Shown: positions 1 to 64,000 of the stretch, piece by piece | Numbering within the stretch: position 1 is the stretch's first letter | How the letters are laid out: the number at the start of each line of letters is the position of its first letter | Source: Vibrio sp. NTOU-M3 | Lineage (GTDB): Bacteria > Pseudomonadota > Gammaproteobacteria > Enterobacterales > Vibrionaceae | Length of the DNA: 64,000 bases | Direction of reading: 5' to 3' | Assembly (NCBI RefSeq): GCF_040869035.1 | Contig: NZ_CP162100.1 | Coordinates: forward strand, 1,612,001 to 1,676,000 | The notes under the pieces: generated by a model | What the model was told of the DNA's origin: nothing | The model's database searches: none | The model's input: the letters and a program-made list of their open reading frames with translations, nothing else | Translations under genes and position numbers: made by a program

Positions 1-722
1 TACCAGGTATGGAAGATGCGGATGATGCGACAGTACTGACCGTAAACGTACCTGCAGCAAAAGGAAAGCCACTACGTGCAGACCTAGAAGCAAAAATTGG
101 CCGTCGCGTTAAAATTGAAAATGACGCCAACTGCTTTGCTCTTTCTGAAGCGTGGGATGATGAGCTAAAAGACGAACAATCTGTCATGGGCCTGATTTTG
201 GGTACTGGCTTTGGTGGCGGCTTGGTTTATGAAGGTAAAGTTTTCTCAGGTCGTAACAACGTTGCTGGTGAGCTTGGTCACATGCGTCTACCTATCGATG
301 CGTGGTTCCATTTGGGCGAAAACGCGCCATTACTGGATTGTGGTTGTAGCAACAAAGGCTGTATTGATAATTACCTCTCAGGTCGTGGCTTTGAGTTGTT
401 GTACGAGCATTACTACGGTGAAAAGAAGAAAGCGATTGATATCATCAAAGCTAATGCAGAAGGTGAAGCTAAAGCGGTTGAGCATGTCGAACGTTTCATG
501 GAGTTGTTAGCCATTTGCTTTGCGAACATCTTCACTGCGAATGATCCACACGTTGTTGTGCTTGGTGGTGGTTTATCTAACTTCGAACTTATCTACGAAG
601 AAATGCCAAAACGCATTCCAAAACATCTACTTTCTGTCGCGAAAGCACCGAAGATCGTTAAAGCAAAACACGGTGATTCTGGTGGTGTTCGTGGTGCTGC
701 ATTCTTAAATATTAAAGACTAA
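1..722 (+). CDS. nagK: N-acetyl-D-glucosamine kinase, 3' part
   Basis: Phosphorylates GlcNAc to GlcNAc-6-phosphate in the cytoplasm with ATP, for amino-sugar salvage. The reading frame is open through the left window edge, so the N-terminal third (about 65 residues including the first ATP-binding loop) is missing. Visible ROK-family signs are the DANCFALSE segment, the [11 protein letters not shown] phosphate loop, the GHMRL substrate loop and the zinc site CGCSNKGC followed by IDNYLSGRG. The match to the E. coli NagK pattern is close along the whole visible length. It is followed by a strong hairpin terminator. Other ROK sugar kinases are the only alternative. Confidence 0.93.
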
Positions 723-743
723 GATTGCATCGTACCGACAATA

Positions 744-773
744 AAAAGGGCTTGCATTCAGCAAGCCCTTTTT
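744..773. terminator. Bidirectional hairpin terminator after nagK
   Basis: Perfect 12-bp stem (744-755 with 761-772), 5-base loop, T run on the nagK strand and A run on its left side. It serves nagK and probably also the convergent small gene at 788-1048. Confidence 0.85.
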
Positions 774-787
774 GCGTTTCTTAGCGT

Positions 788-1048
788 CTATTTTTTACCA
801 ACGCCACGGTTTTCTTTTTGTTGTAACGTGATCTTACCGAAACCCAGTTTGTTGAAATGGTTGTCACGATAATTTCGAACCGCTTTTGTATCCGAAATGG
901 CTTCGATCTGCTGTTCCATCTTTAGAAAATCACTAATATCGATGCCTTCTGCATCCGCAACGGCTTCGTGGATATTACGAAACTGTTGGTAAGAAAAAGT
1001 TAGGGTCTTCTCAACACCTTTGTAGGTATAAATAATCGTACGAGCCAT
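788..1048 (-). CDS. Small conserved protein, DUF2960-like
   Basis: An 86-residue soluble protein with no signal peptide or membrane segment, beginning MARTIIYTYKGVEKTL. It resembles the small DUF2960 proteins of Vibrio and Shewanella; that assignment is from memory of the pattern and is tentative. The frame can be read three codons further to a GTG at 1057, but the ATG at 1048 has GTGAGA just before it, so that start is preferred. The function is unknown. It stands alone between two terminators, so it is probably monocistronic. Confidence 0.65.
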   Translation of the reverse strand: MARTIIYTYKGVEKTLTFSYQQFRNIHEAVADAEGIDISDFLKMEQQIEAISDTKAVRNYRDNHFNKLGFGKITLQQKENRGVGKK

Positions 1049-1063
1049 AATTCTCACTGTAAT

Positions 1064-1090
1064 AAAAAGGCCAGCATTGAGGTGCTGGCC
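1064..1090 (-). terminator. Terminator of the tup-mob-moe operon
   Basis: Perfect 8-bp stem GGCCAGCA/TGCTGGCC (1069-1076 with 1083-1090), 6-base loop, then five T on the minus strand. It lies 20 bp after the mobB-moeA stop. Confidence 0.85.
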
Positions 1091-1109
1091 ATGGTAATCC
1101 TCAATCGGG

Positions 1110-2891
1110 TTAGATTCTGCCTTGAAGTGGGATAATTGTCACGCTTTCGCCCACTTTTACTGTGTCGACTTCAGGAGATATTTCAATCAAGCAGTTCGCT
1201 TCACTCATCGAACGCAAGATGCCTGAACCTTGTTTACCCGTCGTTTTTACTGTTAATCGACCCATATTATCGAGTTGATAGATACCCCGGCTAAATTCGG
1301 TACGCCCCTGTCTTGAGCGTAGATTTTCTTCAGCAACGGCATTGACCTTTAACGGTTTCCAGTTTGTTTCACCTTGCATTTTTCGAAGTGCTGGTTCGAC
1401 AAAGTTAATAAAGGAAACCATAACTGCAACCGGATTGCCCGGTAGCCCAAAGAAAGGTTTACCATTGATCTGACCAAAGGCTAGGGGTCTTCCTGGGCGC
1501 ATATTGATACGCCAGAAATCAATTTGACCTAAGCGATCCAATGCAAGCTTAATGTAGTCAGCGTCACCCACAGAAACGCCGCCGGAAGTGATCACGACAT
1601 CAGCTTGAGTAGACGCATCCTCAAGCGCTTTCACCATCAATTCTTCATTATCTTCTAAGATACCAAAATCGAGGATCTCGCATCCTAGCTTTTCAAGTAA
1701 TCCAATAATGGTGAATCGGTTGGAGTCATAAATCGAATTCGGTTTTTGTTCACAACCAGGTGCTTGAACTTCATCTCCAGTCGAGAATACCGCTACTTTC
1801 AGTTGACGATAAACTTCAACGTCACCAAAACCAAGAGAAGCTAGCATCCCCATCTCTGGTGAGAAAAGGCGGCACCCAGAAGCAAAGACCGATTGGCCCA
1901 AAGCGAGATCTTCGCCAGCTTGGCGAACATTTTGACCTACTTTAATCGATGCCTCGCCAAAGGTGACAATGTCACCATCTTGCGAGGATTGCTCTCTCAT
2001 AATAACCGTGTCTGCAAATTCAGGCGTTGGCGCGCCCGTCATAATTTTAACGGCTTGGCCTTTCTGTAAAGGTTGATCGTATGCATGTCCGGCGAGCACT
2101 TCAGCAACTACCTGATATTCATTTCGTTCTAGGTCATCACCTCGTATAGCATACCCATCCATCGCTGAGTTGGTATATTGAGGCACATTAACAGGAGAGT
2201 GAATATCCGTTGCCAATACACGATTGTACAGGTGCTTTGTACTCACCGATTCAAGTTCAACCACTGAATCCACGAGAGAAAGAATTTTCTGTTGGCCTTG
2301 AGAGACAGATAAAAATGCAGGAGATAAGGTATCGCAACAAGCGCTTTCAGGCTTAACGCTGGCTTCTGGTTGAGCAAAGTGCTTCACATATTGCTGAACG
2401 AAAGTCGCGATTTCGTCGAGATCGTTAATGTGCAGTTGAGGCAATGAAGAATCTGCGACATGCGAATCGGCTGCGATCGCGATGATATTCTCATCATTCG
2501 GGTAAAGCCATGGTTTCCCAACAGCATCACGGTGTAATTCAATTTTAGGGAAGGCGATGTTTTTACAGCCTTCGACAAGGATAACGTCCAGCTTAGAAGC
2601 ATCAAATCGGCTCAACAAATATTCGAACTCAGATTCTGATTCAGGTGTTTCAGTCATTAAAGCGTAGCGATTTCGTGAAGAAATCAGCATTTGAGATGCA
2701 CCAGCTTTTCTGAGACGGTGACTATCTTTGCCCGGTTTATCAACATCAAAATTATGGTGAGCATGCTTTAACATACCAATGCGTAGGCCAGCAGCTGTTA
2801 ACTTCGGTAACAAGGCTTCCAACAGGGTGGTTTTTCCGGTACCAGAATAAGCGGCGAAGCCGAGAATTGGGAGGTTGATGATGTGTTTCAT
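1110..2891 (-). CDS. Bifunctional MobB/MoeA fusion
   Basis: Two molybdopterin proteins in one 593-residue chain. Residues 1-175 are MobB-like: P-loop [13 protein letters not shown], then LKHAHH and the LVEGCK segment, a GTP-binding adaptor helping to add the guanine dinucleotide. Residues about 190-593 are MoeA, which inserts molybdate or tungstate into adenylylated molybdopterin; signs are [24 protein letters not shown] and GLPGNPVA. The fusion is known in Vibrio. It is the last gene of the tup operon, overlaps mobA by 4 bp (ATGA) and is followed by a terminator. Placement behind a tungstate importer suggests it supplies the formate dehydrogenase encoded 20 kb away. Confidence 0.95.
1963..1975. 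other. matS site (MatP binding), GTGACAATGTCAC
   Basis: Perfect match to the known matS consensus GTGACRNYGTCAC, inside mobB-moeA. It is one of five such sites in the window. Confidence 0.85.
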
Positions 2892-3475
2892 ACTTCTAAT
2901 GTTCCAAATTGGGCGAGTTCTTCTGGCGTGTTTAAATTAACAAAACACTCTGGGGTGTCACTGAAGTCAACGTAACTCGTTACACATTCTTTATAGAGCA
3001 AAATGATCTTTCTATCACCACGCTTAAGAAATGCTTCGAGTTTTGGGAGCACACGTTTGTGATATAAGGTGAAGACAGGCTGTTGATATTCACCATCATG
3101 AGCAACCAAGATATCGCTATTAGGCTTTACCTGTTCACAAAATCGAGAGACTAGGTTGTTACTTATCTGCGGGCTATCGCAAGGAACAAAGCCAACCCAG
3201 TCGGTCGGAGCGTTGAGCAATCCAGCATGGATGCCACCTAATGGCCCCGGGTAGTCTCGAAACTCGTCAGAAAAGACCGGAGCATATTGTTGGTACAATT
3301 CCTGATTTCGATTGGCATTAATCAGAATATTCTCTGTTTGAGGAGACAGTTTTGCTAAGACATGTTCAATAAGCGGGGTGTTGTTTAGTTCGATCAAACC
3401 TTTATCTTTTCCGCCCATTCTGCTGGCTTGCCCGCCAGCCAAAATAACCCAACTAGTTTGCGTTGGAAGTAGCAT
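2888..3475 (-). CDS. mobA: Molybdenum cofactor guanylyltransferase MobA
   Basis: Transfers GMP from GTP to Mo- or W-molybdopterin, giving the bis-MGD cofactor of DMSO-reductase-family enzymes such as formate dehydrogenase. It has 195 residues, normal for MobA. The nucleotide loop [16 protein letters not shown] is at residues 13-28, with [10 protein letters not shown] and the FVPCDSP metal site after it. It overlaps tupC upstream by 23 bp and mobB-moeA downstream by 4 bp, so translation is probably coupled. Confidence 0.95.
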
Positions 3476-4166
3476 ACGTGTTCTCTTTTTTATCGCTTAT
3501 GATTTGTAACAGCGGAGACTCTACCAAAGTCATATCTTTTATCCACCATTGTTTGTGGCATAAATCGGTGAGCGCATTTTTCTGATGACTCGTGATTACG
3601 ATACTTGAGCCTCTAGCGAGTAAATCTTTAGCCATGATAACCAGTCGTTGAATCGATTCTTGATCCAATGACGCGCTTGGTTCATCCATCAATAAGATAG
3701 AAGGTTTAAGTATCCAAGCTCGAGCCATCGCTACACGTTGTTTCTCACCACCAGAAAGCACTGAGATATGTTCATCTGCCAGTGTTTCTAACCCTACCAT
3801 TCGCAACGCGGTAATAACTTGAACTCGCTTGTCTTTTGCAGAATCAGTTTGATAACGAATGCCGTAAACCACATTTTGATAAACGCTGCCATCAAAGAGG
3901 TAAGGGGACTGGTGTAGATACACGACATCTTTACGTCCACCTTTAGAAAAAAGGCGCTGGATCAGAGTGTCTGAAGGTGCAAAGACTTTGCCTGTTGATG
4001 GTTTTAGCAAGCCAGAAAGAATCTTGAGCAACGTAGTTTTGCCAACGCCATTGTCGCCTTTTAGATAGATGGCATCATTTGGGCCAATAGAGAGTTCCGG
4101 AATATGGAACAATACTCGTTCTTTAAAACGCATCGACAGTTGTTGTGCTGAAATTTTAATTGTCAT
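3453..4166 (-). CDS. tupC: Tungstate ABC transporter ATPase TupC
   Basis: Cytoplasmic ATPase that powers oxyanion import with TupB and TupA. The 237 residues hold Walker [10 protein letters not shown] (about 37-45), signature [14 protein letters not shown] and Walker [11 protein letters not shown]. There is no C-terminal molybdate-sensing domain such as ModC has, which fits the Tup type. Its gene is third in the tupA-tupB-tupC order and overlaps mobA. The substrate tungstate is inferred from the TupA and TupB neighbours; the ATPase alone would not show it. Confidence 0.9.
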
Positions 4167-4176
4167 AAAACACGCC

Positions 4177-4875
4177 TTACGCTCTCAAGTAACCTTTACC
4201 ACGCATGCTGGTAAGGAAAAAATTCAATAGAAGTGCCAACGTGAGCAACACAATGCCAAGAGCAACACCTTGGGCGAAAGCGCCTTTGTGGCTCTCCATT
4301 GCGATTGCGGTCGGAATGTTTCGGGTGACTCCCATAATGTTACCGCCAACCATCATTGAACAACCCACTTCGGTCACTATGCGCGAAAAAGCAGCGATCG
4401 TTGCGGCAAGTAAGGGGAACCGGGTTTCCCAAATCATGGTTAACGCAACGCGTGGCATTGAAACGCCCAATGTGATTGCGGTTTCCACCGCACGGCGATC
4501 GCTTGATTGTAGTGCGCCGTGCATCATCGACACTAAAACCGGAAAAGCAACAAGCATTTGGCCTAAGATCATCGCCTTTTGGGTAAATAGCATTTGCCAA
4601 TCACCTAATGGGCCAGAACGGGACAATAACATGTAGAGCAACAGGCCAATCACTACCGTGGGAATTGCTTGAAGGGTATTTACCAGTGACAGCAATAACC
4701 ATTTCCCTTTAAATTCGGTGTAAGCAAGGGTGAAGGAAAATAAAACAGCCGGAAGAAGCACTACTGAAATGGCAGACAAAGAGACGCTAAAGGAGACCGC
4801 AACGATCTCCCATAGCTCATTATCAAAACTCACCAATAGCGTGAGTGCTTCAAGTGTTGTTTGCCAAAGGCTCAT
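4177..4875 (-). CDS. tupB: Tungstate ABC transporter permease TupB
   Basis: Inner-membrane channel of the tungstate importer: 232 residues with five or six hydrophobic segments. The permease coupling loop is visible around residues 130-150 (EtaitLGVS-type, here AVETAITLGVSMPRVALTMI), followed by the segment with SRIVTEVGCSMMVGGN. It sits 6 bp after tupA and 10 bp before tupC in one operon. Length and motif agree with TupB/WtpB-type permeases. Confidence 0.9.
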   Translation of the reverse strand: MSLWQTTLEALTLLVSFDNELWEIVAVSFSVSLSAISVVLLPAVLFSFTLAYTEFKGKWLLLSLVNTLQAIPTVVIGLLLYMLLSRSGPLGDWQMLFTQKAMILGQMLVAFPVLVSMMHGALQSSDRRAVETAITLGVSMPRVALTMIWETRFPLLAATIAAFSRIVTEVGCSMMVGGNIMGVTRNIPTAIAMESHKGAFAQGVALGIVLLTLALLLNFFLTSMRGKGYLRA

Positions 4876-4881
4876 AGAGTG

Positions 4882-5700
4882 CTATTTCTCATTTGCATTG
4901 GCAACAAACAATTGTTTGCCATTCAACTTGAACTCATTGATCAATTTTTGCCCCTTCGGATTAACTAGCCAGTCGCTAAAGACTTTAGCGCCTTGATAAT
5001 TAATTGTTGGGTAGCGTTCAGGGTTAACAAGAATTACTTGATAAGGGTTGAATAGCTGTTTGTCGCCTTGGAATAGGATCTTTAAATCTAATTTATTATT
5101 GTACGCTAACCAAGTGCCTCGGTCTGTCATAGTGTAGCCTTGCATTTCTGACGCCATATTCAATGTTGGGCCCATGCCTTGACCGACACTACGGTAGCCA
5201 CCGAAATTCGGTTCAATTTTGCTTTGTTCCCAAATGCCTTTTTCTTTCTTGTGCGTTCCAGAATCATCCCCACGCGACACAAACGTCACGTTACTGTTCG
5301 CGATATTCTTGAATACTGTTGCAACATCTTTTTGGTTCGCAATTTTAGCCGGATCGGAATCAGGGCCTACAATAACAAAGTCATTGTACATCAGTTTACG
5401 AGGCAATACGCCGTAGCCATTATGAACAAAGGTTGCTTCAGCTTTAGGAGCGTGTGTCATCACAAGATCAACGTCACCGTTTTCACCCATTTTTAATGAC
5501 TTACCGGTACCAGCTGCAATGACATCCACTTTATATCCCGTGTCTTGCTCAAATTTAGGCAGTAGGTAGTCAAGTAATCCAGAATGATAAGTGCTGGTTG
5601 TGGTGGCTAAACGAATGTGTTCATTACCTTCTGCAGAACTTGCGGAGTAACTGATTAAAGCCAGTGACGCAGTAGCCAACGTTAAAGTCATTGATTTCAT
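4882..5700 (-). CDS. tupA: Tungstate-binding periplasmic protein TupA
   Basis: Periplasmic receptor that gives the importer its oxyanion specificity. The 272-residue precursor has an N-terminal signal peptide (about 1-22, ending SASSA), then LATTTSTYHSGLLDYLLPKF: the TTTS motif contacts the oxyanion in TupA proteins. Further signs are DLVMTHAPKAE, the SRGDDSGTHKKE segment and GYTMTDRGTW. It heads the operon tupABC-mobA-mobB/moeA. A near-consensus sigma-54 promoter lies about 60 bp before the start codon, with paired palindromes upstream of it. Confidence 0.93.
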   Translation of the reverse strand: MKSMTLTLATASLALISYSASSAEGNEHIRLATTTSTYHSGLLDYLLPKFEQDTGYKVDVIAAGTGKSLKMGENGDVDLVMTHAPKAEATFVHNGYGVLPRKLMYNDFVIVGPDSDPAKIANQKDVATVFKNIANSNVTFVSRGDDSGTHKKEKGIWEQSKIEPNFGGYRSVGQGMGPTLNMASEMQGYTMTDRGTWLAYNNKLDLKILFQGDKQLFNPYQVILVNPERYPTINYQGAKVFSDWLVNPKGQKLINEFKLNGKQLFVANANEK

Positions 5701-5770
5701 AATACGATGATTCCATTTTTATCATGTTAGCTCGTAATAATCCGAGCTTTATAAATCCGGATGAATATAT

Positions 5771-5787
5771 AGCAAGCAAAGTGCCAA
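5771..5787 (-). promoter_or_regulatory. Putative sigma-54 promoter of tupA
   Basis: Read leftward the element is TTGGCACTTTGCTTGCT: GG (complement of 5784-5785) and GC (complement of 5772-5773) are exactly 10 bases apart, and the flanks match consensus TGGCAC-N5-TTGCW. Transcription would begin near 5760, leaving a leader of about 60 nt before tupA. Confidence 0.75.
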
Positions 5788-5845
5788 GTTTTTCAGTTAT
5801 CTTTAAGTCATAAAATCAATGAGTTACAAACTCAATATTTGACGA

Positions 5846-5860
5846 GGGACAAAATGTCTC
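5846..5860. promoter_or_regulatory. Palindrome GGGACA-AAA-TGTCTC (candidate activator site)
   Basis: Inverted repeat with 6-bp arms (one mismatch) around 3 bases. Its centre is about 93 bp upstream of the predicted tupA transcription start and 80 bp before the activator gene. It shares a pattern with the sites at 5891 and 18613. Binding by the neighbouring regulator is inferred. Confidence 0.6.
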
Positions 5861-5890
5861 AACTTAATCCGGAGCAAGCTAGAGATTCTT

Positions 5891-5905
5891 GGTACACTCT
5901 GTCCC
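5891..5905. promoter_or_regulatory. Palindrome GGTACA-CTC-TGTCCC (candidate activator site)
   Basis: Second copy of the same 15-bp pattern, 45 bp centre to centre from the first and about 138 bp before the predicted tupA start. It lies 28 bp before the activator ATG, so it could also mediate autoregulation. Confidence 0.6.
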
Positions 5906-5932
5906 ATATATAACAAATAATGATTGAACAGT

Positions 5933-7387
5933 ATGTCTCCAACCTTTGACTCCGCGAAACAAAATCAATTTCAGGCTTTTTCTGTCCTAATTGTTGACGA
6001 TGAAGCTGGCATGCAGGCTATTTTAAAGAAAGCGCTCAGCAAATGGTTCTCGAAAGTCGATAGCGCTGGAAGTATCGAAGACGCTGAAATCCTACGCATC
6101 AAAAATCACTATGACTTGATTATTCTCGATATCAATTTGCCAGGACGTTCAGGTATCGAGTGGGAAGAAGCGTTTAATGACGAAGACAAGCGTGCTGACG
6201 TTATTTTTATGACCGGATACGCAGACTTAGAAACTGCGATCTCAGCATTGAAGCTAGGCGCTACAGACTTCATCTTAAAGCCTTTCAATCTCGAGCAGAT
6301 GTTGCAAGCCGTTCAACGATGCATGGATAAACGTTTGAATGAGCGCCATCAATATGCATTAAAACATGACTTCGAACGCCATATCACCACTGAAATTGTC
6401 GGTAGTTCAGAGAAAACAAAACAGCTCAAATTAATGATCAACCAATTTGCGCCTTCAAGAGCGTCCGTTCTTATTGAAGGTGAATCTGGAACAGGTAAGG
6501 AATTGGTGGCTCGTGGTGTGCATGAAGCGAGTCAGAGAAGTGGGCCGTTCGTGCCACTTAACTGTGGCGCGATTGCTCCAGAGCTATTGGAAAGTGAATT
6601 ATTTGGTCATACCTCAGGGGCGTTTACTGGCGCCAAGAAAAATCGCGAAGGCCTTTTTAGAGTCGCAAATGGTGGCACCTTATTTTTAGATGAAATCGGT
6701 GAGATGCCTCTAGCAATGCAATCATCATTACTAAGAGTGTTGGAGCAACGCACGATCCGGCCTGTGGGGAGTGAAAAAGAGATCAGTATTGATGTACGTG
6801 TAGTAGCAGCGACCAACCGTAACTTGAAAGACGAGGTGGAAAAAGGAAACTTCCGCGAGGACTTGTTCTATCGTCTCAACGTATTGAAGATAGATGTTTC
6901 ACCACTTCGAGAGCGTAAAAATGACTTAATTGAACTGGTGCCATTTTTCACCCGAATGCTCACCAAAGAGTTGGGGATGCCCGATTTAAAATGGGCACAT
7001 GAAGATATTGTGGCAATGAATGATTACGATTGGCCGGGCAATATTCGAGAATTAAAGAACTTAATTGAGCGTTGTATTTTATTGGGTAAACCGCCGGCTC
7101 ATTATTGGCGTGAACTACAAGGCGATATCCCACCAGCACACATTTCAATGACGGTCTCAAGCGGAGCCCAACTGCCGGATTTACCGGAAGGAAGCAGAAA
7201 AGACTTTGGTGATGGTTATCCAAACAGCTGGACGTTAAAAGAAGTTGAAAAATCGCACATTCAACAACTTGTCGAACACCATGATGGTAATAAGTCAGCG
7301 GCAGCTCGTGATCTTGGTGTCGCACGAAAAACGTTAGAACGTAAATACAAAGAGTGGGATTCAGAGGAGTCGGATCATGCCGACTGA
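5933..7387 (+). CDS. Sigma-54-dependent response regulator (NtrC family)
   Basis: Cytoplasmic activator of sigma-54 RNA polymerase, 484 residues. Receiver domain about 15-135 with IVDDE and phospho-acceptor Asp66 in ILDINLPG. AAA+ domain about 155-390 with Walker A GESGTGKE, an intact GAFTGA loop (229-234) for sigma-54 contact and Walker B GGTLFLDEIG. A Fis-type helix-turn-helix lies at the C-terminus (NKSAAARDLGVARKTLERK). The frame can start at a TTG at 5924, but the ATG at 5933 is more likely. Its stop overlaps the kinase gene by 11 bp. Sigma-54 promoters in front of tupA and the fdh genes, each with matching palindromes upstream in two cases, suggest it controls both. Confidence 0.95.
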   Translation: MSPTFDSAKQNQFQAFSVLIVDDEAGMQAILKKALSKWFSKVDSAGSIEDAEILRIKNHYDLIILDINLPGRSGIEWEEAFNDEDKRADVIFMTGYADLETAISALKLGATDFILKPFNLEQMLQAVQRCMDKRLNERHQYALKHDFERHITTEIVGSSEKTKQLKLMINQFAPSRASVLIEGESGTGKELVARGVHEASQRSGPFVPLNCGAIAPELLESELFGHTSGAFTGAKKNREGLFRVANGGTLFLDEIGEMPLAMQSSLLRVLEQRTIRPVGSEKEISIDVRVVAATNRNLKDEVEKGNFREDLFYRLNVLKIDVSPLRERKNDLIELVPFFTRMLTKELGMPDLKWAHEDIVAMNDYDWPGNIRELKNLIERCILLGKPPAHYWRELQGDIPPAHISMTVSSGAQLPDLPEGSRKDFGDGYPNSWTLKEVEKSHIQQLVEHHDGNKSAAARDLGVARKTLERKYKEWDSEESDHAD

Positions 7388-9404
7388 AAAGGGATTGATA
7401 CGTAAATGGCGTTACCGATTTAAAACCATGGTGCGTTATCGGTTGTTGTTTTTGACATCCGCTCCCATCTTTCTGACTTTACTTGCGCTGATTGGTATCA
7501 CGATATATTGGTCTGTTCATTACACTTGGCAAAGTGCATTGATCGATGTGTCTGAACGTCTTGGCGTAGCAAATAACAGCATTGAACTTTTACAGCAGAA
7601 ACAAGCCAATCATGTGCAGGCATTCTCTCAGTCGTATGATTTTCGGGTGAGAGTGAAGTCGGATAAGATCGATCCAGAATTTATCGCTTGGGTTTCTGAA
7701 CAGAAGCATCATTACAAACTTGATTTTCTAAAGTTTCATCGTGTCGATACCATTGAAGAAAAATTCAGGTTTATGGATCTAACCCATAAAGAATCATTTT
7801 TTGATGTACTTGATCCAAATGACCTCAATAGGTTGGATGCTGAACTGGCAAAAAAAGCCCAAATTCCAATTTTGAATAGTAATCGTGTGGAAGGTCGTGG
7901 ATTGATTAGTCGCACTGTCATTCCGGTTCGAAATGATGAGCATGAGCTCATCGGCTTTCTCGATGGCGGATTGTTGCTAAATAACAGCACTGTGCTTGTA
8001 GATCAGATCCGAGACCTCATCTATCCATCAACGCAAGATAGCTTGCGTCCAATCGGTACATTGACACTTTTTCTTGATGATCTTCGCGTCAGTACGAACG
8101 TACCGCTAGACAGTGAAGGGCGACTTGGCCGAGCGATCGGTACCCGTGTGTCGAGCGAAGTCAATCGTGCGGTTTTAGGTGAGGGCAAAGAGTGGGTCAA
8201 CCGAGCCTATGTTTATGACGCTTGGTATATCACGGCATATCAACCAATTCGTGATCAATACGATAATGTCATTGGTATGCTGTATACCGGTTATTTAATG
8301 TGGCCATTCCTTAAAGCGTATTTGACAAACATCGTTGAGATCAGTATCACCACCTTGGTTCTCTTATTGGTTTCAGGTGTGATGGTTTATCGTGGCTCAC
8401 GTGACTTGTTTAATCCAATTGAGCATATCTACCGCGTCGTCAAAATGATCCAGTTAGGTAAAGAAACGCGCATTGGTCCACTTGGCCTAGACGAAAAACA
8501 CGAGCTGGCCCAGCTAGCGAAACAGTTCGACAACATGTTGGATTTATTGCGGCAACGAAAAAATGAGTTGAAGTATGCGGCTGAAGAGCTAGAACAAAAA
8601 GTGAAGCAGCGTACTGCGAGTTTAGAAGAAAAAACTGCAGAACTGGAGCTGCATATTCAGCTACTCAACCAAACTCGAGATAAGTTGGTTGTGAACGAAA
8701 AACTCGCGGCGCTAGGTGAGTTAACAGCAGGTATCGCTCATGAAATCAATAACCCAACTGCAGTGATCCTAGGTAACGTGGAGTTAATGGAATTCGAATT
8801 AGGGGACGATTCTTCTCGAGTGAAAGATGAAATCCACGCAATTTTGGGCCAGATTGACCGTATCCGGAATATTACCCGAAGCCTTTTACAATATAGCCGC
8901 CAAGGTGGCGTGCAAGATGAAGTCACCTGGCAACACGTTAACCCAATCATCGAAGAAAGTATTACCTTGGTCAAAACAGGAGCAAAGAGACGCAACATCG
9001 AGTTTGTTTCTGAGCTTAACGCCCATACGCCCGTTGAATTTAATCGCCACCATCTTCTGCAAATTTTAGTTAACCTACAAATGAATGGAATCCATGCAAT
9101 GCAAGGGGCTGGCAGACTTACAATTCGCAGTGAAGACTGGGTAGAAGATGGCCTAGAAAAAGGCACGGTAATCCACGTAAAAGACGAGGGTTGCGGCATC
9201 AAGCCAGAGAACTTAAGCCGTATCTTCTCTCCATTTTATACGACAAAGCGTGAAGGAACTGGACTAGGGCTTTCTGTTTCTCAAAGTTTGCTTAGCCAAA
9301 CTGGCGGCGAGTTGGTCGCTGAGTCTGAGCTCGGAAAAGGCAGTCGCTTTAGTATTTATTTACCTAAGAAAGCGGAATTAGATGTGTTGGTTTCAACTAA
9401 ATAA
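7377..9404 (+). CDS. Membrane sensor histidine kinase, partner of the sigma-54 regulator
   Basis: 675 residues. A membrane segment at about 20-43, an extracytoplasmic sensor of about 270 residues (Cache-like by size and by its DGGLLLN and GMLYTGYLMWPF pieces), a second membrane segment near 322-345, then HAMP and a coiled coil. The kinase core has the H box AGIAHEINNPT with His455, an N box NLQMNGIHAMQ, G1 VKDEGCGI, F box FSPFYTTK and G2 GTGLGLSVS. It should phosphorylate Asp66 of the regulator with which it is translationally coupled. The signal is unknown; formate, tungstate or a respiratory cue are guesses from context. The layout resembles DctB-type kinases. Confidence 0.93.
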   Translation: MPTEKGLIRKWRYRFKTMVRYRLLFLTSAPIFLTLLALIGITIYWSVHYTWQSALIDVSERLGVANNSIELLQQKQANHVQAFSQSYDFRVRVKSDKIDPEFIAWVSEQKHHYKLDFLKFHRVDTIEEKFRFMDLTHKESFFDVLDPNDLNRLDAELAKKAQIPILNSNRVEGRGLISRTVIPVRNDEHELIGFLDGGLLLNNSTVLVDQIRDLIYPSTQDSLRPIGTLTLFLDDLRVSTNVPLDSEGRLGRAIGTRVSSEVNRAVLGEGKEWVNRAYVYDAWYITAYQPIRDQYDNVIGMLYTGYLMWPFLKAYLTNIVEISITTLVLLLVSGVMVYRGSRDLFNPIEHIYRVVKMIQLGKETRIGPLGLDEKHELAQLAKQFDNMLDLLRQRKNELKYAAEELEQKVKQRTASLEEKTAELELHIQLLNQTRDKLVVNEKLAALGELTAGIAHEINNPTAVILGNVELMEFELGDDSSRVKDEIHAILGQIDRIRNITRSLLQYSRQGGVQDEVTWQHVNPIIEESITLVKTGAKRRNIEFVSELNAHTPVEFNRHHLLQILVNLQMNGIHAMQGAGRLTIRSEDWVEDGLEKGTVIHVKDEGCGIKPENLSRIFSPFYTTKREGTGLGLSVSQSLLSQTGGELVAESELGKGSRFSIYLPKKAELDVLVSTK

Positions 9405-9443
9405 TTGCATAACTAAACAAGCCGCTAAGTAACATAACGTTGT

Positions 9444-9473
9444 AAAAAGGCCTCCATTTTGGAGGCCTTTTTA
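9444..9473. terminator. Bidirectional terminator between kinase and mscS-like gene
   Basis: 12-bp stem (9444-9455 with 9461-9472), 5-base loop, T run on both strands. It serves the converging genes that end at 9404 and 9474. Confidence 0.85.
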
Positions 9474-10352
9474 TTATCCAGCATACACCGCAATCTTAGG
9501 CGGGTTAATACCGTGCTTCTTAAACTCTTTCATTACTCGAAGGGTAATGTCGGTTTCAAACAGCTTCTCGTACGCAGTATCAACCACGTAAGCCTTACAA
9601 GTTAATTGAATAGCAAGGTAGTTATCCGTGATGGTCTGCTTTACTAAAACAGTCACAGGCTTCGGTAGGTGGATATAGCGGCTAGAAGAGGCAGCTTCTT
9701 GGATCAAATCACGAGCAAGCGTGATATCTTCATCCATCCCAACATAAAACGGAATCACCACCTGCATATCCAATGCACCATAGTTGCCGCTTACGGTAAC
9801 TTCATTAAGGAATTTGTTGTTTGGAATAGTGATGATGTCATCGGTGAGTGTACGCATGCGAACAGAACGCAAACCAATAGCAATAATATCCCCATAATTA
9901 CCTTCAAACGTGACGCGGTCACCTACTTGAAAAGGGCGATCCACCATTACGGTCATACCTGCGATAAACGATGCTGCAAGGTCTTTCAGAGCAAAACCAA
10001 CAGAGACCGCAAGGGTACCACCTATTAGGGTTAGGATTTGGTCGTTGACCCGAAAACTCATCATAAAGACCAGCATACCGGCGGTCATATAGATAAAGAA
10101 CTGCAGGAAAGACTGTAGCTTTTGCAGCAACATCCGATACTGTGCAAATTGGCTACCAAAGCTTTCAACCAATGAGTTAATGAACTTCAATAACAACCAA
10201 GTTGCCGCAATGATGATGGCGGAGAAGAAAACGCCACTCCAACGGATAAGACTGGCGATCTGCGTGATGTTTTCAACATTAGCCACATCTTCAGAAGCCA
10301 ATGCCGGCGAAGCGACCATCACAGACAAGAGTAATATAATCAGTTTTTTCAT
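9474..10352 (-). CDS. MscS-family mechanosensitive channel with signal peptide
   Basis: Inner-membrane channel expected to open under osmotic downshock. The 292 residues begin with a signal peptide ending SPALASE (about 1-20), then three hydrophobic segments (about 32-53, 78-98, 105-125) and the MscS beta domain (RPFQVGDRVTFEG ... VRMRTLTDDIITIPNNKF). The pore helix segment GGTLAVSVGFALKDLAASF is intact. It starts 2 bp after the stop of the membrane ATPase gene at 10355-12700, so the two are one operon and may work together. Confidence 0.9.
   Translation of the reverse strand: MKKLIILLLSVMVASPALASEDVANVENITQIASLIRWSGVFFSAIIIAATWLLLKFINSLVESFGSQFAQYRMLLQKLQSFLQFFIYMTAGMLVFMMSFRVNDQILTLIGGTLAVSVGFALKDLAASFIAGMTVMVDRPFQVGDRVTFEGNYGDIIAIGLRSVRMRTLTDDIITIPNNKFLNEVTVSGNYGALDMQVVIPFYVGMDEDITLARDLIQEAASSSRYIHLPKPVTVLVKQTITDNYLAIQLTCKAYVVDTAYEKLFETDITLRVMKEFKKHGINPPKIAVYAG
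9910..9922. other. Near-match to matS, GTGACGCGGTCAC
   Basis: Palindromic 13-mer matching matS GTGACRNYGTCAC at all but one position (G at the Y position on this strand). Possible weak MatP site inside the mscS-like gene. Confidence 0.35.
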
Positions 10353-10354
10353 CT

Positions 10355-12700
10355 TTACTTCACCAATAAATGCTGACGATCTAGAACATTTGTAATGTGG
10401 CGGAACCAGTGATCACTGACTCGTGCCTTATCTTCACTCCACTCGATGTATCCACGGCTCTGGAAGTAGCGTAGGGTACCAATTACTTCTGCAATACTTA
10501 ACTGTGTGCATTCAGACAGTTCTTCTGGCGACGCAATTTCGAGTTGAACGATTGAACGCAAGACCGCAAGCATCGGTTTTGGCATTTTTTCAAGCTCTTG
10601 AGATTCTGGTGCATGAAACAAGCGAACATAAACCTGTTGTGCTTCTTTATCTCGACGTAACGAGAGGCGGAAAAAGCGCAGTGCAACGGTTGGGTTGCCA
10701 TCAGAGTAATGCCAAAGAATTCGGTAGAAGCCTTGTTTAGCGCGCTCTTCTTCGGTGATGTCTTCATGATCCCACTGCTTTGGAACCACTAAACCATCAA
10801 ATGAAATTCTATGCTCTTCATTTTGGTTAATACGACTATCAAGCAGTTCACGGATAAGTTTTTCATTCCAACGAGGTAAAAAGCTCACGAGATCGAATAG
10901 CAATCTTTCACCACGAGCACGGTCGATAAAACGCCAACTCGCTTTCTCGATTGCTATCACTACACGATGATTTTTCTTAGAGCGACGCAATAAATTGGTC
11001 AAACGAATCAAATCAGACAAACCACCCACCATCGGTTTTACTAAACGCTGAGCATTGTCGACTGCCATTAAGTAAGAGGTCTCACTTTTTCTTAGGTGAG
11101 CCAGAATTTGAATCTCACTCGATTCTTCGCTCAAGCCAAGTTGGGATGCCAATTCAGCCAGCAGCTCGCTATAACCGCTATGTTGACAATTAAGGTAGAG
11201 AGGTTTTGCGTTTCGCACCTTACTAAGTAGTGTGTGCAGTAGGGTTGTTGTTCCCACACCTCGCTCACCTGAAACCACACAAATTGCTGGGCTGTCTGTC
11301 ATCAAATACTTAGACAATTGCTGTATTTCATCACTTGCATAATCAACAAGCGTGCTTTCCTTAGTTCCCGGTAACACGTACTGAAAAGCATCGTCACCCC
11401 GAACACGCACTAAGTGATTTTGTCCATTGTTAATGCTGGTTTGTTTCGCAACCTCAATTCGGAATAGGTACGCCAGTGCCTGACTAAAGAGCGCGTAATT
11501 CGACAGTAGGGCAACAATTTGATGCTTAAAACTGTGAACTGTGAGCCAAACTATCGCTAGTGCAGTCGCTGGTAAGTTGAGGAGGAAAGTGTCTTTTTTG
11601 GCAATTGCCCAATTAACCCAAACTGGGCGATCGGTGATCTTCATAGCCGTATCAAAGACTTTCTTACGCCATAGCTTAAGCACAGATAGCGTGACCAAAA
11701 CAAACCAGAAATACAACATATTGTATATCCAGTAATAAATGGTTGTCTTACCAAGCGTGCGCATTGATATTTGCAAAATCACACCAGCGACGATAGCACT
11801 CCATACATATCGACGAATGGTCGCAAGGCGAAGCGCAATCACTTCCTCTGAAGAGGTTCTACTGTTTCGGTGCGCAAACTCAAGAAGGAAGCTGATTGCA
11901 ATCGAGCCACCCAATACCCACCAAGTAAAGATCTCCAAGTAAATAAGATGCTGCAAGCTAGGGATGTTTGATAACACACGTAGCGACAACGTAATTGCAA
12001 TTAAGAATGCGATAGCGCGATGTGCTCGGCTGAAATACCAAACTAAACGAACCCATAGAGGTGGGTTCGTTTTACTTTCCAGCTGTGTTTGGCGAAATAC
12101 TTCGATGAGGCGTTTACTGTTTGCAAGCCACCAAGCTAAGCCAAAGTAAATAAACAACACTTTAAGAGCAGCCCAAACCACAGGAATCGGCGAGATCAAG
12201 ATGTCGTTAATTAGTGCACGGAAGCTACGCAGTTGAAAGTGCAATAGGTATTGAGCATTGAGTTTGGTTTGATTCCATTCTTGCTTAAACTGCGTAACCC
12301 CATAGGGGCCGAAACCGGTCAGTTTATCTCTAACGGGTTGTTGGGCGAGTTCAAGCAAATGCTGTTTGCTCTGACCCAAACTATTTAGCGTTAGGTAGCT
12401 GCTCTCTGTTTCAAACCAGTCATTTTCTACATTTGATTCACGGTATTTCTCTAAGTGTGCCTTAAATACCGTCGTCTGTTTTTTCTGCTCATTGATCACC
12501 GCAGTCAGTAGCTGTCGAATTTTTCGGTGATCCCGCTCTGTCATAAACAGTGGCTCTGGGATCTTATTTATTTCGGAGGCAATTTCTTCTGCCACTGCAT
12601 CGACTTGTGGTGTTGGTGTGAATTCATACTTCCATTCTGCCTGAGCAAAGCCAGACAATAAAACACCAGTCAATAACAATAAGCGCAATGCAAAACGCAT
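10355..12700 (-). CDS. Membrane-bound ATPase-like protein with altered P-loop
   Basis: 781 residues: signal peptide (1-21, ending FAQA), a helical periplasmic region to about 165, some seven hydrophobic segments between 170 and 425, then a cytoplasmic AAA/STAND-like domain from about 450 and a winged-helix-like end (about 710-770). The P-loop is GERGVGTT at residues 478-485, with Thr484 where Lys is normal, so nucleotide hydrolysis is doubtful unless another residue substitutes. A Walker-B-like LMAVDNAQ follows. It is the first gene of a two-gene operon with the MscS-like channel. The function is unrecognised; a regulator or gate of the channel is a guess from the pairing. Confidence 0.8.
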   Translation of the reverse strand: MRFALRLLLLTGVLLSGFAQAEWKYEFTPTPQVDAVAEEIASEINKIPEPLFMTERDHRKIRQLLTAVINEQKKQTTVFKAHLEKYRESNVENDWFETESSYLTLNSLGQSKQHLLELAQQPVRDKLTGFGPYGVTQFKQEWNQTKLNAQYLLHFQLRSFRALINDILISPIPVVWAALKVLFIYFGLAWWLANSKRLIEVFRQTQLESKTNPPLWVRLVWYFSRAHRAIAFLIAITLSLRVLSNIPSLQHLIYLEIFTWWVLGGSIAISFLLEFAHRNSRTSSEEVIALRLATIRRYVWSAIVAGVILQISMRTLGKTTIYYWIYNMLYFWFVLVTLSVLKLWRKKVFDTAMKITDRPVWVNWAIAKKDTFLLNLPATALAIVWLTVHSFKHQIVALLSNYALFSQALAYLFRIEVAKQTSINNGQNHLVRVRGDDAFQYVLPGTKESTLVDYASDEIQQLSKYLMTDSPAICVVSGERGVGTTTLLHTLLSKVRNAKPLYLNCQHSGYSELLAELASQLGLSEESSEIQILAHLRKSETSYLMAVDNAQRLVKPMVGGLSDLIRLTNLLRRSKKNHRVVIAIEKASWRFIDRARGERLLFDLVSFLPRWNEKLIRELLDSRINQNEEHRISFDGLVVPKQWDHEDITEEERAKQGFYRILWHYSDGNPTVALRFFRLSLRRDKEAQQVYVRLFHAPESQELEKMPKPMLAVLRSIVQLEIASPEELSECTQLSIAEVIGTLRYFQSRGYIEWSEDKARVSDHWFRHITNVLDRQHLLVK

Positions 12701-13025
12701 AAAATTCTCTTTTAACTTAGTAGGTTAGAGTTAGTTTAGTCGGTTTGAATCTGAAATCGAGTTCAGCATGACCATTTTAAGGACGAAACACTTTAATCTC
12801 AGTTTTGATCCAAGTGTCAGTGAAGTGTCATGATTAAATTGTATTGCTTATCAATAACAATATTCAAGAAAGGTATGGTTAACTCCCGTTGCTAAATTGC
12901 GAAATCTTCCACTTGAGCAAGCCGGAAGATGCGAATAAATAAAAACAACACTTGCAGTTAACGTGCATAGCCAGTAACGTTGCGCGGTTTTTCCTAATAA
13001 ACTTGAATTGCTAAGGTAAAAGGTT
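12701..13025. other. 325-bp intergenic region between divergent genes
   Basis: It must hold the promoters of the ATPase-mscS operon (leftward) and of the ABC-F gene (rightward). The only structure seen is a 7-bp inverted repeat ATCTTCC/GGAAGAT at 12904-12910 and 12924-12930, and AAGG sequences before the TTG start at 13026. No convincing promoter or further gene was found. Confidence 0.5.
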
Positions 13026-14618
13026 TTGATTTCCACAGCGAATATTACTCAACAATTTGGCGCTAAGCCGCTATTTGAAAACATCTCAGTTAAGTTTGGC
13101 GAAGGTAACCGCTACGGCTTAATCGGGGCTAACGGTTGTGGTAAATCAACCTTTATGAAAATCCTGAGCGGTGAACTTGAACAAACAAGCGGTAACGTAA
13201 GCTACGATCCAAATGAACGTGTTGCTAAGCTAAATCAGGACCAGTTTGCGTACGAAGAATTCACTGTCATCGATACCGTTATCATGGGTCATAAAGAGCT
13301 ATGGGAAGTGAAGCAAGAGCGTGACCGCATCTATTCACTTGCTGAAATGAGCGAAGAAGACGGCATGAAGGTAGCTGACCTAGAAGTACAGTTCGCGGAA
13401 ATGGACGGTTACATGGCAGAAGCGAAAGCGGGTGAGCTTCTTCTTGCTGTGGGTATTCCAATGGAGCAACACTTCGGCTTGATGAGTGAGGTTGCACCGG
13501 GTTGGAAACTTCGTGTGCTTCTAGCGCAGGTTCTATTCGCAGACCCAGACGTTATGCTTCTTGACGAACCGACCAACAACTTGGATATGGATACTATTCG
13601 TTGGTTGGAAGACACGCTAAACGCACGTAACTGCACAATGATCATCATTTCGCACGACCGTCACTTCCTGAACTCAGTATGTACCCACATGGCTGACTTG
13701 GACTACGGTGAGCTGCGTGTTTACCCAGGTAACTACGACGAATACATGACAGCGGCTTCTCAAGCTCGTGAGCGTCTACTGAATGACAACGCGAAGAAGA
13801 AAGCACAGATCGCGGAACTTCAAACGTTCGTTGCGCGTTTCTCTGCAAACGCCTCGAAAGCAAAACAAGCAACATCTCGTGCTAAGCAAATCGACAAAAT
13901 CAAACTCGACGAAGTTAAAGCGTCTAGTCGCCAAAACCCATTCATTCGTTTTGAACAGTCTAAAGAGCTATTCCGTAACGCTCTAACTGTAGAAAACCTA
14001 AGTCAAGGTTTTGAAGAAGACCTGTTTGCAAACTTCAATGCAATTTTTGAAGTGGGTGAGCGCGTCGCCATCATCGGTGAGAACGGGGTGGGTAAGACAA
14101 CCCTACTAAACACACTTGCTGGTGTACTAGAACCACGTACCGGTGAATTCAAATGGTCTGAGAACGCAAACATCGGTTACTACGCGCAAGACCACGCTCA
14201 TGAATTTGAAGAAGATATGAATCTAACAGATTGGATGGGGCAATGGCGTCAAGAAGGTGATGACGAGCAAGTGGTTCGCAGCTTCTTAGGTCGTATGCTG
14301 TTTGGTCAAGACGATATTAAGAAATCCGTGAAAGTTCTGTCTGGTGGTGAACAAGGTCGTATGCTGCTTGGTAAGCTAATGATGCACAAGCCAAACATGC
14401 TGCTAATGGATGAACCAACTAACCACATGGACATGGAGTCGATCGAATCTTTGAACACGGCACTTGAGCAATACAAAGGCACGTTGTTCTTCGTATCACA
14501 CGACCGTGTATTTGTAGATTCGCTTGCTACACGTATCCTCGAAATCAAAGACGGTAAAATCCATGATTTCAAGGGCACATACTCAGAGTTCCTACGTTCA
14601 CGCGGTATAGAAGGTTAA
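13026..14618 (+). CDS. ybiT: ABC-F ribosome-associated ATPase, YbiT type
   Basis: Soluble protein with two ABC domains and no membrane part; ABC-F proteins act on the ribosome as translation factors. The 530 residues equal E. coli YbiT in length and match it closely from the first residues. Walker A loops GANGCGKST and GENGVGKTT, signature LSGGEQGRM in the second domain, Walker [11 protein letters not shown] and [10 protein letters not shown]. The start is TTG at 13026 with AAGG just upstream; homologues begin at the same place. It is monocistronic and converges with the chemoreceptor gene. Confidence 0.93.
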
Positions 14619-14631
14619 TTAGCCCGATCTT

Positions 14632-16518
14632 CTAATATTTAAACTGAGCCACAATTGCTTCAAGCTTGTGGCTCACGTCAGATACTTGTTCACTACACCT
14701 CACCGAACCAGTTACGATTTGATGCGTATCGCCCGCTAACTCCGCTATCTGAGTAATATTTCTGTCTATTTCCGCAGACACCATTGATTGTTCTTCAGAC
14801 GCGGTTGCTATTTGCGCATTCATATCAAACATTTCAGATATTTGATCAACAATCTTATCTATCGCTCCAACCACATTCTCTGTTTGCTCGTTAGAGTGAT
14901 GAGCCTGCTCAAGACTGCTTTGCATCAGTGACACCGTTTTTTGAACACCTGTCGTAAGGCCGTTAATAGTGGTCTCAATTTCATGAGTTGATGTATTCGT
15001 CATCAAAGACAACTGACGTACTTCATCAGCAACAACTGCAAAACCTCGACCATTATCGCCAGCTCGAGCTGCCTCGATCGCCGCGTTCAATGCCAGTAGG
15101 TTAGTCTGTTCAGCAATGCCTTGGATGGAGGTGATCACTGAATGAATATCACGACTGCATGTTTCTAATTCAGAGACAAGCTCTTGTGAACTTTCAATAT
15201 TGCTCGTTAGTGTTTGAATACTTTGCCCTGCTTCATGAGTTAATGTACGCCCACGTTCAGCTTCTAGTTTTACCCGTTTTGCATTTTCCGCAGCATGCTC
15301 AATATTGGCGGTGATCTCGTTACTGGTCATAACCAATTCGTTCACGGCTGTTGCTACAGATTCCGATTCCATTTTTTGCTGTTCTGCATTCTTCATGCTT
15401 TGCATGGCTGCTTTTTCAGAACTGCATGAGTTTTCACTGAGTACGTTCATCACCTTAGCCAGATCTTTAATATTGCCGTGTAGCGAACTAATGAAGAGAT
15501 CAAATGAATTAGAGAGCTGTACCAGTTCATCGTTGCCTTTAGCATTCATCCGTACCGTTAGATCGCCTTCACCTCTGGCAATTTTATCCATCAGCATATT
15601 GATTGCGCCGATGCGGTTAGCGATATTTCGCCCAATTAAGACCAACAACAGTGAAACTAGGAGTGCGACGCACGCTCCAAACGCATAGAGCTGTTGCTTC
15701 ACACTGGTTGTTTTGGAATTAATCAATGCTTCTATGTCTTGCTGTAAGACATGGATGATTTCTTCAGTTTGATGAACATTATTGCGAAGCGCACCACGTA
15801 ACCCTTGTTGTGGCGTTAAACCAAAGGTTGTTTTGGCGTCAGCCAGTTTCGTAATCGCCTGTTGATAATTTTGTACCGCAGAACCAACGAGTGGATAGGA
15901 TTCAGAGATTAACAGCAAGGTTCTCAGTGCATTTTGTACATCAAGAAAGGTGCTCTCACTTGGGGTAGCAAGATAGAGATTGTCATATGTGTAAAGAGAG
16001 AAGAGGGCTTTGGTTAAATCACTATCATTGAGGTAAGAAACTTGTTCTCTTAATGACTCACGTGTCAGCTCGAGATCTTGTGTTAAACCCGACTGGCCGC
16101 TCTGACCGATTTGATTAACAGAACTGACCAATTGATGAAATTGTATTTGATAATCTTTCACGGTTTGGATGACTTGATCGACTTGCAGCCCAATAGATGG
16201 ATCAAATTCACTGACCAGTGTATTGAGCTGTGACACTCGAACCAGAAGTTGCTCTGAGGTTTTATCAAACCGCTCAACATATTTGGCGTCTTTACGTGCT
16301 AAGAAGTCTTTTTCATGGCGCCGCAGTGTAAGGAGATCGACTTCACTCAACAGGTTTTCTGTTGCGGCGATATCGAGACGATTGAGTGTGTTAAAGCTAA
16401 CCTGTTGAAATGCGGCATAGCATCCGATTCCTACCAACAGCATTAATGTGATTAGCGTTAGTTTCGCGCGAATAGTTAGCGCAAATGATAGCCGAGACTC
16501 TTTTGGTGATGGTGTCAT
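14632..16518 (-). CDS. Methyl-accepting chemotaxis protein, HBM-type sensor
   Basis: Chemoreceptor that signals to CheA/CheW at the membrane. 628 residues from the ATG at 16518, which has an excellent GGGAGGTG five bases upstream; the longer frame would start at a TTG at 16536. Membrane segment about 17-38, a mainly helical periplasmic part of about 235 residues that looks like a helical bimodular (HBM) ligand domain ([12 protein letters not shown] near its start, [13 protein letters not shown] near its end), second membrane segment about 270-290, HAMP, then the signalling domain with the conserved hairpin [16 protein letters not shown]. There is no CheR/CheB tail pentapeptide. Ligand unknown. 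Confidence 0.92.
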
Positions 16519-16639
16519 TAAACACCTCCCTAGCAATGAACGTTGTAATGACTGCTTTTTAGTACTTTGTTACATTTTTATTACAGCAGTTATAAAACTA
16601 ATAGCACTAGAGAGGGGCTTTTCAAGTTAGACTGAGAGA

Positions 16640-17473
16640 TTATTCTTCTTTTAAATGCCCTTTAACATCAAATTCAACTTTATCTGCTCCGGTAAAGATC
16701 TGAAAACGCAGACCTTTTGCACGAGCGATCGTCGTTATGCCAAATTTTTGAGCTAGATCTAATCCCATTTGAGTTACACCAGAACGAGAAAGTAGCACTG
16801 GAATTCCCATCTGAGCCACTTTAATCACCATTTCTGACGTTAAACGACCCGTAGTATAGAAGATCTTATCTTCACCAGATTCACCGTTTAGCCACATTTC
16901 TCCCGCTAACGTATCTACGGCATTGTGACGGCCAACATCTTCAACAAATGAAAGTACTTGGTCACCTTGGCACACCGCGCAACCATGAACTGCTCCAGCT
17001 TTCTTGTACGTATCGTTATAATGGGTCAGAGCTTCCAATGCGGCATAGATTTCTGACTGCTTCAGCGGGACTTGAGGCACCTGATAGTTCTCAAGTTGCT
17101 TCATCACATTTCCGTACATGGTGCCCTGACCACAGCCAGAAGTAACCGTTTTCTTTTTCAGCGCACCTTCTAGGTGCTCCGTATTTTCTTGAGTGATAAC
17201 AGCGGCAGTGTGCGTTTCCCAGTCGATGATGACAGATTCTAGAGCTTCGGGATCCGATAGAAAGCTTTGGTTTTTTAAGTAACCTAAAACCAACGATTCT
17301 GGTCGCGACCCCAACGTCATTAGCGTTACCACTTCCTTCCAATTAAGCATGACTGTAAGAGGGCGCTCGCAAGCGATTTGTTTAGTCAGCTTTTCTCCGT
17401 ATTCATCGAAGACTTCCACTTCTATGGTTTGAAGTGGATTTTCACTGGTTTTGAGAATTTTTGGTTTCGCCAC
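16640..17473 (-). CDS. fdhD: Formate dehydrogenase sulfurtransferase FdhD
   Basis: Passes sulfur from IscS to the bis-MGD cofactor, a step needed for active formate dehydrogenase. 277 residues; the active-site loop TSGCGQG with its Cys lies near residue 112, and EDVGRHNAVDTLAG and TGRLTSEMVIKV are also family signatures. The start is a GTG at 17473. It faces away from the fdh operon and shares a 218-bp intergenic region with the DUF3305 gene; a weak -24/-12 element is visible 34-60 bp before its start. Confidence 0.95.
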   Translation of the reverse strand: MAKPKILKTSENPLQTIEVEVFDEYGEKLTKQIACERPLTVMLNWKEVVTLMTLGSRPESLVLGYLKNQSFLSDPEALESVIIDWETHTAAVITQENTEHLEGALKKKTVTSGCGQGTMYGNVMKQLENYQVPQVPLKQSEIYAALEALTHYNDTYKKAGAVHGCAVCQGDQVLSFVEDVGRHNAVDTLAGEMWLNGESGEDKIFYTTGRLTSEMVIKVAQMGIPVLLSRSGVTQMGLDLAQKFGITTIARAKGLRFQIFTGADKVEFDVKGHLKEE

Positions 17474-17517
17474 GGGGAATCCTATTTATTATTTTCTTAG
17501 AGGTGAAACATGATCAA

Positions 17518-17533
17518 AGCAATTACCATTCCT
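17518..17533 (-). promoter_or_regulatory. Weak sigma-54-like element before fdhD
   Basis: Leftward AGGAATGGTAATTGCT: GG-N10-GC spacing and TTGCT at -12 agree with sigma-54, but the usual CAC after GG is missing. A predicted start near 17507 would give a 34-nt leader. Could be chance. Confidence 0.35.
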
Positions 17534-17638
17534 GATTCGCACAGTATCTTAAATTAAACACTCTACTTAAATTCGATTGAACTTTTGCTGTGGTTTAGAT
17601 TCTGAGGAAGGTATGGCTTACTGAGACTTTTCACAAGA

Positions 17639-17654
17639 AGGTACAGTAATTGCT
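17639..17654 (+). promoter_or_regulatory. Putative sigma-54 promoter of the DUF3305-DUF3306 unit
   Basis: AGGTACAGTAATTGCT: GG at 17640-17641 and GC at 17652-17653 with 10 bases between, TTGCT at -12 perfect, one C-to-T change at -24. Transcription would begin near 17665, 27 nt before the ATG at 17692. No activator palindrome was found upstream of it. Confidence 0.6.
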
Positions 17655-17691
17655 TATAAACGTCAGCAACAAATGAAGAGTTAGGTGAGTT

Positions 17692-18156
17692 ATGTCAAGT
17701 GAAGCGCCAATAACAAAACAATTAGAAAAGAACGAAACGGTTTGGGATATTGAGTGTGAATTAGTCGAGCACGAAATTTCTACCGGCATTTGGTTAACCA
17801 GTCAGTGGCAACTAAAAGGGTTTAACCTCAAACCAGAAATGGTATCAGAATCTGTTACGTCGCTTGAACTTCATAAAGATGAGCGTACGGATTATCGCTT
17901 TAATTTAAGTTCCCAACAGCCCAAACTATTTCTGATCCTAGATAACATGGATACAGACAGTGTGCCTAAAATTGTGTCATTAACCGCTTCGCAAAGCGTT
18001 GCTGGTCAATATATGGATGGAGACTATCTCGTATTATCTAATGACATGCCATTACCAATACAGGCATGGATGGAGGCGTTTATAGGGCGTCATGGGGAGT
18101 TATTAGAACAGCGACGTAAGAAGCGTCGCGGGGCGGGGCGTTCGAGTGGCAACTAA
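17692..18156 (+). CDS. DUF3305 protein of the formate dehydrogenase locus
   Basis: A 154-residue soluble protein whose gene is found next to DUF3306 and respiratory formate dehydrogenase genes in many proteobacteria. The core is WDIECELVEHEISTGIW and a lysine/arginine-rich tail (RRKKRRGAGRS). No catalytic motif is visible. It overlaps the DUF3306 gene by 11 bp. A role in assembly or delivery of the enzyme is inferred only from constant neighbourhood. Confidence 0.85.
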   Translation: MSSEAPITKQLEKNETVWDIECELVEHEISTGIWLTSQWQLKGFNLKPEMVSESVTSLELHKDERTDYRFNLSSQQPKLFLILDNMDTDSVPKIVSLTASQSVAGQYMDGDYLVLSNDMPLPIQAWMEAFIGRHGELLEQRRKKRRGAGRSSGN

Positions 18157-18640
18157 TTTTTTAAGCCGTTGGTCTCAAAGAAAACTTCAGCAAACGGATC
18201 AAGCGGAAGAAGAGCAAATTGAGCCTTCACAAGAGCCCGTTGTTGAACCGGTTGCAGAGGCGCATGCCGACATAACCGATGCTAAGCAAGAGTCAGAAGA
18301 CGATGTCGTCAGCGTAAGTTCTTTATTGGCAACTGGAGCAGAAACGGCCGTAAAGAAGGCAGCTTTACGTAAACTGTTTTTAAGTGGTGAATTTTCCGAA
18401 GTGGATGCGCTTAATGACTACGATCATGACTATAAAGCCGTCAAGAGTCTATCAAGTGATGTCGCCGAAAAACTCAGAGAATGGGTAAACGATCAGTCTG
18501 AGCAGGAGCCTCAAGTAAATGAGGAAGACAAATCGCCTGAACTGAAAGCTCAGCCGGACGACTGCATTGAAGAGAATCATCTTCCTGATACAGCAGAATC
18601 AGAAATTAATGTGGGACAAAATATACCACACAAAGAATAG
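18146..18640 (+). CDS. DUF3306 protein of the formate dehydrogenase locus
   Basis: 164 residues beginning at a GTG inside the DUF3305 gene. It begins FLSRWSQRK, typical of DUF3306, followed by a very acidic, Glu/Gln-rich and probably disordered stretch, then a conserved middle (ALRKLFLSGEFSEVDALNDYD) and another acidic tail. Soluble, function unknown, almost always paired with DUF3305 in fdh loci. A terminator follows, so these two genes can be a separate unit from the structural genes. Confidence 0.85.
   Translation: MATNFLSRWSQRKLQQTDQAEEEQIEPSQEPVVEPVAEAHADITDAKQESEDDVVSVSSLLATGAETAVKKAALRKLFLSGEFSEVDALNDYDHDYKAVKSLSSDVAEKLREWVNDQSEQEPQVNEEDKSPELKAQPDDCIEENHLPDTAESEINVGQNIPHKE
18613..18627. 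promoter_or_regulatory. Palindrome GGGACA-AAA-TATACC (candidate activator site)
   Basis: Same layout as the tupA-regulator sites: a perfect GGGACA arm, three A, and a second arm matching TGTCCC at four of six bases. It is centred about 165 bp before the predicted fdh promoter start and sits inside the end of the DUF3306 gene. Confidence 0.5.
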
Positions 18641-18654
18641 GTACATTTTGACCG
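18640..18654. promoter_or_regulatory. Palindrome GGTACA-TTT-TGACCG (candidate activator site)
   Basis: Left arm identical to the site at 5891; right arm matches TGTCCC at four of six bases. It is centred about 138 bp before the predicted fdh start, the same distance as the distal tupA site. Confidence 0.5.
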
Positions 18655-18664
18655 AATCATCAAC

Positions 18665-18701
18665 AAGCCGTATGCGACAAAATGTCGCATACGGCTTTTT
18701 T
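18665..18701 (+). terminator. Terminator after DUF3306, with embedded palindrome
   Basis: Perfect 15-bp stem (18665-18679 with 18683-18697), 3-base AAA loop, six or more T. The top of the stem reads GCGACA-AAA-TGTCGC (18674-18688), which also fits the candidate activator pattern, about 104 bp before the predicted fdh start. It separates the DUF3305-3306 unit from the structural operon. Confidence 0.85.
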
Positions 18702-18758
18702 CTGTATCAGAACTAGACAAATTAATCTTAACTTATTGATTTAATAATTAAAAAAATC

Positions 18759-18774
18759 AGGCACGGCATTTGCT
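18759..18774 (+). promoter_or_regulatory. Putative sigma-54 promoter of the fdh structural operon
   Basis: AGGCACGGCATTTGCT agrees with TGGCACG-N4-TTGCW at every position but the first. GG 18760-18761, GC 18772-18773, 10 bases between. The predicted start near 18785 lies 36 nt before the ATG at 18821. It follows a strong terminator, as an independent promoter should. Confidence 0.8.
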
Positions 18775-18820
18775 ATGTAAAAGCCAATTCTATCGTTCGA
18801 GTTCGACATGGAACAGAGCA

Positions 18821-20482
18821 ATGCTAAAACAATTACTACAACAATCAGAGTCTAGTAACGGTAAAGCGCGGTTATATGCGTTTGAAAATACGGTTGAACT
18901 GACTAATTTGATCCCGCCGACGGTAAGTTACGAAAGTGGTGGAAATACACTCATTATTGGTCCAACTGCAATTATCGAAAGCGCAGCCCAGCAACTTGAG
19001 CAAATGAACAGCATCACTTTGCTGTCTACTGATGGTGAGAAAGGCCAACATAAAGAGCTTTATTTCGCGAGTCGTGTTCAGGTTTCTGGTTTTCTCGGTA
19101 CCTTCGAAGTTTTGACTGAAAACCAAGGCGTGACGACTAATCTTGCAAAAGTAGCCATCAACCATGACTGTTTTGATGTGGTGCTCGATCTTTGTCTCAG
19201 CAGTTGTATGACCGAAGAAGTTCCTGTCCCGGGCTACTACCCTGTTGGGCGAGGTTATCCAAAGCTTGCTGAAGCACTTGAAGAAATTCCAACCCTAATG
19301 GGAACCTTTGATAAACCAAAGTTCTTTCGTTTGAACACCGAACTCTGTGCGCACAGTTCTCGCGGAGTTAAAGGTTGTGAACGCTGTGTTGATGCCTGTC
19401 CCGCTGGTGCACTTTCAAGTGAAGGTAGTGACAAAACCGGTCATCGAATCGAGATAAATCCATATTTATGCCAAGGGGTGGGGACCTGTGCGACTACATG
19501 TCCAACAGAAGCAATACATTACGCTTTACCCAACCCACTAGAAACGCAAAAGTTCATTGAGCGGACACTCGCGAATTATGAAAAAGCGGGAGGTCAGGAT
19601 CCTATTGTTCTGATCTGCAGTGCTCGCCATGAAGCCTACAATGTTATGGCACTGAAAGTACTGCCAGACAATGTCATTCCGGTTGTGGTTGAAGAGCTAC
19701 CATCTGTTGGGCCAGACACTTGGTTTGCGGCTTTAGTTAATGGTGCGACGCAAGTGCTTTTTGCAGCCAGCCGTTACATGCCTGAGACGATTCAAAGAGT
19801 ATTGAATAATGAAGTGGCAACCGCTCAAGAACTATTGTCACAATTGGGCATCACCAAAGAGTGCATTGATGTACTCTATTTGGAGTCCTTAAGAGAAGGC
19901 CCTCCGACCTTGTGCGCAGAGTCGTTCGATCTCGCTTTAGGTGAGTTGCAAGGTACAAAACGTCAACGTCTATTCACGGCGTTAGATGCATTAGCCAAAT
20001 CTCGAATTCCTGTCGATAACATCGTTTCAATGCCAGTAAATGCTCCTTTTGGAAGCGTTAACTGCAGCAGTAAAGATTGTACGTTATGCATGAGCTGTGT
20101 TGCTGTATGTCCAACACGCGCGCTTCACACCGATGGAGTGACGCCGTCACTTAAGTTTATTGAACAAGACTGCGTTCAATGTGGATTGTGTGAAAAGGCT
20201 TGTCCAGAACAAGCACTTTCTCTGACACCTCGCATGAATTGGGATAGTGCAACACGCCAATCGGCAATCACTATCCATGAAGAAAAAGCAGCAGAATGCA
20301 TTCGCTGTCATAAACCATTTGCACCGCAATCGATGATAGACATGCTCCAAAACAAGTTACGCGGTCACTCTCATTTTACTGATCAAGCAGCCATCAATCG
20401 TATTGCGATGTGTGAAGACTGCCGAGTTGTCGACATGTTTGAATCGATGACTGAAAACCCACTTCAACAGTTGAAATACTAG
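18821..20482 (+). CDS. Multi-cluster 4Fe-4S ferredoxin-like protein of the fdh operon
   Basis: A 553-residue cytoplasmic iron-sulfur protein without signal peptide or membrane segments. Four 4Fe-4S cysteine sets are visible: around residues 186-200 (CERCVDACP), 217-228 (CQGVGTCATTCP), 414-430 (CTLCMSCVAVCP) and 450-461 (CVQCGLCEKACP); extra Cys pairs lie near 492 (CIRC) and 531 (CEDC). Homologues head fdh operons in Shewanella and other Vibrio. It probably shuttles electrons for or helps mature the dehydrogenase. The frame is open upstream to a TTG at 18770, but that lies before the predicted transcription start, so ATG 18821 is chosen. Confidence 0.88.
   Translation: MLKQLLQQSESSNGKARLYAFENTVELTNLIPPTVSYESGGNTLIIGPTAIIESAAQQLEQMNSITLLSTDGEKGQHKELYFASRVQVSGFLGTFEVLTENQGVTTNLAKVAINHDCFDVVLDLCLSSCMTEEVPVPGYYPVGRGYPKLAEALEEIPTLMGTFDKPKFFRLNTELCAHSSRGVKGCERCVDACPAGALSSEGSDKTGHRIEINPYLCQGVGTCATTCPTEAIHYALPNPLETQKFIERTLANYEKAGGQDPIVLICSARHEAYNVMALKVLPDNVIPVVVEELPSVGPDTWFAALVNGATQVLFAASRYMPETIQRVLNNEVATAQELLSQLGITKECIDVLYLESLREGPPTLCAESFDLALGELQGTKRQRLFTALDALAKSRIPVDNIVSMPVNAPFGSVNCSSKDCTLCMSCVAVCPTRALHTDGVTPSLKFIEQDCVQCGLCEKACPEQALSLTPRMNWDSATRQSAITIHEEKAAECIRCHKPFAPQSMIDMLQNKLRGHSHFTDQAAINRIAMCEDCRVVDMFESMTENPLQQLKY
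20138..20150. other. matS site, GTGACGCCGTCAC
   Basis: Perfect match to GTGACRNYGTCAC inside the ferredoxin-like gene. Confidence 0.85.
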
Positions 20483-20491
20483 GAGCTACGC

Positions 20492-21127
20492 GTGGATACA
20501 CAACAAGATCAAACCTTACGCGCCCAAATCTATTTAATGCTGTCGTCGTTATTCCGTCAGGTTCCATCAACAGAATTGTTAAGTTTTCTAGCCAATATTG
20601 AAGTTGAATCATCAGCGAGTGAGATGCAACTGGCCTGGCAAAAGGTGAAACATGCGGCGGATTCGACAGATGGAGAAGCGCTCGACGATGAGTTTCATGC
20701 ACTGTTTATCGGTGTTGGCCGTGGGGAGGTTGTACCTTTTGCATCTTGGCATCGCACGGGTTCATTAATGGAAAAGCCATTGGCAGAACTTCGTACCGAC
20801 CTATCTATGCTTGGTTTTGAACGTGAAGAGAATGTCAAAGAGCCGGAAGATCACATCTCGGCTTTGTGTGAAGTGATGGCGCTGTTAAGCACCGAAGATG
20901 CATCACATCAACAAAGCTTCTTCAACAAACACATTGCACCTTGGTTTGGATCATTAAGTAACCAAACCCAACAAGCAGAAAATGCAGTGTTTTATAAAGC
21001 GGTAGCTGAGCTTCTGACGGCATTTATGGCTCAAGAGCAAGTCCGTTTTAGCGAAAATACGAAAAGCAGTAAATCAACATTGAAAATTGATGTGAAAAAC
21101 GTAACCGAATACGAGCAATCGGAATAG
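20492..21127 (+). CDS. TorD-family chaperone for the formate dehydrogenase
   Basis: 211-residue, mostly helical cytoplasmic chaperone of the TorD/DmsD/NarJ group, which holds Mo/W enzymes back from Tat export until the cofactor is in. Signs are the FHALFIGVGRGEVVPFASWH core (the family's E-P-S/Y-G type region) and DHISALCEVMALL. The start is a GTG at 20492 with AGGAG overlapping the previous stop codon. Its substrate is presumably the twin-arginine FdhA or the small Tat protein encoded downstream. Confidence 0.88.
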   Translation: MDTQQDQTLRAQIYLMLSSLFRQVPSTELLSFLANIEVESSASEMQLAWQKVKHAADSTDGEALDDEFHALFIGVGRGEVVPFASWHRTGSLMEKPLAELRTDLSMLGFEREENVKEPEDHISALCEVMALLSTEDASHQQSFFNKHIAPWFGSLSNQTQQAENAVFYKAVAELLTAFMAQEQVRFSENTKSSKSTLKIDVKNVTEYEQSE

Positions 21128-21190
21128 CGAACACGTCGATAAGAGAGGCTTTAGCCTCCAAACACTACCTTAAAAGGTAAGGAAGCAACG

Positions 21191-21388
21191 ATGAAAGATA
21201 ATAAAGATATAAACAACAGCCGCAGGGATATCCTGAAAGGCTTAGCTACGGCCGCAGTTGCTGGTGCCGTTGTCGCTGGAACAACAAAAGTGGCATCCGC
21301 TTCAGAAACTGTTTCTGTTGAAAAAGACGTAAAGAAGACAGGTTACCGCGAAACTCAACACATTCGCGATTACTACGACACTCTATAA
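21191..21388 (+). CDS. Small twin-arginine protein of the fdh region
   Basis: 65 residues: Tat motif SRRDILKG at about 10-17, hydrophobic stretch AAVAGAVVAG, a likely signal-peptidase site near ASA, then some 30 residues ending YRETQHIRDYYDTL. This is the formate dehydrogenase region TAT target family (sometimes called FdhX), always just before fdhA. AAGGAAG precedes the ATG. After export only a short peptide would remain; its role is unknown. Confidence 0.9.
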   Translation: MKDNKDINNSRRDILKGLATAAVAGAVVAGTTKVASASETVSVEKDVKKTGYRETQHIRDYYDTL

Positions 21389-21398
21389 GGAGCGAACC

Positions 21399-24254
21399 AT
21401 GAAACTAATGAAACGCTCCGATACGGTGAGCAAAGAGCAGAACCCGTTAGGAGTCTCGCGTCGCGCATTTATGAAGAACAGCTCGCTTGCTGCTGGTGGT
21501 GCCGTTGCAGGGGCATGCTTGTTTACGCCGGGAATGATCAAAAAGGCAGAAGCTAAATCTGTTGATCCTCAAGCTAAGACAGAAGTAAAAAGAACGATCT
21601 GTTCTCACTGTTCAGTAGGTTGTGGTATCTATGCTGAGGTCCAAAACGGGGTTTGGACTGGTCAAGAGCCTGCATTTGATCACCCATTTAATGCCGGTGG
21701 CCACTGTGCTAAAGGCGCAGCATTACGTGAACATGGTCATGGTGAACGCCGTCTAAAATATCCAATGAAGCTTGAAAACGGTAAGTGGAAGAAACTGAGC
21801 TGGGATCAAGCCATTGAAGAGATCGGAAACAAAGTCCTAGATATTCGTAAGGAATCTGGGCCGGATTCTGTTTACTGGTTGGGCAGTGCAAAGCACAACA
21901 ACGAGCAAGCCTACATGTTCCGTAAAATGGCATCGTTATGGGGAACAAATAACGTTGACCACCAAGCTCGTATTTGTCACTCAACCACGGTAGCCGGTGT
22001 TGCAAACACTTGGGGCTATGGTGCGATGACAAACTCATTCAATGATATGCATAACTGCAAATCGATCTTATTCATCGGTTCTAACCCAGCAGAAGCACAC
22101 CCAGTTGCCATGCAGCATATCTTGATCGCTAAAGAGAAAAACAGCTGTAAAATCGTTGTTGCAGATCCACGCCGTACTCGTACAGCGGCTAAATCAGATC
22201 ATTATGTTTCTCTGCGTCCGGGCTCTGATGTTGCTTTCATCTGGGGCATCCTATGGCACGTATTTAAAAATAACTGGGAAGATAAAGAGTTCATCCGCCA
22301 ACGTGTATTCGGTATGGATGAAATTCGCGCTGAAGTAGATAAATGGACACCAGCAGAAGTCGAACGTGTTACTGGCGTAAGTGAAGCTGACGTTTATCAA
22401 ACGGCAAAACTGCTTTCTGAGAACCGTCCGGGTTGCGTTGTTTGGTGTATGGGTGGTACTCAACATACAACGGGTAACAACAACACACGTGCGTACTGTG
22501 TTCTTGAACTTGCGCTTGGCAACATGGGTAAATCGGGCGGCGGTGCGAACATCTTCCGTGGTCACGATAATGTACAAGGTGCAACGGACCTTGGTGTCTT
22601 GTCTCACACACTTCCGGGCTACTACGGTCTTTCTGAAGGGGCGTGGAAACATTGGTCTGGTGTTTGGGATCTAGATTATGACTGGGTGAAAAACCGATTC
22701 GACCAAAACAAATATCGTGGCAAATTGCCAATGAACAACATGGGTATTCCAGTATCGCGTTGGGTCGATGGTGTGCTTGAAAACAAAGAGAACATCGAAC
22801 AAAACGACAATATTCGCGCTATGTTCTACTGGGGTCATGCGGTTAACTCGCAGACTCGTGGCGTAGAAATGAAAAAAGCGATGCAAAAGCTGGATATGAT
22901 GGTGATCGTCGATCCATATCCTACCGTGGCTGCAGTGATGAATGACCGTACCGATGGCGTTTATCTGCTTCCTGCAACCACTCAATTTGAAACATACGGC
23001 AGTGTGACAGCTTCTAACCGTTCGATTCAATGGCGTGATCAAGTTGTTCAACCATTATTCGAGTCAAAACCAGATCACGAGATCATGTATCTTCTGACCA
23101 AGAAACTCGGTTTCGCTGACCAACTTTTCAAGAACGTGAAAGTTGAAAATAACCAACCACATATTGAAGACATCACGCGTGAGTTTAATAAAGGAATGTG
23201 GACCATTGGTTACACTGGTCAAAGCCCAGAACGTTTGAAAGATCACCAACAAAACTGGCATACCTTCCACAAGACGTCACTTGAAGCCGAAGGTGGCCCA
23301 GCTCATGGTGAGACCTATGGTTTGCCGTGGCCATGTTGGGGTACGCCAGAGATGAAACACCCTGGTACTCATATCCTTTACGACACATCTAAACCTGTTG
23401 CTGAAGGTGGCGGTAACTTCCGTGCGCGTTTCGGTGTGGAATACGAAGGGAAGAACCTTCTTGCTGAAGACAGCTATTCAGAAGGGTGTCAACTGGAAGA
23501 CGGTTACCCAGAATTCAGCGATAAACTGTTGAAACACCTTGGTTGGTGGGATGACTTAACAGCAGAAGAAAAACAAGCAGCAGAAGGTAAGAACTGGAAG
23601 ACCGATGTGTCTGGTGGTATCCAGCGTGTTGCCATTGCACACGGTTGTATTCCTTTTGGTAATGCGAAAGCGCGTGCTGTTGTTTGGACATTCCCAGACC
23701 GCGTTCCACTGCACCGTGAACCTCTATACACACCGCGTCGTGACCTCGTTGCAGATTACCCAACTTGGGACGATAGCGAATCTATTTACCGTCTACCGAC
23801 CATGTACAAATCAATTCAGGATCAAGATAAGTCAGGTGAGTACCCAATTATCCTGACATCCGGTCGATTGGTTGAATATGAAGGTGGTGGTGAGGAAACT
23901 CGTTCAAACCCATGGCTTGCTGAGCTACAACAAGAGATGTTCGTAGAAGTGAACCCGAAAGATGCCAACGATCTTGGTTTCAAAGATGGTGATATGGTTT
24001 GGGTTGAAGGCGCTGAAAAAGGCCGTATTCATGTCAAAGCGATGGTCACTCGCCGTGTGAAACCGGGTCTGGCATTTATTCCTTTCCACTTTGGCGGCAA
24101 ATTCCAAGGTGAAGAGTTGCGCGATAAGTACCCAGAAGGCACGGACCCATACGTGATTGGTGAATCTGCCAACATTGCAACGACTTACGGTTACGACCCT
24201 GTGACACAAATGCAGGAAACTAAAGTCACCCTATGTAACATTCGCAAAGCGTAA
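21399..24254 (+). CDS. fdhA: Formate dehydrogenase catalytic subunit, Cys-type
   Basis: Periplasmic bis-MGD enzyme that oxidises formate to CO2 and passes two electrons to FdhB. 951 residues: Tat signal SRRAFMKN at about 20-27, 4Fe-4S motif CSHCSVGC at about 68-75 with the fourth Cys in GGHCAKGA, then the molybdopterin domains and a C-terminal MGD-binding domain (about 810-951). The metal ligand is Cys193 in HQARICHST; in E. coli FdnG the same place is selenocysteine. Nearby tungstate uptake genes suggest, but do not prove, tungsten as metal. AAGGAGCG precedes the ATG. Length and order fit the FdhABC type of Shewanella and Campylobacter. Confidence 0.96.
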   Translation: MKLMKRSDTVSKEQNPLGVSRRAFMKNSSLAAGGAVAGACLFTPGMIKKAEAKSVDPQAKTEVKRTICSHCSVGCGIYAEVQNGVWTGQEPAFDHPFNAGGHCAKGAALREHGHGERRLKYPMKLENGKWKKLSWDQAIEEIGNKVLDIRKESGPDSVYWLGSAKHNNEQAYMFRKMASLWGTNNVDHQARICHSTTVAGVANTWGYGAMTNSFNDMHNCKSILFIGSNPAEAHPVAMQHILIAKEKNSCKIVVADPRRTRTAAKSDHYVSLRPGSDVAFIWGILWHVFKNNWEDKEFIRQRVFGMDEIRAEVDKWTPAEVERVTGVSEADVYQTAKLLSENRPGCVVWCMGGTQHTTGNNNTRAYCVLELALGNMGKSGGGANIFRGHDNVQGATDLGVLSHTLPGYYGLSEGAWKHWSGVWDLDYDWVKNRFDQNKYRGKLPMNNMGIPVSRWVDGVLENKENIEQNDNIRAMFYWGHAVNSQTRGVEMKKAMQKLDMMVIVDPYPTVAAVMNDRTDGVYLLPATTQFETYGSVTASNRSIQWRDQVVQPLFESKPDHEIMYLLTKKLGFADQLFKNVKVENNQPHIEDITREFNKGMWTIGYTGQSPERLKDHQQNWHTFHKTSLEAEGGPAHGETYGLPWPCWGTPEMKHPGTHILYDTSKPVAEGGGNFRARFGVEYEGKNLLAEDSYSEGCQLEDGYPEFSDKLLKHLGWWDDLTAEEKQAAEGKNWKTDVSGGIQRVAIAHGCIPFGNAKARAVVWTFPDRVPLHREPLYTPRRDLVADYPTWDDSESIYRLPTMYKSIQDQDKSGEYPIILTSGRLVEYEGGGEETRSNPWLAELQQEMFVEVNPKDANDLGFKDGDMVWVEGAEKGRIHVKAMVTRRVKPGLAFIPFHFGGKFQGEELRDKYPEGTDPYVIGESANIATTYGYDPVTQMQETKVTLCNIRKA

Positions 24255-24265
24255 GGAGTCCCGAA

Positions 24266-24874
24266 ATGGCTAGAATGAAATTCCTTTGTGACACCAAACG
24301 CTGCATCGAATGTAATGGTTGTGTCACTGCATGTAAAAACGAAAACGACGATGCGCTTGAATGGGGCATTCAGCGCCGTCGCGTTGTAACACTCAACGAT
24401 GGCGAGCCGGGTGAAAACTCAATCTCAGTAGCTTGTATGCACTGTACTGATGCTCCTTGTATGGCAGTGTGTCCTGCAGACTGTTTTGAACACACAGAAG
24501 ATGGCATTGTGTTACACAATAAAGATCTTTGTATCGGTTGTGGATATTGCTTATTTGCGTGTCCATTTGGTGCGCCTCAGTTTCCTAAGCAAGCCGCTTT
24601 TGGTGAGCGTGGTAAGATGGACAAATGTACTTTTTGTGCTGGCGGTCCTGAGACAGAAGCTGGCTCTGAAGACGAGCGTAAAAAGTACGGCGCAAACCGT
24701 ATTGCTGAAGGCAAACTACCGATGTGTGCGTCATTGTGTTCAACCAAAGCATTGCTTGCCGGTGATGCAGAAAAGGTCTCCGACATTTTCCGTCAACGTG
24801 TTGTAGAGCGTGGTGCGAAAGGGGCAGGTTGGACTGATGGTGAAGACCTGTCTTACGATGCGACGAAAAGTTAA
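24266..24874 (+). CDS. fdhB: Formate dehydrogenase iron-sulfur subunit
   Basis: Carries electrons from FdhA to the cytochrome subunit through four 4Fe-4S clusters. 202 residues with cysteine sets CIECNGCVTACKNE, CMHCTDAPCMAVCP, CIGCGYCLFACPFG and CTFCAGG. It is shorter than E. coli FdnH and has no C-terminal membrane anchor, as in the FDH3-type beta subunit. There is no signal peptide, so it is probably exported with FdhA by the Tat system. AAGGAG precedes the ATG, 11 bp after fdhA. Confidence 0.95.
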   Translation: MARMKFLCDTKRCIECNGCVTACKNENDDALEWGIQRRRVVTLNDGEPGENSISVACMHCTDAPCMAVCPADCFEHTEDGIVLHNKDLCIGCGYCLFACPFGAPQFPKQAAFGERGKMDKCTFCAGGPETEAGSEDERKKYGANRIAEGKLPMCASLCSTKALLAGDAEKVSDIFRQRVVERGAKGAGWTDGEDLSYDATKS

Positions 24875-24888
24875 TCGTGGAGAAAGTC

Positions 24889-25929
24889 ATGTTAAATGTG
24901 TTTAAACGTGCTTCTCTTGCAATGCTGTCCTTAGTGACAGCATTGCTTCTTGCGGTTTCGCTTCCAGCTTCCGCACAAGAGAATAGCTCCCAGTCCGCGC
25001 AGAAAGAAATGACTCAATTAGCTGGTGCGGATTTCTGGCGTCAGGTAAAAGAGGGGCAAGAAGGTTACACTACGTCTCAGTTTCCTGAGCATGGTGTGCT
25101 AATCAGTACTCCTGGAGAAACGTGGTACATACTAAAAGAAAAATGGATGTCGCCAGCAGGTGCCGTTGCTATTTTTGGCAGTATTACTATGGTGGCACTG
25201 GCATACATTTTTGTTGGCCCACTGATGCTAAGTAAGCCAAGAACGGGCAAAAAGCTGAAGCGTTGGTCTCGTATGGACAGGGCGCTTCACTGGAGCATGG
25301 CGTTTACCTTCCTAACGCTAGCTTTTAGCGGCTTAATGCTTGTTTACGGCAAACACTTCTTAAAGCCTTACGTACCAACTGAATTTTGGGGCTTTGTTGT
25401 GATGCTAGCGAAGCAATATCATAACTACATGGGCCCGCTGTTCTTTGTGTTGCTAATCCTTGTGCTGCTTAAGTGGTGGCGTAAGTCTATCCCGACAATG
25501 ACTGATGTACGTTGGTTTATGAAAATGGGCGGCATGGTTGGTAAACATAAAGGAACACATCCTTCAGCAGGTTTCTCCAATGGTGGTGAAAAAGCGATCT
25601 ACTGGCTGTTGATTGCTTTTGGCGCTGTTGCGGCTATTAGTGGCTTGGTTCTTGATTTCCCAATCTTTGGCCAAACGCGTCGAGATATGGAGCTATCGAA
25701 CCTGCTACACATGCTGTCTGCACTGATCCTAATTTGTGGTTTCATTTTCCACATCTATATCGGTCTGTTCGGTATGGAAGGTGCACTTGAGGGGATGGTC
25801 ACTGGTGAAGTCGATGAGACGTGGGCAAAAGAGCACCACGATCTTTGGTACGAAGAGATGAAAGCAAAAGGCCCAGAAACCGATAATCAAGCAGTCAAAG
25901 GAGCGCATACAAATGAACAAACCTCATAA
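24889..25929 (+). CDS. fdhC: Formate dehydrogenase cytochrome b556 subunit
   Basis: Inner-membrane di-heme cytochrome b that anchors the complex and passes electrons to quinone. 346 residues from ATG 24889 with GGAGA ahead of it; a GTG at 24877 is also possible but would lengthen the signal peptide. Signal peptide ends LPASAQ (about 26), then a periplasmic stretch and four or five membrane segments; heme-ligand His candidates are in RALHWSMAF, YHNYMGP and LLHMLSALILICGFIFHIYIG. The gene ends inside the next one (17-bp overlap). Confidence 0.94.
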   Translation: MLNVFKRASLAMLSLVTALLLAVSLPASAQENSSQSAQKEMTQLAGADFWRQVKEGQEGYTTSQFPEHGVLISTPGETWYILKEKWMSPAGAVAIFGSITMVALAYIFVGPLMLSKPRTGKKLKRWSRMDRALHWSMAFTFLTLAFSGLMLVYGKHFLKPYVPTEFWGFVVMLAKQYHNYMGPLFFVLLILVLLKWWRKSIPTMTDVRWFMKMGGMVGKHKGTHPSAGFSNGGEKAIYWLLIAFGAVAAISGLVLDFPIFGQTRRDMELSNLLHMLSALILICGFIFHIYIGLFGMEGALEGMVTGEVDETWAKEHHDLWYEEMKAKGPETDNQAVKGAHTNEQTS

Positions 25930-26329
25930 TGGGATTTGGGTAGCGTATATCTTAAGTTGCTTAACACCGTTTACGTTTCTGATTTCAGGTGTTATTGCCA
26001 TCATCTATGCGGGCTATCGGTTGGATAAAGGTGAAGATGGAGACATTATTGACTCTCATTACTATGGGTTAATTCGTACCTTTTTCCTTTACTTAACGTT
26101 CTTTGTTGTGTTGATCGTAACAGTTGCAACATCAAATGGCGTGCTAGTTGGTGTGAGCGATTATTGGTTACATAGTTCTTTGATTGATACTGTTGCCTAT
26201 GTGATTCCGTACATAGGTATGATATTTGCGGTTTTGGCCATTATCGTCTGGTTTATCCGTATGTTCCAAGGCATGCAGCAATTGAGAAATAACCAACCTC
26301 ACAGTCCTTCAACCGGACCAAACTTATAA
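25913..26329 (+). CDS. Small membrane protein at the end of the fdh operon (DUF4870/COG3671-like)
   Basis: 138 residues with four hydrophobic segments (about 8-33, 52-72, 88-105, 108-128) and the phrase DIIDSHYYGLIRTFF, which recalls the small DUF4870/COG3671 membrane family. It overlaps fdhC by 17 bp and has AAAGGAG before its ATG, so it is translated with fdhC. A terminator follows. The role is unknown; context suggests help for membrane assembly of the dehydrogenase. Confidence 0.75.
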   Translation: MNKPHNGIWVAYILSCLTPFTFLISGVIAIIYAGYRLDKGEDGDIIDSHYYGLIRTFFLYLTFFVVLIVTVATSNGVLVGVSDYWLHSSLIDTVAYVIPYIGMIFAVLAIIVWFIRMFQGMQQLRNNQPHSPSTGPNL

Positions 26330-26335
26330 AGCACC

Positions 26336-26366
26336 AAGCCCCAGAAAACCTCTGGGGCTTTTTATT
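26336..26366 (+). terminator. Terminator of the fdh structural operon
   Basis: Stem AGCCCCAGA/TCTGGGGCT (26337-26345 with 26351-26359), 5-base loop, then TTTTATTT. Confidence 0.88.
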
Positions 26367-26533
26367 TATCCTACATACCTCTATGTAGCGTCGGAGAAGT
26401 TTTATAAGAACATTTGGTTTGTATAAGCTTGTTTTCTCCTCACCTTATGCGACCAACGTCTAAACCCATACTGCTACTGTTGTTATCTCCAAGATGCTAA
26501 ACTTTGAAGATAAGCAAACCACAAGGACGTCGT

Positions 26534-27271
26534 ATGAATTTCCCTTACCAAAATATTGTCATCTTAACCGGAGCGGGGATCTCTGCTGAGTCTGGCATTC
26601 AGACATTTCGAGCACAAGATGGTTTATGGGAGAACCACCGAATTGAAGATGTCGCAACACCAGAAGGTTTCAATCGTAACCCAGATCTTGTACAAGAATT
26701 TTACAACTTGAGAAGACAAAAACTACAGGAACAATCGATTAAACCAAATGCTGCTCATATCGCGCTTGGGAGGCTGGAACAAGAACTTGATGGGAAAGTG
26801 ACCATCATTACTCAGAACATCGACAACCTTCATGAAAGAGGGGGCAGCAACAATGTCATCCACATGCATGGGGAACTACTAAAGTCTAGATGCAGTGAGT
26901 CCAACCAAGTTATTGAGGAAACGGGAGACATTAATACGGGTGACCTATGCCATTGTTGCCAAATACCCTCGCAAATGCGGCCTCATGTCGTTTGGTTTGG
27001 AGAAATGCCACTTCGTATGGGTGATATCTACGCAGCGTTAGAAGAAGCCGATTTATTTATCTCTATTGGCACCTCTGGCGTTGTATATCCTGCCGCAGGG
27101 TTTGTTCACGATGCGAAAATGCACGGTGCCCATACCATTGAGCTGAACCTTGAACCAAGTGCGGTAGAAAGTGAGTTTGAAGAAAAACGATACGGACGAG
27201 CAAGCATTGAGGTCCCAAAGTTGGTAGAAGATATTCTCGCACTCCAATCTCCTTCGCAAAAACAAGCCTAA
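26534..27271 (+). CDS. cobB: NAD-dependent protein deacylase (sirtuin) CobB
   Basis: Removes acetyl or succinyl groups from lysines using NAD. 245 residues from ATG 26534 (AGGA upstream; a TTG at 26504 is an in-frame alternative). NAD-binding [23 protein letters not shown], the catalytic HMHGE, and the zinc loop SRCSES ... LCHCCQ followed by [12 protein letters not shown], the same arrangement as E. coli CobB. Monocistronic; it converges with the GGDEF gene. Confidence 0.94.
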
Positions 27272-27279
27272 TTCATTAC

Positions 27280-27310
27280 AACACTCTCAACGCTGACGTT
27301 GGGAGTGTTT
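27280..27310. terminator. Hairpin between converging cobB and GGDEF genes
   Basis: Stem 27280-27292 with 27297-27309 (one G-U pair), loop CTGA, followed by T-rich sequence on the plus strand. It overlaps the last codons of the GGDEF gene. Confidence 0.65.
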
Positions 27311-28060
27311 CATTTCATACATCGCTTGGTCCGTTTTCTCAAGAGCAGCATTTAAGTTATCGCGCGTTGTACGTTCAATACCATAGCTAAACCGAATTTT
27401 TTCGCTGAAAAGCTCTTCTTGTATACTACAGATAAATTCAACAGAACGTCCCGGCTGAACGGTGATAGCAAACTCATCACCACCGAGGCGAAATGCTTGC
27501 TCTCGTCGGTTGATATTATTTGCCAGCACTTGCGCAAAACGAACGATCAACAAATCCCCAGCCAAATGCCCCTTAGTGTCATTTATATGCTTCAACCCAT
27601 CTAAATCGATATAGATTAAGTCGAATTCATTGAGGGTGATTGCTCTGAGCTTCTTACGATTGTATAACCCCGTTAGTTCATCAATATTCGCGCGCTCTTG
27701 TATACGCTTAACCGTGTTAGTAATACCAAATGCAATCAGCAAAAATGAAAGCTGTAGCAACCCATCTTCCATGATGGAATCGATCATTGGGTAGTCATTT
27801 GCAATCAAGTTAAAGTAAGTAATTTCCGTAATGACTTCGTAGGCGCTGTTAATGATGAGCAACGTGACGCCAATACGTATTGTCCGATTATTTTTTAATG
27901 CCTCACGAGACACAAAGCTTAGATAACAAACCAGAAGTAGGGTATTGGTCTCAAACAACAGATCATATTGCGAATCTATGTCGACATAATGGCTGAGCAG
28001 TAGCATCGCAAACGATACTGCAATTAGAAGGGAAACGAATAAAAGGGTAAGTCTGTACAT
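27287..28060 (-). CDS. Membrane diguanylate cyclase (GGDEF)
   Basis: 257 residues. The first 115 hold about five hydrophobic segments; the rest is a GGDEF domain with DELTGLYNRKKL and an intact FRLGGDEFAI active site, so c-di-GMP synthesis is likely. No RxxD inhibitory site is present at the usual distance before GGDEF. No EAL domain. It stands alone, between cobB and the potD terminator. The sensed signal is unknown. Confidence 0.88.
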   Translation of the reverse strand: MYRLTLLFVSLLIAVSFAMLLLSHYVDIDSQYDLLFETNTLLLVCYLSFVSREALKNNRTIRIGVTLLIINSAYEVITEITYFNLIANDYPMIDSIMEDGLLQLSFLLIAFGITNTVKRIQERANIDELTGLYNRKKLRAITLNEFDLIYIDLDGLKHINDTKGHLAGDLLIVRFAQVLANNINRREQAFRLGGDEFAITVQPGRSVEFICSIQEELFSEKIRFSYGIERTTRDNLNAALEKTDQAMYEMKHSQRQR

Positions 28061-28084
28061 TCTATCCTAATCAACGTGAAAACA

Positions 28085-28110
28085 AATAAAGCGGCATAAG
28101 CCGCTTTATT
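28085..28110 (-). terminator. Terminator after the distal potD
   Basis: Perfect 11-bp stem AATAAAGCGGC/GCCGCTTTATT with a 4-base loop; T-rich on the minus strand after it. End of the pot operon. Confidence 0.75.
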
Positions 28111-28128
28111 AAGTGTAAATGGAATTAC

Positions 28129-29166
28129 TTAGTTATCCACTTTCAATTTCTGGAAGTACTCGTCATAAAGCACGCTCGCTTCACCAACTTCATCTTGCCA
28201 AACACCACTGTCCATTACTTTCTGCGGAGGGAAGATCATCGGATCATTCGCAAACTCTTTAGGTAATAGGTCATGCGCAGTTTTCACTGGTGTTGGGTAG
28301 CCGATTTCTAACGCAATTTTTGCTGCGTTTTCAGGGCGAAGTAAGAAGTCGATCATTTTATGTGCCGCTTCAACATTTTTAGCACCAGAAGGGATTGCTA
28401 AGCTATCCATCCAAAATACCGTACCTTTTTCAGGCCAGATAATGTCAATTGATGCACCTTCTTGGCGTGCCATGTAAGCAGAGCCATTCCACAGCATACC
28501 CAATGAAACTTCACCGGCTAAATAAGGGTTGGCAGGGAAATCTGAATTGAACACTAATACGTTTGGCATTAGTTTTTTCAACTCTTCATAAGCCGCTTTA
28601 ATTTCATCTGGGTTTGTTGTGTTTGGCGAGTAGCCTAGCTTAGTCAACGCAATGTGGAACACTTCACGTGAGTCATCCATCAACATAAGCTGACCTTCCC
28701 ACTTACTGTCCCAAAAGTCATCCCATTTCGTGACCGATGACTTATCTAACATGTCAGCATTGATGCCAATGCCTGTCGCACCCCAGATATAAGGGATAGA
28801 GTAGTTGTTGTTCGGGTCAAAAGGTTTGTTTAAAAAATTAGGGTCTAAATCTGAGAAGTGAGATAGTTTCGCTTTGTCGATTTGCTGAAGCATGCCTTCT
28901 TTGCGCATCTTAGATACGAAGTAGGTAGACGGTACTACCAAATCATAGCCCGAACCCTGAGTCTTAAGCTTGGCATACATACTTTCATTAGACTCATACG
29001 TAGAGTAGCGAACTTTAATTCCTGTCTCTTTTGTAAAGTCTTCAAGAACTTCATTTGGAATATATTCAGACCAGTTGTAAAAATAGAGTTCTTGATCAGC
29101 AGCCATTGCAGGAGAAGCGATTAGGGTCGCTGCGCAAAGTGCGCTTGCGTAGATTTTACTTTTCAT
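28129..29166 (-). CDS. potD: Polyamine-binding periplasmic protein PotD, distal copy
   Basis: Periplasmic receptor of the spermidine/putrescine importer. 345 residues with signal peptide (1-22, ending SPAMAA), then LYFYNWSEYIPNEVL, GSGYDLVVPSTYFV, and GMLWNGSAYMARQ, typical of PotD/PotF. It is similar along its full length to the product of the adjacent gene at 29334-30368, so this is a tandem duplication. A strong hairpin lies between the two copies, which may lower expression of this one or set it under its own promoter. Confidence 0.92.
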   Translation of the reverse strand: MKSKIYASALCAATLIASPAMAADQELYFYNWSEYIPNEVLEDFTKETGIKVRYSTYESNESMYAKLKTQGSGYDLVVPSTYFVSKMRKEGMLQQIDKAKLSHFSDLDPNFLNKPFDPNNNYSIPYIWGATGIGINADMLDKSSVTKWDDFWDSKWEGQLMLMDDSREVFHIALTKLGYSPNTTNPDEIKAAYEELKKLMPNVLVFNSDFPANPYLAGEVSLGMLWNGSAYMARQEGASIDIIWPEKGTVFWMDSLAIPSGAKNVEAAHKMIDFLLRPENAAKIALEIGYPTPVKTAHDLLPKEFANDPMIFPPQKVMDSGVWQDEVGEASVLYDEYFQKLKVDN

Positions 29167-29288
29167 TACTTTTCCGTTTTATGTGTGCAGAGATTTCCTG
29201 ACGTACATCCAAGTAACGCTCCGCAACCGTTATGAAAGTTTTATCGTGAAGATAAATGTAACAGCCGTTAATTATATCAGCCAATAAG

Positions 29289-29318
29289 AAAAATAGGCAG
29301 CAAAAGCTGCCTATTTTA
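29289..29318 (-). terminator. Terminator between the two potD genes
   Basis: Stem AAAATAGGCAGC/GCTGCCTATTTT with AAAA loop, then TTTTTCTTATT on the minus strand. Confidence 0.82.
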
Positions 29319-29333
29319 TCTGAGTTCGCTTGC

Positions 29334-30368
29334 TTACTGGCCTGCTTTTAACTTGAGGAAGTAATCTTCATATTTCACGGTTTTATCACCGACAGCGGCC
29401 TGCCATTCCACACGGTCTAGGTCTTCCTGCGAAGGGAACAGTGGAGCAACGTCTTTGAATTTCGCATTGGATTCTGCAACCGCGGTGAGGTAACCCGTGT
29501 CACGAGAAATCTGCTCAGCAATTTCTGGGCGCAGTAAGAAATCGATCATCTTATGGGCCGCTTCTACGTTTTTAGCGCCTGATGAAATGGCAAAGTTATC
29601 AACCCAACCGATGCCACCTTCTTTAGGGAAAACCAGTTTAATTGCTAGCCCTTCTTTTTGCGCTGCAGCAGCACTGCCATTCCAAAGCATACCAACACCG
29701 ACTTCGCCAGACATGTAAGGTGCACCAGGGTTATCTGAGTTAAAGACCAGCACATTTGGCATCAGCTTACGTAGTTCTGCATAAGCTTCATCGATTTGTT
29801 TTTCATCCGTAGTGTTGCCTGAGTAACCCAACTTACGAAGAGCAATATGGAACACTTCACGAGTATCATCCATCAGCATGATTTGGCCTTCCAGCTCAGG
29901 CTTCCATAAGTCAGCCCAGCTTTGAAAATCTTCTGGATCATACATATCGGTATTGACGGCTAAGCCCGTGATCGCAACAACGTGTGGGATAGAGTAGTCA
30001 TTGTTTGGATCGTAAGGTTTATCTAGATAGTTTTTATCTAGATTCTTAAAGTTGCTCAGTTTCGACTTGTCGATTTTCTGAAGCATGCCTTCATCACGCA
30101 TCTTAGAGACGAAGTATGTGGATGGAACCACCAAATCATAACCTTGATTGTGTGTTTTTAGCTTTGCATACAAAGTTTCATTCGATTCATAGGTGGAATA
30201 AATAACTTTGATGCCAGTTTCCTTAGTAAATTGTTCCAGCAGGTCGCTGTTGATATACGGCCCCCAGTTCATAAATACCAGTTCTTTATTTTCGTCCGCT
30301 GCAACTGAACCTGAGAACAGTGAAAGCGCACATGCACTACCAGCTAATAAAGTAGCCCATTTTTTCAT
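29334..30368 (-). CDS. potD: Polyamine-binding periplasmic protein PotD, proximal copy
   Basis: 344-residue relative of the neighbouring potD product: signal peptide ending SGSVAA (about 24), LVFMNWGPYINSDLL, GYDLVVPSTYFVSKM, GVGMLWNGSAAAAQ. It lies 128 bp after potC with a hairpin between. Residues differ at the pocket-lining positions near the start (GPYIN here, SEYIP in the other copy), so the two receptors may prefer different polyamines; that is inference. Confidence 0.92.
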   Translation of the reverse strand: MKKWATLLAGSACALSLFSGSVAADENKELVFMNWGPYINSDLLEQFTKETGIKVIYSTYESNETLYAKLKTHNQGYDLVVPSTYFVSKMRDEGMLQKIDKSKLSNFKNLDKNYLDKPYDPNNDYSIPHVVAITGLAVNTDMYDPEDFQSWADLWKPELEGQIMLMDDTREVFHIALRKLGYSGNTTDEKQIDEAYAELRKLMPNVLVFNSDNPGAPYMSGEVGVGMLWNGSAAAAQKEGLAIKLVFPKEGGIGWVDNFAISSGAKNVEAAHKMIDFLLRPEIAEQISRDTGYLTAVAESNAKFKDVAPLFPSQEDLDRVEWQAAVGDKTVKYEDYFLKLKAGQ

Positions 30369-30424
30369 TTACGTTAGCTCCAAACCAAACGTCACCGCCT
30401 TAGTAATAGCGGCGCTAGATAGAA

Positions 30425-30453
30425 AAACAGAATGGCACTTTGCCATTCTGTTT
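30425..30453 (-). terminator. Terminator or attenuator between potC and potD
   Basis: Perfect 13-bp stem (30425-30437 with 30441-30453), 3-base loop, TTTTTC after it on the minus strand. A second short palindrome CTAAGCAT/ATGCTTAG lies at 30464-30481. It would separate permease from receptor levels inside the operon. Confidence 0.7.
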
Positions 30454-30495
30454 CGTGGTAAACCTAAGCATGGATGCTTAGAGTTTAATAGTGAA

Positions 30496-31266
30496 TTACT
30501 CCACTTTCTCCCTTGCCAGTAATTGTGAGGTCACAACAAGCACAAGAGAAACGATTAACATGACAGTTGCTAGGGCATTAACCTCCGGTGAAATTCCCAC
30601 TTTTACCATCGAGTAAATCTTCAATGGAAGGATTTCATACGTTGGACCTGTCACGAACGAGCTAATGATGACGTCATCAAGCGACAACGTGAAGCTAAGT
30701 AGCCATCCCGCAGCAACTGCTGGTTTTGCTAATGGCAAGATGATTTGCTTCAAAATTACCCATTCACTTGCTCCGAGATCTTTTGCCGCTTCCAGCATTT
30801 TTACATCAAAGCCATTGAGTCGGCTGTATACCGTGACCACCACAAATGGCAAGCAAAACGTAATGTGAGCAATCAACAAGGTGAAAAAGCCCAGTTGCGC
30901 ACCTAACACCAAAAACAGCGCCAACAGAGAAATCGCCATCACGATGTCTGGAGACATCATCACAACAAACAACATACCGTTGACAAGACCTTTTCCTTTA
31001 AATGAATAACGGAATAGGGCGACTGCCGTCAGGCTACCAATAATTGTTGCTGCCGTTGCGGAAAACACAGCTACATTCAGTGAGTGCCATGCCGCTTGCA
31101 TTAAGCTGTCGTTATTGACCAGCGTCTCATACCATTTCGTTGTAAATCCGCCCCATTTCATACCAAATTTATTGGCATTAAAGGAGTTCACGATCAAGAC
31201 GATGATAGGTAAATACAAGAATGCATATACCAACGTCATAAAGCTAAATCTAACTGTGCGTCCCAT
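30496..31266 (-). CDS. potC: Polyamine ABC transporter permease PotC
   Basis: Inner-membrane permease, 256 residues, six membrane segments. The coupling loop is LEAAKDLGASEWVILKQIILP; LSLDDVIISSFVTGP is a PotC/PotI signature. It shares one base with potB (TAATG junction). Confidence 0.94.
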   Translation of the reverse strand: MGRTVRFSFMTLVYAFLYLPIIVLIVNSFNANKFGMKWGGFTTKWYETLVNNDSLMQAAWHSLNVAVFSATAATIIGSLTAVALFRYSFKGKGLVNGMLFVVMMSPDIVMAISLLALFLVLGAQLGFFTLLIAHITFCLPFVVVTVYSRLNGFDVKMLEAAKDLGASEWVILKQIILPLAKPAVAAGWLLSFTLSLDDVIISSFVTGPTYEILPLKIYSMVKVGISPEVNALATVMLIVSLVLVVTSQLLAREKVE

Positions 31267-32126
31267 TAGTCTAGCTCCACTTTCTTATTCAATAATTTGC
31301 CAGCGCGATAGTAGGCATAGAGCATCACAGCCATCGCAATCGTCAGAGCTATACTGGTTGCAGCACCAAATGGCCAATCACGTGCATTCAGTACTTGGCT
31401 CTTAATAACGTTACCAATTAACAAGTTCTTGGCGCCGCCTAGTAAGTCAGCAATGTAGAACATCCCAAGAGCAGGGAGCAGTACCAATAAGCAGCCACCA
31501 ATAATACCTGGCATGGTTAACGGCAAGACGACTTTTGTCAGTGTTTGTAGTTTATTCGCCCCTAAATCTCGAGCAGCTTCGATGTAAGTATCATCAAGCT
31601 TCTCAATCGCGGAATACAGCGGCAAAATCATAAACGGCAACAAAATGTAGACCAAGCCAATCATTACTGCTGTTTCGGTATACATTAGACGTAAGGGCTT
31701 ATCGATAATATCTAGAGCTAACAAGCCTTTATTCAGAATACCTTGTGTTCCAAGTACAATTTTTAAGCCATAAGTACGAATAAGTGAGTTAGTCCAAAAA
31801 GGTACTATCACTAAAAACAGCATAATAGGACGCCACTTCGCAGGCATTTTCGCGACAATGTAAGCAAAAGGATAACCAATCACTAAACAAATTAGGGTCG
31901 CAATAATCGCCATGTAGAATGAATGCCACAATACTTTAACGTACAGCGGATCCATCAAACGCAAGTAGTTATCTAAGGTGAAGGTCATCTCAATGAGATT
32001 CGCTTCATCACGAGTTAAGAAACTAGTGCCAATGATCATCAAGTTAGGCACTAATACAAATAAACCTAACCAACCAACAATGAGGGCGATAATGGCATTT
32101 TGCAGATTAAGCTTTGTGCTCATCAT
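31266..32126 (-). CDS. potB: Polyamine ABC transporter permease PotB
   Basis: Inner-membrane permease, 286 residues, six membrane segments; coupling loop [22 protein letters not shown] and the PotB-type [15 protein letters not shown] segment. The start codon lies 20 bp inside the end of potA, and two ATG codons are adjacent (32126 or 32123). Confidence 0.94.
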
Positions 32127-33249
32127 TTAACACTACCTCCCAGCTCTCAACCCAAGTGATAGCGACTTTTTGACCAAGAGAGTGATCGACATCAGGATCA
32201 TCTTCATTGAAAAACTCACTAACCATCACACGCATGCCGGATTCCAGTTCAATTACAGAATCCAGAGTCATGCCTTTGTAAGTGCGCTCGGTAACGTGTC
32301 CGACGATACCTTTTTCTTCAGACTCTTTGATCTCTTCAATGCGTAAATCTTCCGGGCGAAGCAGCACTTGCAATTTATCGCCAGCATGAGCCTGTTTATC
32401 ATAATAAACAACCGACTCAACCCCTTCGATTTCAGCGCGAATGCGCTTTTCATCAATACGCTCAATCATCGTTGCATTAAACACGTTGATTTCACCGATA
32501 AAACGAGCGACAAACAGGTTTTTAGGCTCTTCGTAAATCTCACGAGGAGAGCCATCTTGCTCAATAACCCCTTCACGCATAACAATGATGCGGTCTGACA
32601 TCGAGAGAGCTTCTTCTTGGTCGTGAGTAACGAATATGAAGGTAATGCCTAATTGACGTTGCAATTGCTTCAGTTCGATTTGCATCTGTTTACGCAGTTT
32701 ATAATCCAGAGCAGAGAGCGACTCATCAAGCAACAACACTTTAGGTTTGTTCACAACAGCGCGAGCGATAGCGATACGTTGCTGCTGACCACCAGAAAGC
32801 TGATGCGGTTTGCGTTGTGCCATTTTTTCAAGGCGTACCATGCGTAATGCTTCCATCACTCGAGGTTCGATATCCTGAGCCGGAACTTTTTGCATGCGTA
32901 GACCAAATGCAACGTTTTCAAAAACGGTCATATGAGGGAATAGTGCATAGCTTTGAAAAACAGTATTGACGTGCCTTTGCTCTGCAGGTAGCTGAGTAAC
33001 ATTCTGACCATCTAAAAGGATCTGACCATTATCTGCGGTTTCAAAACCCGCGATCATCCTTAAAACCGTTGTCTTACCACAACCTGATGGACCCAAAATC
33101 GTTAAAAACTCACCATGATTAACATCAAGGTTAAAATTGCCGATGATCTCCTTACCATCGAAACTTTTGTTGATGCCAGTTAAGCGAATAACTGGTTGTC
33201 CTGCGTGTTGTTTAGCGTTCAACGTCTGTTTTTCTCCCACATGGGCCAC
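32107..33249 (-). CDS. potA: Polyamine ABC transporter ATPase PotA
   Basis: 380 residues, close to E. coli PotA in length. ABC domain about 20-250 (Walker [10 protein letters not shown], signature [14 protein letters not shown], Walker [13 protein letters not shown]), then a TOBE-type regulatory domain ([10 protein letters not shown] ... [13 protein letters not shown] region). First gene of potABC-potD-potD. The start is a GTG at 33249; a GTG at 33240 would also work and neither has a strong ribosome site. Confidence 0.94.
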
Positions 33250-33554
33250 TATCTCAGTCTTAAATAATGACCTGTAGTTACATAAATAGAGGCGCGCATC
33301 ATAATCACCAAAACTGTGAATTCAAAGTATTTTCTTACCTTGAAACACAAAAAATTTTGCAGGTAAAAGTAAACATTTCTTACCATACTTATTTAAAGGC
33401 TCAATTGGTGCGGCAGGTGGTTAATTATCAACCAAAAAACCGAGAAAGCAAGCGCCTGATTGTATTGCGATTTTAAGTTGTTAGCTTTTAAGTATAATGC
33501 ACGTAACTTTTAGTTAGTCTTTCTTATTCTAGGAATAGGATACCGGATTCAATA
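33250..33554. other. 305-bp region between potA and the next divergent gene
   Basis: Holds the outward promoters of the pot operon and of the gene at 33555. A TATAAT hexamer at 33493-33498 on the plus strand is a plausible -10 box for the rightward gene, without a good -35. No other structure or gene was seen. Confidence 0.45.
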
Positions 33555-34349
33555 ATGAACGATGATATCGAAAAAGATTTTAATTTAGGTGGAAGTATAG
33601 AGCAGGCTATCTCTGGGGACTATAAGCTCAAAGCCAGTGATGTTCTGAGAGAAGCATGGAATCATACAATGAAAAACTTCCTTTCATTCTCTCCTTCTAT
33701 TGTCATTCTCCTCGCGGTACAACTTGCCATTTTTTATATTGCACTTAAGCTGCAGCTTGGCGATCCATCCGTTATTTTAAACGCGCTTCAAAATCCAGAA
33801 GCATTTGATGAACGTATTATTTCTGCTATCTTCGTCGCCAACTTTAGCTATGAAGTGGTCAGCGCTCCAATTTATGCCGGCATATGTTTGATGGCAATGA
33901 GCCATTCTGCTGGTTTGAAAACCAAACCAAAACATATCGGAAAAGGGCTCCAACATACTATTCCTGTCATTTTGGCAACATTGTTTAGCCTGACGTTACA
34001 AGGAATTGCAGGAATGCTCCTTCCATTCTTATCGATGTACCTGTCACTTGCGTTCAGTAATTCAATCCTGCTGATATGTGAGAAGCAAATTCCACCAATG
34101 CAATCACTGTTGTTGTCGCTACGTGCCGTGAATAAAAAGATAATACCACTTGCGGGTATCTACTTGATTGTCACCATGATGTTTATCATAGGAGCAATGT
34201 TTTACGGAATTGGTCTTATCTTTGTGTTGCCATTCTTCTTCCATGTGAAGGGCATCATCTATCGAAACATGTTCGGTATTAGGCTCAAGATTGTCGCTTC
34301 TGGTAAACCCAAAGATGGAGATGACGACTCACAGGTGTTTAATGCATAA
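33555..34349 (+). CDS. Uncharacterised inner-membrane protein, first gene of the bax operon
   Basis: 264 residues with a soluble, acidic N-terminus of about 45 residues, then some five or six membrane segments (about 48-68, 95-115, 137-165, 168-180, 195-235) and an acidic tail. No family recognised. AGGATACC lies before the ATG. The last 8 bases overlap the bax start, so the two are co-translated; a role at the envelope with Bax is possible. Confidence 0.7.
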   Translation: MNDDIEKDFNLGGSIEQAISGDYKLKASDVLREAWNHTMKNFLSFSPSIVILLAVQLAIFYIALKLQLGDPSVILNALQNPEAFDERIISAIFVANFSYEVVSAPIYAGICLMAMSHSAGLKTKPKHIGKGLQHTIPVILATLFSLTLQGIAGMLLPFLSMYLSLAFSNSILLICEKQIPPMQSLLLSLRAVNKKIIPLAGIYLIVTMMFIIGAMFYGIGLIFVLPFFFHVKGIIYRNMFGIRLKIVASGKPKDGDDDSQVFNA

Positions 34350-35154
34350 ATCTGAACGTCTTCTCATTGTTATTGCTGGCCTTATGGCCAGCTTTGCGTT
34401 TTACCGCTACGAGTTTACCCTCGAAGATAATTGGACAAGCTCAGACATACTTCGATCGACAGACTTGGTCGCTGCGAATGTCGGCAATGCGCCGGATTTC
34501 AAACAGTACTCAGGCTCAAAGCTCAAAAAGCAGGCCTTTTTCAATTATCTTCGTCCCGGCATTGCACTCGAGAATCAACGAATCTTAAAAGAACGAAGTC
34601 GATTAGAGCGAATAGAAGAACACTTTGACAAGATGACGCTCTCTAATGACGACATGTTATATGCCAAAAGGCTAGGACATTTATACCATATGCCACTGCC
34701 TGAAGACGGTATCGACCGAATATGGCTCAATCGAATGCTCCATCGTATCGATGTATTACCTGAGGCGCTCGTACTAATCCAAGCCGCTAATGAATCAGCT
34801 TGGGGCACTTCTAGGTTTGCTACAAAAGCAAACAACTATTTTGGTCAATGGTGTTATCAACGCGGTTGTGGCTTAATCCCACAACAACGAGCGGAAGGAA
34901 AAACACACGAGGTTGCTAAGTTTCATTCAGTACAAGAATCAATACATGGGTATTTTATGAATGTAAACCGCAACAATGCTTATTATGAGCTTCGCGAAAT
35001 TCGTTATAAGCGGCATATGAATAAAAAGAGCCTCACAGACACTCAAGCTGCGATCGCTCTTACTAAAGGTTTATTAAAGTACTCAGAGCGAGGTGAGGCA
35101 TACGTCAACGATTTACAAGCGATGATTCGGCATAATGAAGTGCTTTGGAATTAA
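34342..35154 (+). CDS. bax: Bax-like glucosaminidase-family protein
   Basis: 270 residues. An N-terminal membrane anchor or uncleaved signal (about 5-22) and a periplasmic glucosaminidase-fold domain: LIQAANESAWGTSRFATKANNYFGQW contains the putative catalytic Glu, and CGLIPQ, RAEGKTHEVAKF and YAYNLNTH-type later motifs fit E. coli Bax (274 residues). It may cut peptidoglycan between GlcNAc and MurNAc. ATG 34342 with ACAGGTG ahead is preferred over the longer frame from 34291, which would run far into the previous gene. Confidence 0.85.
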   Translation: MHKSERLLIVIAGLMASFAFYRYEFTLEDNWTSSDILRSTDLVAANVGNAPDFKQYSGSKLKKQAFFNYLRPGIALENQRILKERSRLERIEEHFDKMTLSNDDMLYAKRLGHLYHMPLPEDGIDRIWLNRMLHRIDVLPEALVLIQAANESAWGTSRFATKANNYFGQWCYQRGCGLIPQQRAEGKTHEVAKFHSVQESIHGYFMNVNRNNAYYELREIRYKRHMNKKSLTDTQAAIALTKGLLKYSERGEAYVNDLQAMIRHNEVLWN

Positions 35155-35172
35155 AACAGTAGAATGCAAATA

Positions 35173-35832
35173 ATGAAAAAAGTGACGTTAGCCTTACTGC
35201 TCACCTCGATGCTTGGTGCAATCGCGCCAGTTTCAGCTCAAGAATACATGTTTACCTACTCTAAGCTTTTCACTCAAATGAAAGCGAATTCAAAAGAAGG
35301 CCATGATGATATTAAAATTGGTTTTTTCTTTATTGACGCGAAAACAAAACAATTGTGTGATATCGAAAAAGCTTGGATGGAGAAAGAAGAGCACTATGAA
35401 GAGTTATCTATTTCTCCGGCTAAAGAACTATTAGTTCCCCTAGATAGCAACTTGCGTCAGGCTAATCCGTTAGTCTTTGTCCAAACACCTAAAGACAAGC
35501 GATGTGACTTCTCAATGGTTGTCATGACCAAAGTACCTTTTGACGGAAAAGTAACCTACGAAGAGGTTGAAAAACTGATGCCTCAAATGCAAACCATACT
35601 TGAAGATTTGGGTGGCATGTTTTCAAGTTGGTTCACCCCAGACGTTGAAGGCGTGACATTAGAATTTGCTAATCAGCTTAATTCTTACATTGATCTTTCT
35701 GGCGGTCAGCAAATAGAAATTCGATATGGTAAAGCTCAAGTAGCGCTCAAGGATATTGGAAAAGGTGGTTTTATGACTCTGCCTCAAGCCACAATTAGAG
35801 TACTCCCATATTTACCTAATGCAAAAAAGTAG
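35173..35832 (+). CDS. DUF2987 secreted protein
   Basis: 219 residues from ATG 35173 (an in-frame ATG at 35164 exists, but AGTAGA is better spaced for 35173). Signal peptide ends APVSAQ at about 21. The mature part begins EYMFTYSKLFTQMK, which matches DUF2987 proteins of Vibrio. No enzyme motif. Third gene of the 33555 operon, 18 bp after bax, and closed by a terminator. Confidence 0.8.
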   Translation: MKKVTLALLLTSMLGAIAPVSAQEYMFTYSKLFTQMKANSKEGHDDIKIGFFFIDAKTKQLCDIEKAWMEKEEHYEELSISPAKELLVPLDSNLRQANPLVFVQTPKDKRCDFSMVVMTKVPFDGKVTYEEVEKLMPQMQTILEDLGGMFSSWFTPDVEGVTLEFANQLNSYIDLSGGQQIEIRYGKAQVALKDIGKGGFMTLPQATIRVLPYLPNAKK

Positions 35833-35844
35833 AGTTCGGAAAAT

Positions 35845-35875
35845 GAAAAAGGCGACCATATGGTCGCCTTTTTTA
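35845..35875. terminator. Bidirectional terminator between DUF2987 gene and ttcA
   Basis: Perfect stem around GGCGACC/GGTCGCC with A run on the left and six T on the right (35845-35875). Confidence 0.88.
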
Positions 35876-36805
35876 TAGATTCGTTACATTTAACTGAAGA
35901 CGTGGGTCAAACTCTTGAACTTGGTCTTCATCAACAACAGGTTGAGCTTGAATATCTTCTTTATCAAAGCCGATGTCACCACCGTTAATCACTCCGGAAT
36001 CCTTATCGATTGATTTAAAATCAAATAAATCAAAATCAGCAAGGTGGCTAGGAACTACGTTTTGCATCGCTCGGAACATTGTCTCAATTCGACCCGGGAA
36101 ACGCTTGTCCCAGTCGTTAAGCATTTGCTTGATGTTTTGACGTTGCAAGTTCGGTTGAGAGCCACATAGATTACATGGAATAATTGGGTACTCACGCATC
36201 TCGGAATACTTGATGATGTCTTTTTCGCGACAATATGCCAAAGGACGAATCACCACATGCTCACCATTATCAGACACTAGCTTAGGTGGCATCGCTTTCA
36301 TTTTCCCACCGTGGAACATATTCAAGAATAGGGTTTCAAGAATGTCATCACGGTGATGGCCTAAAGCAATTTTTGTCGCTCCAAGCTCTTTCGCTGTACG
36401 GTACAAAATACCTCGGCGAAGGCGGGAACATAGGGAACAGGTTGTTTTTCCTTCCGGGATCTTATCCTGCACTATTGAATAGGTGTCTTCTTCGACAATC
36501 TTATATTCAACACCTAAAGACTCAAGATACTCAGGCAGAATATGGTTAGGGAACCCTGGCTGTTTTTGGTCAAGATTAACAGCAACTAATGAGAAAGAGA
36601 TCGGTGCACTTTTTTGCAAACTCATCAAGATATCAAGCATAGTAAAGCTATCCTTACCGCCTGATAAGCAAACCATAATACGATCACCATCTTCGATCAT
36701 ATTAAAGTCTTGAATGGCTTGACCAGTATTACGACGAATACGTTTTTGAAGCTTATTAAAGTTGTATTGCTGAGCTTTAGTGCGCTCTTGAGTATGCTCT
36801 GTCAT
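35873..36805 (-). CDS. ttcA: tRNA 2-thiocytidine-32 synthetase TtcA
   Basis: Adds sulfur to C32 of certain tRNAs using ATP and a Fe-S cluster. 310 residues. PP-loop SGGKDSFTM near residue 50, the two Cys pairs CSLCSR and CNLCGS that hold the cluster, and the [10 protein letters not shown] motif. Neighbour order ttcA-uspE-fnr is conserved in Vibrio and enterics. Confidence 0.96.
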
Positions 36806-36896
36806 TACTTGCTGTCTTATAAATCATCAAAACAAAATGAAGTGCGTATGATACGGATAAATTGCCTATATGCCAGTTCTAATCACCACTAAATAA

Positions 36897-36922
36897 AAAA
36901 TCCCCTCGAATGAGGGGATTTT
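36897..36922 (-). terminator. Terminator after uspE
   Basis: Perfect stem AAAATCCCCTC/GAGGGGATTTT, loop of 4, T run on the minus strand. Confidence 0.85.
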
Positions 36923-36938
36923 GTCAGGGATGGTTACG

Positions 36939-37886
36939 CTAAATCGCAGTTTTTGGGTCCAAAGGACTGATATACCCCAAAGGTTTCAGTGCTAATACGT
37001 CACAATTAATCTTATCAATGACGTGCTCTGCTGTGTTTCCTATAAAGACTGCAGATAATCCTGTGCGCCCTGTGGTACCAATAATAACCATCGCAGCATT
37101 TAGCTTTTCGGCTACCTCGGGAATAATATCTTCAGGCAAACCTTGTTCTACTATGGTTTGTTCCTCGTCAAAACCATGTTTTTGTCGTAATGACTTCATG
37201 GCCGTTAAGTGGTGTCCTCTTACCGCGTCGGTATAGGTAGTTGGATCAAATTCAGGCAACTCAATCGTAATATTAGCCGGGGTTACAGGATAGGCGTTTA
37301 CTAAATAAGGTTTTGCGCCAAGACGCCCTGAGATATTGGTTAATTGTTCGACCATGATATCGTTTAAGTCGATATGGGTGTCATTTTCTGATCCAACATG
37401 AACGGAAGCAAGTATGCTAGCGTTATCCGGCCATTCTTCGTTTTTAACCAGAAGAACAGGAGAAGGGCACTTCCTCAATAGATGCCAGTCTGTTGGAGTA
37501 AAGATAACCGCTTCCAAGATGTCATGTTTACGTGTTCCTTTGATCACGATGTCATGCTCACCAGCAAACACCTCAGCAATAATGGCTTCGTAAGGCCGAT
37601 TATGCCAAACCACTACAATATTAAACTCGACTTCTTTATTCATGTAGGGCTTAGCGATGTTTCTCATCCACTGTTCCCTTTGGTGGATCACACCTCGACG
37701 CATCGCATCACGCTCGTCGATCGATAACATGGATGTCATATCATAAGAAAAGTCGTAAATAGAAAGGAAGAAAGTCACTCGACTAGGGGAACGACTTTTG
37801 GCAGCTAATTGCATTGCTCGGGCTAAAGCAGGTTGTTCGTCACGATTAACGTCTGCAACAACTAATATTTTATTATAAATGCTCAT
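36939..37886 (-). CDS. uspE: Universal stress protein UspE
   Basis: Cytoplasmic stress protein of two tandem Usp domains, 315 residues (E. coli UspE 316). Domain 1 begins YNKILVVADVNRDE; domain 2 holds MVIIGTTGRTGLSAVFIGNTAEHVI, the nucleotide-binding glycine motif. The gene lies downstream of fnr, as in E. coli. Confidence 0.95.
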   Translation of the reverse strand: MSIYNKILVVADVNRDEQPALARAMQLAAKSRSPSRVTFFLSIYDFSYDMTSMLSIDERDAMRRGVIHQREQWMRNIAKPYMNKEVEFNIVVVWHNRPYEAIIAEVFAGEHDIVIKGTRKHDILEAVIFTPTDWHLLRKCPSPVLLVKNEEWPDNASILASVHVGSENDTHIDLNDIMVEQLTNISGRLGAKPYLVNAYPVTPANITIELPEFDPTTYTDAVRGHHLTAMKSLRQKHGFDEEQTIVEQGLPEDIIPEVAEKLNAAMVIIGTTGRTGLSAVFIGNTAEHVIDKINCDVLALKPLGYISPLDPKTAI

Positions 37887-37979
37887 ATGAACTCCTTACA
37901 GAGAGTTGAGTCATATGACTAATGTAGCCTAATTCAATTAAGAGTTTTAGAAAAAACGGAAGGATTTTAGGAGAAGTAT

Positions 37980-38005
37980 GATGTAGCTCAGCTTAGAGCT
38001 ACATC
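37980..38005 (-). terminator. Hairpin after fnr, no T run
   Basis: Perfect 10-bp stem GATGTAGCTC/GAGCTACATC with a 6-base loop, 11 bp after the fnr stop. No T tract follows, so it may protect the mRNA end or depend on Rho. Confidence 0.5.
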
Positions 38006-38015
38006 ATTGACTTAA

Positions 38016-38765
38016 TTACGATTCTTTGGATACGCCTGCAAGTTCCATAAGAGCATCGTGATCCAAAATAGTGATGTATTTGCCTTTAACACTTAGAATT
38101 TCAGATTTCTGGAAACGACCTAGTAGACGACTAATGGTTTCTACTGTTAAACCAAGGTAGTTACCAATATCGCCACGAGTCATTGTTAAACGAAATTCTC
38201 TCGGACTAAAGCCACGCTGAGAAAAGCGAGTAGAAAGGTTATACAAAAATGCGGCAAGTCGTTCTTCAGCATTTTTCTTTGAAAGTAAAAGGATCATTTC
38301 TTGATCACCTTTTATTTCATTACTCATTAAACGCATGATTTGCTGACGCAGTTTCGGCATCTTTCCTGATAAGTCATCTAGGATTTCATAGGGTATTTCA
38401 CATACCATCGAGGTTTCTAAAGCCTGAGCGAAACTAGGGTGAGCATCACCGGTAATCGCATCAAAGCCCACTAAATCTCCGGCAAGATGAAAAGCTGTGA
38501 TTTGTTCATCGCCTTGTTCCGTGATGGTGTAACTTTTTATTGTTCCAGAACGAATCGCATATAGAGATTTCAGCTCGTCACCAGCTTTAAAAAGCTCCTG
38601 ACCTTTTTGTATCGGCTTTTTACGCTCAATGATCTGATCTAATTGATCGAGCTCAGACTCATTAAGTGTAAATGGGATACAAAGCTGACTAATACTGCAA
38701 TCCTGACAATGGATAGCACAACCACCAGATTGAATGCGTTTGGTTGCAGGCTTTTCAGAAATCAT
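38016..38765 (-). CDS. fnr: Oxygen-sensing regulator FNR
   Basis: CRP-family activator with an oxygen-labile 4Fe-4S cluster. 249 residues. Cys16, Cys20, Cys23, Cys29 and Cys122 are present; 20, 23, 29 and 122 are exactly the E. coli ligands. The C-terminal helix-turn-helix has the FNR recognition pattern [11 protein letters not shown] (E--SR). A perfect FNR box 17-30 bp upstream of the start suggests autoregulation. Followed by uspE and ttcA, preceded by the cbb3 oxidase genes it is expected to control. Confidence 0.97.
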
Positions 38766-38781
38766 AATAACCTTTCACTAT

Positions 38782-38795
38782 TTGATATACATCAA
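38782..38795. promoter_or_regulatory. FNR box, TTGATATACATCAA
   Basis: Perfect match to TTGAT-N4-ATCAA between fnr and the TauE-like gene. Its closeness to the fnr start fits autoregulation (repression if it covers the promoter). Confidence 0.85.
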
Positions 38796-38856
38796 TATTT
38801 TAGCATCCATTACCTATAAAGGACAGCTAAAAAAGGTGCCCTAAAACAGATATCTA

Positions 38857-39522
38857 TCAACTAAGTGCGAGTAATTTAACCGATCCATACGCTGTATGAA
38901 TGCCGTAAATAAGAATAACCAGAGCACCAATATTTCTGAAATAGAGATTTTGTTGCAATTTGTGTAAATGCGAGGCTCCATAACTGACGAATAGCATCGC
39001 AGGTAGGGTGCCTAAGCCAAAACTGAGCATAACTAAGCTACCGCTAATTGAGCTACCTGAAACCGCCGCCCAAGTGAGCATAGAGTACACGAGCCCACAT
39101 GGGAGCCATCCCCAAATGAAACCAAAGGGCAGCGCATAAAAAGGGCTTTTCAACGGAAGAAAAAACTTACCCGCAGGGGAAATGTACCGCCACAAATATT
39201 GCCCTAATTTTTCGATAGCGAGTAGTCCGTGCCACCAACGACCGATATACAAAGCCAATAAAATCATAAACAATGCAGTAAGTAGTCTTAACCAAGCCAG
39301 TACATTATTAATTTGGCTAAATTCTGCGACGGACGCGACAGCCCCCCCGATGATAAAACCAAATAGAGCGTAGCTAATAAGTCGCCCCAAATTATAAAAC
39401 AGAGGAATTGTAGGGTGAGGCTTGGAAGAAGATAGCAAAGAGGCAATACCTCCACACATCCCCATACAATGGCCCGCACCGATCAAACCAACGAAAAACG
39501 CACCAATCCAATCAGGTGTCAT
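38857..39522 (-). CDS. TauE/SafE-family membrane protein of the cco cluster
   Basis: 221 residues with six or seven membrane segments. The motif FFVGLIGAGHCMGMCGGI near the N-terminus, with its His and two Cys, and GFIWGWLPCGLVYSML near the middle are typical of the small TauE/SafE or UreH-like proteins that follow ccoS. The Cys/His content suggests metal (copper) handling for the oxidase; that is inference. The ATG overlaps the ccoS stop (ATGA). Confidence 0.85.
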   Translation of the reverse strand: MTPDWIGAFFVGLIGAGHCMGMCGGIASLLSSSKPHPTIPLFYNLGRLISYALFGFIIGGAVASVAEFSQINNVLAWLRLLTALFMILLALYIGRWWHGLLAIEKLGQYLWRYISPAGKFFLPLKSPFYALPFGFIWGWLPCGLVYSMLTWAAVSGSSISGSLVMLSFGLGTLPAMLFVSYGASHLHKLQQNLYFRNIGALVILIYGIHTAYGSVKLLALS

Positions 39523-39677
39523 GACTTATCGTTCTTTTCATCTTCATCAAACAAAATGTTGTGACCTTGGCGTTCTAGATCCTCAAACTGTTCACTTTTC
39601 ACAGCCCATAAAAATACGGCTACCGCCACACAAACCAACGCAATAGCAATAGGGATCAATATATACAAACTTTCCAT
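39519..39677 (-). CDS. ccoS: cbb3 oxidase assembly protein CcoS
   Basis: Only 52 residues. One membrane segment (about 5-26), then WAVKSEQFEDLERQGHNILF, the CcoS/FixS signature (W-A-x-x-x-x-Q-F-D-D-L-E), and an acidic tail. The start shares a base with the ccoI stop (TAATG) and the stop overlaps the TauE-like start. It is needed for a functional cbb3 oxidase in species where it was studied. Confidence 0.93.
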   Translation of the reverse strand: MESLYILIPIAIALVCVAVAVFLWAVKSEQFEDLERQGHNILFDEDEKNDKS

Positions 39678-42049
39678 TAGCGGTCTTGTTCCTTTAGCAA
39701 ACGTAGCGAGTTCGATATTACAATAATTGAGCTTGCAGACATACCAACAACTGCAATATAAGGAGCAACAAGCCCAGCAACAGCGAGAGGCAATATCAAT
39801 AAATTATACCCAAGAGACCAAGCTAGGTTTTCACGAATAATTTTGCGAGTTCTCAGTGCCAAATATCGAGCTTTTAAGACACGATCAAGCTGGTCACCTA
39901 AAAGCACCATATCTGCTGACGCTTTTGCAACATCGGCGCCGCCCCCCATAGCAATAGATAAGTGAGCACCAGCCAGAGTTGGGGCATCGTTGATACCATC
40001 GCCAATCATCATCGTAATATCTGAGCTCTCAAGTGCCTTTAAATAAGCAAGTTTATCTTGCGGTTTTGCACCTGCAACTACATTTGAAATACCAATTTTA
40101 GTCGCAACTGCTTGAGCATTTTGCTCAATATCGCCAGTCAACAAAGTTACTTTCACACCTGATTTTTTAAACTGCTCAATAAACAGCTTTGCTTCTGTAC
40201 GAATAGGGTCATGATAAGAAAACGTCGCAACATGTTTGCCACTAATTGACATGTAAACAGAGCTTGGATGTAAGTTGGTGGCGTCATTTAACACAAATTG
40301 AGCGCTACCAATCTTAACTGGCTCACCTTCGTAAATACCTTTTAAGCCAGATCCAATTACATTCTCTACATCCGTCACGTTGATGTTTTGATTCGAATAC
40401 ACTTTAAAAGCACGAGCTATAGGATGATTTGCATGTGCCTCTAATGACGCAGCAATAGCAAGTGCTTCTTCCTTGTTAACATCTCCAATAATCTCCACGT
40501 CGCTTATTTCAATATCACCATGAGTCAAGGTACCGGTTTTATCAACAATAAGGTGGTTTACTTTACACAAGGTTTCAAAAACGTGGCTTTTACGGAGCAA
40601 AATTCCAAAATTGCCCATACGAGACGTTGCACATGTTAGAGCCGTTGGAGTGGCAAGGGATAGGGCACACGGACAAGTAGCGACCAAAACCGAAAGCATG
40701 ATCCAAAATGCATCTTCAGGTTTCGCGTCATGCCAGAAAAACCAGGTAGCAGCTGCGATAATCAAGATCGCGCCGACAAAATAACGGGCAACTATGTCCG
40801 CAACCTCAGCAATTTTAGGTTTGGACATCTGAGCTTCATCTTGTAAGCGTACAATATTAGAAATCATAGAGTCGGCTTTCGAAGAAGTGACTTCTAACTC
40901 GAAAGACTCTTCACCATTTAGTGTTCCTGCATACACGAAATCATCGGTTTGTTTTACAACAGGAATAGATTCGCCTGTCAGCATTGATTCATCAATATGA
41001 ACACGCCCTTTGATGATTTTACCGTCGGCAGGAATGTGCTCACCAGGTAGAACACGGATTTTATCGCCTACTTTAAGTGATTTGACCGGGATCTGATCGC
41101 CATCAAGTGTCGTGGCAATTGCTGGGATAAGCTTTAATAGATTACCACTTGCTGCCGCAGCTTTACGGCGAGCTCGCATTTCAAGAAATCGCCCGACCAA
41201 AAGAAAGAAAGCGAACATGGAGATAGATTCGAAGAATACTTCACCTTGCTCCGTGACAGTGGCAACGAGACTGGCGCAATAAGCAAAAATCATCGCAATA
41301 GAAACCGGCACATCCATGCCTAATGTGCGGCTCCTCAAGCTACGCCATGCGTTAAGATAAAAAGGTAGAGCAGAGTAGAGCATCACGGGTGTAGCGAAGA
41401 TCAAGCTAACCCAACGGAAATAGCTTTTAAATTCTGGTTCAAGATCACCAAATACCTCAAGGTACAATGCAACTGCAAGCATCATAACTTGCATAGTTGC
41501 TAAACCTGCGATGCCTAATCTGTAAAGGTATTGCTTCATCATTTGATGGTAAGAAGCTTCTTGTTTATCAGCTTCAAAAGGTGCGGCCTTATAGCCTAAT
41601 CGATGAATGATACTAAGTAACTCACTCAGCCGGGCTTTAGATTTATCCCATGTAAGTAGAGCTCGGTTCGTCGTTGTATTAACACGAATTGAATAGACAC
41701 CAAGCTCTTTAGTTAATTGCTTCTCAATCAACCATGCACAAGCAGCACAGGATACACCTTCAAGTGACAGTGTCACCTCGGATAGATTATCTCGATTTCG
41801 CACAAATTCAGATTGTACTTCTTCATTATCGTAATGAATCAAAGCTTGAAGTTGCTCGGGTACTAAGTCTGCTTTTTCAGCAGGCGCTGTTCGATATTGG
41901 TAATAGGAGACAAGCCCACTCTCGATAATGGTACGTGCTACGGACTCACATCCTGGGCAACACATATCGCGGACTTCACCTAATATTTCCACGTTGTAGT
42001 CCGTGTTGACTGGTACTTCTTCACCACAGTGATAACACGATTTGCACAT
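39677..42049 (-). CDS. ccoI: Copper-transporting P-type ATPase CcoI (FixI)
   Basis: Exports copper needed to assemble the cbb3 oxidase. 790 residues from ATG 42049; the frame extends to a GTG at 42115, but those codons lie inside ccoH. N-terminal Cys-rich piece CKSCYHCGEEVP and CCPGC, heavy-metal domain GVSCAACAWLIEK, eight membrane segments with the CPC motif (VATCPCALSLATP), phosphorylation site DKTGTLTHG and hinge GDGINDAPTLA. The start is 5 bp after the ccoH stop. Confidence 0.94.
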   Translation of the reverse strand: MCKSCYHCGEEVPVNTDYNVEILGEVRDMCCPGCESVARTIIESGLVSYYQYRTAPAEKADLVPEQLQALIHYDNEEVQSEFVRNRDNLSEVTLSLEGVSCAACAWLIEKQLTKELGVYSIRVNTTTNRALLTWDKSKARLSELLSIIHRLGYKAAPFEADKQEASYHQMMKQYLYRLGIAGLATMQVMMLAVALYLEVFGDLEPEFKSYFRWVSLIFATPVMLYSALPFYLNAWRSLRSRTLGMDVPVSIAMIFAYCASLVATVTEQGEVFFESISMFAFFLLVGRFLEMRARRKAAAASGNLLKLIPAIATTLDGDQIPVKSLKVGDKIRVLPGEHIPADGKIIKGRVHIDESMLTGESIPVVKQTDDFVYAGTLNGEESFELEVTSSKADSMISNIVRLQDEAQMSKPKIAEVADIVARYFVGAILIIAAATWFFWHDAKPEDAFWIMLSVLVATCPCALSLATPTALTCATSRMGNFGILLRKSHVFETLCKVNHLIVDKTGTLTHGDIEISDVEIIGDVNKEEALAIAASLEAHANHPIARAFKVYSNQNINVTDVENVIGSGLKGIYEGEPVKIGSAQFVLNDATNLHPSSVYMSISGKHVATFSYHDPIRTEAKLFIEQFKKSGVKVTLLTGDIEQNAQAVATKIGISNVVAGAKPQDKLAYLKALESSDITMMIGDGINDAPTLAGAHLSIAMGGGADVAKASADMVLLGDQLDRVLKARYLALRTRKIIRENLAWSLGYNLLILPLAVAGLVAPYIAVVGMSASSIIVISNSLRLLKEQDR
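41764..41776. other. matS site, GTGACAGTGTCAC
   Basis: Perfect match to GTGACRNYGTCAC inside ccoI, in the codons for the heavy-metal domain. Confidence 0.85.
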
Positions 42050-42054
42050 ATTAC

Positions 42055-42534
42055 TTAATTCATTAGCTGGGTTGGAGATGACGATGGGAAGCCGACTCGT
42101 CCTTGAATAAGCCACTCGGAATTATGAGGGGTGAGCTCAATAAACCATGGGCCTTGAAGCTCTTGTTTTAGAGTGAAGCGATACATGCCTTTGGCATCAG
42201 AAGTGAGCAACTTACTGAAGTCACGATCAGGGAGAGTCCGATGAGCAAACATTGCAGTAATTGCAGGGTAATGCTCAAGTTCACCTTTATCAAAACGGAT
42301 TACAATATCATTGCCATCTGAATAAACTGATGCACCCAGTTTTAATTCTTTCGCAATGTTTATTTTAGAAAGATCGATATTTATACCTTTACCTTTTTTA
42401 TAGTAATCCTCAGTAACAAGAGACACTGAATTTTGTGAGAATACAATTACCGTGATAATCGTCCATACCACTACTGTCAGCGGTAGAATAATTAGAAACC
42501 ACGGCCAGAATTGTTTATACCAAGGCTTTACCAT
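42055..42534 (-). CDS. ccoH: cbb3 oxidase assembly protein CcoH (FixH)
   Basis: 159 residues. One N-terminal membrane segment (PWFLIILPLTVVVWTIITVIVF), then a periplasmic FixH domain with LVTEDYYKKGKGINIDL, the family signature. Helps oxidase assembly. It lies 81 bp after ccoP with a hairpin between; there is no ccoG gene in that gap, unlike the Rhizobium order. Confidence 0.92.
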   Translation of the reverse strand: MVKPWYKQFWPWFLIILPLTVVVWTIITVIVFSQNSVSLVTEDYYKKGKGINIDLSKINIAKELKLGASVYSDGNDIVIRFDKGELEHYPAITAMFAHRTLPDRDFSKLLTSDAKGMYRFTLKQELQGPWFIELTPHNSEWLIQGRVGFPSSSPTQLMN

Positions 42535-42582
42535 AAAAAAGTTCTCAACTACTAAATGAAACAGGATAAATCTATAGGAAAG

Positions 42583-42605
42583 ACAGCCCCTTAGAAAGGG
42601 GCTGT
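42583..42605 (-). terminator. Hairpin between ccoP and ccoH
   Basis: 8-bp stem ACAGCCCC/GGGGCTGT, 7-base loop, then CTTTCCT on the minus strand. It probably lowers expression of the assembly genes relative to ccoNOQP. Confidence 0.65.
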
Positions 42606-42615
42606 TATTGAAATG

Positions 42616-43590
42616 TTACTTATTGTCAGAATTGTTTAGGCTCCAAACATAAGCTGATACAAGCTGAACTTTATCTTCACCAAGAAGATCTTTCCATGCT
42701 GGCATCACACCAGAACGGCCATTCATGACTGTTTCAGTTACATCTGCACGTGAACCACCAAATAACCAATATTGGTCGGTCAAATCAGGTGCACCAACAG
42801 CAGGGTTACCCTTACCATCAGTACCATGACAAGCCGCACACACAACGAAGCGAGCTTTGCCAGCTTCTGCTTCACGAGCATTTACTGAGCGTCCAGATAG
42901 GCTAAGTGTATAGCTAACAACTTCCTTTACGCCGTCTTCACCAAGCGCATCTTTCCAACCTGGCATTTGGCCAATACGGCCTTGCATGATTGTTGTGACA
43001 ATTGCTTGAGGCTCACCACCGTATAGCCATGCATTATCAGTCAGGTTAGGGAACCCTTTCTGACCACGGGCATCCGAACCATGACACTGAGAACAGTTTT
43101 GCAAGAACAAGCGTTGACCAACTTTAACGGCTTCCTCATTAGAAGCAATTTCATGAATTGGGCGTAAGCCGTTTTCATTGTAAGCAAGTTGTTTAAATGC
43201 TTCACCAAAGTAAGCATCAGCATCGTCTAACTCTTTTGCATATTGAACTAAACGCTTGTTTTCTTGAGCCGAACTAATAGAGGCTTTCGATTGCTCTAGG
43301 GAAGTTACGGTTTGATCCGAGCTTTGCCATCCTAGTACACCTTTAAAGTTACCCAGACCAGGGTAAAGTGTTAGATAGATAGCAGCGAATACAAACGTAC
43401 CGACGAATAGGTAAGTCCACCACTTAGGCAGTGGGTTATTAAGCTCGCGAATACCATCGTACTCATGCCCCATGTCTTCGCCTTCTTCGACACCCATTTT
43501 ATCTTTTAGGCACCAGACCAAAAGCGCAGCACAGCCAAGCAATGTACCAACGGTGATTACGATGATCCATAGACTCCAAAATGTAGTCAT
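42616..43590 (-). CDS. ccoP: cbb3 oxidase di-heme cytochrome c subunit CcoP
   Basis: 324 residues. An N-terminal pair of membrane segments (about 8-28 and 58-78) and two periplasmic cytochrome c domains with CSQCH and CAACH heme sites. Carries electrons to CcoO and CcoN. The ATG shares a base with the ccoQ stop; AAGGAG is upstream. Confidence 0.96.
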   Translation of the reverse strand: MTTFWSLWIIVITVGTLLGCAALLVWCLKDKMGVEEGEDMGHEYDGIRELNNPLPKWWTYLFVGTFVFAAIYLTLYPGLGNFKGVLGWQSSDQTVTSLEQSKASISSAQENKRLVQYAKELDDADAYFGEAFKQLAYNENGLRPIHEIASNEEAVKVGQRLFLQNCSQCHGSDARGQKGFPNLTDNAWLYGGEPQAIVTTIMQGRIGQMPGWKDALGEDGVKEVVSYTLSLSGRSVNAREAEAGKARFVVCAACHGTDGKGNPAVGAPDLTDQYWLFGGSRADVTETVMNGRSGVMPAWKDLLGEDKVQLVSAYVWSLNNSDNK

Positions 43591-43763
43591 TACTTAGTCA
43601 CTCCTTGTTCTTTTGAGGGGGTCTTCTCCTCATCAGCAAATACTAAGTTTGCAGCCTCATCAAAACGAGCTTTACGACTTTTGCCATAAGCCCACCAGAC
43701 TACACCTAGAAAGCTAACAAAAAGAACTATGGTCCAAATACTGTGAATAGTACCGATATCCAT
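43590..43763 (-). CDS. ccoQ: cbb3 oxidase small subunit CcoQ
   Basis: 57 residues. One membrane segment (about 7-28, ending VVWWAYGKSRKARFDEAA) and a charged tail. Stabilises the oxidase. Found by reading the 183-bp gap between ccoO and ccoP; TAATG junction with ccoP, GGGGAAAA before its ATG. Confidence 0.93.
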   Translation of the reverse strand: MDIGTIHSIWTIVLFVSFLGVVWWAYGKSRKARFDEAANLVFADEEKTPSKEQGVTK

Positions 43764-43773
43764 AATTTTCCCC

Positions 43774-44394
43774 TTACTTCATTGCATGACCAAGAGACTG
43801 AAGGTAAGCAATGATGGCATCCATCTCTGTTTTCCCTTCGACATCTTTCGCTGCATTTGCAATTTGCTCATCCGTGTATGGCACACCAAACTGGTTGCGG
43901 AACACTTCTAGTTTCTTCTGCGTCAACTTTCCATCAAGCACATTGTCTGCAAGCCAAGGGAATGCAGGCATATTTGACTCAGGAACAAGTTCACGAGGGT
44001 CTAGTAAATGGACTCGGTGCCACTCATCTGAGTAACGACCACCAACACGAGCTAAGTCTGGACCAGTACGTTTTGAACCCCAAAGGAAAGGGTGTTCCCA
44101 AACACTTTCACCGGCAACAGAGTAGTGACCATAACGTTCTGTTTCTGAGCGGAATGGACGGATCATTTGGCTGTGACATACATTACAACCTTCTCGGATA
44201 TAGACATCTCGACCTTCCATTTCAAGCGCAGTGTAAGGACGTAGATTGTCTACAGCTTCATTTGTTTGCTTTTGGAAAATCAACGGTGTGATTTCTACCA
44301 AAGCACCCAAACTGATAGCAAAAACAATTAAAATAGCCAGTAAGCCGACATTGCGTTCAACAACTTCATGGCGATTGTTAGAATTTGAGCTCAT
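43774..44394 (-). CDS. ccoO: cbb3 oxidase mono-heme cytochrome c subunit CcoO
   Basis: 206 residues. N-terminal membrane segment (about 14-36), then one periplasmic heme c domain with CNVCH and the conserved [14 protein letters not shown] and [16 protein letters not shown]. Typical length. AAGGAGA lies before the ATG. Confidence 0.96.
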
Positions 44395-44406
44395 TCTTAA
44401 ATCTCC

Positions 44407-45834
44407 TTAGACAGGTTGCTGTATAGCTTTCAGGCTATTTTTAGGTGCGTTAATTGTCTTATAGGCGTTGTATGCCATTAGGAACATTCCTGATAAGAAA
44501 ATAAAACCACCAATAAAGCGAACAGTGTAGAACGGATAAGAGGCTTGTACAGACTCAACAAAGCTGTATGTCAACGTACCATCTGAGTTAACCGCACGCC
44601 ACATCAGGCCTTGCATAACACCAGAGATCCACATTGCAACGATATACAGAACAGTACCGATTGTCGCTAACCAGAAGTGAGCATTGATCAAACCGACAGA
44701 GTACATACGCTCTTGTCCAAACAAACGAGGAATTAAGTGATAAACCGAACCGATGGAGACCATAGCGACCCAACCTAAAGCTCCTGAGTGAACATGACCA
44801 ACAGTCCAGTCAGTGTAGTGAGAAAGCGCGTTTACGGTCTTAATTGACATCATCGGACCTTCGAAGGTCGACATGCCGTAGAATGATAAAGATACGATCA
44901 AGAATCGTAAAATTGGATCGTAGCGAAGCTTATGCCAAGCACCAGACAGTGTCATGATACCGTTAATCATACCACCCCATGAAGGAGCAAATAAGACCAA
45001 AGACATAACCATTCCCAAAGACTGAGTCCAGTCAGGTAACGCTGTATAGTGAAGGTGGTGAGGACCAGCCCAAATATAAAGAGAGACTAGAGCCCAAAAG
45101 TGAACAATTGATAAACGGTAAGAATAAACAGGGCGTTCAGCTTGCTTGGGTACAAAATAATACATCATACCTAGGAAACCGGCCGTAAGTAGGAAACCTA
45201 CTGCATTATGACCGTACCACCATTGCACCATTGCATCTACTGCACCTGAATAGATCGAGTACGACTTTCCAAGCGCAACTGGAATAGCCATGCTATTCAC
45301 GATATGTAGCACTGCTACAGTAATAATAAAGGCACCGAAGAACCAGTTTGCCACGTAGATGTGAGAAGTATTACGCTTAATGAGTGTTCCAAAGAACACT
45401 ACAGCGTATGCTACCCATACAACTGCAATAGCAATGTCGATAGGCCATTCCAGCTCTGCATACTCTTTACCAGAGGTATAACCCAACGGTAGAGTGATTG
45501 CAGCAGCAAGGATTATTGCTTGCCATCCCCAGAATGTGAATGGGACAAGGGGGCCACCAAAGAGGCGAGTTTGACAAGTACGCTGCACAACATAGTAGGA
45601 TGTTGCGAATAGGGCACTCGTACCAAACGCGAAAATAACCGCATTAGTATGCAGAGGACGTAAGCGACTGTACGTCAACCACGGCGTATCAAAGTTTAGC
45701 TGTGGCCAAACTAATTGAGCGGCAATCAAAACACCAACAGCCATACCGACAATACCCCATAAAATAGTAACAAGGGTAAATTGACGAACGACCGTATAGT
45801 TGTAGTTTTGTTCAAGCTGCTTTTCTTGGCTCAT
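44407..45834 (-). CDS. ccoN: cbb3 oxidase catalytic subunit CcoN
   Basis: Heme-copper subunit that reduces oxygen to water. About 475 residues and twelve membrane segments; WYGHNAVGF holds a CuB histidine and [11 protein letters not shown] the heme histidines, both as in CcoN. Two ATG codons are possible, 45840 and 45834; GGAA is better spaced for 45834. First gene of ccoNOQP. No FNR box was seen upstream, but a perfect palindrome lies 85-103 bp before the start. Confidence 0.96.
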
Positions 45835-45918
45835 TTGCATGCTTCCAATTTCTAATTAACTACACTTTACTTCCAACACGACTCATGTCGTAATGCCACC
45901 CAAATCATTTAGAAAAAG

Positions 45919-45936
45919 AACCTATTTCAATAGGTT
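45919..45936. promoter_or_regulatory. Perfect palindrome AACCTATT-TC-AATAGGTT before ccoN
   Basis: 8-bp arms, 2-base spacer, between ccoN and the divergent gene at 46093. Possible operator for the oxidase operon; the protein that binds it is not evident. Confidence 0.45.
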
Positions 45937-46092
45937 AATAAATCTGGCCGATTTTAAAAAAAAGTGGCATTTTCAAGCGATAACTATACTTCATTTAACA
46001 ATTCAATGACAGAGTAGTAACCTTACAGTCGCTCTGGTTTTAGTCCTTTTATTTTAAAACTTTGAACTTTGTTACACGGAGAACACCCGAAC

Positions 46093-46458
46093 ATGGCGGC
46101 AGAGAAACTAACACGTGTGCGTTTTGCTCAAATAATCATCATGTTAACCATTTTAGTCATTGCCTTTTTCTGGCGTACGTGGAGCTATCAAGAAGTGCAT
46201 AAATTCAATTGTGAAATTGATAACAAGTGTGAGTTTAATGTGACAACTAATCACTTTGTAATAGACAAAAAAGGTGAATTTGTCGTGATTTCTAGGCCAA
46301 ATATGGAATGGGAAATATCACAGCTCAAGGACAATACAAAAAGTAGCAATACACGAGATTTTTGGAAGGTCAATATTGAAGATTTGGTACAAGAAAACAA
46401 TCAAATCATGTTATTAAATGAGAAAGAAAGCTACACCATAGTGGTAAGCTTTAAATAA
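46093..46458 (+). CDS. Small membrane-anchored protein divergent from ccoN
   Basis: 121 residues: membrane segment at about 12-30 (IIIMLTILVIAFFW), then a periplasmic part with two Cys (FNCEIDNKCEFNV) that could form a disulfide, and mostly beta-type sequence. The C-terminal half recalls FixG/CcoG-like immunoglobulin domains only loosely. GGAG lies 11 bases before the ATG; the frame could also begin at a TTG at 46069. Position beside ccoN suggests a link to the oxidase; the function is unknown. Confidence 0.7.
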   Translation: MAAEKLTRVRFAQIIIMLTILVIAFFWRTWSYQEVHKFNCEIDNKCEFNVTTNHFVIDKKGEFVVISRPNMEWEISQLKDNTKSSNTRDFWKVNIEDLVQENNQIMLLNEKESYTIVVSFK

Positions 46459-46482
46459 TCAAAAATTTTGTCGTGATATCAC

Positions 46483-46530
46483 ACCTAATAATCAGATTAT
46501 ATCGTCAGATAATAACACTGATTATTAGGT
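46483..46530. repeat. 13-bp perfect inverted repeat with 22-base loop
   Basis: ACCTAATAATCAG at 46483-46495 and CTGATTATTAGGT at 46518-46530, followed by ATTTTATGG. It could form a long hairpin ending the transcript of the gene that stops at 46458, or be a protein site. Confidence 0.6.
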
Positions 46531-46679
46531 ATTTTATGGTAAATCTATTATGTTCAATTCACATACAGAAAATAAGAGAAGAGGAGTTATCTTTGATAGA
46601 GCCTTCAGGATCTAAACATATCATTTAACATAAGATAGATAATACGCACTTAAATATAGCTCATTGTAATAGCTTTTTG

Positions 46680-47896
46680 CTACTTAACTAACTCAATTTT
46701 CCCAGCACCAACAGCTCGGAGCTTTTTCAAAGATTCTGGTGGCATCAGTACGCTTGCAAACCAAAACGGCTTATGTTTTTCCACAAATGCGTTACTTCTG
46801 TCCATTGAGTCATACACTGAATACGCTAATGCTTGCGCCAATGCCTTACCATGATCACTGCGTTCTTTCACTGGCACATGATCTAAATCTTCAAGCAATG
46901 CATTTTTAAGTGGATATTAAATGGTGTCCATTCAATACTTTCAACTACCTTTCTCGTCAGGTTTTCTTCAAGTTTGATGATGACATTTGGTAGAACTTTT
47001 AACGTCGGCTTGATTTCCGCACAAGCGTAATATTGTTCACGTTGGTCTTTATTTCTAAAATCTTGCATCTTTTCGATCAACGCATCTTCAAAAAGCTGTG
47101 GAAATTGATTCACGATCGCGAAATAGCTAATTGTACGCAAAACACCTAGCGCAATGCCTTGCTCAGAGTTTTTTAATTCAGCGTCCTGTAGCCTTAACTT
47201 CGTCACGTTGGCGGTTAAAATCATGTGCTGCCATAGCTTAGGTGCGATGGCTTTCGTTACTTTTTCATGCCAACGCAACAATGGTTTGGCCATTAAGATT
47301 GGGAAAAGGACTTTGCAATTATCGATACCTAAAACCCCCAAAGGCACCTTAGGATCAGCTATTCCTCTAACTGACTTTCCAATTCTTGAACAGAATTTAG
47401 GATTGTTTACGAGCTCTACAACGTTGTTCTTTAATTGATTATCGTTAGTTATTAAAGTACTTAGTTTTGAGTACGTTAAAGATGGAGAATACGCCATCTC
47501 AAGAAAGTAAGAAAAATCAGGGAACTTACCGAATAGCCTTAATACATTAAGTTCCGACAACCTGTTGATCATTAATTCTTCTGTATAGCGTGTCACTTCA
47601 TCAACTACAGATTGAAAAACCTTTTGACGATCGATCAAAGCTTTCTGCTTTTCTTCTACACGAGCACTCTCACACTCTAGTAATAACCGTTGGTTCTCTG
47701 TAACTCTTTCCGCCTCTTTTATAATTACAGTGTCACAAAATTCACTTTGTCTACTTAACACGCCATCAACATCAGACTGATCAACTATATACTTATGACT
47801 TATCAACCACTTAGAATATCTCTCTTTCGTCATTAAAGTGATTTTATCAGCCAACTCATTCGCTTCTTGATTATATGTTTTATTAGTTATTAGCAA
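46680..47896 (-). pseudogene. HDOD-domain protein gene split by a -1 frameshift
   Basis: Reads 337 residues from a TTG at 47896 and then shifts: the first frame ends after FNIHLKMHCLKI at 46883, while the next frame continues with ALLEDLDHVPVKER through 46680. The break is at five A on the minus strand (46903-46907); one more A would restore a single protein of about 405 residues. The middle (about 150-270, LVNNPKFCSRIGK ... PKVPLGVLGIDNC) looks like an HDOD domain, a signalling fold derived from HD phosphohydrolases but without their metal site. The sequence after the break has not decayed, so the change is recent, a sequencing error, or (less likely) recoding. Confidence 0.8.
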
Positions 47897-47959
47897 GTGC
47901 GTTTACTCGGGAAAAAGCCATATTTTAAGGCTAGCACACCGTAGATGTATGGCTAACAA

Positions 47960-48283
47960 TCAACTAGAAATATGTAGATGAATTATTTTTTCGGGATACT
48001 CATACTTATAACGTGTTCGCTTATCTATAAACTTCTTTACTTTGGCGCAATATCGACTACTCCCTGTACTAGTAACCTTCACTACATGACCATATTTGTG
48101 GCCATATTCCATCTCTACAAAGATGTCACAAAACCCATTTAAATCTTTATTCTGTAGTTTCTTAAGTGCTGCTGCTTTAAGTTTCTTAGCGACTTCGTTT
48201 CGTGTTGCGTCATCACCATTCGCAAGGCCAGCAACCGGGATCAGAAAAAATAAGATGAGTATAAGAAATGTTGGATGTTTCAT
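47960..48283 (-). CDS. Small secreted protein, possibly TolA C-terminus-like
   Basis: 107 residues: signal peptide ending VAGLANG (about 22), a helical Lys-rich stretch, then CDIFVEMEYGHKYGHVVKV with a second Cys in SRYCAKVKKFID and a beta-strand end. The two Cys and the order resemble TolA/TonB C-terminal folds; this is a weak resemblance. AGGAGG five bases before the ATG makes it a convincing gene. Role unknown. Confidence 0.65.
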   Translation of the reverse strand: MKHPTFLILILFFLIPVAGLANGDDATRNEVAKKLKAAALKKLQNKDLNGFCDIFVEMEYGHKYGHVVKVTSTGSSRYCAKVKKFIDKRTRYKYEYPEKIIHLHISS

Positions 48284-48387
48284 AGCGCCTCCTATTGTGA
48301 TTTAGGATAACAGCGCTTGTACAGCCTTTCTCTAGGAAGAGAGCCTTTTGAGAGCGGGTATATAAATGAATGGAAATGATAAGTTTG

Positions 48388-48702
48388 TTATCTTGTTTTT
48401 ACTTTGCCCTGATCCTTTTTAAAACCCTGGTGGGGAAAGACATTTCGAATTCTTTGCTGAACCTTTTTAGGAACAATTTTGGAAAAAACCAATTTTGCGC
48501 CATTTCGAGTTTGATAAACTTTAAGTTCTCCATCAAAAGGAACAATTTCACCAATCTCTGTAACGTTGTGTTTGAATTTTGGAGGAAAGTGCCCTTTCAC
48601 TTCTGTTATTGCACCACCTTTAAACTTAACTTTTAAAACTGGTCGATCTATAGCAACAAGCCAAAAAATAACACCTGCCGCTATCAAAATCACATATAAC
48701 AT
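48388..48702 (-). CDS. DUF3634 small membrane protein
   Basis: 104 residues with one N-terminal membrane segment (2-19), then a basic soluble part beginning PVLKVKFKGGAITEVKGHFP, which matches my memory of DUF3634 proteins in Vibrio. It sits 9 bp after matP on the same strand, so the two may be co-transcribed. Function unknown. Confidence 0.75.
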   Translation of the reverse strand: MLYVILIAAGVIFWLVAIDRPVLKVKFKGGAITEVKGHFPPKFKHNVTEIGEIVPFDGELKVYQTRNGAKLVFSKIVPKKVQQRIRNVFPHQGFKKDQGKVKTR

Positions 48703-48711
48703 ACCATCCCC

Positions 48712-49161
48712 TTAGTCTGATAAAAGCTTAGACAGGTCTTCACGTAGACTACTAACCGTTTTACTCGCTTTTTCACTACGAGACGCTTCAGAAAGCAAGT
48801 ATTCAATGGCATCAGACAATGTACAACCTAAGTCATTCGCACGTTGCGATAATTTTTCCCAAACACGATAGTCGAGATCAATCGACTTTTTCTTCGTATG
48901 AACCTGCTCTGCATTAAAATGGCGTTTACGCTTTGCCCGAATCGCTTGTTTAAGTTTATTATCAAGCTCCGGAGACATGTGATTATCTATCCACTCAAGA
49001 ACCTTTGTTGGTTCATGTTCTAACTGCCTAAGCAATTGAACTGCAGAATCAATCTCACTCGTGTCTATATGACGAGTAATTTGCTCACCATCTTTCCATT
49101 TCTTTACCAGATAGTTCCATTTCCAGCCACATTCTAAGTTCTCGAGTTGTTGATATTTCAT
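48712..49161 (-). CDS. matP: Ter macrodomain organiser MatP
   Basis: DNA-binding protein that binds matS sites, condenses the terminus region and links it to the division machinery. 149 residues (E. coli 150), starting MKYQQLENLECGWKWNYLVK and with KRKRHFNAEQVHTKKKSIDL before a ribbon-helix-helix and a C-terminal coiled coil. Five perfect matS sites are in this window. The place next to lonH and fabA is as in E. coli. Confidence 0.96.
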   Translation of the reverse strand: MKYQQLENLECGWKWNYLVKKWKDGEQITRHIDTSEIDSAVQLLRQLEHEPTKVLEWIDNHMSPELDNKLKQAIRAKRKRHFNAEQVHTKKKSIDLDYRVWEKLSQRANDLGCTLSDAIEYLLSEASRSEKASKTVSSLREDLSKLLSD

Positions 49162-49393
49162 GTCTTAAGCAAACTCCATTCATTATGGTGACAGCGTAAC
49201 CCAAATTGACAAGTGATACAATTATTAGGATCTTTAAAATCAGATGAAGATCAATACACTCGCCCTACTTTTGCTTTGACCATCTTATCTTATGTCTAAT
49301 TTGCTTTTTGGGAGTGACTCAAAGGATTCCGGTGTTATTCGTATGACTTTGTATATATAATCTTGCACCTTTATACAAAACTCTACGTTGCTA

Positions 49394-51037
49394 ATGATAC
49401 AAGAAAGCTGGGAAGCCGTTACTCCGCAGTACACACACTTTAATGAAATAATAGAAGATGTCATTGGCATCACTCCCTCTTCCTTCATTAACGTTCAACC
49501 TCGCTTAAATGAAGCATTAAACTGTTTTGTATCATTACAAGGGTTTAACAAACTCCTAGTTGTAAATGGTCCAGATAATTCGGTTTATCGTCAACTAATT
49601 GCCAACACGATAACTCATAAAACGAAACTTAGTGCAATTGCTACTGATTCGATTGACGAAAAGGTGCTTTTAGGCAGCTACCGAGCCGACAGTAAGGGTG
49701 AAATTGAATTTTTCAATCCAGGGCTTCTGCAATTGGAAGAAAATAGTTATGTCGTTATTTCTGCAAATTTGTTACTCGCAAACCCCACTTGTTGGCTACA
49801 GCTCAAAAGTGCATTGCTTGGCCGAACAATCAGTCCATTAAATTTAGATCTGAAGAAACCAATAACAACTTCATTAGACTATCAGTTTAAAGGCAAAATC
49901 ATTGTTCTTGGAGATCGCGATCAGCTGTCTGAACTAGAGTATTTAGAATCTGAGTTACACACTGGTTTGTCACTGTTTAGTGAAATAGAAACTGAAATTG
50001 CTCTAAATAATCGTACCATAAGTTCATACCTTGCCTTCTTAAACTGGTTAACCGAGTACTACAACTTACCTAGCCTATCTTCTGAAGCAATTCACCGTTT
50101 GATGATTGCTGGAGCTAGACACACCGAAGATCAAAACTATATGCCATTGGATATCCTTTGGTACCGAGCTCTTTTCGAAGAAGCCAGAATCGTCTGTAGT
50201 AGTGACACGTTGGATTTCCATACATTGGATAAAGCAATAGACCAGCGTTACTACAGAGAGTCCTACCTTCCAGAACGTGCTCTTTCTGATATTTTTGATG
50301 GTCAAGTTGTTATCGAAACTGAGGGGGAATGTGTTGGCCAAGTGAATGGGTTGACGGTTATAGATTTACCTGGGCACCCTCTTTCTTATGGTGAGCCAGC
50401 TCGTATCTCTTGTGTTATCCACTTTGGAGATGGCGATATCTCCGACGTTGAACGTAAAGCTGAATTAGGCGGAAACTTGCACGCCAAAGGTATGATGATC
50501 ATGCAAGCTTTTGTAAGTTCTGCGCTTAATTTGGATGAACCTTTACCTTATTCAGCGTCCGTTGTTTTTGAACAATCCTACTGCGAAGTTGATGGAGACA
50601 GTGCGTCACTTGCAGAGCTTTGCTCTTTTGTAAGTGCACTATCTGAGTATCCAATTAATCAGCAAATTGCCGTTACTGGTGCTGTTGACCAATTTGGTCG
50701 AGTGCAGGCTGTTGGTGGGTTAAATGAAAAGATTGAAGGCTTTTATCACGTCTGTAAACACCAAGGCTTTACTGGCAATCAAGGAGTTATTCTTCCGAAC
50801 TCAAACTTGAAGAACCTAGCATTGCATAAAGATGTTGCTGAAAGCATCAAAAAAGGCGAGTTTCATATCTGGTCAGTTTCAAATGTGGATGAAGCAATAC
50901 CAATCATAATGGATAAACCTTTCCGTGGTGATGACGAGAGCAGCGTCATCGCTAAAATTGCACAACGTATTGAAAACTTTGCAGCTCATGAGCAACCGCA
51001 AGGAATTGTGGACCGTATCAAAAACTGGTTTGTTTAG
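49394..51037 (+). CDS. Lon-like protease with degenerate AAA domain (LonH/YcbZ)
   Basis: 547 residues from ATG 49394. The C-terminal third is a Lon protease domain with catalytic Ser403 ([12 protein letters not shown]) and Lys446 ([10 protein letters not shown]), 43 residues apart as in Lon. The N-terminal half is AAA-like but lacks a Walker A Lys ([13 protein letters not shown] where GxxxxGKS is expected), as in E. coli YcbZ. Substrates are not established. It lies 70 bp before fabA, again as in E. coli. Confidence 0.92.
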
Positions 51038-51055
51038 TACTGATCGGAGTTGTTT

Positions 51056-51073
51056 AGCGTACACGTGTTCACT
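51056..51073. promoter_or_regulatory. Palindromic site before fabA, likely FabR operator
   Basis: AGCGTACACGTGTTCACT is symmetric at 14 of 18 bases around ACACGTGT and resembles FabR boxes before fabA and fabB. It lies 35 bp before the fabA start. Confidence 0.55.
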
Positions 51074-51107
51074 AACATGCTGCTATCAAAAATTGGAGTC
51101 ATTGATA

Positions 51108-51626
51108 ATGCAAAACAAACGTGAATCATATAACCGTGAAGATCTTCTAGCTTCAAGCCAAGGTGAGTTATTTGGCCCGGGTTATCCTCAATTACCAGCA
51201 CCAAATATGCTGATGATGGATCGCATCTCTAAGATGTCTGAAACTGAAGGTGACTACGGTAAAGGTCTTATTCTTGCTGAGCTAGATATTACACCTGATT
51301 TATGGTTCTTTGACTGCCACTTCCCTGGTGACCCAGTAATGCCGGGTTGTTTAGGCCTTGATGCAATGTGGCAATTGGTTGGATTCTTCCTTGGTTGGGT
51401 TGGCGGCAAAGGCAAAGGTCGTGCGCTAGGTGTTGGTGAAGTGAAATTTACTGGCCAAATCCTACCAACAGCGAAAAAAGTTACCTATGAAATTCACATG
51501 AAACGTGTTGTTAACCGTAAGCTAGTAATGGGATTAGCTGATGGTCGTGTTCTAGTGGATGGTAAAGAGATTTACGTAGCAAAAGACCTAAAAGTTGGTC
51601 TGTTCCAAGACACTTCTGCGTTTTAA
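51108..51626 (+). CDS. fabA: 3-hydroxyacyl-ACP dehydratase/isomerase FabA
   Basis: Makes the cis double bond for unsaturated fatty acids. 172 residues, equal to E. coli FabA. Active-site His71 is in [20 protein letters not shown], with the catalytic Asp in [13 protein letters not shown] is before the ATG; the open frame runs further upstream but has no support there. A terminator follows. Confidence 0.97.
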
Positions 51627-51642
51627 TACAAGTTTTAATGAT

Positions 51643-51669
51643 AAAGCGACTCAATAGAGTCGCTTTTTT
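51643..51669 (+). terminator. Terminator of fabA
   Basis: Stem AAAGCGACTC/GAGTCGCTTT with AATA loop and T run. Confidence 0.88.
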
Positions 51670-51712
51670 GTATGCGATAGATTTAGTTATAGTGCATTAA
51701 GATTTAAAATGT

Positions 51713-51730
51713 GAGCCCCTTTCGGGGCTC
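51713..51730 (-). terminator. Terminator of rmf
   Basis: Perfect 7-bp stem GAGCCCC/GGGGCTC with a 4-base loop; AT-rich but not pure T after it on the minus strand. Confidence 0.65.
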
Positions 51731-51764
51731 GGTATTCCTTCTAGTGTATGTGGAGAGTGTCGTT

Positions 51765-51938
51765 TTATTTGTAGAGACCCATATGTTTGTCTTCTCTGGC
51801 ATCACGCCAACCGCCTAGCCAATAGGATCGAGCATCCATCTGTTGATACGGGCAAGTTTCCATGGATCGGCCATTCAGACCTGCTTTGTATCCTTGAGAT
51901 TGAGCTCTTTCCAAGCGGTCACGCTTTTGTCTCTTCAT
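51765..51938 (-). CDS. rmf: Ribosome modulation factor RMF
   Basis: 57-residue basic protein that pairs 70S ribosomes into inactive 100S dimers in stationary phase. It begins MKRQKRDRLERAQSQGY and has CPYQQMDARSYWLGGWRDA, as in E. coli. The ATG at 51938 has GAGGA eight bases upstream; an ATG at 51956 would add six residues not seen in homologues. Confidence 0.95.
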   Translation of the reverse strand: MKRQKRDRLERAQSQGYKAGLNGRSMETCPYQQMDARSYWLGGWRDAREDKHMGLYK

Positions 51939-52049
51939 AGTGTCGTCCTCATACATATATTGTGTCTAACGTACTACTATTAAATTTTTATGGAGATTTA
52001 ATGACTCCACCTTTAAGAATCGATCAAATGGCTCCCTTTCTCAAGGCAT

Positions 52050-52084
52050 AAAAAAAGCGCAGACCCATTTTTGTGAGCCTGCGC
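52050..52084 (-). terminator. Terminator after the DUF3466 gene
   Basis: 11-bp stem with two G-U pairs (52057-52067 with 52074-52084), 6-base loop, seven T on the minus strand. Confidence 0.82.
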
Positions 52085-52102
52085 CATAGAATGAAATTTA
52101 AC

Positions 52103-53689
52103 CTATTTTCTACGGAACCCAATAAAACCAAGAACACTTAAGAGCAATAAACCAATGGTTCCGCCCTTACGTTCTACAGTTTCTTGAGTAATTCCACGAG
52201 GTTGAATATCGGAAGATGCAGTTCCTGTGATTGGGGTTAATTTCACAGCAACAACAGATTCTGTTCCCGCACAACGCGAGTCAATATTTGTTGTTTCATA
52301 ACCACCAGCACATTTATATGCAGTACCTGAAATCACGCCAGCATCATTGATGTCTGTAGCATCAATAATACGGTACTGGTTGTTGGTTGATGAAGCAACG
52401 CCATCATTGGTCAAGTCATCTAAGTACCACGCACGTGACTGTAAGCGATTCATTCGAGAATCATCCGTGTTGCTAGCATTTAACGGTGCAATAAAGCCTC
52501 GGTGAGCTCGTGGTTTACCATTTACTTCACGGTGATCTTCGAAATCAATCTGTCCAACGACTTCATTGAAGTTGTTGATCGCTCCAGCCTTCCCATTTGC
52601 TCCCGTAAAGAAGATTGGGCCTGAAAATGAGCGATAAACTGGAGAAGTTAAGCTTGTAACGTAGAATAATCCATTCGCGTAAGCACCATTTTGCGCTTCT
52701 CTTAACTTAGCAGTACCAATTGCAACACTATTGTCGTTTACCGAGCTAAACACAGTATTTAAATACTTGTCGGTTTCGTATGGGTACCCTGTAACAAATG
52801 TATTGGTCCAAGTAGCCCCAGAGTCTGTAGATTTAAATACAGATGCAAAGAAACGCTCGTCACTATCCGTGTTGTAACCAACGGCATACACATTTGTACC
52901 ATCAGACATTAAGTCTCGTGCACTGCCTTGTGGTCGAACAGAATCGCGAGCTTCTGCGCCTTGTTGCCACGGAATTTCCTTTGCGACTCCATCTACCCAA
53001 ACTGTAGCTTTCGAGGTTACCTCAGTCTCAGAAGTCTCATGTTTACGAGAAACACTGCCTGCAATAAAAGATTTGCCTGAAACATCCAGTTCAGCCCATA
53101 CATGAGAAGCTTCTGCACCCGATGGTAGCAATTCTGTCGCACTATAGGTTCCTTCAACAAAACCTACATTTCTATTAGTGTTATCACGGCGGTTACCGAT
53201 CGCATTGCCCGCACTGTTTAATGCGTTCACTACTGTGTTTTCAGGGTAAATTTCACTTTGCGACGGGCTAACGAAAGCAAGAGAATTATTATAGTTACCA
53301 CTTTTTTCATAAGAGTAACCGTCCCATTGCTTATCAGCCCAACTGTCACACAAAGAATCTGAATATCCTAAGAATGAACGACAGTAGTTTCTGAAGCCAT
53401 CCCAGTTATCATCAAGATAATCGAAACCAAAAGGCATGAAGAAAGGCGCTTCATCGCGGTAGTTGTATCCTTCTTCTTTCTTTTTTGTTTCTGCAGCAAT
53501 TTCATAATTACCACATGTGCCGTTCCAACAATCCTCAGAACCTGAAGACGCCTGAACTGCAACGCCATATGTGCTTACTGATGCGCCTTCTGGAGCAAAA
53601 TCTTCAACTTGATAAATAGCAGCATTTGCACTTAATGCGGAGAAAACCGTTGCTGCGATTGTCGATACTTTAAATAATTGACTACTCAT
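52103..53689 (-). CDS. DUF3466 exported protein with GlyGly-CTERM tail
   Basis: 528 residues: signal peptide ending ALSANA (about 23), a long beta-rich domain with repeated GXN-type and xxDINDAGVISG turns (propeller-like), and a C-terminal sorting signal RKGGTIGLLLLSVLGFIGFRRK of the GlyGly-CTERM kind, which rhombosortase cuts during type II secretion to the surface. Four or more Cys may form disulfides. Function unknown. The gene starts 6 bp after uup on the same strand. Confidence 0.85.
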   Translation of the reverse strand: MSSQLFKVSTIAATVFSALSANAAIYQVEDFAPEGASVSTYGVAVQASSGSEDCWNGTCGNYEIAAETKKKEEGYNYRDEAPFFMPFGFDYLDDNWDGFRNYCRSFLGYSDSLCDSWADKQWDGYSYEKSGNYNNSLAFVSPSQSEIYPENTVVNALNSAGNAIGNRRDNTNRNVGFVEGTYSATELLPSGAEASHVWAELDVSGKSFIAGSVSRKHETSETEVTSKATVWVDGVAKEIPWQQGAEARDSVRPQGSARDLMSDGTNVYAVGYNTDSDERFFASVFKSTDSGATWTNTFVTGYPYETDKYLNTVFSSVNDNSVAIGTAKLREAQNGAYANGLFYVTSLTSPVYRSFSGPIFFTGANGKAGAINNFNEVVGQIDFEDHREVNGKPRAHRGFIAPLNASNTDDSRMNRLQSRAWYLDDLTNDGVASSTNNQYRIIDATDINDAGVISGTAYKCAGGYETTNIDSRCAGTESVVAVKLTPITGTASSDIQPRGITQETVERKGGTIGLLLLSVLGFIGFRRK

Positions 53690-53695
53690 TTGTTC

Positions 53696-55612
53696 TTAAC
53701 TTTCCTGTTGCATTGCTTCAAGCTCTTCCCAGCGCTCGAAAGCAATTTCAAGTTCCTGCTCTAGCGCAGTTAACTTATCTAAAACGGGTTGTGTGTGCTC
53801 AACAGATTGACTAAAGAAATCGGAACTGTTTACCTGCTCTTGCAGTGTTTCAATTTCTACTTCCAGCTGTTCTAATTTAGCTGGCAGGACCTCAAGTTCA
53901 CGTTGTAGTTTATAAGACAACTTCTTAGGTTTTGTCTTCGGAGATACAGTTTTGGGAGTTTCCTCAACCACTTTCGTCTTTGAGACAACTTTTTCTGCCT
54001 CACGAGACTTGATCACTTGCTCACGTTGTTGCTGAGCATCATGGTACCCACCAACAAATTCCTCGACTTTGCCTTCACCTTCAAAAATCCAGCTTGTCAT
54101 CACGGTATTATCGACAAACTGACGATCGTGGCTAACCAATAACAATGTGCCTTGGTAATTGGCAAGCAAATCCTCTAAAAGTTCCAATGTTTCGATGTCT
54201 AAATCATTGGTCGGTTCATCGAGAACTAACAAGTTGTTAGATTTTAAAAAGATCCGAGCAAGAAGAAGACGGTTTTTTTCACCGCCAGAAAGTGCTTTGA
54301 CTGGTGTACGCGCACGCTTTGGTGCGAATAAGAAGTCTTGCAAGTAGCTCAAAGCATGACGCTGGCGCCCACCGACCATAACTTCTTGCTTACCATCAGC
54401 TAGGTTATCAATCACCGATTTTTCTGGATCTAGCACTTCACGATATTGGTCGAAATAAGAAACTTCTAGCTTTGTACCGCAATGTAACTTACCGGAATCC
54501 GGTTGTAGTTCTCCAAGCATTAGTCTTAGCAATGTGCTTTTACCACAACCATTGGCACCAATTAAGGCAATACGGTCGCCTCGCTGAACGTTAAACGAAA
54601 AATCTGAAATAATTGACTTACCGTCGATGGAATAACTCACGTTCTCAGCTTCAAAGACGATCTTGCCTGAACGGGCGGCATCATCAATTTGGATATTTGC
54701 TTTGCCCTGAACCTCACGACGGTTCTGGCGCTCTTCTCGAAGCTTTTTAAGAGCCCTAACACGACCTTCATTACGAGTGCGACGCGCTTTGATCCCTTGA
54801 CGGATCCAAACTTCTTCTTGTGCTAACTTCTTATCGAACTCTGCATTTTGCATTTCTTCGACACGTAACATCTCTTCCTTTTCAACTAAGTAATTTTCAT
54901 AGTTCCCTGGAAAAGATGCCAATTGCCCACGATCTAAATCCACAATACGTGTGGCCATTGATTTAATAAACGCACGGTCGTGAGAAATAAAGATAATCGA
55001 ACCACGGAAATCTTTTAAAAAGCCTTCTAGCCACTCGATGGTTGTAACATCAAGGTGGTTCGTTGGTTCATCCAGTAATAAAACATCAGGGTCTCGTGCT
55101 AATGCTCGGGCTAAAGCCGCTTTTCTTTGCCATCCACCGGATAGATCGGTAAGTTTGGTGTGACCGTCCAGTTTCAATGCGGTTAAAACATTTTTGATCC
55201 GATCTTCAAATCGCCATGCACCAGAATGCTCAAGCTTTTCCTGAGTACGAGCAAGCTTGTTGATATTTTGTTCTGATGGCTCATTAGCAACTAAATCAAG
55301 CAGATCTTGGTAGATCTTCAGCTGTTCGCCTACTTCCGCAAGCCCACCTGCAACATAATCATAAACCGTTCCATCTTCATTTCGTGGAGGATCTTGCTCC
55401 AATCGAGACACAATTACGTCTTGGGTAACCGTCAATTTGCCATCATCTAACAAAACCTCGCCAGCTAACACTTTCATCAGTGTTGATTTGCCAGCGCCAT
55501 TTCGTCCTACGAGACAAACACGTTCGTTCTCTTGCAGTGCAAAATCTGCATTGTCCAACAACGGATGATCACCGAACGCAAGTAATCCATTATTTATGGT
55601 AAGTAATGCCAT
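53696..55612 (-). CDS. uup: ABC-F ATPase Uup
   Basis: 638 residues, two ABC domains and a C-terminal coiled coil (about 555-635), the Uup layout. Walker A GRNGAGKST and GANGCGKST, signatures LSGGWQRKAALARA and LSGGEKNRLLLARI, Walker B LLLDEPTNHLD and LVLDEPTNDLD. Uup affects transposon excision precision and ribosome assembly in E. coli. Overlaps the glutaredoxin-like gene by 23 bp; rlmKL-uup neighbourhood is as in E. coli. Confidence 0.95.
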   Translation of the reverse strand: MALLTINNGLLAFGDHPLLDNADFALQENERVCLVGRNGAGKSTLMKVLAGEVLLDDGKLTVTQDVIVSRLEQDPPRNEDGTVYDYVAGGLAEVGEQLKIYQDLLDLVANEPSEQNINKLARTQEKLEHSGAWRFEDRIKNVLTALKLDGHTKLTDLSGGWQRKAALARALARDPDVLLLDEPTNHLDVTTIEWLEGFLKDFRGSIIFISHDRAFIKSMATRIVDLDRGQLASFPGNYENYLVEKEEMLRVEEMQNAEFDKKLAQEEVWIRQGIKARRTRNEGRVRALKKLREERQNRREVQGKANIQIDDAARSGKIVFEAENVSYSIDGKSIISDFSFNVQRGDRIALIGANGCGKSTLLRLMLGELQPDSGKLHCGTKLEVSYFDQYREVLDPEKSVIDNLADGKQEVMVGGRQRHALSYLQDFLFAPKRARTPVKALSGGEKNRLLLARIFLKSNNLLVLDEPTNDLDIETLELLEDLLANYQGTLLLVSHDRQFVDNTVMTSWIFEGEGKVEEFVGGYHDAQQQREQVIKSREAEKVVSKTKVVEETPKTVSPKTKPKKLSYKLQRELEVLPAKLEQLEVEIETLQEQVNSSDFFSQSVEHTQPVLDKLTALEQELEIAFERWEELEAMQQES

Positions 55613-55835
55613 TTTCTTCTAACCATTTCTGCAATTCTTCAAGGTCAAACGGCCAATTTAACTCAGAACCGTTAGTATTTAATACGGGAATCGTGACGCC
55701 GTAATGAGAAAACAATGTGTCATCATGTGCAATATCAACGATTTCAATAAGTTCAGCGATTCCTACTTGCTTCGTCAACTCATATGCGCTTTCACACAGA
55801 TGGCACCCTTCAGTACTGTATAGCTTGATAGACAC
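55590..55835 (-). CDS. Glutaredoxin-family small protein
   Basis: 81 residues with a thioredoxin fold: LYSTEGCHLCESAYEL has the redox pair CHLC, and TIPVLNTNG holds the cis-proline. This is the DUF836/glutaredoxin-like family found between rlmKL and uup. It overlaps uup by 23 bp and starts 7 bp after rlmKL. Substrate unknown. Confidence 0.88.
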   Translation of the reverse strand: MSIKLYSTEGCHLCESAYELTKQVGIAELIEIVDIAHDDTLFSHYGVTIPVLNTNGSELNWPFDLEELQKWLEENGITYHK

Positions 55836-55842
55836 GTTAAAT

Positions 55843-57969
55843 TTACCCTTCTATATGGCTCACTAACCAGCAATTGTGGATGTGTTTATTACGCGAAAAG
55901 TCTAATGGTAGCGTTTGACTGGAAATATTCTGGGCATGCAATCCCAACTGCTGAAGCTGTTCAAAATCCATCTTAAAATGACGTTTGTTGTTCGAAAAAA
56001 CAATTGTCCCATTTGGACGCAACAAACGCTTTAGATTCGTCATAAGCTGGATATGATCTCTTTGAACATCAAAACTCTGCTCCATACGCTTTGAGTTAGA
56101 AAACGTTGGTGGATCGATGAAAATAAGATCGTAAGTTCCTTTTTCATTTTCAAGCCATTGTAAACAATCGGCCTGTACATACTGATGCTGACGACCAACT
56201 TGGCCATTGAGCTTCATGTTCTCTTTCGCCCAGTCTAAATAAGTCTTAGACATATCAACTGTAGTTGTTGATTTTGCACCGCCGCAAGCAGCATGTACTG
56301 TGGCAGATCCGGTATAAGCAAAGAGATTAAGAAAATCTTTTCCGTGTGCCATTTCACCAAGTTTACGACGTGTGATCTTGTGATCTAAAAACAGCCCCGT
56401 ATCCAGATAGTCGTGCAAATTAACGGTAAGGTTTACACCATATTCATTCACAACTAGTGTTTCTGATTGTTGTGATAGCTTTTGGTATTGAGAGCGACCC
56501 TTTTGCTTCTCTCGAACTTTTAAAACCACTTTATTCGCTTCAGTGCCTGTCACTTGAATTGCAGCACGAATAATATCAGTTAGGCGTCTCTTCGCTTTTT
56601 CTTCAGGGATGTTTTTAGGTGCGGCATATTCCTGAATTACCAAATGGTCTTGATAGATATCTATCGCAACATTGTATTCAGGTAAGTCTGCGTCATAAAT
56701 TCGGTAGCAATCGAGCTCTTCTTTGCGCGCCCATTTGCCAATCTTACCGATATTCTTTTTCAATCGATTAGAAAAGTCTGGTGCAATCACAGATTCGGTG
56801 ACAACGTCACCTTTTGATTCTATTGATCGTTCAGAAATACTGTAGTTTTTTTGGTGACACGGTAACGCACCGTTATTTAATTTGAACTGCTTATCTGCCC
56901 TCATTCTTAAACAACTAAGCAATTCATCAGAACTTGAGAAGATCGACGCTTGGCAGCCCCCAAATTCAGCTTTTAATTGAGCGCCAAACGCTGTGTATAA
57001 AGCGATAAGCCCGGGATGTGTTCCTAAACGTTCGCCGTATGGAGGATTACATACGATAACTCCAGAGTTAAACTCTTTTGGCTTAGCCACTTTTGCTGCA
57101 TCGCCAAGTTGAAATTCAATTAAGGATTCAACACCAGCTCTACGCGCATTATCTTTTGCTGTTTGCAAAACTCGTTCATCGTTATCAAAACCAAAGAATT
57201 TAGCGTCAACTTTTTTGACACCTTTTCGTGCCTGCACAGCAGCTTCAGATTTGATTTCAGCCCATGTTTCTGGCTCAAAATCTTCGAGAGCTTCAAAGCC
57301 CCATTTATTGCGATTAACGCCAGGAGCCATGTTTGCAGCCATCATAGCTGCTTCAATCAGTAATGTTCCTGAACCACACATTGGGTCGAGTAATGATTTA
57401 CTAAAGTCCCAACCAGAACGCAAGATTATTGCTGCTGCAAGTGTTTCTCTAAGTGGTGCTTTGCCTGATGCGGGGCGGTAACCACGTTGATGTAAGCCTC
57501 CACCCACCATATCAATACCAAGCAGCGCTTTATCTTTATGTAGTCTGACGTGAATTCGAAGATCCGCATGATCTTTGCTGATCGTCGGCCTAGGTAGATT
57601 CTTTTTGTTATAACAATCAACTATTGCATCTTTTACTTTCATAGCCCCGTATTGGCTATTCCGAATCTCGCGGTTCGTTCCGTTGAAATCCACAACAAAT
57701 TTCTTTGAGCTATGGAAGTGATTCACCCAGTTGACTGCTGATGTCGCCAAGTAAAGGTCCATGTCATCTTGACATGTAAATTCAGACAAGATTCGAACAA
57801 AACGAGACGCCAAACGACTCCATAAACAACAGCGATAAACCTGTTCATTTGTAGCTTTGAACTTCACCCCTGCCTGCACAGGTTTAGCATTTGAAATTCC
57901 CAACGAAGTGAGTTCTTCAACTAATAGATTTTCCAGACCGTTTGAAGTCACCGCAAGATATTGATGCAT
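55843..57969 (-). CDS. rlmKL: 23S rRNA methyltransferase RlmKL
   Basis: Bifunctional enzyme: the N-terminal part (THUMP plus methyltransferase, RlmL) makes m2G2445, the C-terminal part (RlmK) makes m7G2069. 708 residues. SAM and catalytic signs are [14 protein letters not shown] and NPPYGERLG in the first half and [18 protein letters not shown] and [11 protein letters not shown] in the second. A TATAAT box on the minus strand (58002-58007) may be its -10. Confidence 0.96.
56798..56810. other. matS site, GTGACAACGTCAC
   Basis: Perfect match to GTGACRNYGTCAC inside rlmKL. Confidence 0.85.
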
Positions 57970-58489
57970 AGCGTTCTTATTTAGATAAAAAATGACCCCG
58001 CATTATACCTGACAAACATAAACATCGTTACCGAAAGTCTGAAAATCTCGAAAAACACTCATTCAACTGCTCATCAATTCAACAGCTTTTTGAAAACAAC
58101 CAACAAAGTTCATTTTTTGGCCTTCAAGAGTAATCACAACCTTTTTCCTATATCTCTGGAGAAAGTGAATACTTATTTACCTTAAAATTGGTCTATACCA
58201 ACAAGCCAATTTGGATGTAAATTAATTACAGAAACACCTAAATAGAGGAATTTTGGATAAATTAGAAGATAAAATGAACAACAAATGAAGCAAATGTTTC
58301 TGCTTTAGACTTTAGATAATTGAATCTATCTCACATATGAAACACTAGGTCTCCAGCGAATTGGTTTGATAAGTGAGTAAACAACTCCCCCAAGATGGAA
58401 AGTTTATAAAGCCAAAAAAAAGTCGGCGCTAAGGCCGACTGGGAAATGAAATGAAACAAAGGAACGATTGTTCATTTAAAGGGAACTGT
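57970..58489. other. 520-bp intergenic region between zapC and rlmKL
   Basis: AT-rich, both flanking genes leftward. It has the zapC terminator (58413-58440) at its right end and a candidate -10 for rlmKL (58002-58007, minus strand) at its left. No open frame with a ribosome site and no clear RNA fold was seen in the middle 400 bp; its size leaves room for a small RNA. Confidence 0.5.
58413..58440 (-). terminator. Terminator of zapC
   Basis: Stem AGTCGGC/GCCGACT, short loop, then eight T on the minus strand. Confidence 0.85.
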
Positions 58490-59032
58490 TTACCCGACGA
58501 GAGCCATCGGGCTTGCTATAAAATCCTGATTTGCGATAACCATGCGATCATGCATGACTTTAATTGCTTCGCCAAAAACCAATTCTTTTGCGCTGCTGAG
58601 CACAAAAGTGTCCAAATTAATTGACGCACAAAGACTCGCACTCTCTCCTACTTCCAATACTAAGAAGTAGCCACCACCATAGGAATTGCTTAAATAAATG
58701 AAATCCCCTTCTTGTGGAACGGCACCGTCTGAAATGCAATCAAAAAACCAGCTCTTAGGTTGGACAGGCTTATGAAAGCGTTTAGCTGCGACACAATACA
58801 ACGCCAACTCTGCCTGACGAGGCTCACTAATATCTAATAGAGCAATTTGCTCTTTGTATACTTCGAAAGCAGCTGCATCATCAACAGAGAATTCGTTAAT
58901 GCCGATCGCACAATCGACTATTAATTTTCTGGAAAGGTTAGTTTTGAAGACCATGTCATTGCCTAGGTCCAGCATCAAGTGGCCTTCCCTGTCTTCGTAA
59001 TACCATGTCCATCGATCACTGGGTTTAAGCAT
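58490..59032 (-). CDS. zapC: Cell division protein ZapC
   Basis: 180 residues (E. coli 180). Binds FtsZ and stabilises the Z ring. Family signs are WTWYYEDREGHLMLDLGNDMVF at the start, PKSWFFDC in the middle and GEAIKVMHDRM near the end. As in E. coli it lies beside pyrD. Confidence 0.92.
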   Translation of the reverse strand: MLKPSDRWTWYYEDREGHLMLDLGNDMVFKTNLSRKLIVDCAIGINEFSVDDAAAFEVYKEQIALLDISEPRQAELALYCVAAKRFHKPVQPKSWFFDCISDGAVPQEGDFIYLSNSYGGGYFLVLEVGESASLCASINLDTFVLSSAKELVFGEAIKVMHDRMVIANQDFIASPMALVG

Positions 59033-59185
59033 AATTCCAATATCCTGATTGTGCGTTATAAGGTTGAAACGCTTAATTACCTTTCCAAATGTACTGAAGA
59101 TTCTATTGGTGAATTAATAAAAAAAAAGAGGAAATGATTACTCATTTCCTCTCGAAAATACTTAGATTTTAATAGTTACGTCAGT

Positions 59186-59198
59186 GTGACGGCGTCAC
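59186..59198. other. matS site, GTGACGGCGTCAC
   Basis: Perfect match to GTGACRNYGTCAC, just after the pyrD stop, between pyrD and zapC. Confidence 0.87.
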
Positions 59199-59202
59199 CA
59201 AT

Positions 59203-60216
59203 TTAATTTAGGTTTTTGACGATATCACGTACTAAACCAGGACCATGGTAAATAAAGCCAGAGTACACTTGCACAAGTTTTGCACCCGCAAGCAGTTTCT
59301 CTTTTGCAGACACAAATGAATCTACCCCACCTACACCGATGATAGGTAACTTATCACCCAACTCCTCATGAAGTTTACGCACAACTTCGGTACTGCGGGA
59401 CTGTACTGGTCGTCCACTTAAACCACCAGCTTCTGAAGCATGCTTCATACCTTCGACCATTGTGCGATCTAATGTTGTATTTGTTGCGATCACACCATCA
59501 ATGTTGTTTTTGATCAAAGACTCACAAATCTGACTAATTTCATCATCACTAAGATCCGGCGCGATCTTTAATGCAAGTGGAACATATTTATCGTGTTTCT
59601 CGGCTAATTCCGCTTGTTTCTCTTTTAGTGCAGATAGAAGTTCATCTAAAGCTTCACCATACTGCAGTGAACGTAATCCAGGAGTATTTGGTGAAGAAAT
59701 ATTCACTGCAATATAACCGGCATACTCGTACACTTTTTCCATGCAGATTAAATAATCTTCAGCGCCCTTTTCTATTGGAGTATCTTTATTCTTGCCAATG
59801 TTAATGCCAAGTACGCAATCAAACTTAGCTTTCTTAACATTCTCAATCAGGTTATCTACACCAAGGTTGTTAAAACCCATGCGATTAATAATTCCTTCCG
59901 CTTCAACAAGGCGGAACAAACGTGGTTTATCATTTCCTGATTGAGGACGTGGTGTTACTGTCCCGACTTCAACGAAGCCAAACCCCATCGCATCAAATGC
60001 TTCAATACATTCGCCGTTTTTATCCAAACCCGCAGCAAGCCCTACTGGGTTACGGAAAGTAATGCCCATACATTCGACTGGTCGATTTGGAAGTTGTTGA
60101 CGGTAGAAAATATCAAGAGGTGTGCCGGTAAAGCGTTTGAAGTTTTGAATTGCTAGATCATGTGCCTTTTCGGCATCAAGTTGGAAAAAGCCAGTTCTGG
60201 CTAAGCGGTAAAGCAT
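59203..60216 (-). CDS. pyrD: Dihydroorotate dehydrogenase (quinone), class 2
   Basis: Oxidises dihydroorotate to orotate at the membrane with FMN and quinone, for pyrimidine synthesis. 337 residues. N-terminal amphipathic membrane helix (1-20), [10 protein letters not shown], catalytic Ser175 in [12 protein letters not shown], and FMN loops IGVGGVDS and [15 protein letters not shown] lies before the ATG. Confidence 0.97.
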
Positions 60217-60230
60217 TGTGCCTCCGAAAG

Positions 60231-60254
60231 AAAAAAGCCCCGTATAAACGGGGC
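60231..60254 (-). terminator. Terminator of the glutamate dehydrogenase gene
   Basis: Stem GCCCCG/CGGGGC, loop of 6, then TTTTTTC on the minus strand, before pyrD. Confidence 0.85.
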
Positions 60255-60262
60255 CTTATTAT

Positions 60263-63200
60263 TTACTCATTTGAGGAACAATTCAAATTTAATAGCATTA
60301 ATTCACGTAATGCGACTGAGAATTTTGCAAATTCATGGACGGAACCCACTTTAAATTCATTAAGAATATTTTCCCAACGATGAAGTGAGAGTTCGTTATT
60401 CGAGATCCATTGATCCAGTTCTTTCATCACATCAAGATCTTCTGCCGAGCAACTGCAGCTTAACACCTGACCTGTCAATTGACGCTGTTGCCAATCTAGA
60501 TCTTCTCTAAAGGCCGCTCTTGCCAATGCCTGCCAATGGTTATCAACGGCTTGAGTATTGATTTGTTTTAAGAACCAATGCAGAGACAATCGATCACCAA
60601 GATTGTAGTAGAGTTTAGCACTCTGCTCGATGGATTTGCCTTTTTCACGAGACACTGTAGATATATCCAGTACTGAGTACAGACTTGATAGACGAGCCAC
60701 ATAACTCGCAATATCGGCACTAATACCTTTCTCTATCCATGCTTTAGCCATGTCATTGTGTTCTTCCACTTCAGCAGGAACTAACATGTCATCCAGTTTG
60801 TCAGTAATGGCATGAACATCAGATTGGTACAACTCAATTAACTCCCTAACACTTTGCTTACCAGTTCGGTTGCGCAACAACCAACGAGAAAGTCTTCTCA
60901 AAGTGCGTCTAACATAAAACATCATATCGTATTGCGCTGAGGTTTCCGCATCGTTATCTAATTCACGGACCTGCTCCAATATTCGCCCTAACCCATATAT
61001 TTCACGGGATGCCGCATACGCATTGGCGATATCAACAACATTTGCTCCTGTCTCTTCTTGAAGCCGAGTAACAAAGTTGCAGCCCATTTCATTAACCATT
61101 TGGTTTGCTAGCGCAGTAGCAATGATCTCTGAACGCAATGGATGTTCTTGCATATGGACAGAATAGTTACGTCGTAACTCAGTTGGGAAGTAATTAATGA
61201 GTTGCTGACCATGATATTCATCATTTGCGATGTCATCGTGGACTAGCTCCTCTTTCAACACCATCTTACCGTATGCAACCAGTACGGAAAGCTCAGGTCT
61301 TGTTAAAGCAAAGCCTTGTTTTTCGCGTTCAAGAAGCGTTTCATCATCAGGAATATACTCCAATGCACGATCAAGATGCCCTGCTTTCTCCATTGTATGG
61401 ATAAAGCGGATTTGTTCCTTAACTAAAGAAACCCCTTGCTGTTCAGTAACTGAAATTGACTCTGACTGGCAGTACGCATCATCTAGAACGATTTCACCCA
61501 CTTCATCTTCCATTGATTCCAGTATCTGGTTACGCTGTTTAACGGTGAGATCACCATGCGCAACTAAGGTATTCAGGAAGATCTTAATATTCACTTCATT
61601 ATCTGAGCAATCTACACCACCCACATTATCGACAAAGTCGGTATTTACTCGGCCACCAGTCAACGCGTATTCAATACGCCCAAGCTGAGTCATACCCAAG
61701 TTACCACCTTCGCCAACAACTTTGGCTTTTAGCTCTTTTCCGTCAATACGAAGGACATCGTTCGCACGATCCCCTACGTCGGTGTGAGTTTCAGTGGAAG
61801 CTTTAACGTATGTACCGATACCACCATTCCAAAGAAGATCGACCTCCATTTTTAAGATCATTTTAATAAGATCATTTGGAGCTAACGACGCCTTCTTCGT
61901 ACCGATCATTTTCTGAATTTCTGGAGTCAAACTGATCGACTTCGCTCTACGAGAAAATACGCCACCACCTTTTGAAATCAGTTCTTGGTTGTAATCTTCC
62001 CAGCTCGAACGTGGCAAGTTAAACAAGCGGTTACGCTCTTCCCAGCCTTTAGCAGAATCTGGATTTGGATCGATGAAAATATGTAAATGGTTAAACGCAG
62101 CTTGCAATCGAATATGTTTCGACAACAGCATTCCGTTACCAAACACATCACCGGCCATGTCTCCGACACCTACCGCAGTAAAGTCCGTTGTTTGGCAGTT
62201 AATTCCCATTTCTCTGAAATGGCGTTTAACGGACTCCCAACCACCTTTTGCCGTGATGCCCATGGCTTTATGGTCATAACCATTTGAGCCACCAGAGGCA
62301 AATGCATCTCCTAGCCAGAAATTGTATTCTTCCGACACAGAGTTAGCGAGATCAGAAAACGTTGCGGTTCCTTTATCCGCCGCCACCACGAGGTATGGAT
62401 CATCTTCATCATGACGAACAACATTTTTAGGAGGGATCACTTCGCCTTCAATGATGTTGTCTGACACATCAAGCAATGCTCGGATAAAGCGTTTGTAGCA
62501 GCGTTGTCCTTCAGCAAAAATCTCATCTCGGGATGTCAGCATGTGTTGGCGTTTGCAGACAAAGCCCCCTTTAGCGCCAACTGGGACAATAACCGTATTC
62601 TTAACTTGCTGTGCTTTTACCAGCCCGAGAATTTCTGTACGGAAATCTTCTTGGCGATCAGACCAACGCAAGCCACCACGAGCAACTTTACCACCACGTA
62701 AATGCACACCTTCAATATCTGGAGCATAAACGAAGATCTCAAATGCAGGCACTGGTTGAGGAATTTCAGGAATGTCACTTGGCTTCATTTTCAATGCCAA
62801 CCAAGGCTTATTCTGTTTATTCGTATCGAGCTGATAATAGTTGGTACGTAATGTAGCCGTAATCATTTCCATGTAACGGCGAATGATCCGGTCATCATCA
62901 AGACTTTCTACATGATCAAGCTGTTCCATCATTTTCTTGATCAGGTCTTTTTGTCCTTTCTCACTTCCTTTGTGTTTCGGATCAAAACGTTTAACGAAAA
63001 GATCCACCAACCCTTTAGCAAGATCAGGATAATGACTTAGGGTTTCCTCGATATAATGTTGACTAAATGGGAAACCAACTTGGCGCATGTAGCGAGCATA
63101 AGCTCGAAGAATCGAGATCTCTCTTCCTGTGAGTGATGCACCTAGCACCAAGCGGTTAAATCCATCGCTTTCAAGCTCACCAGCCCAAATTGCAGCAAAA

Positions 63201-64000
63201 GCTTGTTGGAAACGATCGCGAGCTTCACGTAGATCAACACTCTTATCGCTCTTATGAAGCATAGAAAAATCTAGGATCCAATAAATCTGTCCATTCGCAC
63301 TTCTTACTTCATAAGGTGATTCACCAATCACTCGAAGCCCCAAATTCTCCAACATCGGCATGACATCAGATAAATGGATAGGTTCGTCGCGATGATAGAG
63401 TTTCAATCGGACGGCTTTGGAATCACTACCCAACTCCTGCGGACGATAGAACAACATGCCCAACTTGTTATCATCGCTTAGTGACTCAAGTCGTTCAATG
63501 TCGGCAACCGCCGATCCCGGCATCACATCTTCTTTATACGATCGGGGGAAAGCACGCATATAATCTTTCGATAGCGGTAATCCTTTGCTTTCACCAAAGT
63601 TCGCAATGATCGCTTCTTTCAAACGATCATCCCATGTAGAAGATGCTTCCATTAAGTTTTGCTCAATTGTTTTTACGTCGATATCCATGTTGTTATTATC
63701 GACACGGACGATGTAATGCGTTCTAGCTAAAGGACTTTCAGAAAAATATGTTGTGAACTCAACTTCTTGTTCACAACCAAAATACTGCTGCAAAATACGC
63801 TGAGTCTGACGTCGTAATTCGGTGTTGTAACGATCTTTGGTGACATAAACCATGCAGCTAAAGAAACGACCAAACGGATCTTTTCGTACGAACAAACGAA
63901 GCAAATCACGATCCTGCATCTGAACGACACCCATGCCGACTTCTAGCAGCTCTTCTTCTTTTGCTTGCAGCAGTTCGTCCCTTGGGTAGTTTTCTAGAAT
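60263..64000 (-). CDS. gdhB: Large NAD-specific glutamate dehydrogenase, C-terminal part
   Basis: The frame stays open through the right window edge; 1245 residues are visible of a protein that is normally about 1600, so the N-terminal part is missing. Converts glutamate to 2-oxoglutarate with NAD. Catalytic and binding signs are RGGKVARGGLRWSDRQEDFRT-type core with VPVGAKGGFVCKR, DFTAVGVGDMAGDVFGNGM and the NAD fold after it, and ELVNxDLLWNGGIGTY-like DLLWNGGIGTYVK. It is the GDH-180 class of Pseudomonas and Vibrio, distinct from small GdhA. The symbol gdhB is used in related species. Confidence 0.93.
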   Translation of the reverse strand: MLENYPRDELLQAKEEELLEVGMGVVQMQDRDLLRLFVRKDPFGRFFSCMVYVTKDRYNTELRRQTQRILQQYFGCEQEVEFTTYFSESPLARTHYIVRVDNNNMDIDVKTIEQNLMEASSTWDDRLKEAIIANFGESKGLPLSKDYMRAFPRSYKEDVMPGSAVADIERLESLSDDNKLGMLFYRPQELGSDSKAVRLKLYHRDEPIHLSDVMPMLENLGLRVIGESPYEVRSANGQIYWILDFSMLHKSDKSVDLREARDRFQQAFAAIWAGELESDGFNRLVLGASLTGREISILRAYARYMRQVGFPFSQHYIEETLSHYPDLAKGLVDLFVKRFDPKHKGSEKGQKDLIKKMMEQLDHVESLDDDRIIRRYMEMITATLRTNYYQLDTNKQNKPWLALKMKPSDIPEIPQPVPAFEIFVYAPDIEGVHLRGGKVARGGLRWSDRQEDFRTEILGLVKAQQVKNTVIVPVGAKGGFVCKRQHMLTSRDEIFAEGQRCYKRFIRALLDVSDNIIEGEVIPPKNVVRHDEDDPYLVVAADKGTATFSDLANSVSEEYNFWLGDAFASGGSNGYDHKAMGITAKGGWESVKRHFREMGINCQTTDFTAVGVGDMAGDVFGNGMLLSKHIRLQAAFNHLHIFIDPNPDSAKGWEERNRLFNLPRSSWEDYNQELISKGGGVFSRRAKSISLTPEIQKMIGTKKASLAPNDLIKMILKMEVDLLWNGGIGTYVKASTETHTDVGDRANDVLRIDGKELKAKVVGEGGNLGMTQLGRIEYALTGGRVNTDFVDNVGGVDCSDNEVNIKIFLNTLVAHGDLTVKQRNQILESMEDEVGEIVLDDAYCQSESISVTEQQGVSLVKEQIRFIHTMEKAGHLDRALEYIPDDETLLEREKQGFALTRPELSVLVAYGKMVLKEELVHDDIANDEYHGQQLINYFPTELRRNYSVHMQEHPLRSEIIATALANQMVNEMGCNFVTRLQEETGANVVDIANAYAASREIYGLGRILEQVRELDNDAETSAQYDMMFYVRRTLRRLSRWLLRNRTGKQSVRELIELYQSDVHAITDKLDDMLVPAEVEEHNDMAKAWIEKGISADIASYVARLSSLYSVLDISTVSREKGKSIEQSAKLYYNLGDRLSLHWFLKQINTQAVDNHWQALARAAFREDLDWQQRQLTGQVLSCSCSAEDLDVMKELDQWISNNELSLHRWENILNEFKVGSVHEFAKFSVALRELMLLNLNCSSNE

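Follow-up and report, generated by a model that had tools for sequence, protein, structure and literature searches.

A candidate NtrC-type two-component system linking tungstate uptake, bis-MGD synthesis and formate dehydrogenase in Vibrio

Introduction

Transcription activators of the NtrC type bind 80–150 bp upstream of their promoters and contact sigma-54 through a GAFTGA loop. In the NtrBC, AtoSC and ZraSR systems, a regulator built of receiver, AAA+ and Fis-type helix-turn-helix (HTH) domains is partnered by a HisKA kinase and acts from palindromes in this range upstream of −24/−12 promoters. FhlA of Escherichia coli is a sigma-54 activator of a formate dehydrogenase system; its N-terminal domains themselves sense formate, and it is not known to have a receiver or a kinase partner. 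Tungstate uptake is regulated in Desulfovibrio by the TupR/TunR family, whose members, by their usual description, are one-component, metal-responsive proteins and whose regulation, according to the title of a 2019 paper by Rajeev, reportedly extends to tungstoenzymes. This family is cited in the excerpted text of PMC10102598.

Here we describe a locus of Vibrio sp. NTOU-M3, within a 64-kb stretch of DNA (the window), that encodes a response regulator (RR) and a sensor histidine kinase (HK). The pair shares with NtrBC, AtoSC and ZraSR the domain architecture and the arrangement of palindromes 80–150 bp upstream of −24/−12 promoters, but has its own sites and targets, an sCache sensor and scores below the cut-offs for those systems. 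Like FhlA, RR would activate a formate dehydrogenase system through sigma-54; like TupR/TunR it would govern tungstate uptake, unlike that family as part of a sigma-54 two-component system. The literature searched, much of it available as excerpts, yielded no description of a regulon joining tup, cofactor and fdh genes.

Gene content of the locus

The initial annotation placed RR and HK divergent from a tupABC-mobA-mobB/moeA operon, and open reading frame positions together with domain models confirmed both the genes and their orientation:

1110–2891, minus strand: mobB/moeA fusion, bis-MGD cofactor synthesis
2888–3475, minus strand: mobA, bis-MGD cofactor synthesis
3453–4166, minus strand: tupC, tungstate importer gene
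4177–4875, minus strand: tupB, tungstate importer gene
4882–5700, minus strand: tupA, start of the operon tupA-tupB-tupC-mobA-mobB/moeA (1110–5700)
5933–7387, plus strand: RR, probable ATG at 5933; receiver, sigma-54 AAA+ and Fis-type HTH domains
7377–9404, plus strand: HK; sCache_3_3, HisKA and HATPase_c domains; 11-bp overlap with RR
16640–17473, minus strand: fdhD (PF02634)
17692–18156, plus strand: DUF3305, first gene of the DUF3305–DUF3306 pair (17692–18640)
18146–18640, plus strand: DUF3306, second gene of the pair
18821–26329, plus strand: fdh operon, probable extent judged from gene spacing, comprising the next seven genes
18821 (ATG)–20482, plus strand: Fe-S protein, first gene
20492–21127, plus strand: delta/TorD-like chaperone
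21191–21388, plus strand: 65-aa ORF
21399–24254, plus strand: FdhA
24266–24874, plus strand: FdhB
24877–25929, plus strand: FdhC
25913–26329, plus strand: 138-aa ORF, last gene

RR exceeded the gathering scores of PF00072, PF00158 and PF02954 and carries a GAFTGA-type loop, GHTSGAFTGAKK, read by eye at about 6607–6642 of the window. These domains, the loop and the adjacent kinase gene place RR among the predicted NtrC-family enhancer-binding response regulators, and HK would be its cognate kinase. The best NCBIfam models were AtoC/NtrC for RR and AtoS/ZraS for HK; RR scored 377.5 bits against equivalog cut-offs of 714 (AtoC) and 558.6 (NtrC) and was also below the cut-offs of ZraR, LuxO and FhlA, the FhlA model covering just the AAA+ part (234 bits versus 830), and the best listed model for HK reached 198 bits against a cut-off of 646. 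Because both proteins score below the curated cut-offs, they are none of the named members. The sCache_3_3 domain of HK is presumed to be periplasmic; in a search of solved structures, all matches among those listed fell on the kinase part and none on the sensor. We take VC1522 of V. cholerae, from its divergence from VC1523, to be the probable RR orthologue.

TupA scored 255 bits against the TupA equivalog cut-off of 400, matched no other model, and matched PDB 3muq with an E value of 9e-139. The excerpts of PMC5517513 identify 3muq as V. parahaemolyticus TupA, VP1501, and class it as a TupA with a TTTS motif; LATTTSTYHSG was found by eye in the window TupA. FdhC exceeded the cut-off of TIGR01583 (276 versus 116), and the best model for FdhA was TIGR01591 (483 against a cut-off of 666), so that the alpha- and gamma-subunit models point to a formate dehydrogenase. 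Its metal is probably tungsten, as suggested by the linkage to tup.

Sigma-54 boxes and palindromes

GG-N10-GC boxes of the TGGCAC-N5-TTGCW type were searched for, with up to three mismatches allowed in orthologue counts, alongside the palindromes. The search yielded the following features:

5771–5786, minus strand: tupA sigma-54 box TGGCACTTTGCTTGCT, 0 mismatches
5846–5860: strong tupA palindrome GGGACAAAATGTCTC, centre 80 bp from the −12 element
5891–5905: second, weaker tup site GGTACACTCTGTCCC, 45 bp farther from the promoter, adjoining the RR start
17518–17533, minus strand: fdhD sigma-54-like box AGGAATGGTAATTGCT, 3 mismatches
17639–17654, plus strand: DUF3305–DUF3306 sigma-54 box AGGTACAGTAATTGCT
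18613–18654: weaker fdh upstream sites GGGACAAAATATACC (18613) and GGTACATTTTGACCG (18640)
18665–18697, plus strand: DUF3305–DUF3306 intrinsic terminator, 15 pairs followed by T's, head at 18674–18688
18674–18688: strong fdh palindrome GCGACAAAATGTCGC, head of the terminator hairpin
18759–18774, plus strand: fdh operon sigma-54 box AGGCACGGCATTTGCT

The three boxes reported before tupA, DUF3305 and fdh were all recovered in place, whereas a fourth, weaker box before fdhD had been overlooked. The palindromes also lie where they had been described: measured from site centre to the GC of the −12 element, the tup sites are 80 and 125 bp away (about −93 and −138 from the inferred start) and the fdh sites 91, 125 and 152 bp away (about −104, −138 and −165). 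The consensus proposed for them, GGKACA-N3-TGTCCC, proved too strict, with one exact match (5891) and one or two mismatches at the other sites. Allowing up to two mismatches, this pattern occurred 9 times in the window versus 4.83 ± 2.72 in shuffled sequence, an excess that is not significant for the window alone (9 of 100 shuffles reached 9).

Orthologous loci gave the conserved form GNGACAWWWTGTCNC. A matrix built from exact-core orthologue sites and the window's own tup site ranked 5846 and 18674 at the top of the 64 kb (23.2 and 22.4 bits; next 7.6), scores that are partly circular because of these sources; the sites at 5891, 18640 and 18613 scored 3.8, −0.3 and 7.0. Genome-wide, GACAWWWTGTC occurred 11 times (reversed control, 6), and among 10 of these sites examined only the tup and fdh sites lay between genes and had a box with no more than two mismatches. 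The combined palindrome-plus-box pattern matched the NTOU-M3 genome twice (reversed control, 0). It matched 134 of 148 genomes in all, many without the regulon; among the matches listed, the extra ones were largely look-alikes elsewhere, including recurrent sequences judged by eye to be coding, and were set aside. Support beyond chance, as we read the sequences, comes from conservation and joint absence, not from window counts.

Conservation across genomes

A matrix and orthologue scan of a Vibrio genus sample (n = 148; RR in 115, tupA in 111 and the fdh Fe-S protein in 112) bore out the expectation that boxes and palindromes are conserved at the tup and fdh promoters. Of the 112 genomes carrying the fdh Fe-S gene, 111 also have tupA; the exception is a genome that is 79% complete. 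All 80 tupA–RR intergenic regions, window included, carry the tupA box and the core palindrome (73 exact, 7 with one mismatch). A second tup site, GGTACA-N3-TGWC, is present in 60/80 regions, and in 53/53 pairs its distance to the exact-core site is 45 bp; among the 67 occurrences of this motif, 7 represent first sites in the harveyi group.

Upstream of fdh, a box was found within the stretch read in 99 of 100 RR-positive genomes. In the hundredth, G017, the stretch was placed some 400 bp too deep within the gene; a palindrome-plus-box match is listed 144–253 bp upstream of it. The palindrome upstream of the box is exact in 97/99 genomes and has one mismatch in the remaining two, and 74 of 102 exact sites lie 91–94 bp from the −12 element. 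A companion site 33–35 bp upstream of the main site was seen in 96 of 98 regions with up to two core mismatches and in 19 of 98 with at most one. The DUF3305 box recurs in 32/32 regions and the fdhD box (TTGC, at most three mismatches, fdhD strand) in 27/32, the window included in both counts; 1.25% of mononucleotide shuffles carry such an fdhD box. No exact core was found upstream of the fdhD and DUF3305 promoters in 32 regions. In some species the DUF3305 leader holds a palindrome-like AGTACAAAATGTCCT, which was rejected as a candidate because it is located downstream of the box and is not widespread.

The RR–HK system is present in Vibrio, Photobacterium, Moritella and further genera, and the boxes and palindromes extend to other families. 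Twenty further loci, all but one from other genera, were examined, and the palindrome was found in 17 and the tupA box in 19; three loci (L248, L249 and L250) have no palindrome between tupA and RR.

Published RpoN and expression data

A list of the V. cholerae RpoN regulon is said to have been published by Dong and Mekalanos in 2012. According to the excerpts of PMC9817140, RNA-seq of a V. parahaemolyticus rpoN mutant gave log2 changes of −1.45 for VP1501, −1.84 for VP1508 and −3.17 to −4.75 for VP1510–1515; tupA, VP1508 and fdh are thus all down, in line with the RpoN dependence that had been predicted for these genes. The table of that paper marks V. cholerae RpoN ChIP peaks for VP1501, VP1508 and VP1510, and boxes are predicted for the same three. 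These excerpts call VP1501 and VP1508 hypothetical and name neither an activator nor an enhancer, nor do they name a shared regulon. In the accessible part of a riboflavin paper, VC1511–1518 and VC1523–1524, a set that includes tup, DUF3305/3306 and fdh genes, rise together in a V. cholerae ribD mutant, and the same set except VC1524 rises in a ribN mutant; VC1514–1516 are filed there with the iron regulon, so the co-rise may have another cause.

A proposed regulon

Conservation, joint absence and the rpoN data support the earlier proposal that one two-component system turns on metal import, bis-MGD synthesis and the enzyme. We consider it highly likely that HK–RR is an NtrC-kind system dedicated to a bis-MGD-dependent, probably tungsten-dependent, formate dehydrogenase. 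A signal met by the Cache domain of HK, for which formate or metal shortage would be a guess, would lead to phosphorylation of RR. Phosphorylated RR would bind GNGACAWWWTGTCNC and an additional, weaker site farther out, at 45 bp for tup and 33–35 bp for fdh, and would drive sigma-54 RNA polymerase at two operons, tupABC-mobA-mobB/moeA and fdh. The divergent sigma-54-type promoters of fdhD and DUF3305–DUF3306 would probably rely on the fdh enhancer, some 1 kb distant. From position, co-occurrence and joint absence we infer that RR is the palindrome-binding protein. Under such shared control by RR and sigma-54, a single signal would increase import of the metal, synthesis of the cofactor, FdhD and the enzyme at once. 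The regulon would unite three entries that stand apart in published RpoN lists, and it would assign a defined function and a putative binding site to a two-component system that is apparently uncharacterized.

Alternative explanations

The palindrome might instead be the operator of another protein, an unlinked regulator or repressor, with RR activating these promoters through different or weaker sites. GACA-N3-TGTC is a short, symmetric core whose AT-only centre would also be suitable for other factors; moreover, 13 genomes keep RR without tup and fdh, and 9 of the 10 examined have no palindrome beside RR. RR in these genomes therefore either serves a different purpose or is degenerating. The HTH is 70–83% identical to that of the window RR in sampled genomes with tup and 57–76% identical in those without tup and fdh, ranges that overlap and therefore lend little support. 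A box downstream of HK in the latter genomes was rejected as an alternative target; the gene is an ammonium transporter, and the box is presumably of the NtrC type, going by the usual form of NtrC sites. Against a foreign operator, the sites lie in the range of NtrC-type activators, 17 of the 20 further loci have the palindrome alongside RR, and it is missing together with RR and the boxes from nine genomes that carry tup and fdh. In these genomes, which form two groups by Fe-S protein identity, the exact core was found in 0/9 (7.5–8.5 kb scanned each) and a sigma-54 box (TTGC, at most three mismatches, within 300 bp) at 0/36 promoters, with a single one-mismatch palindrome across the promoters scanned. 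These two Vibrio groups amount to a natural experiment in which tup and fdh are retained but regulator, sigma-54 promoters and enhancers are jointly absent, and we regard the foreign operator as improbable.

RpoN control of tup and fdh could also be indirect, which is the view taken for fdh in the excerpts of PMC9817140, where RpoN alone did not bind the VP1510 promoter in an electrophoretic mobility shift assay; its authors note that the holoenzyme may be needed. The ChIP peaks marked at all three promoters and the boxes in 80/80 tup and 99/100 fdh regions, versus none of the 36 promoters of RR-negative genomes, make this very unlikely. Less credible still is a fdh palindrome that is merely a terminator hairpin, alike to the tup site by coincidence. 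It does sit within a T-run hairpin in many genomes, but the core stays exact in 97/99 genomes though the outer stem changes freely, its distance to the box clusters at 91–94 bp, 36 of 98 regions keep it without a T-run of five, and the identical core at tup has little outer hairpin.

A candidate enhancer within a terminator hairpin

The palindrome recorded at −104 of fdh stands as such; its nature is revised, since it is also the head of the intrinsic terminator at 18665–18697, an arrangement seen in many genomes. In orthologous hairpins the outer stem varies with pairing kept, the core being invariant by selection of sites; two of five covariation measures were not above shuffles. When sequence preceding the Fe-S gene was crudely searched for terminators in the nine RR-negative genomes, weak hairpins appeared in two and none in seven, so the enhancer-free form of the terminator is not shown there.

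Tentatively, and with the odds against it, we suggest that this palindrome has two jobs, which may be coupled: as fdh enhancer in double-stranded DNA and, in RNA, as terminator head of the upstream operon, which belongs to the same regulon. Bound regulator may change how transcripts terminate between DUF3306 and fdh; alternatively, transcription across the site may displace the regulator. If coupled, the ratio of maturation factors to enzyme would be tied; a terminator-nested enhancer would be a compact arrangement, testable with simple reporters.

Two further observations were set aside. Apparent TGA codons were noted in the Fe-S protein of many genomes; in the three loci translated (L009, L035 and L048) the stop precedes the ATG and is the third codon of the stretch, because the query began four codons upstream of the ATG. 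Helical phasing of the enhancer distances is suggestive and is not claimed: the resultant length was 0.50 at 10.5 bp for 21 unique distances, and the best-fitting period was 10.9 bp for these and 11.35 bp for all 102.

Genes of the locus

The close relatives of the genome are Vibrio, and the genes considered here are arranged in the window as follows.

5700 down to 1110, minus strand: tupABC, mobA and a mobB/moeA fusion
5933 (probable ATG), plus strand: sigma-54 response regulator (RR), divergent from tupA
11-bp overlap with RR, plus strand: histidine kinase (HK)
between RR-HK and fdhD: MscS-type channel, AAA-domain protein, ABC-F protein, chemotaxis receptor
past these intervening genes, minus strand: fdhD
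17518-17533, minus (fdhD) strand: sigma-54-like box of fdhD, three mismatches
past the intervening genes, plus strand: DUF3305-DUF3306, then the fdh operon
21191-21388: 65-aa ORF ahead of fdhA, no Pfam family matched
25913-26329: 138-aa ORF overlapping the fdhC end, no Pfam family and no NCBIfam model matched

RR contains receiver, sigma-54 AAA+ and Fis-type HTH domains and HK an sCache_3_3 domain; both matched many NCBIfam models, none of which, among the best 25 listed for each, reached its curated cut-off. Conservation extends to the HK sensor, with 47 columns invariant in an alignment of 49 sequences, from which no ligand could be assigned. TupA matches PDB entry 3muq, identified in the accessible part of PMC5517513 as V. 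parahaemolyticus TupA, locus VP1501.

The locus is best read as a dedicated NtrC-type two-component regulon, which would raise metal import, cofactor synthesis, FdhD and the enzyme together. We infer that RR is the palindrome-binding protein, that the enhancer is shared among promoters, that the metal is tungsten and that the system responds to a signal.

Conserved sigma-54 promoters and palindromes

The sigma-54 boxes, the palindromes and their distances in the window are as the initial annotation had stated. The sites for which it gave the pattern GGKACA-N3-TGTCCC are present, with a single exact match to that pattern, and the relaxed count is non-significant in the window. The case rests on conservation.

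At tup, we compared 80 tupA-RR regions (79 loci containing tupA and the window). A sigma-54 box (at most three mismatches) faces tupA in all 80. The GACA-N3-TGTC core matches exactly in 73 regions; in the remaining seven, which include those of V. harveyi, V. diabolicus and V. mytili, one base differs. A second, GGTACA-N3-TGWC-type site, found in 60 of the 80 regions, lies 45 bp from the exact first site in 53/53 counted pairs. Its centre is CTC in 59/60, whereas that of the first site is AT-only, which suggests that the second site may carry an additional constraint near the RR start. In the window this second site (5891-5905) lies right beside the RR start, a hint that RR may regulate itself or that some other factor binds there.

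At fdh, we read the 1.5 kb preceding the Fe-S gene, the first of the operon, in 100 RR-positive genomes of the genus; the 112 genomes with this gene are these 100, the window, G144, G117 and nine without RR. The box was found in 99/100; for the remaining genome, G017, the stretch read was placed about 400 bp too far inside the gene, and a palindrome-plus-box match lies 144-253 bp upstream of it. G144 (read as L105) has the palindromes and the fdh box, and G117 (79% complete) has a pattern match beside the Fe-S gene. Of the 99 genomes with a box, 97 have an exact core upstream of it and two a core with one mismatch. Exact sites are 91-94 bp from the -12 element in 74/102 cases, with minor classes near 81-86, 101-105 and 113-115 bp; phasing at 10.5 bp is suggested by these distances, and we do not claim it. 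The best companion site, 33-35 bp further upstream, has at most two core mismatches in 96/98 regions (window included) and at most one in 19/98. The consensus from exact-core variants is GNGACAWWWTGTCNC.

A box on the fdhD strand (TTGC, at most three mismatches) occurs in 27/32 regions, compared with 1.25% of mononucleotide shuffles; among the other five, L055, L057, L058 and L071 have no candidate and L069 a poor one. Palindrome-like sequences (AGTACAAAATGTCCT / AGGTCAAAATGTCCT and variants) were also seen in the DUF3305 5′ leader of L024, L035, L038, L040, L044, L047 and L048, 34-40 bp downstream of the -12 element.

Co-occurrence with RR

In a sample of 148 Vibrio genomes, 115 have RR, 111 have tupA and 112 have the fdh Fe-S gene. 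RR is absent from nine genomes in which tup-fdhD-DUF3305-DUF3306-fdh form a compact cluster, and in the 7.5-8.5 kb read from each the exact core is absent from all nine. None of their 36 promoters has a box (TTGC, at most three mismatches) within 300 bp upstream of tupA, fdhD, DUF3305 or the Fe-S gene, and a one-mismatch palindrome occurs at a single one. By Fe-S protein identity these genomes form two groups (54-59% between; 71-94% and 79-93% within).

RR is kept without tup and fdh in 13 genomes, which speaks mildly against its being useful only for tup and fdh. Among ten of the 13 examined (L095-L104), RR adjoins divergent mobA in nine and the palindrome beside RR is kept in one. Among sampled genomes, HTH identity to the window's RR is 70-83% in those bearing tup and 57-76% where tup and fdh are missing, overlapping ranges that neither support nor exclude a kept binding site. 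Nine of the ten have an ammonium transporter gene near RR-HK (for example, L098:10773-12127), and a sigma-54 box precedes it in all tup/fdh-less genomes looked at.

Terminator overlap and specificity

The fdh palindrome in the window also forms the head of a terminator hairpin, which has 15 pairs and a stretch of T's after it. Across 77 distinct sequences, all selected for having an exact core, 82.6% of hairpin cells are paired (70.3 ± 0.8% in shuffles, at most 46.8% when slid), 142 cells are changed on both sides (67 ± 7.6) and the covariation score is 0.355 (0.161), values reached by 0/500 shuffles; pairs with both-side change (10 versus 9.5; 221/500 shuffles) and further pair types (39 versus 36.3; 64/500) show no excess. 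The shuffles ignore relatedness, an effect that raises the pairing percentage and score more strongly than the pair and pair-type counts. Mean fold energy is -16.0 at fdh sites versus -7.7 with shuffled flanks; the tup palindromes have little outer stem (-5.6 or -6.2 versus -4.8 or -5.9). A run of five T's follows 59/94 distinct fdh sites, compared with 9/73 and 2/70 at tup. By regions, the run is found in 62/98, so that a clear terminator is missing in about a third of genomes, where the core is still kept.

GACAWWWTGTC occurs at 11 sites in the whole genome (reversed control, 6), and of 10 examined only the tup and fdh sites are intergenic with a box (at most two mismatches) within 190 bp. 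A combined pattern of core, 61-91 bp and box has two matches in this genome (control, 0), taken to be the tup and fdh sites, which fit it. It has at least one match in 134/148 genus genomes, many without the regulon, so the genome count alone proves nothing; the extra matches, among those listed, are largely recurrent look-alikes that we read by eye as coding.

Published expression and binding data

The initial annotation had proposed consulting existing rpoN-mutant RNA data, and in the accessible part of PMC9817140 VP1501 (log2 -1.45), VP1508 (-1.84) and VP1510-VP1515 (-3.17 to -4.75) are all lowered in a V. parahaemolyticus rpoN mutant. The same part marks V. cholerae RpoN ChIP peaks for VP1501, VP1508 and VP1510, labels VP1501 and VP1508 hypothetical, states that RpoN alone did not bind at VP1510 and names no activator for these genes; the VP1508 box that it predicts has the same sequence as the DUF3305 box of L035. 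We found no description of this regulon in the literature covered, mostly outside subscription papers, and two papers that mention VC1522 in passing only. As far as the accessible text of PMC5816637 goes, VC1511-VC1518 and VC1523-VC1524 are up in a ribD mutant, likewise in a ribN mutant except VC1524, and VC1514-1516 are assigned to the iron regulon; an excerpt of PMC5109742 gives VC1511, VC1514 and VC1516 as up in a rugose variant.

The arrangement beyond Vibrio

Photobacterium and Moritella are among the named loci, and across the order 77/394 genomes and 6/114 genera have RR relatives (E up to 1e-120). Among 20 further loci read, 19 from other genera, tup-mob is divergent from RR-HK in all 20, a tupA box (at most one mismatch) is present in 19 and an exact palindrome at tupA in 17. 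In L248 and L249 the fdhD-DUF3305 gap holds a palindrome instead, and in L249 a box for each of the two genes stands on either side of it; no palindrome is present in L250, from the same genus. In L241, L242 and L244 the palindrome precedes the Fe-S gene, and fdhD and DUF3305 have boxes only. These placements, in a few loci, suggest that several of the fdh cluster's sigma-54 promoters may share a single palindrome. Two loci of another genus have further palindromes several kb away from RR, TGGACAATTTGTCCA (L251:3765-3779) and AGGACATTTTGTCCC (L252:3028-3042).
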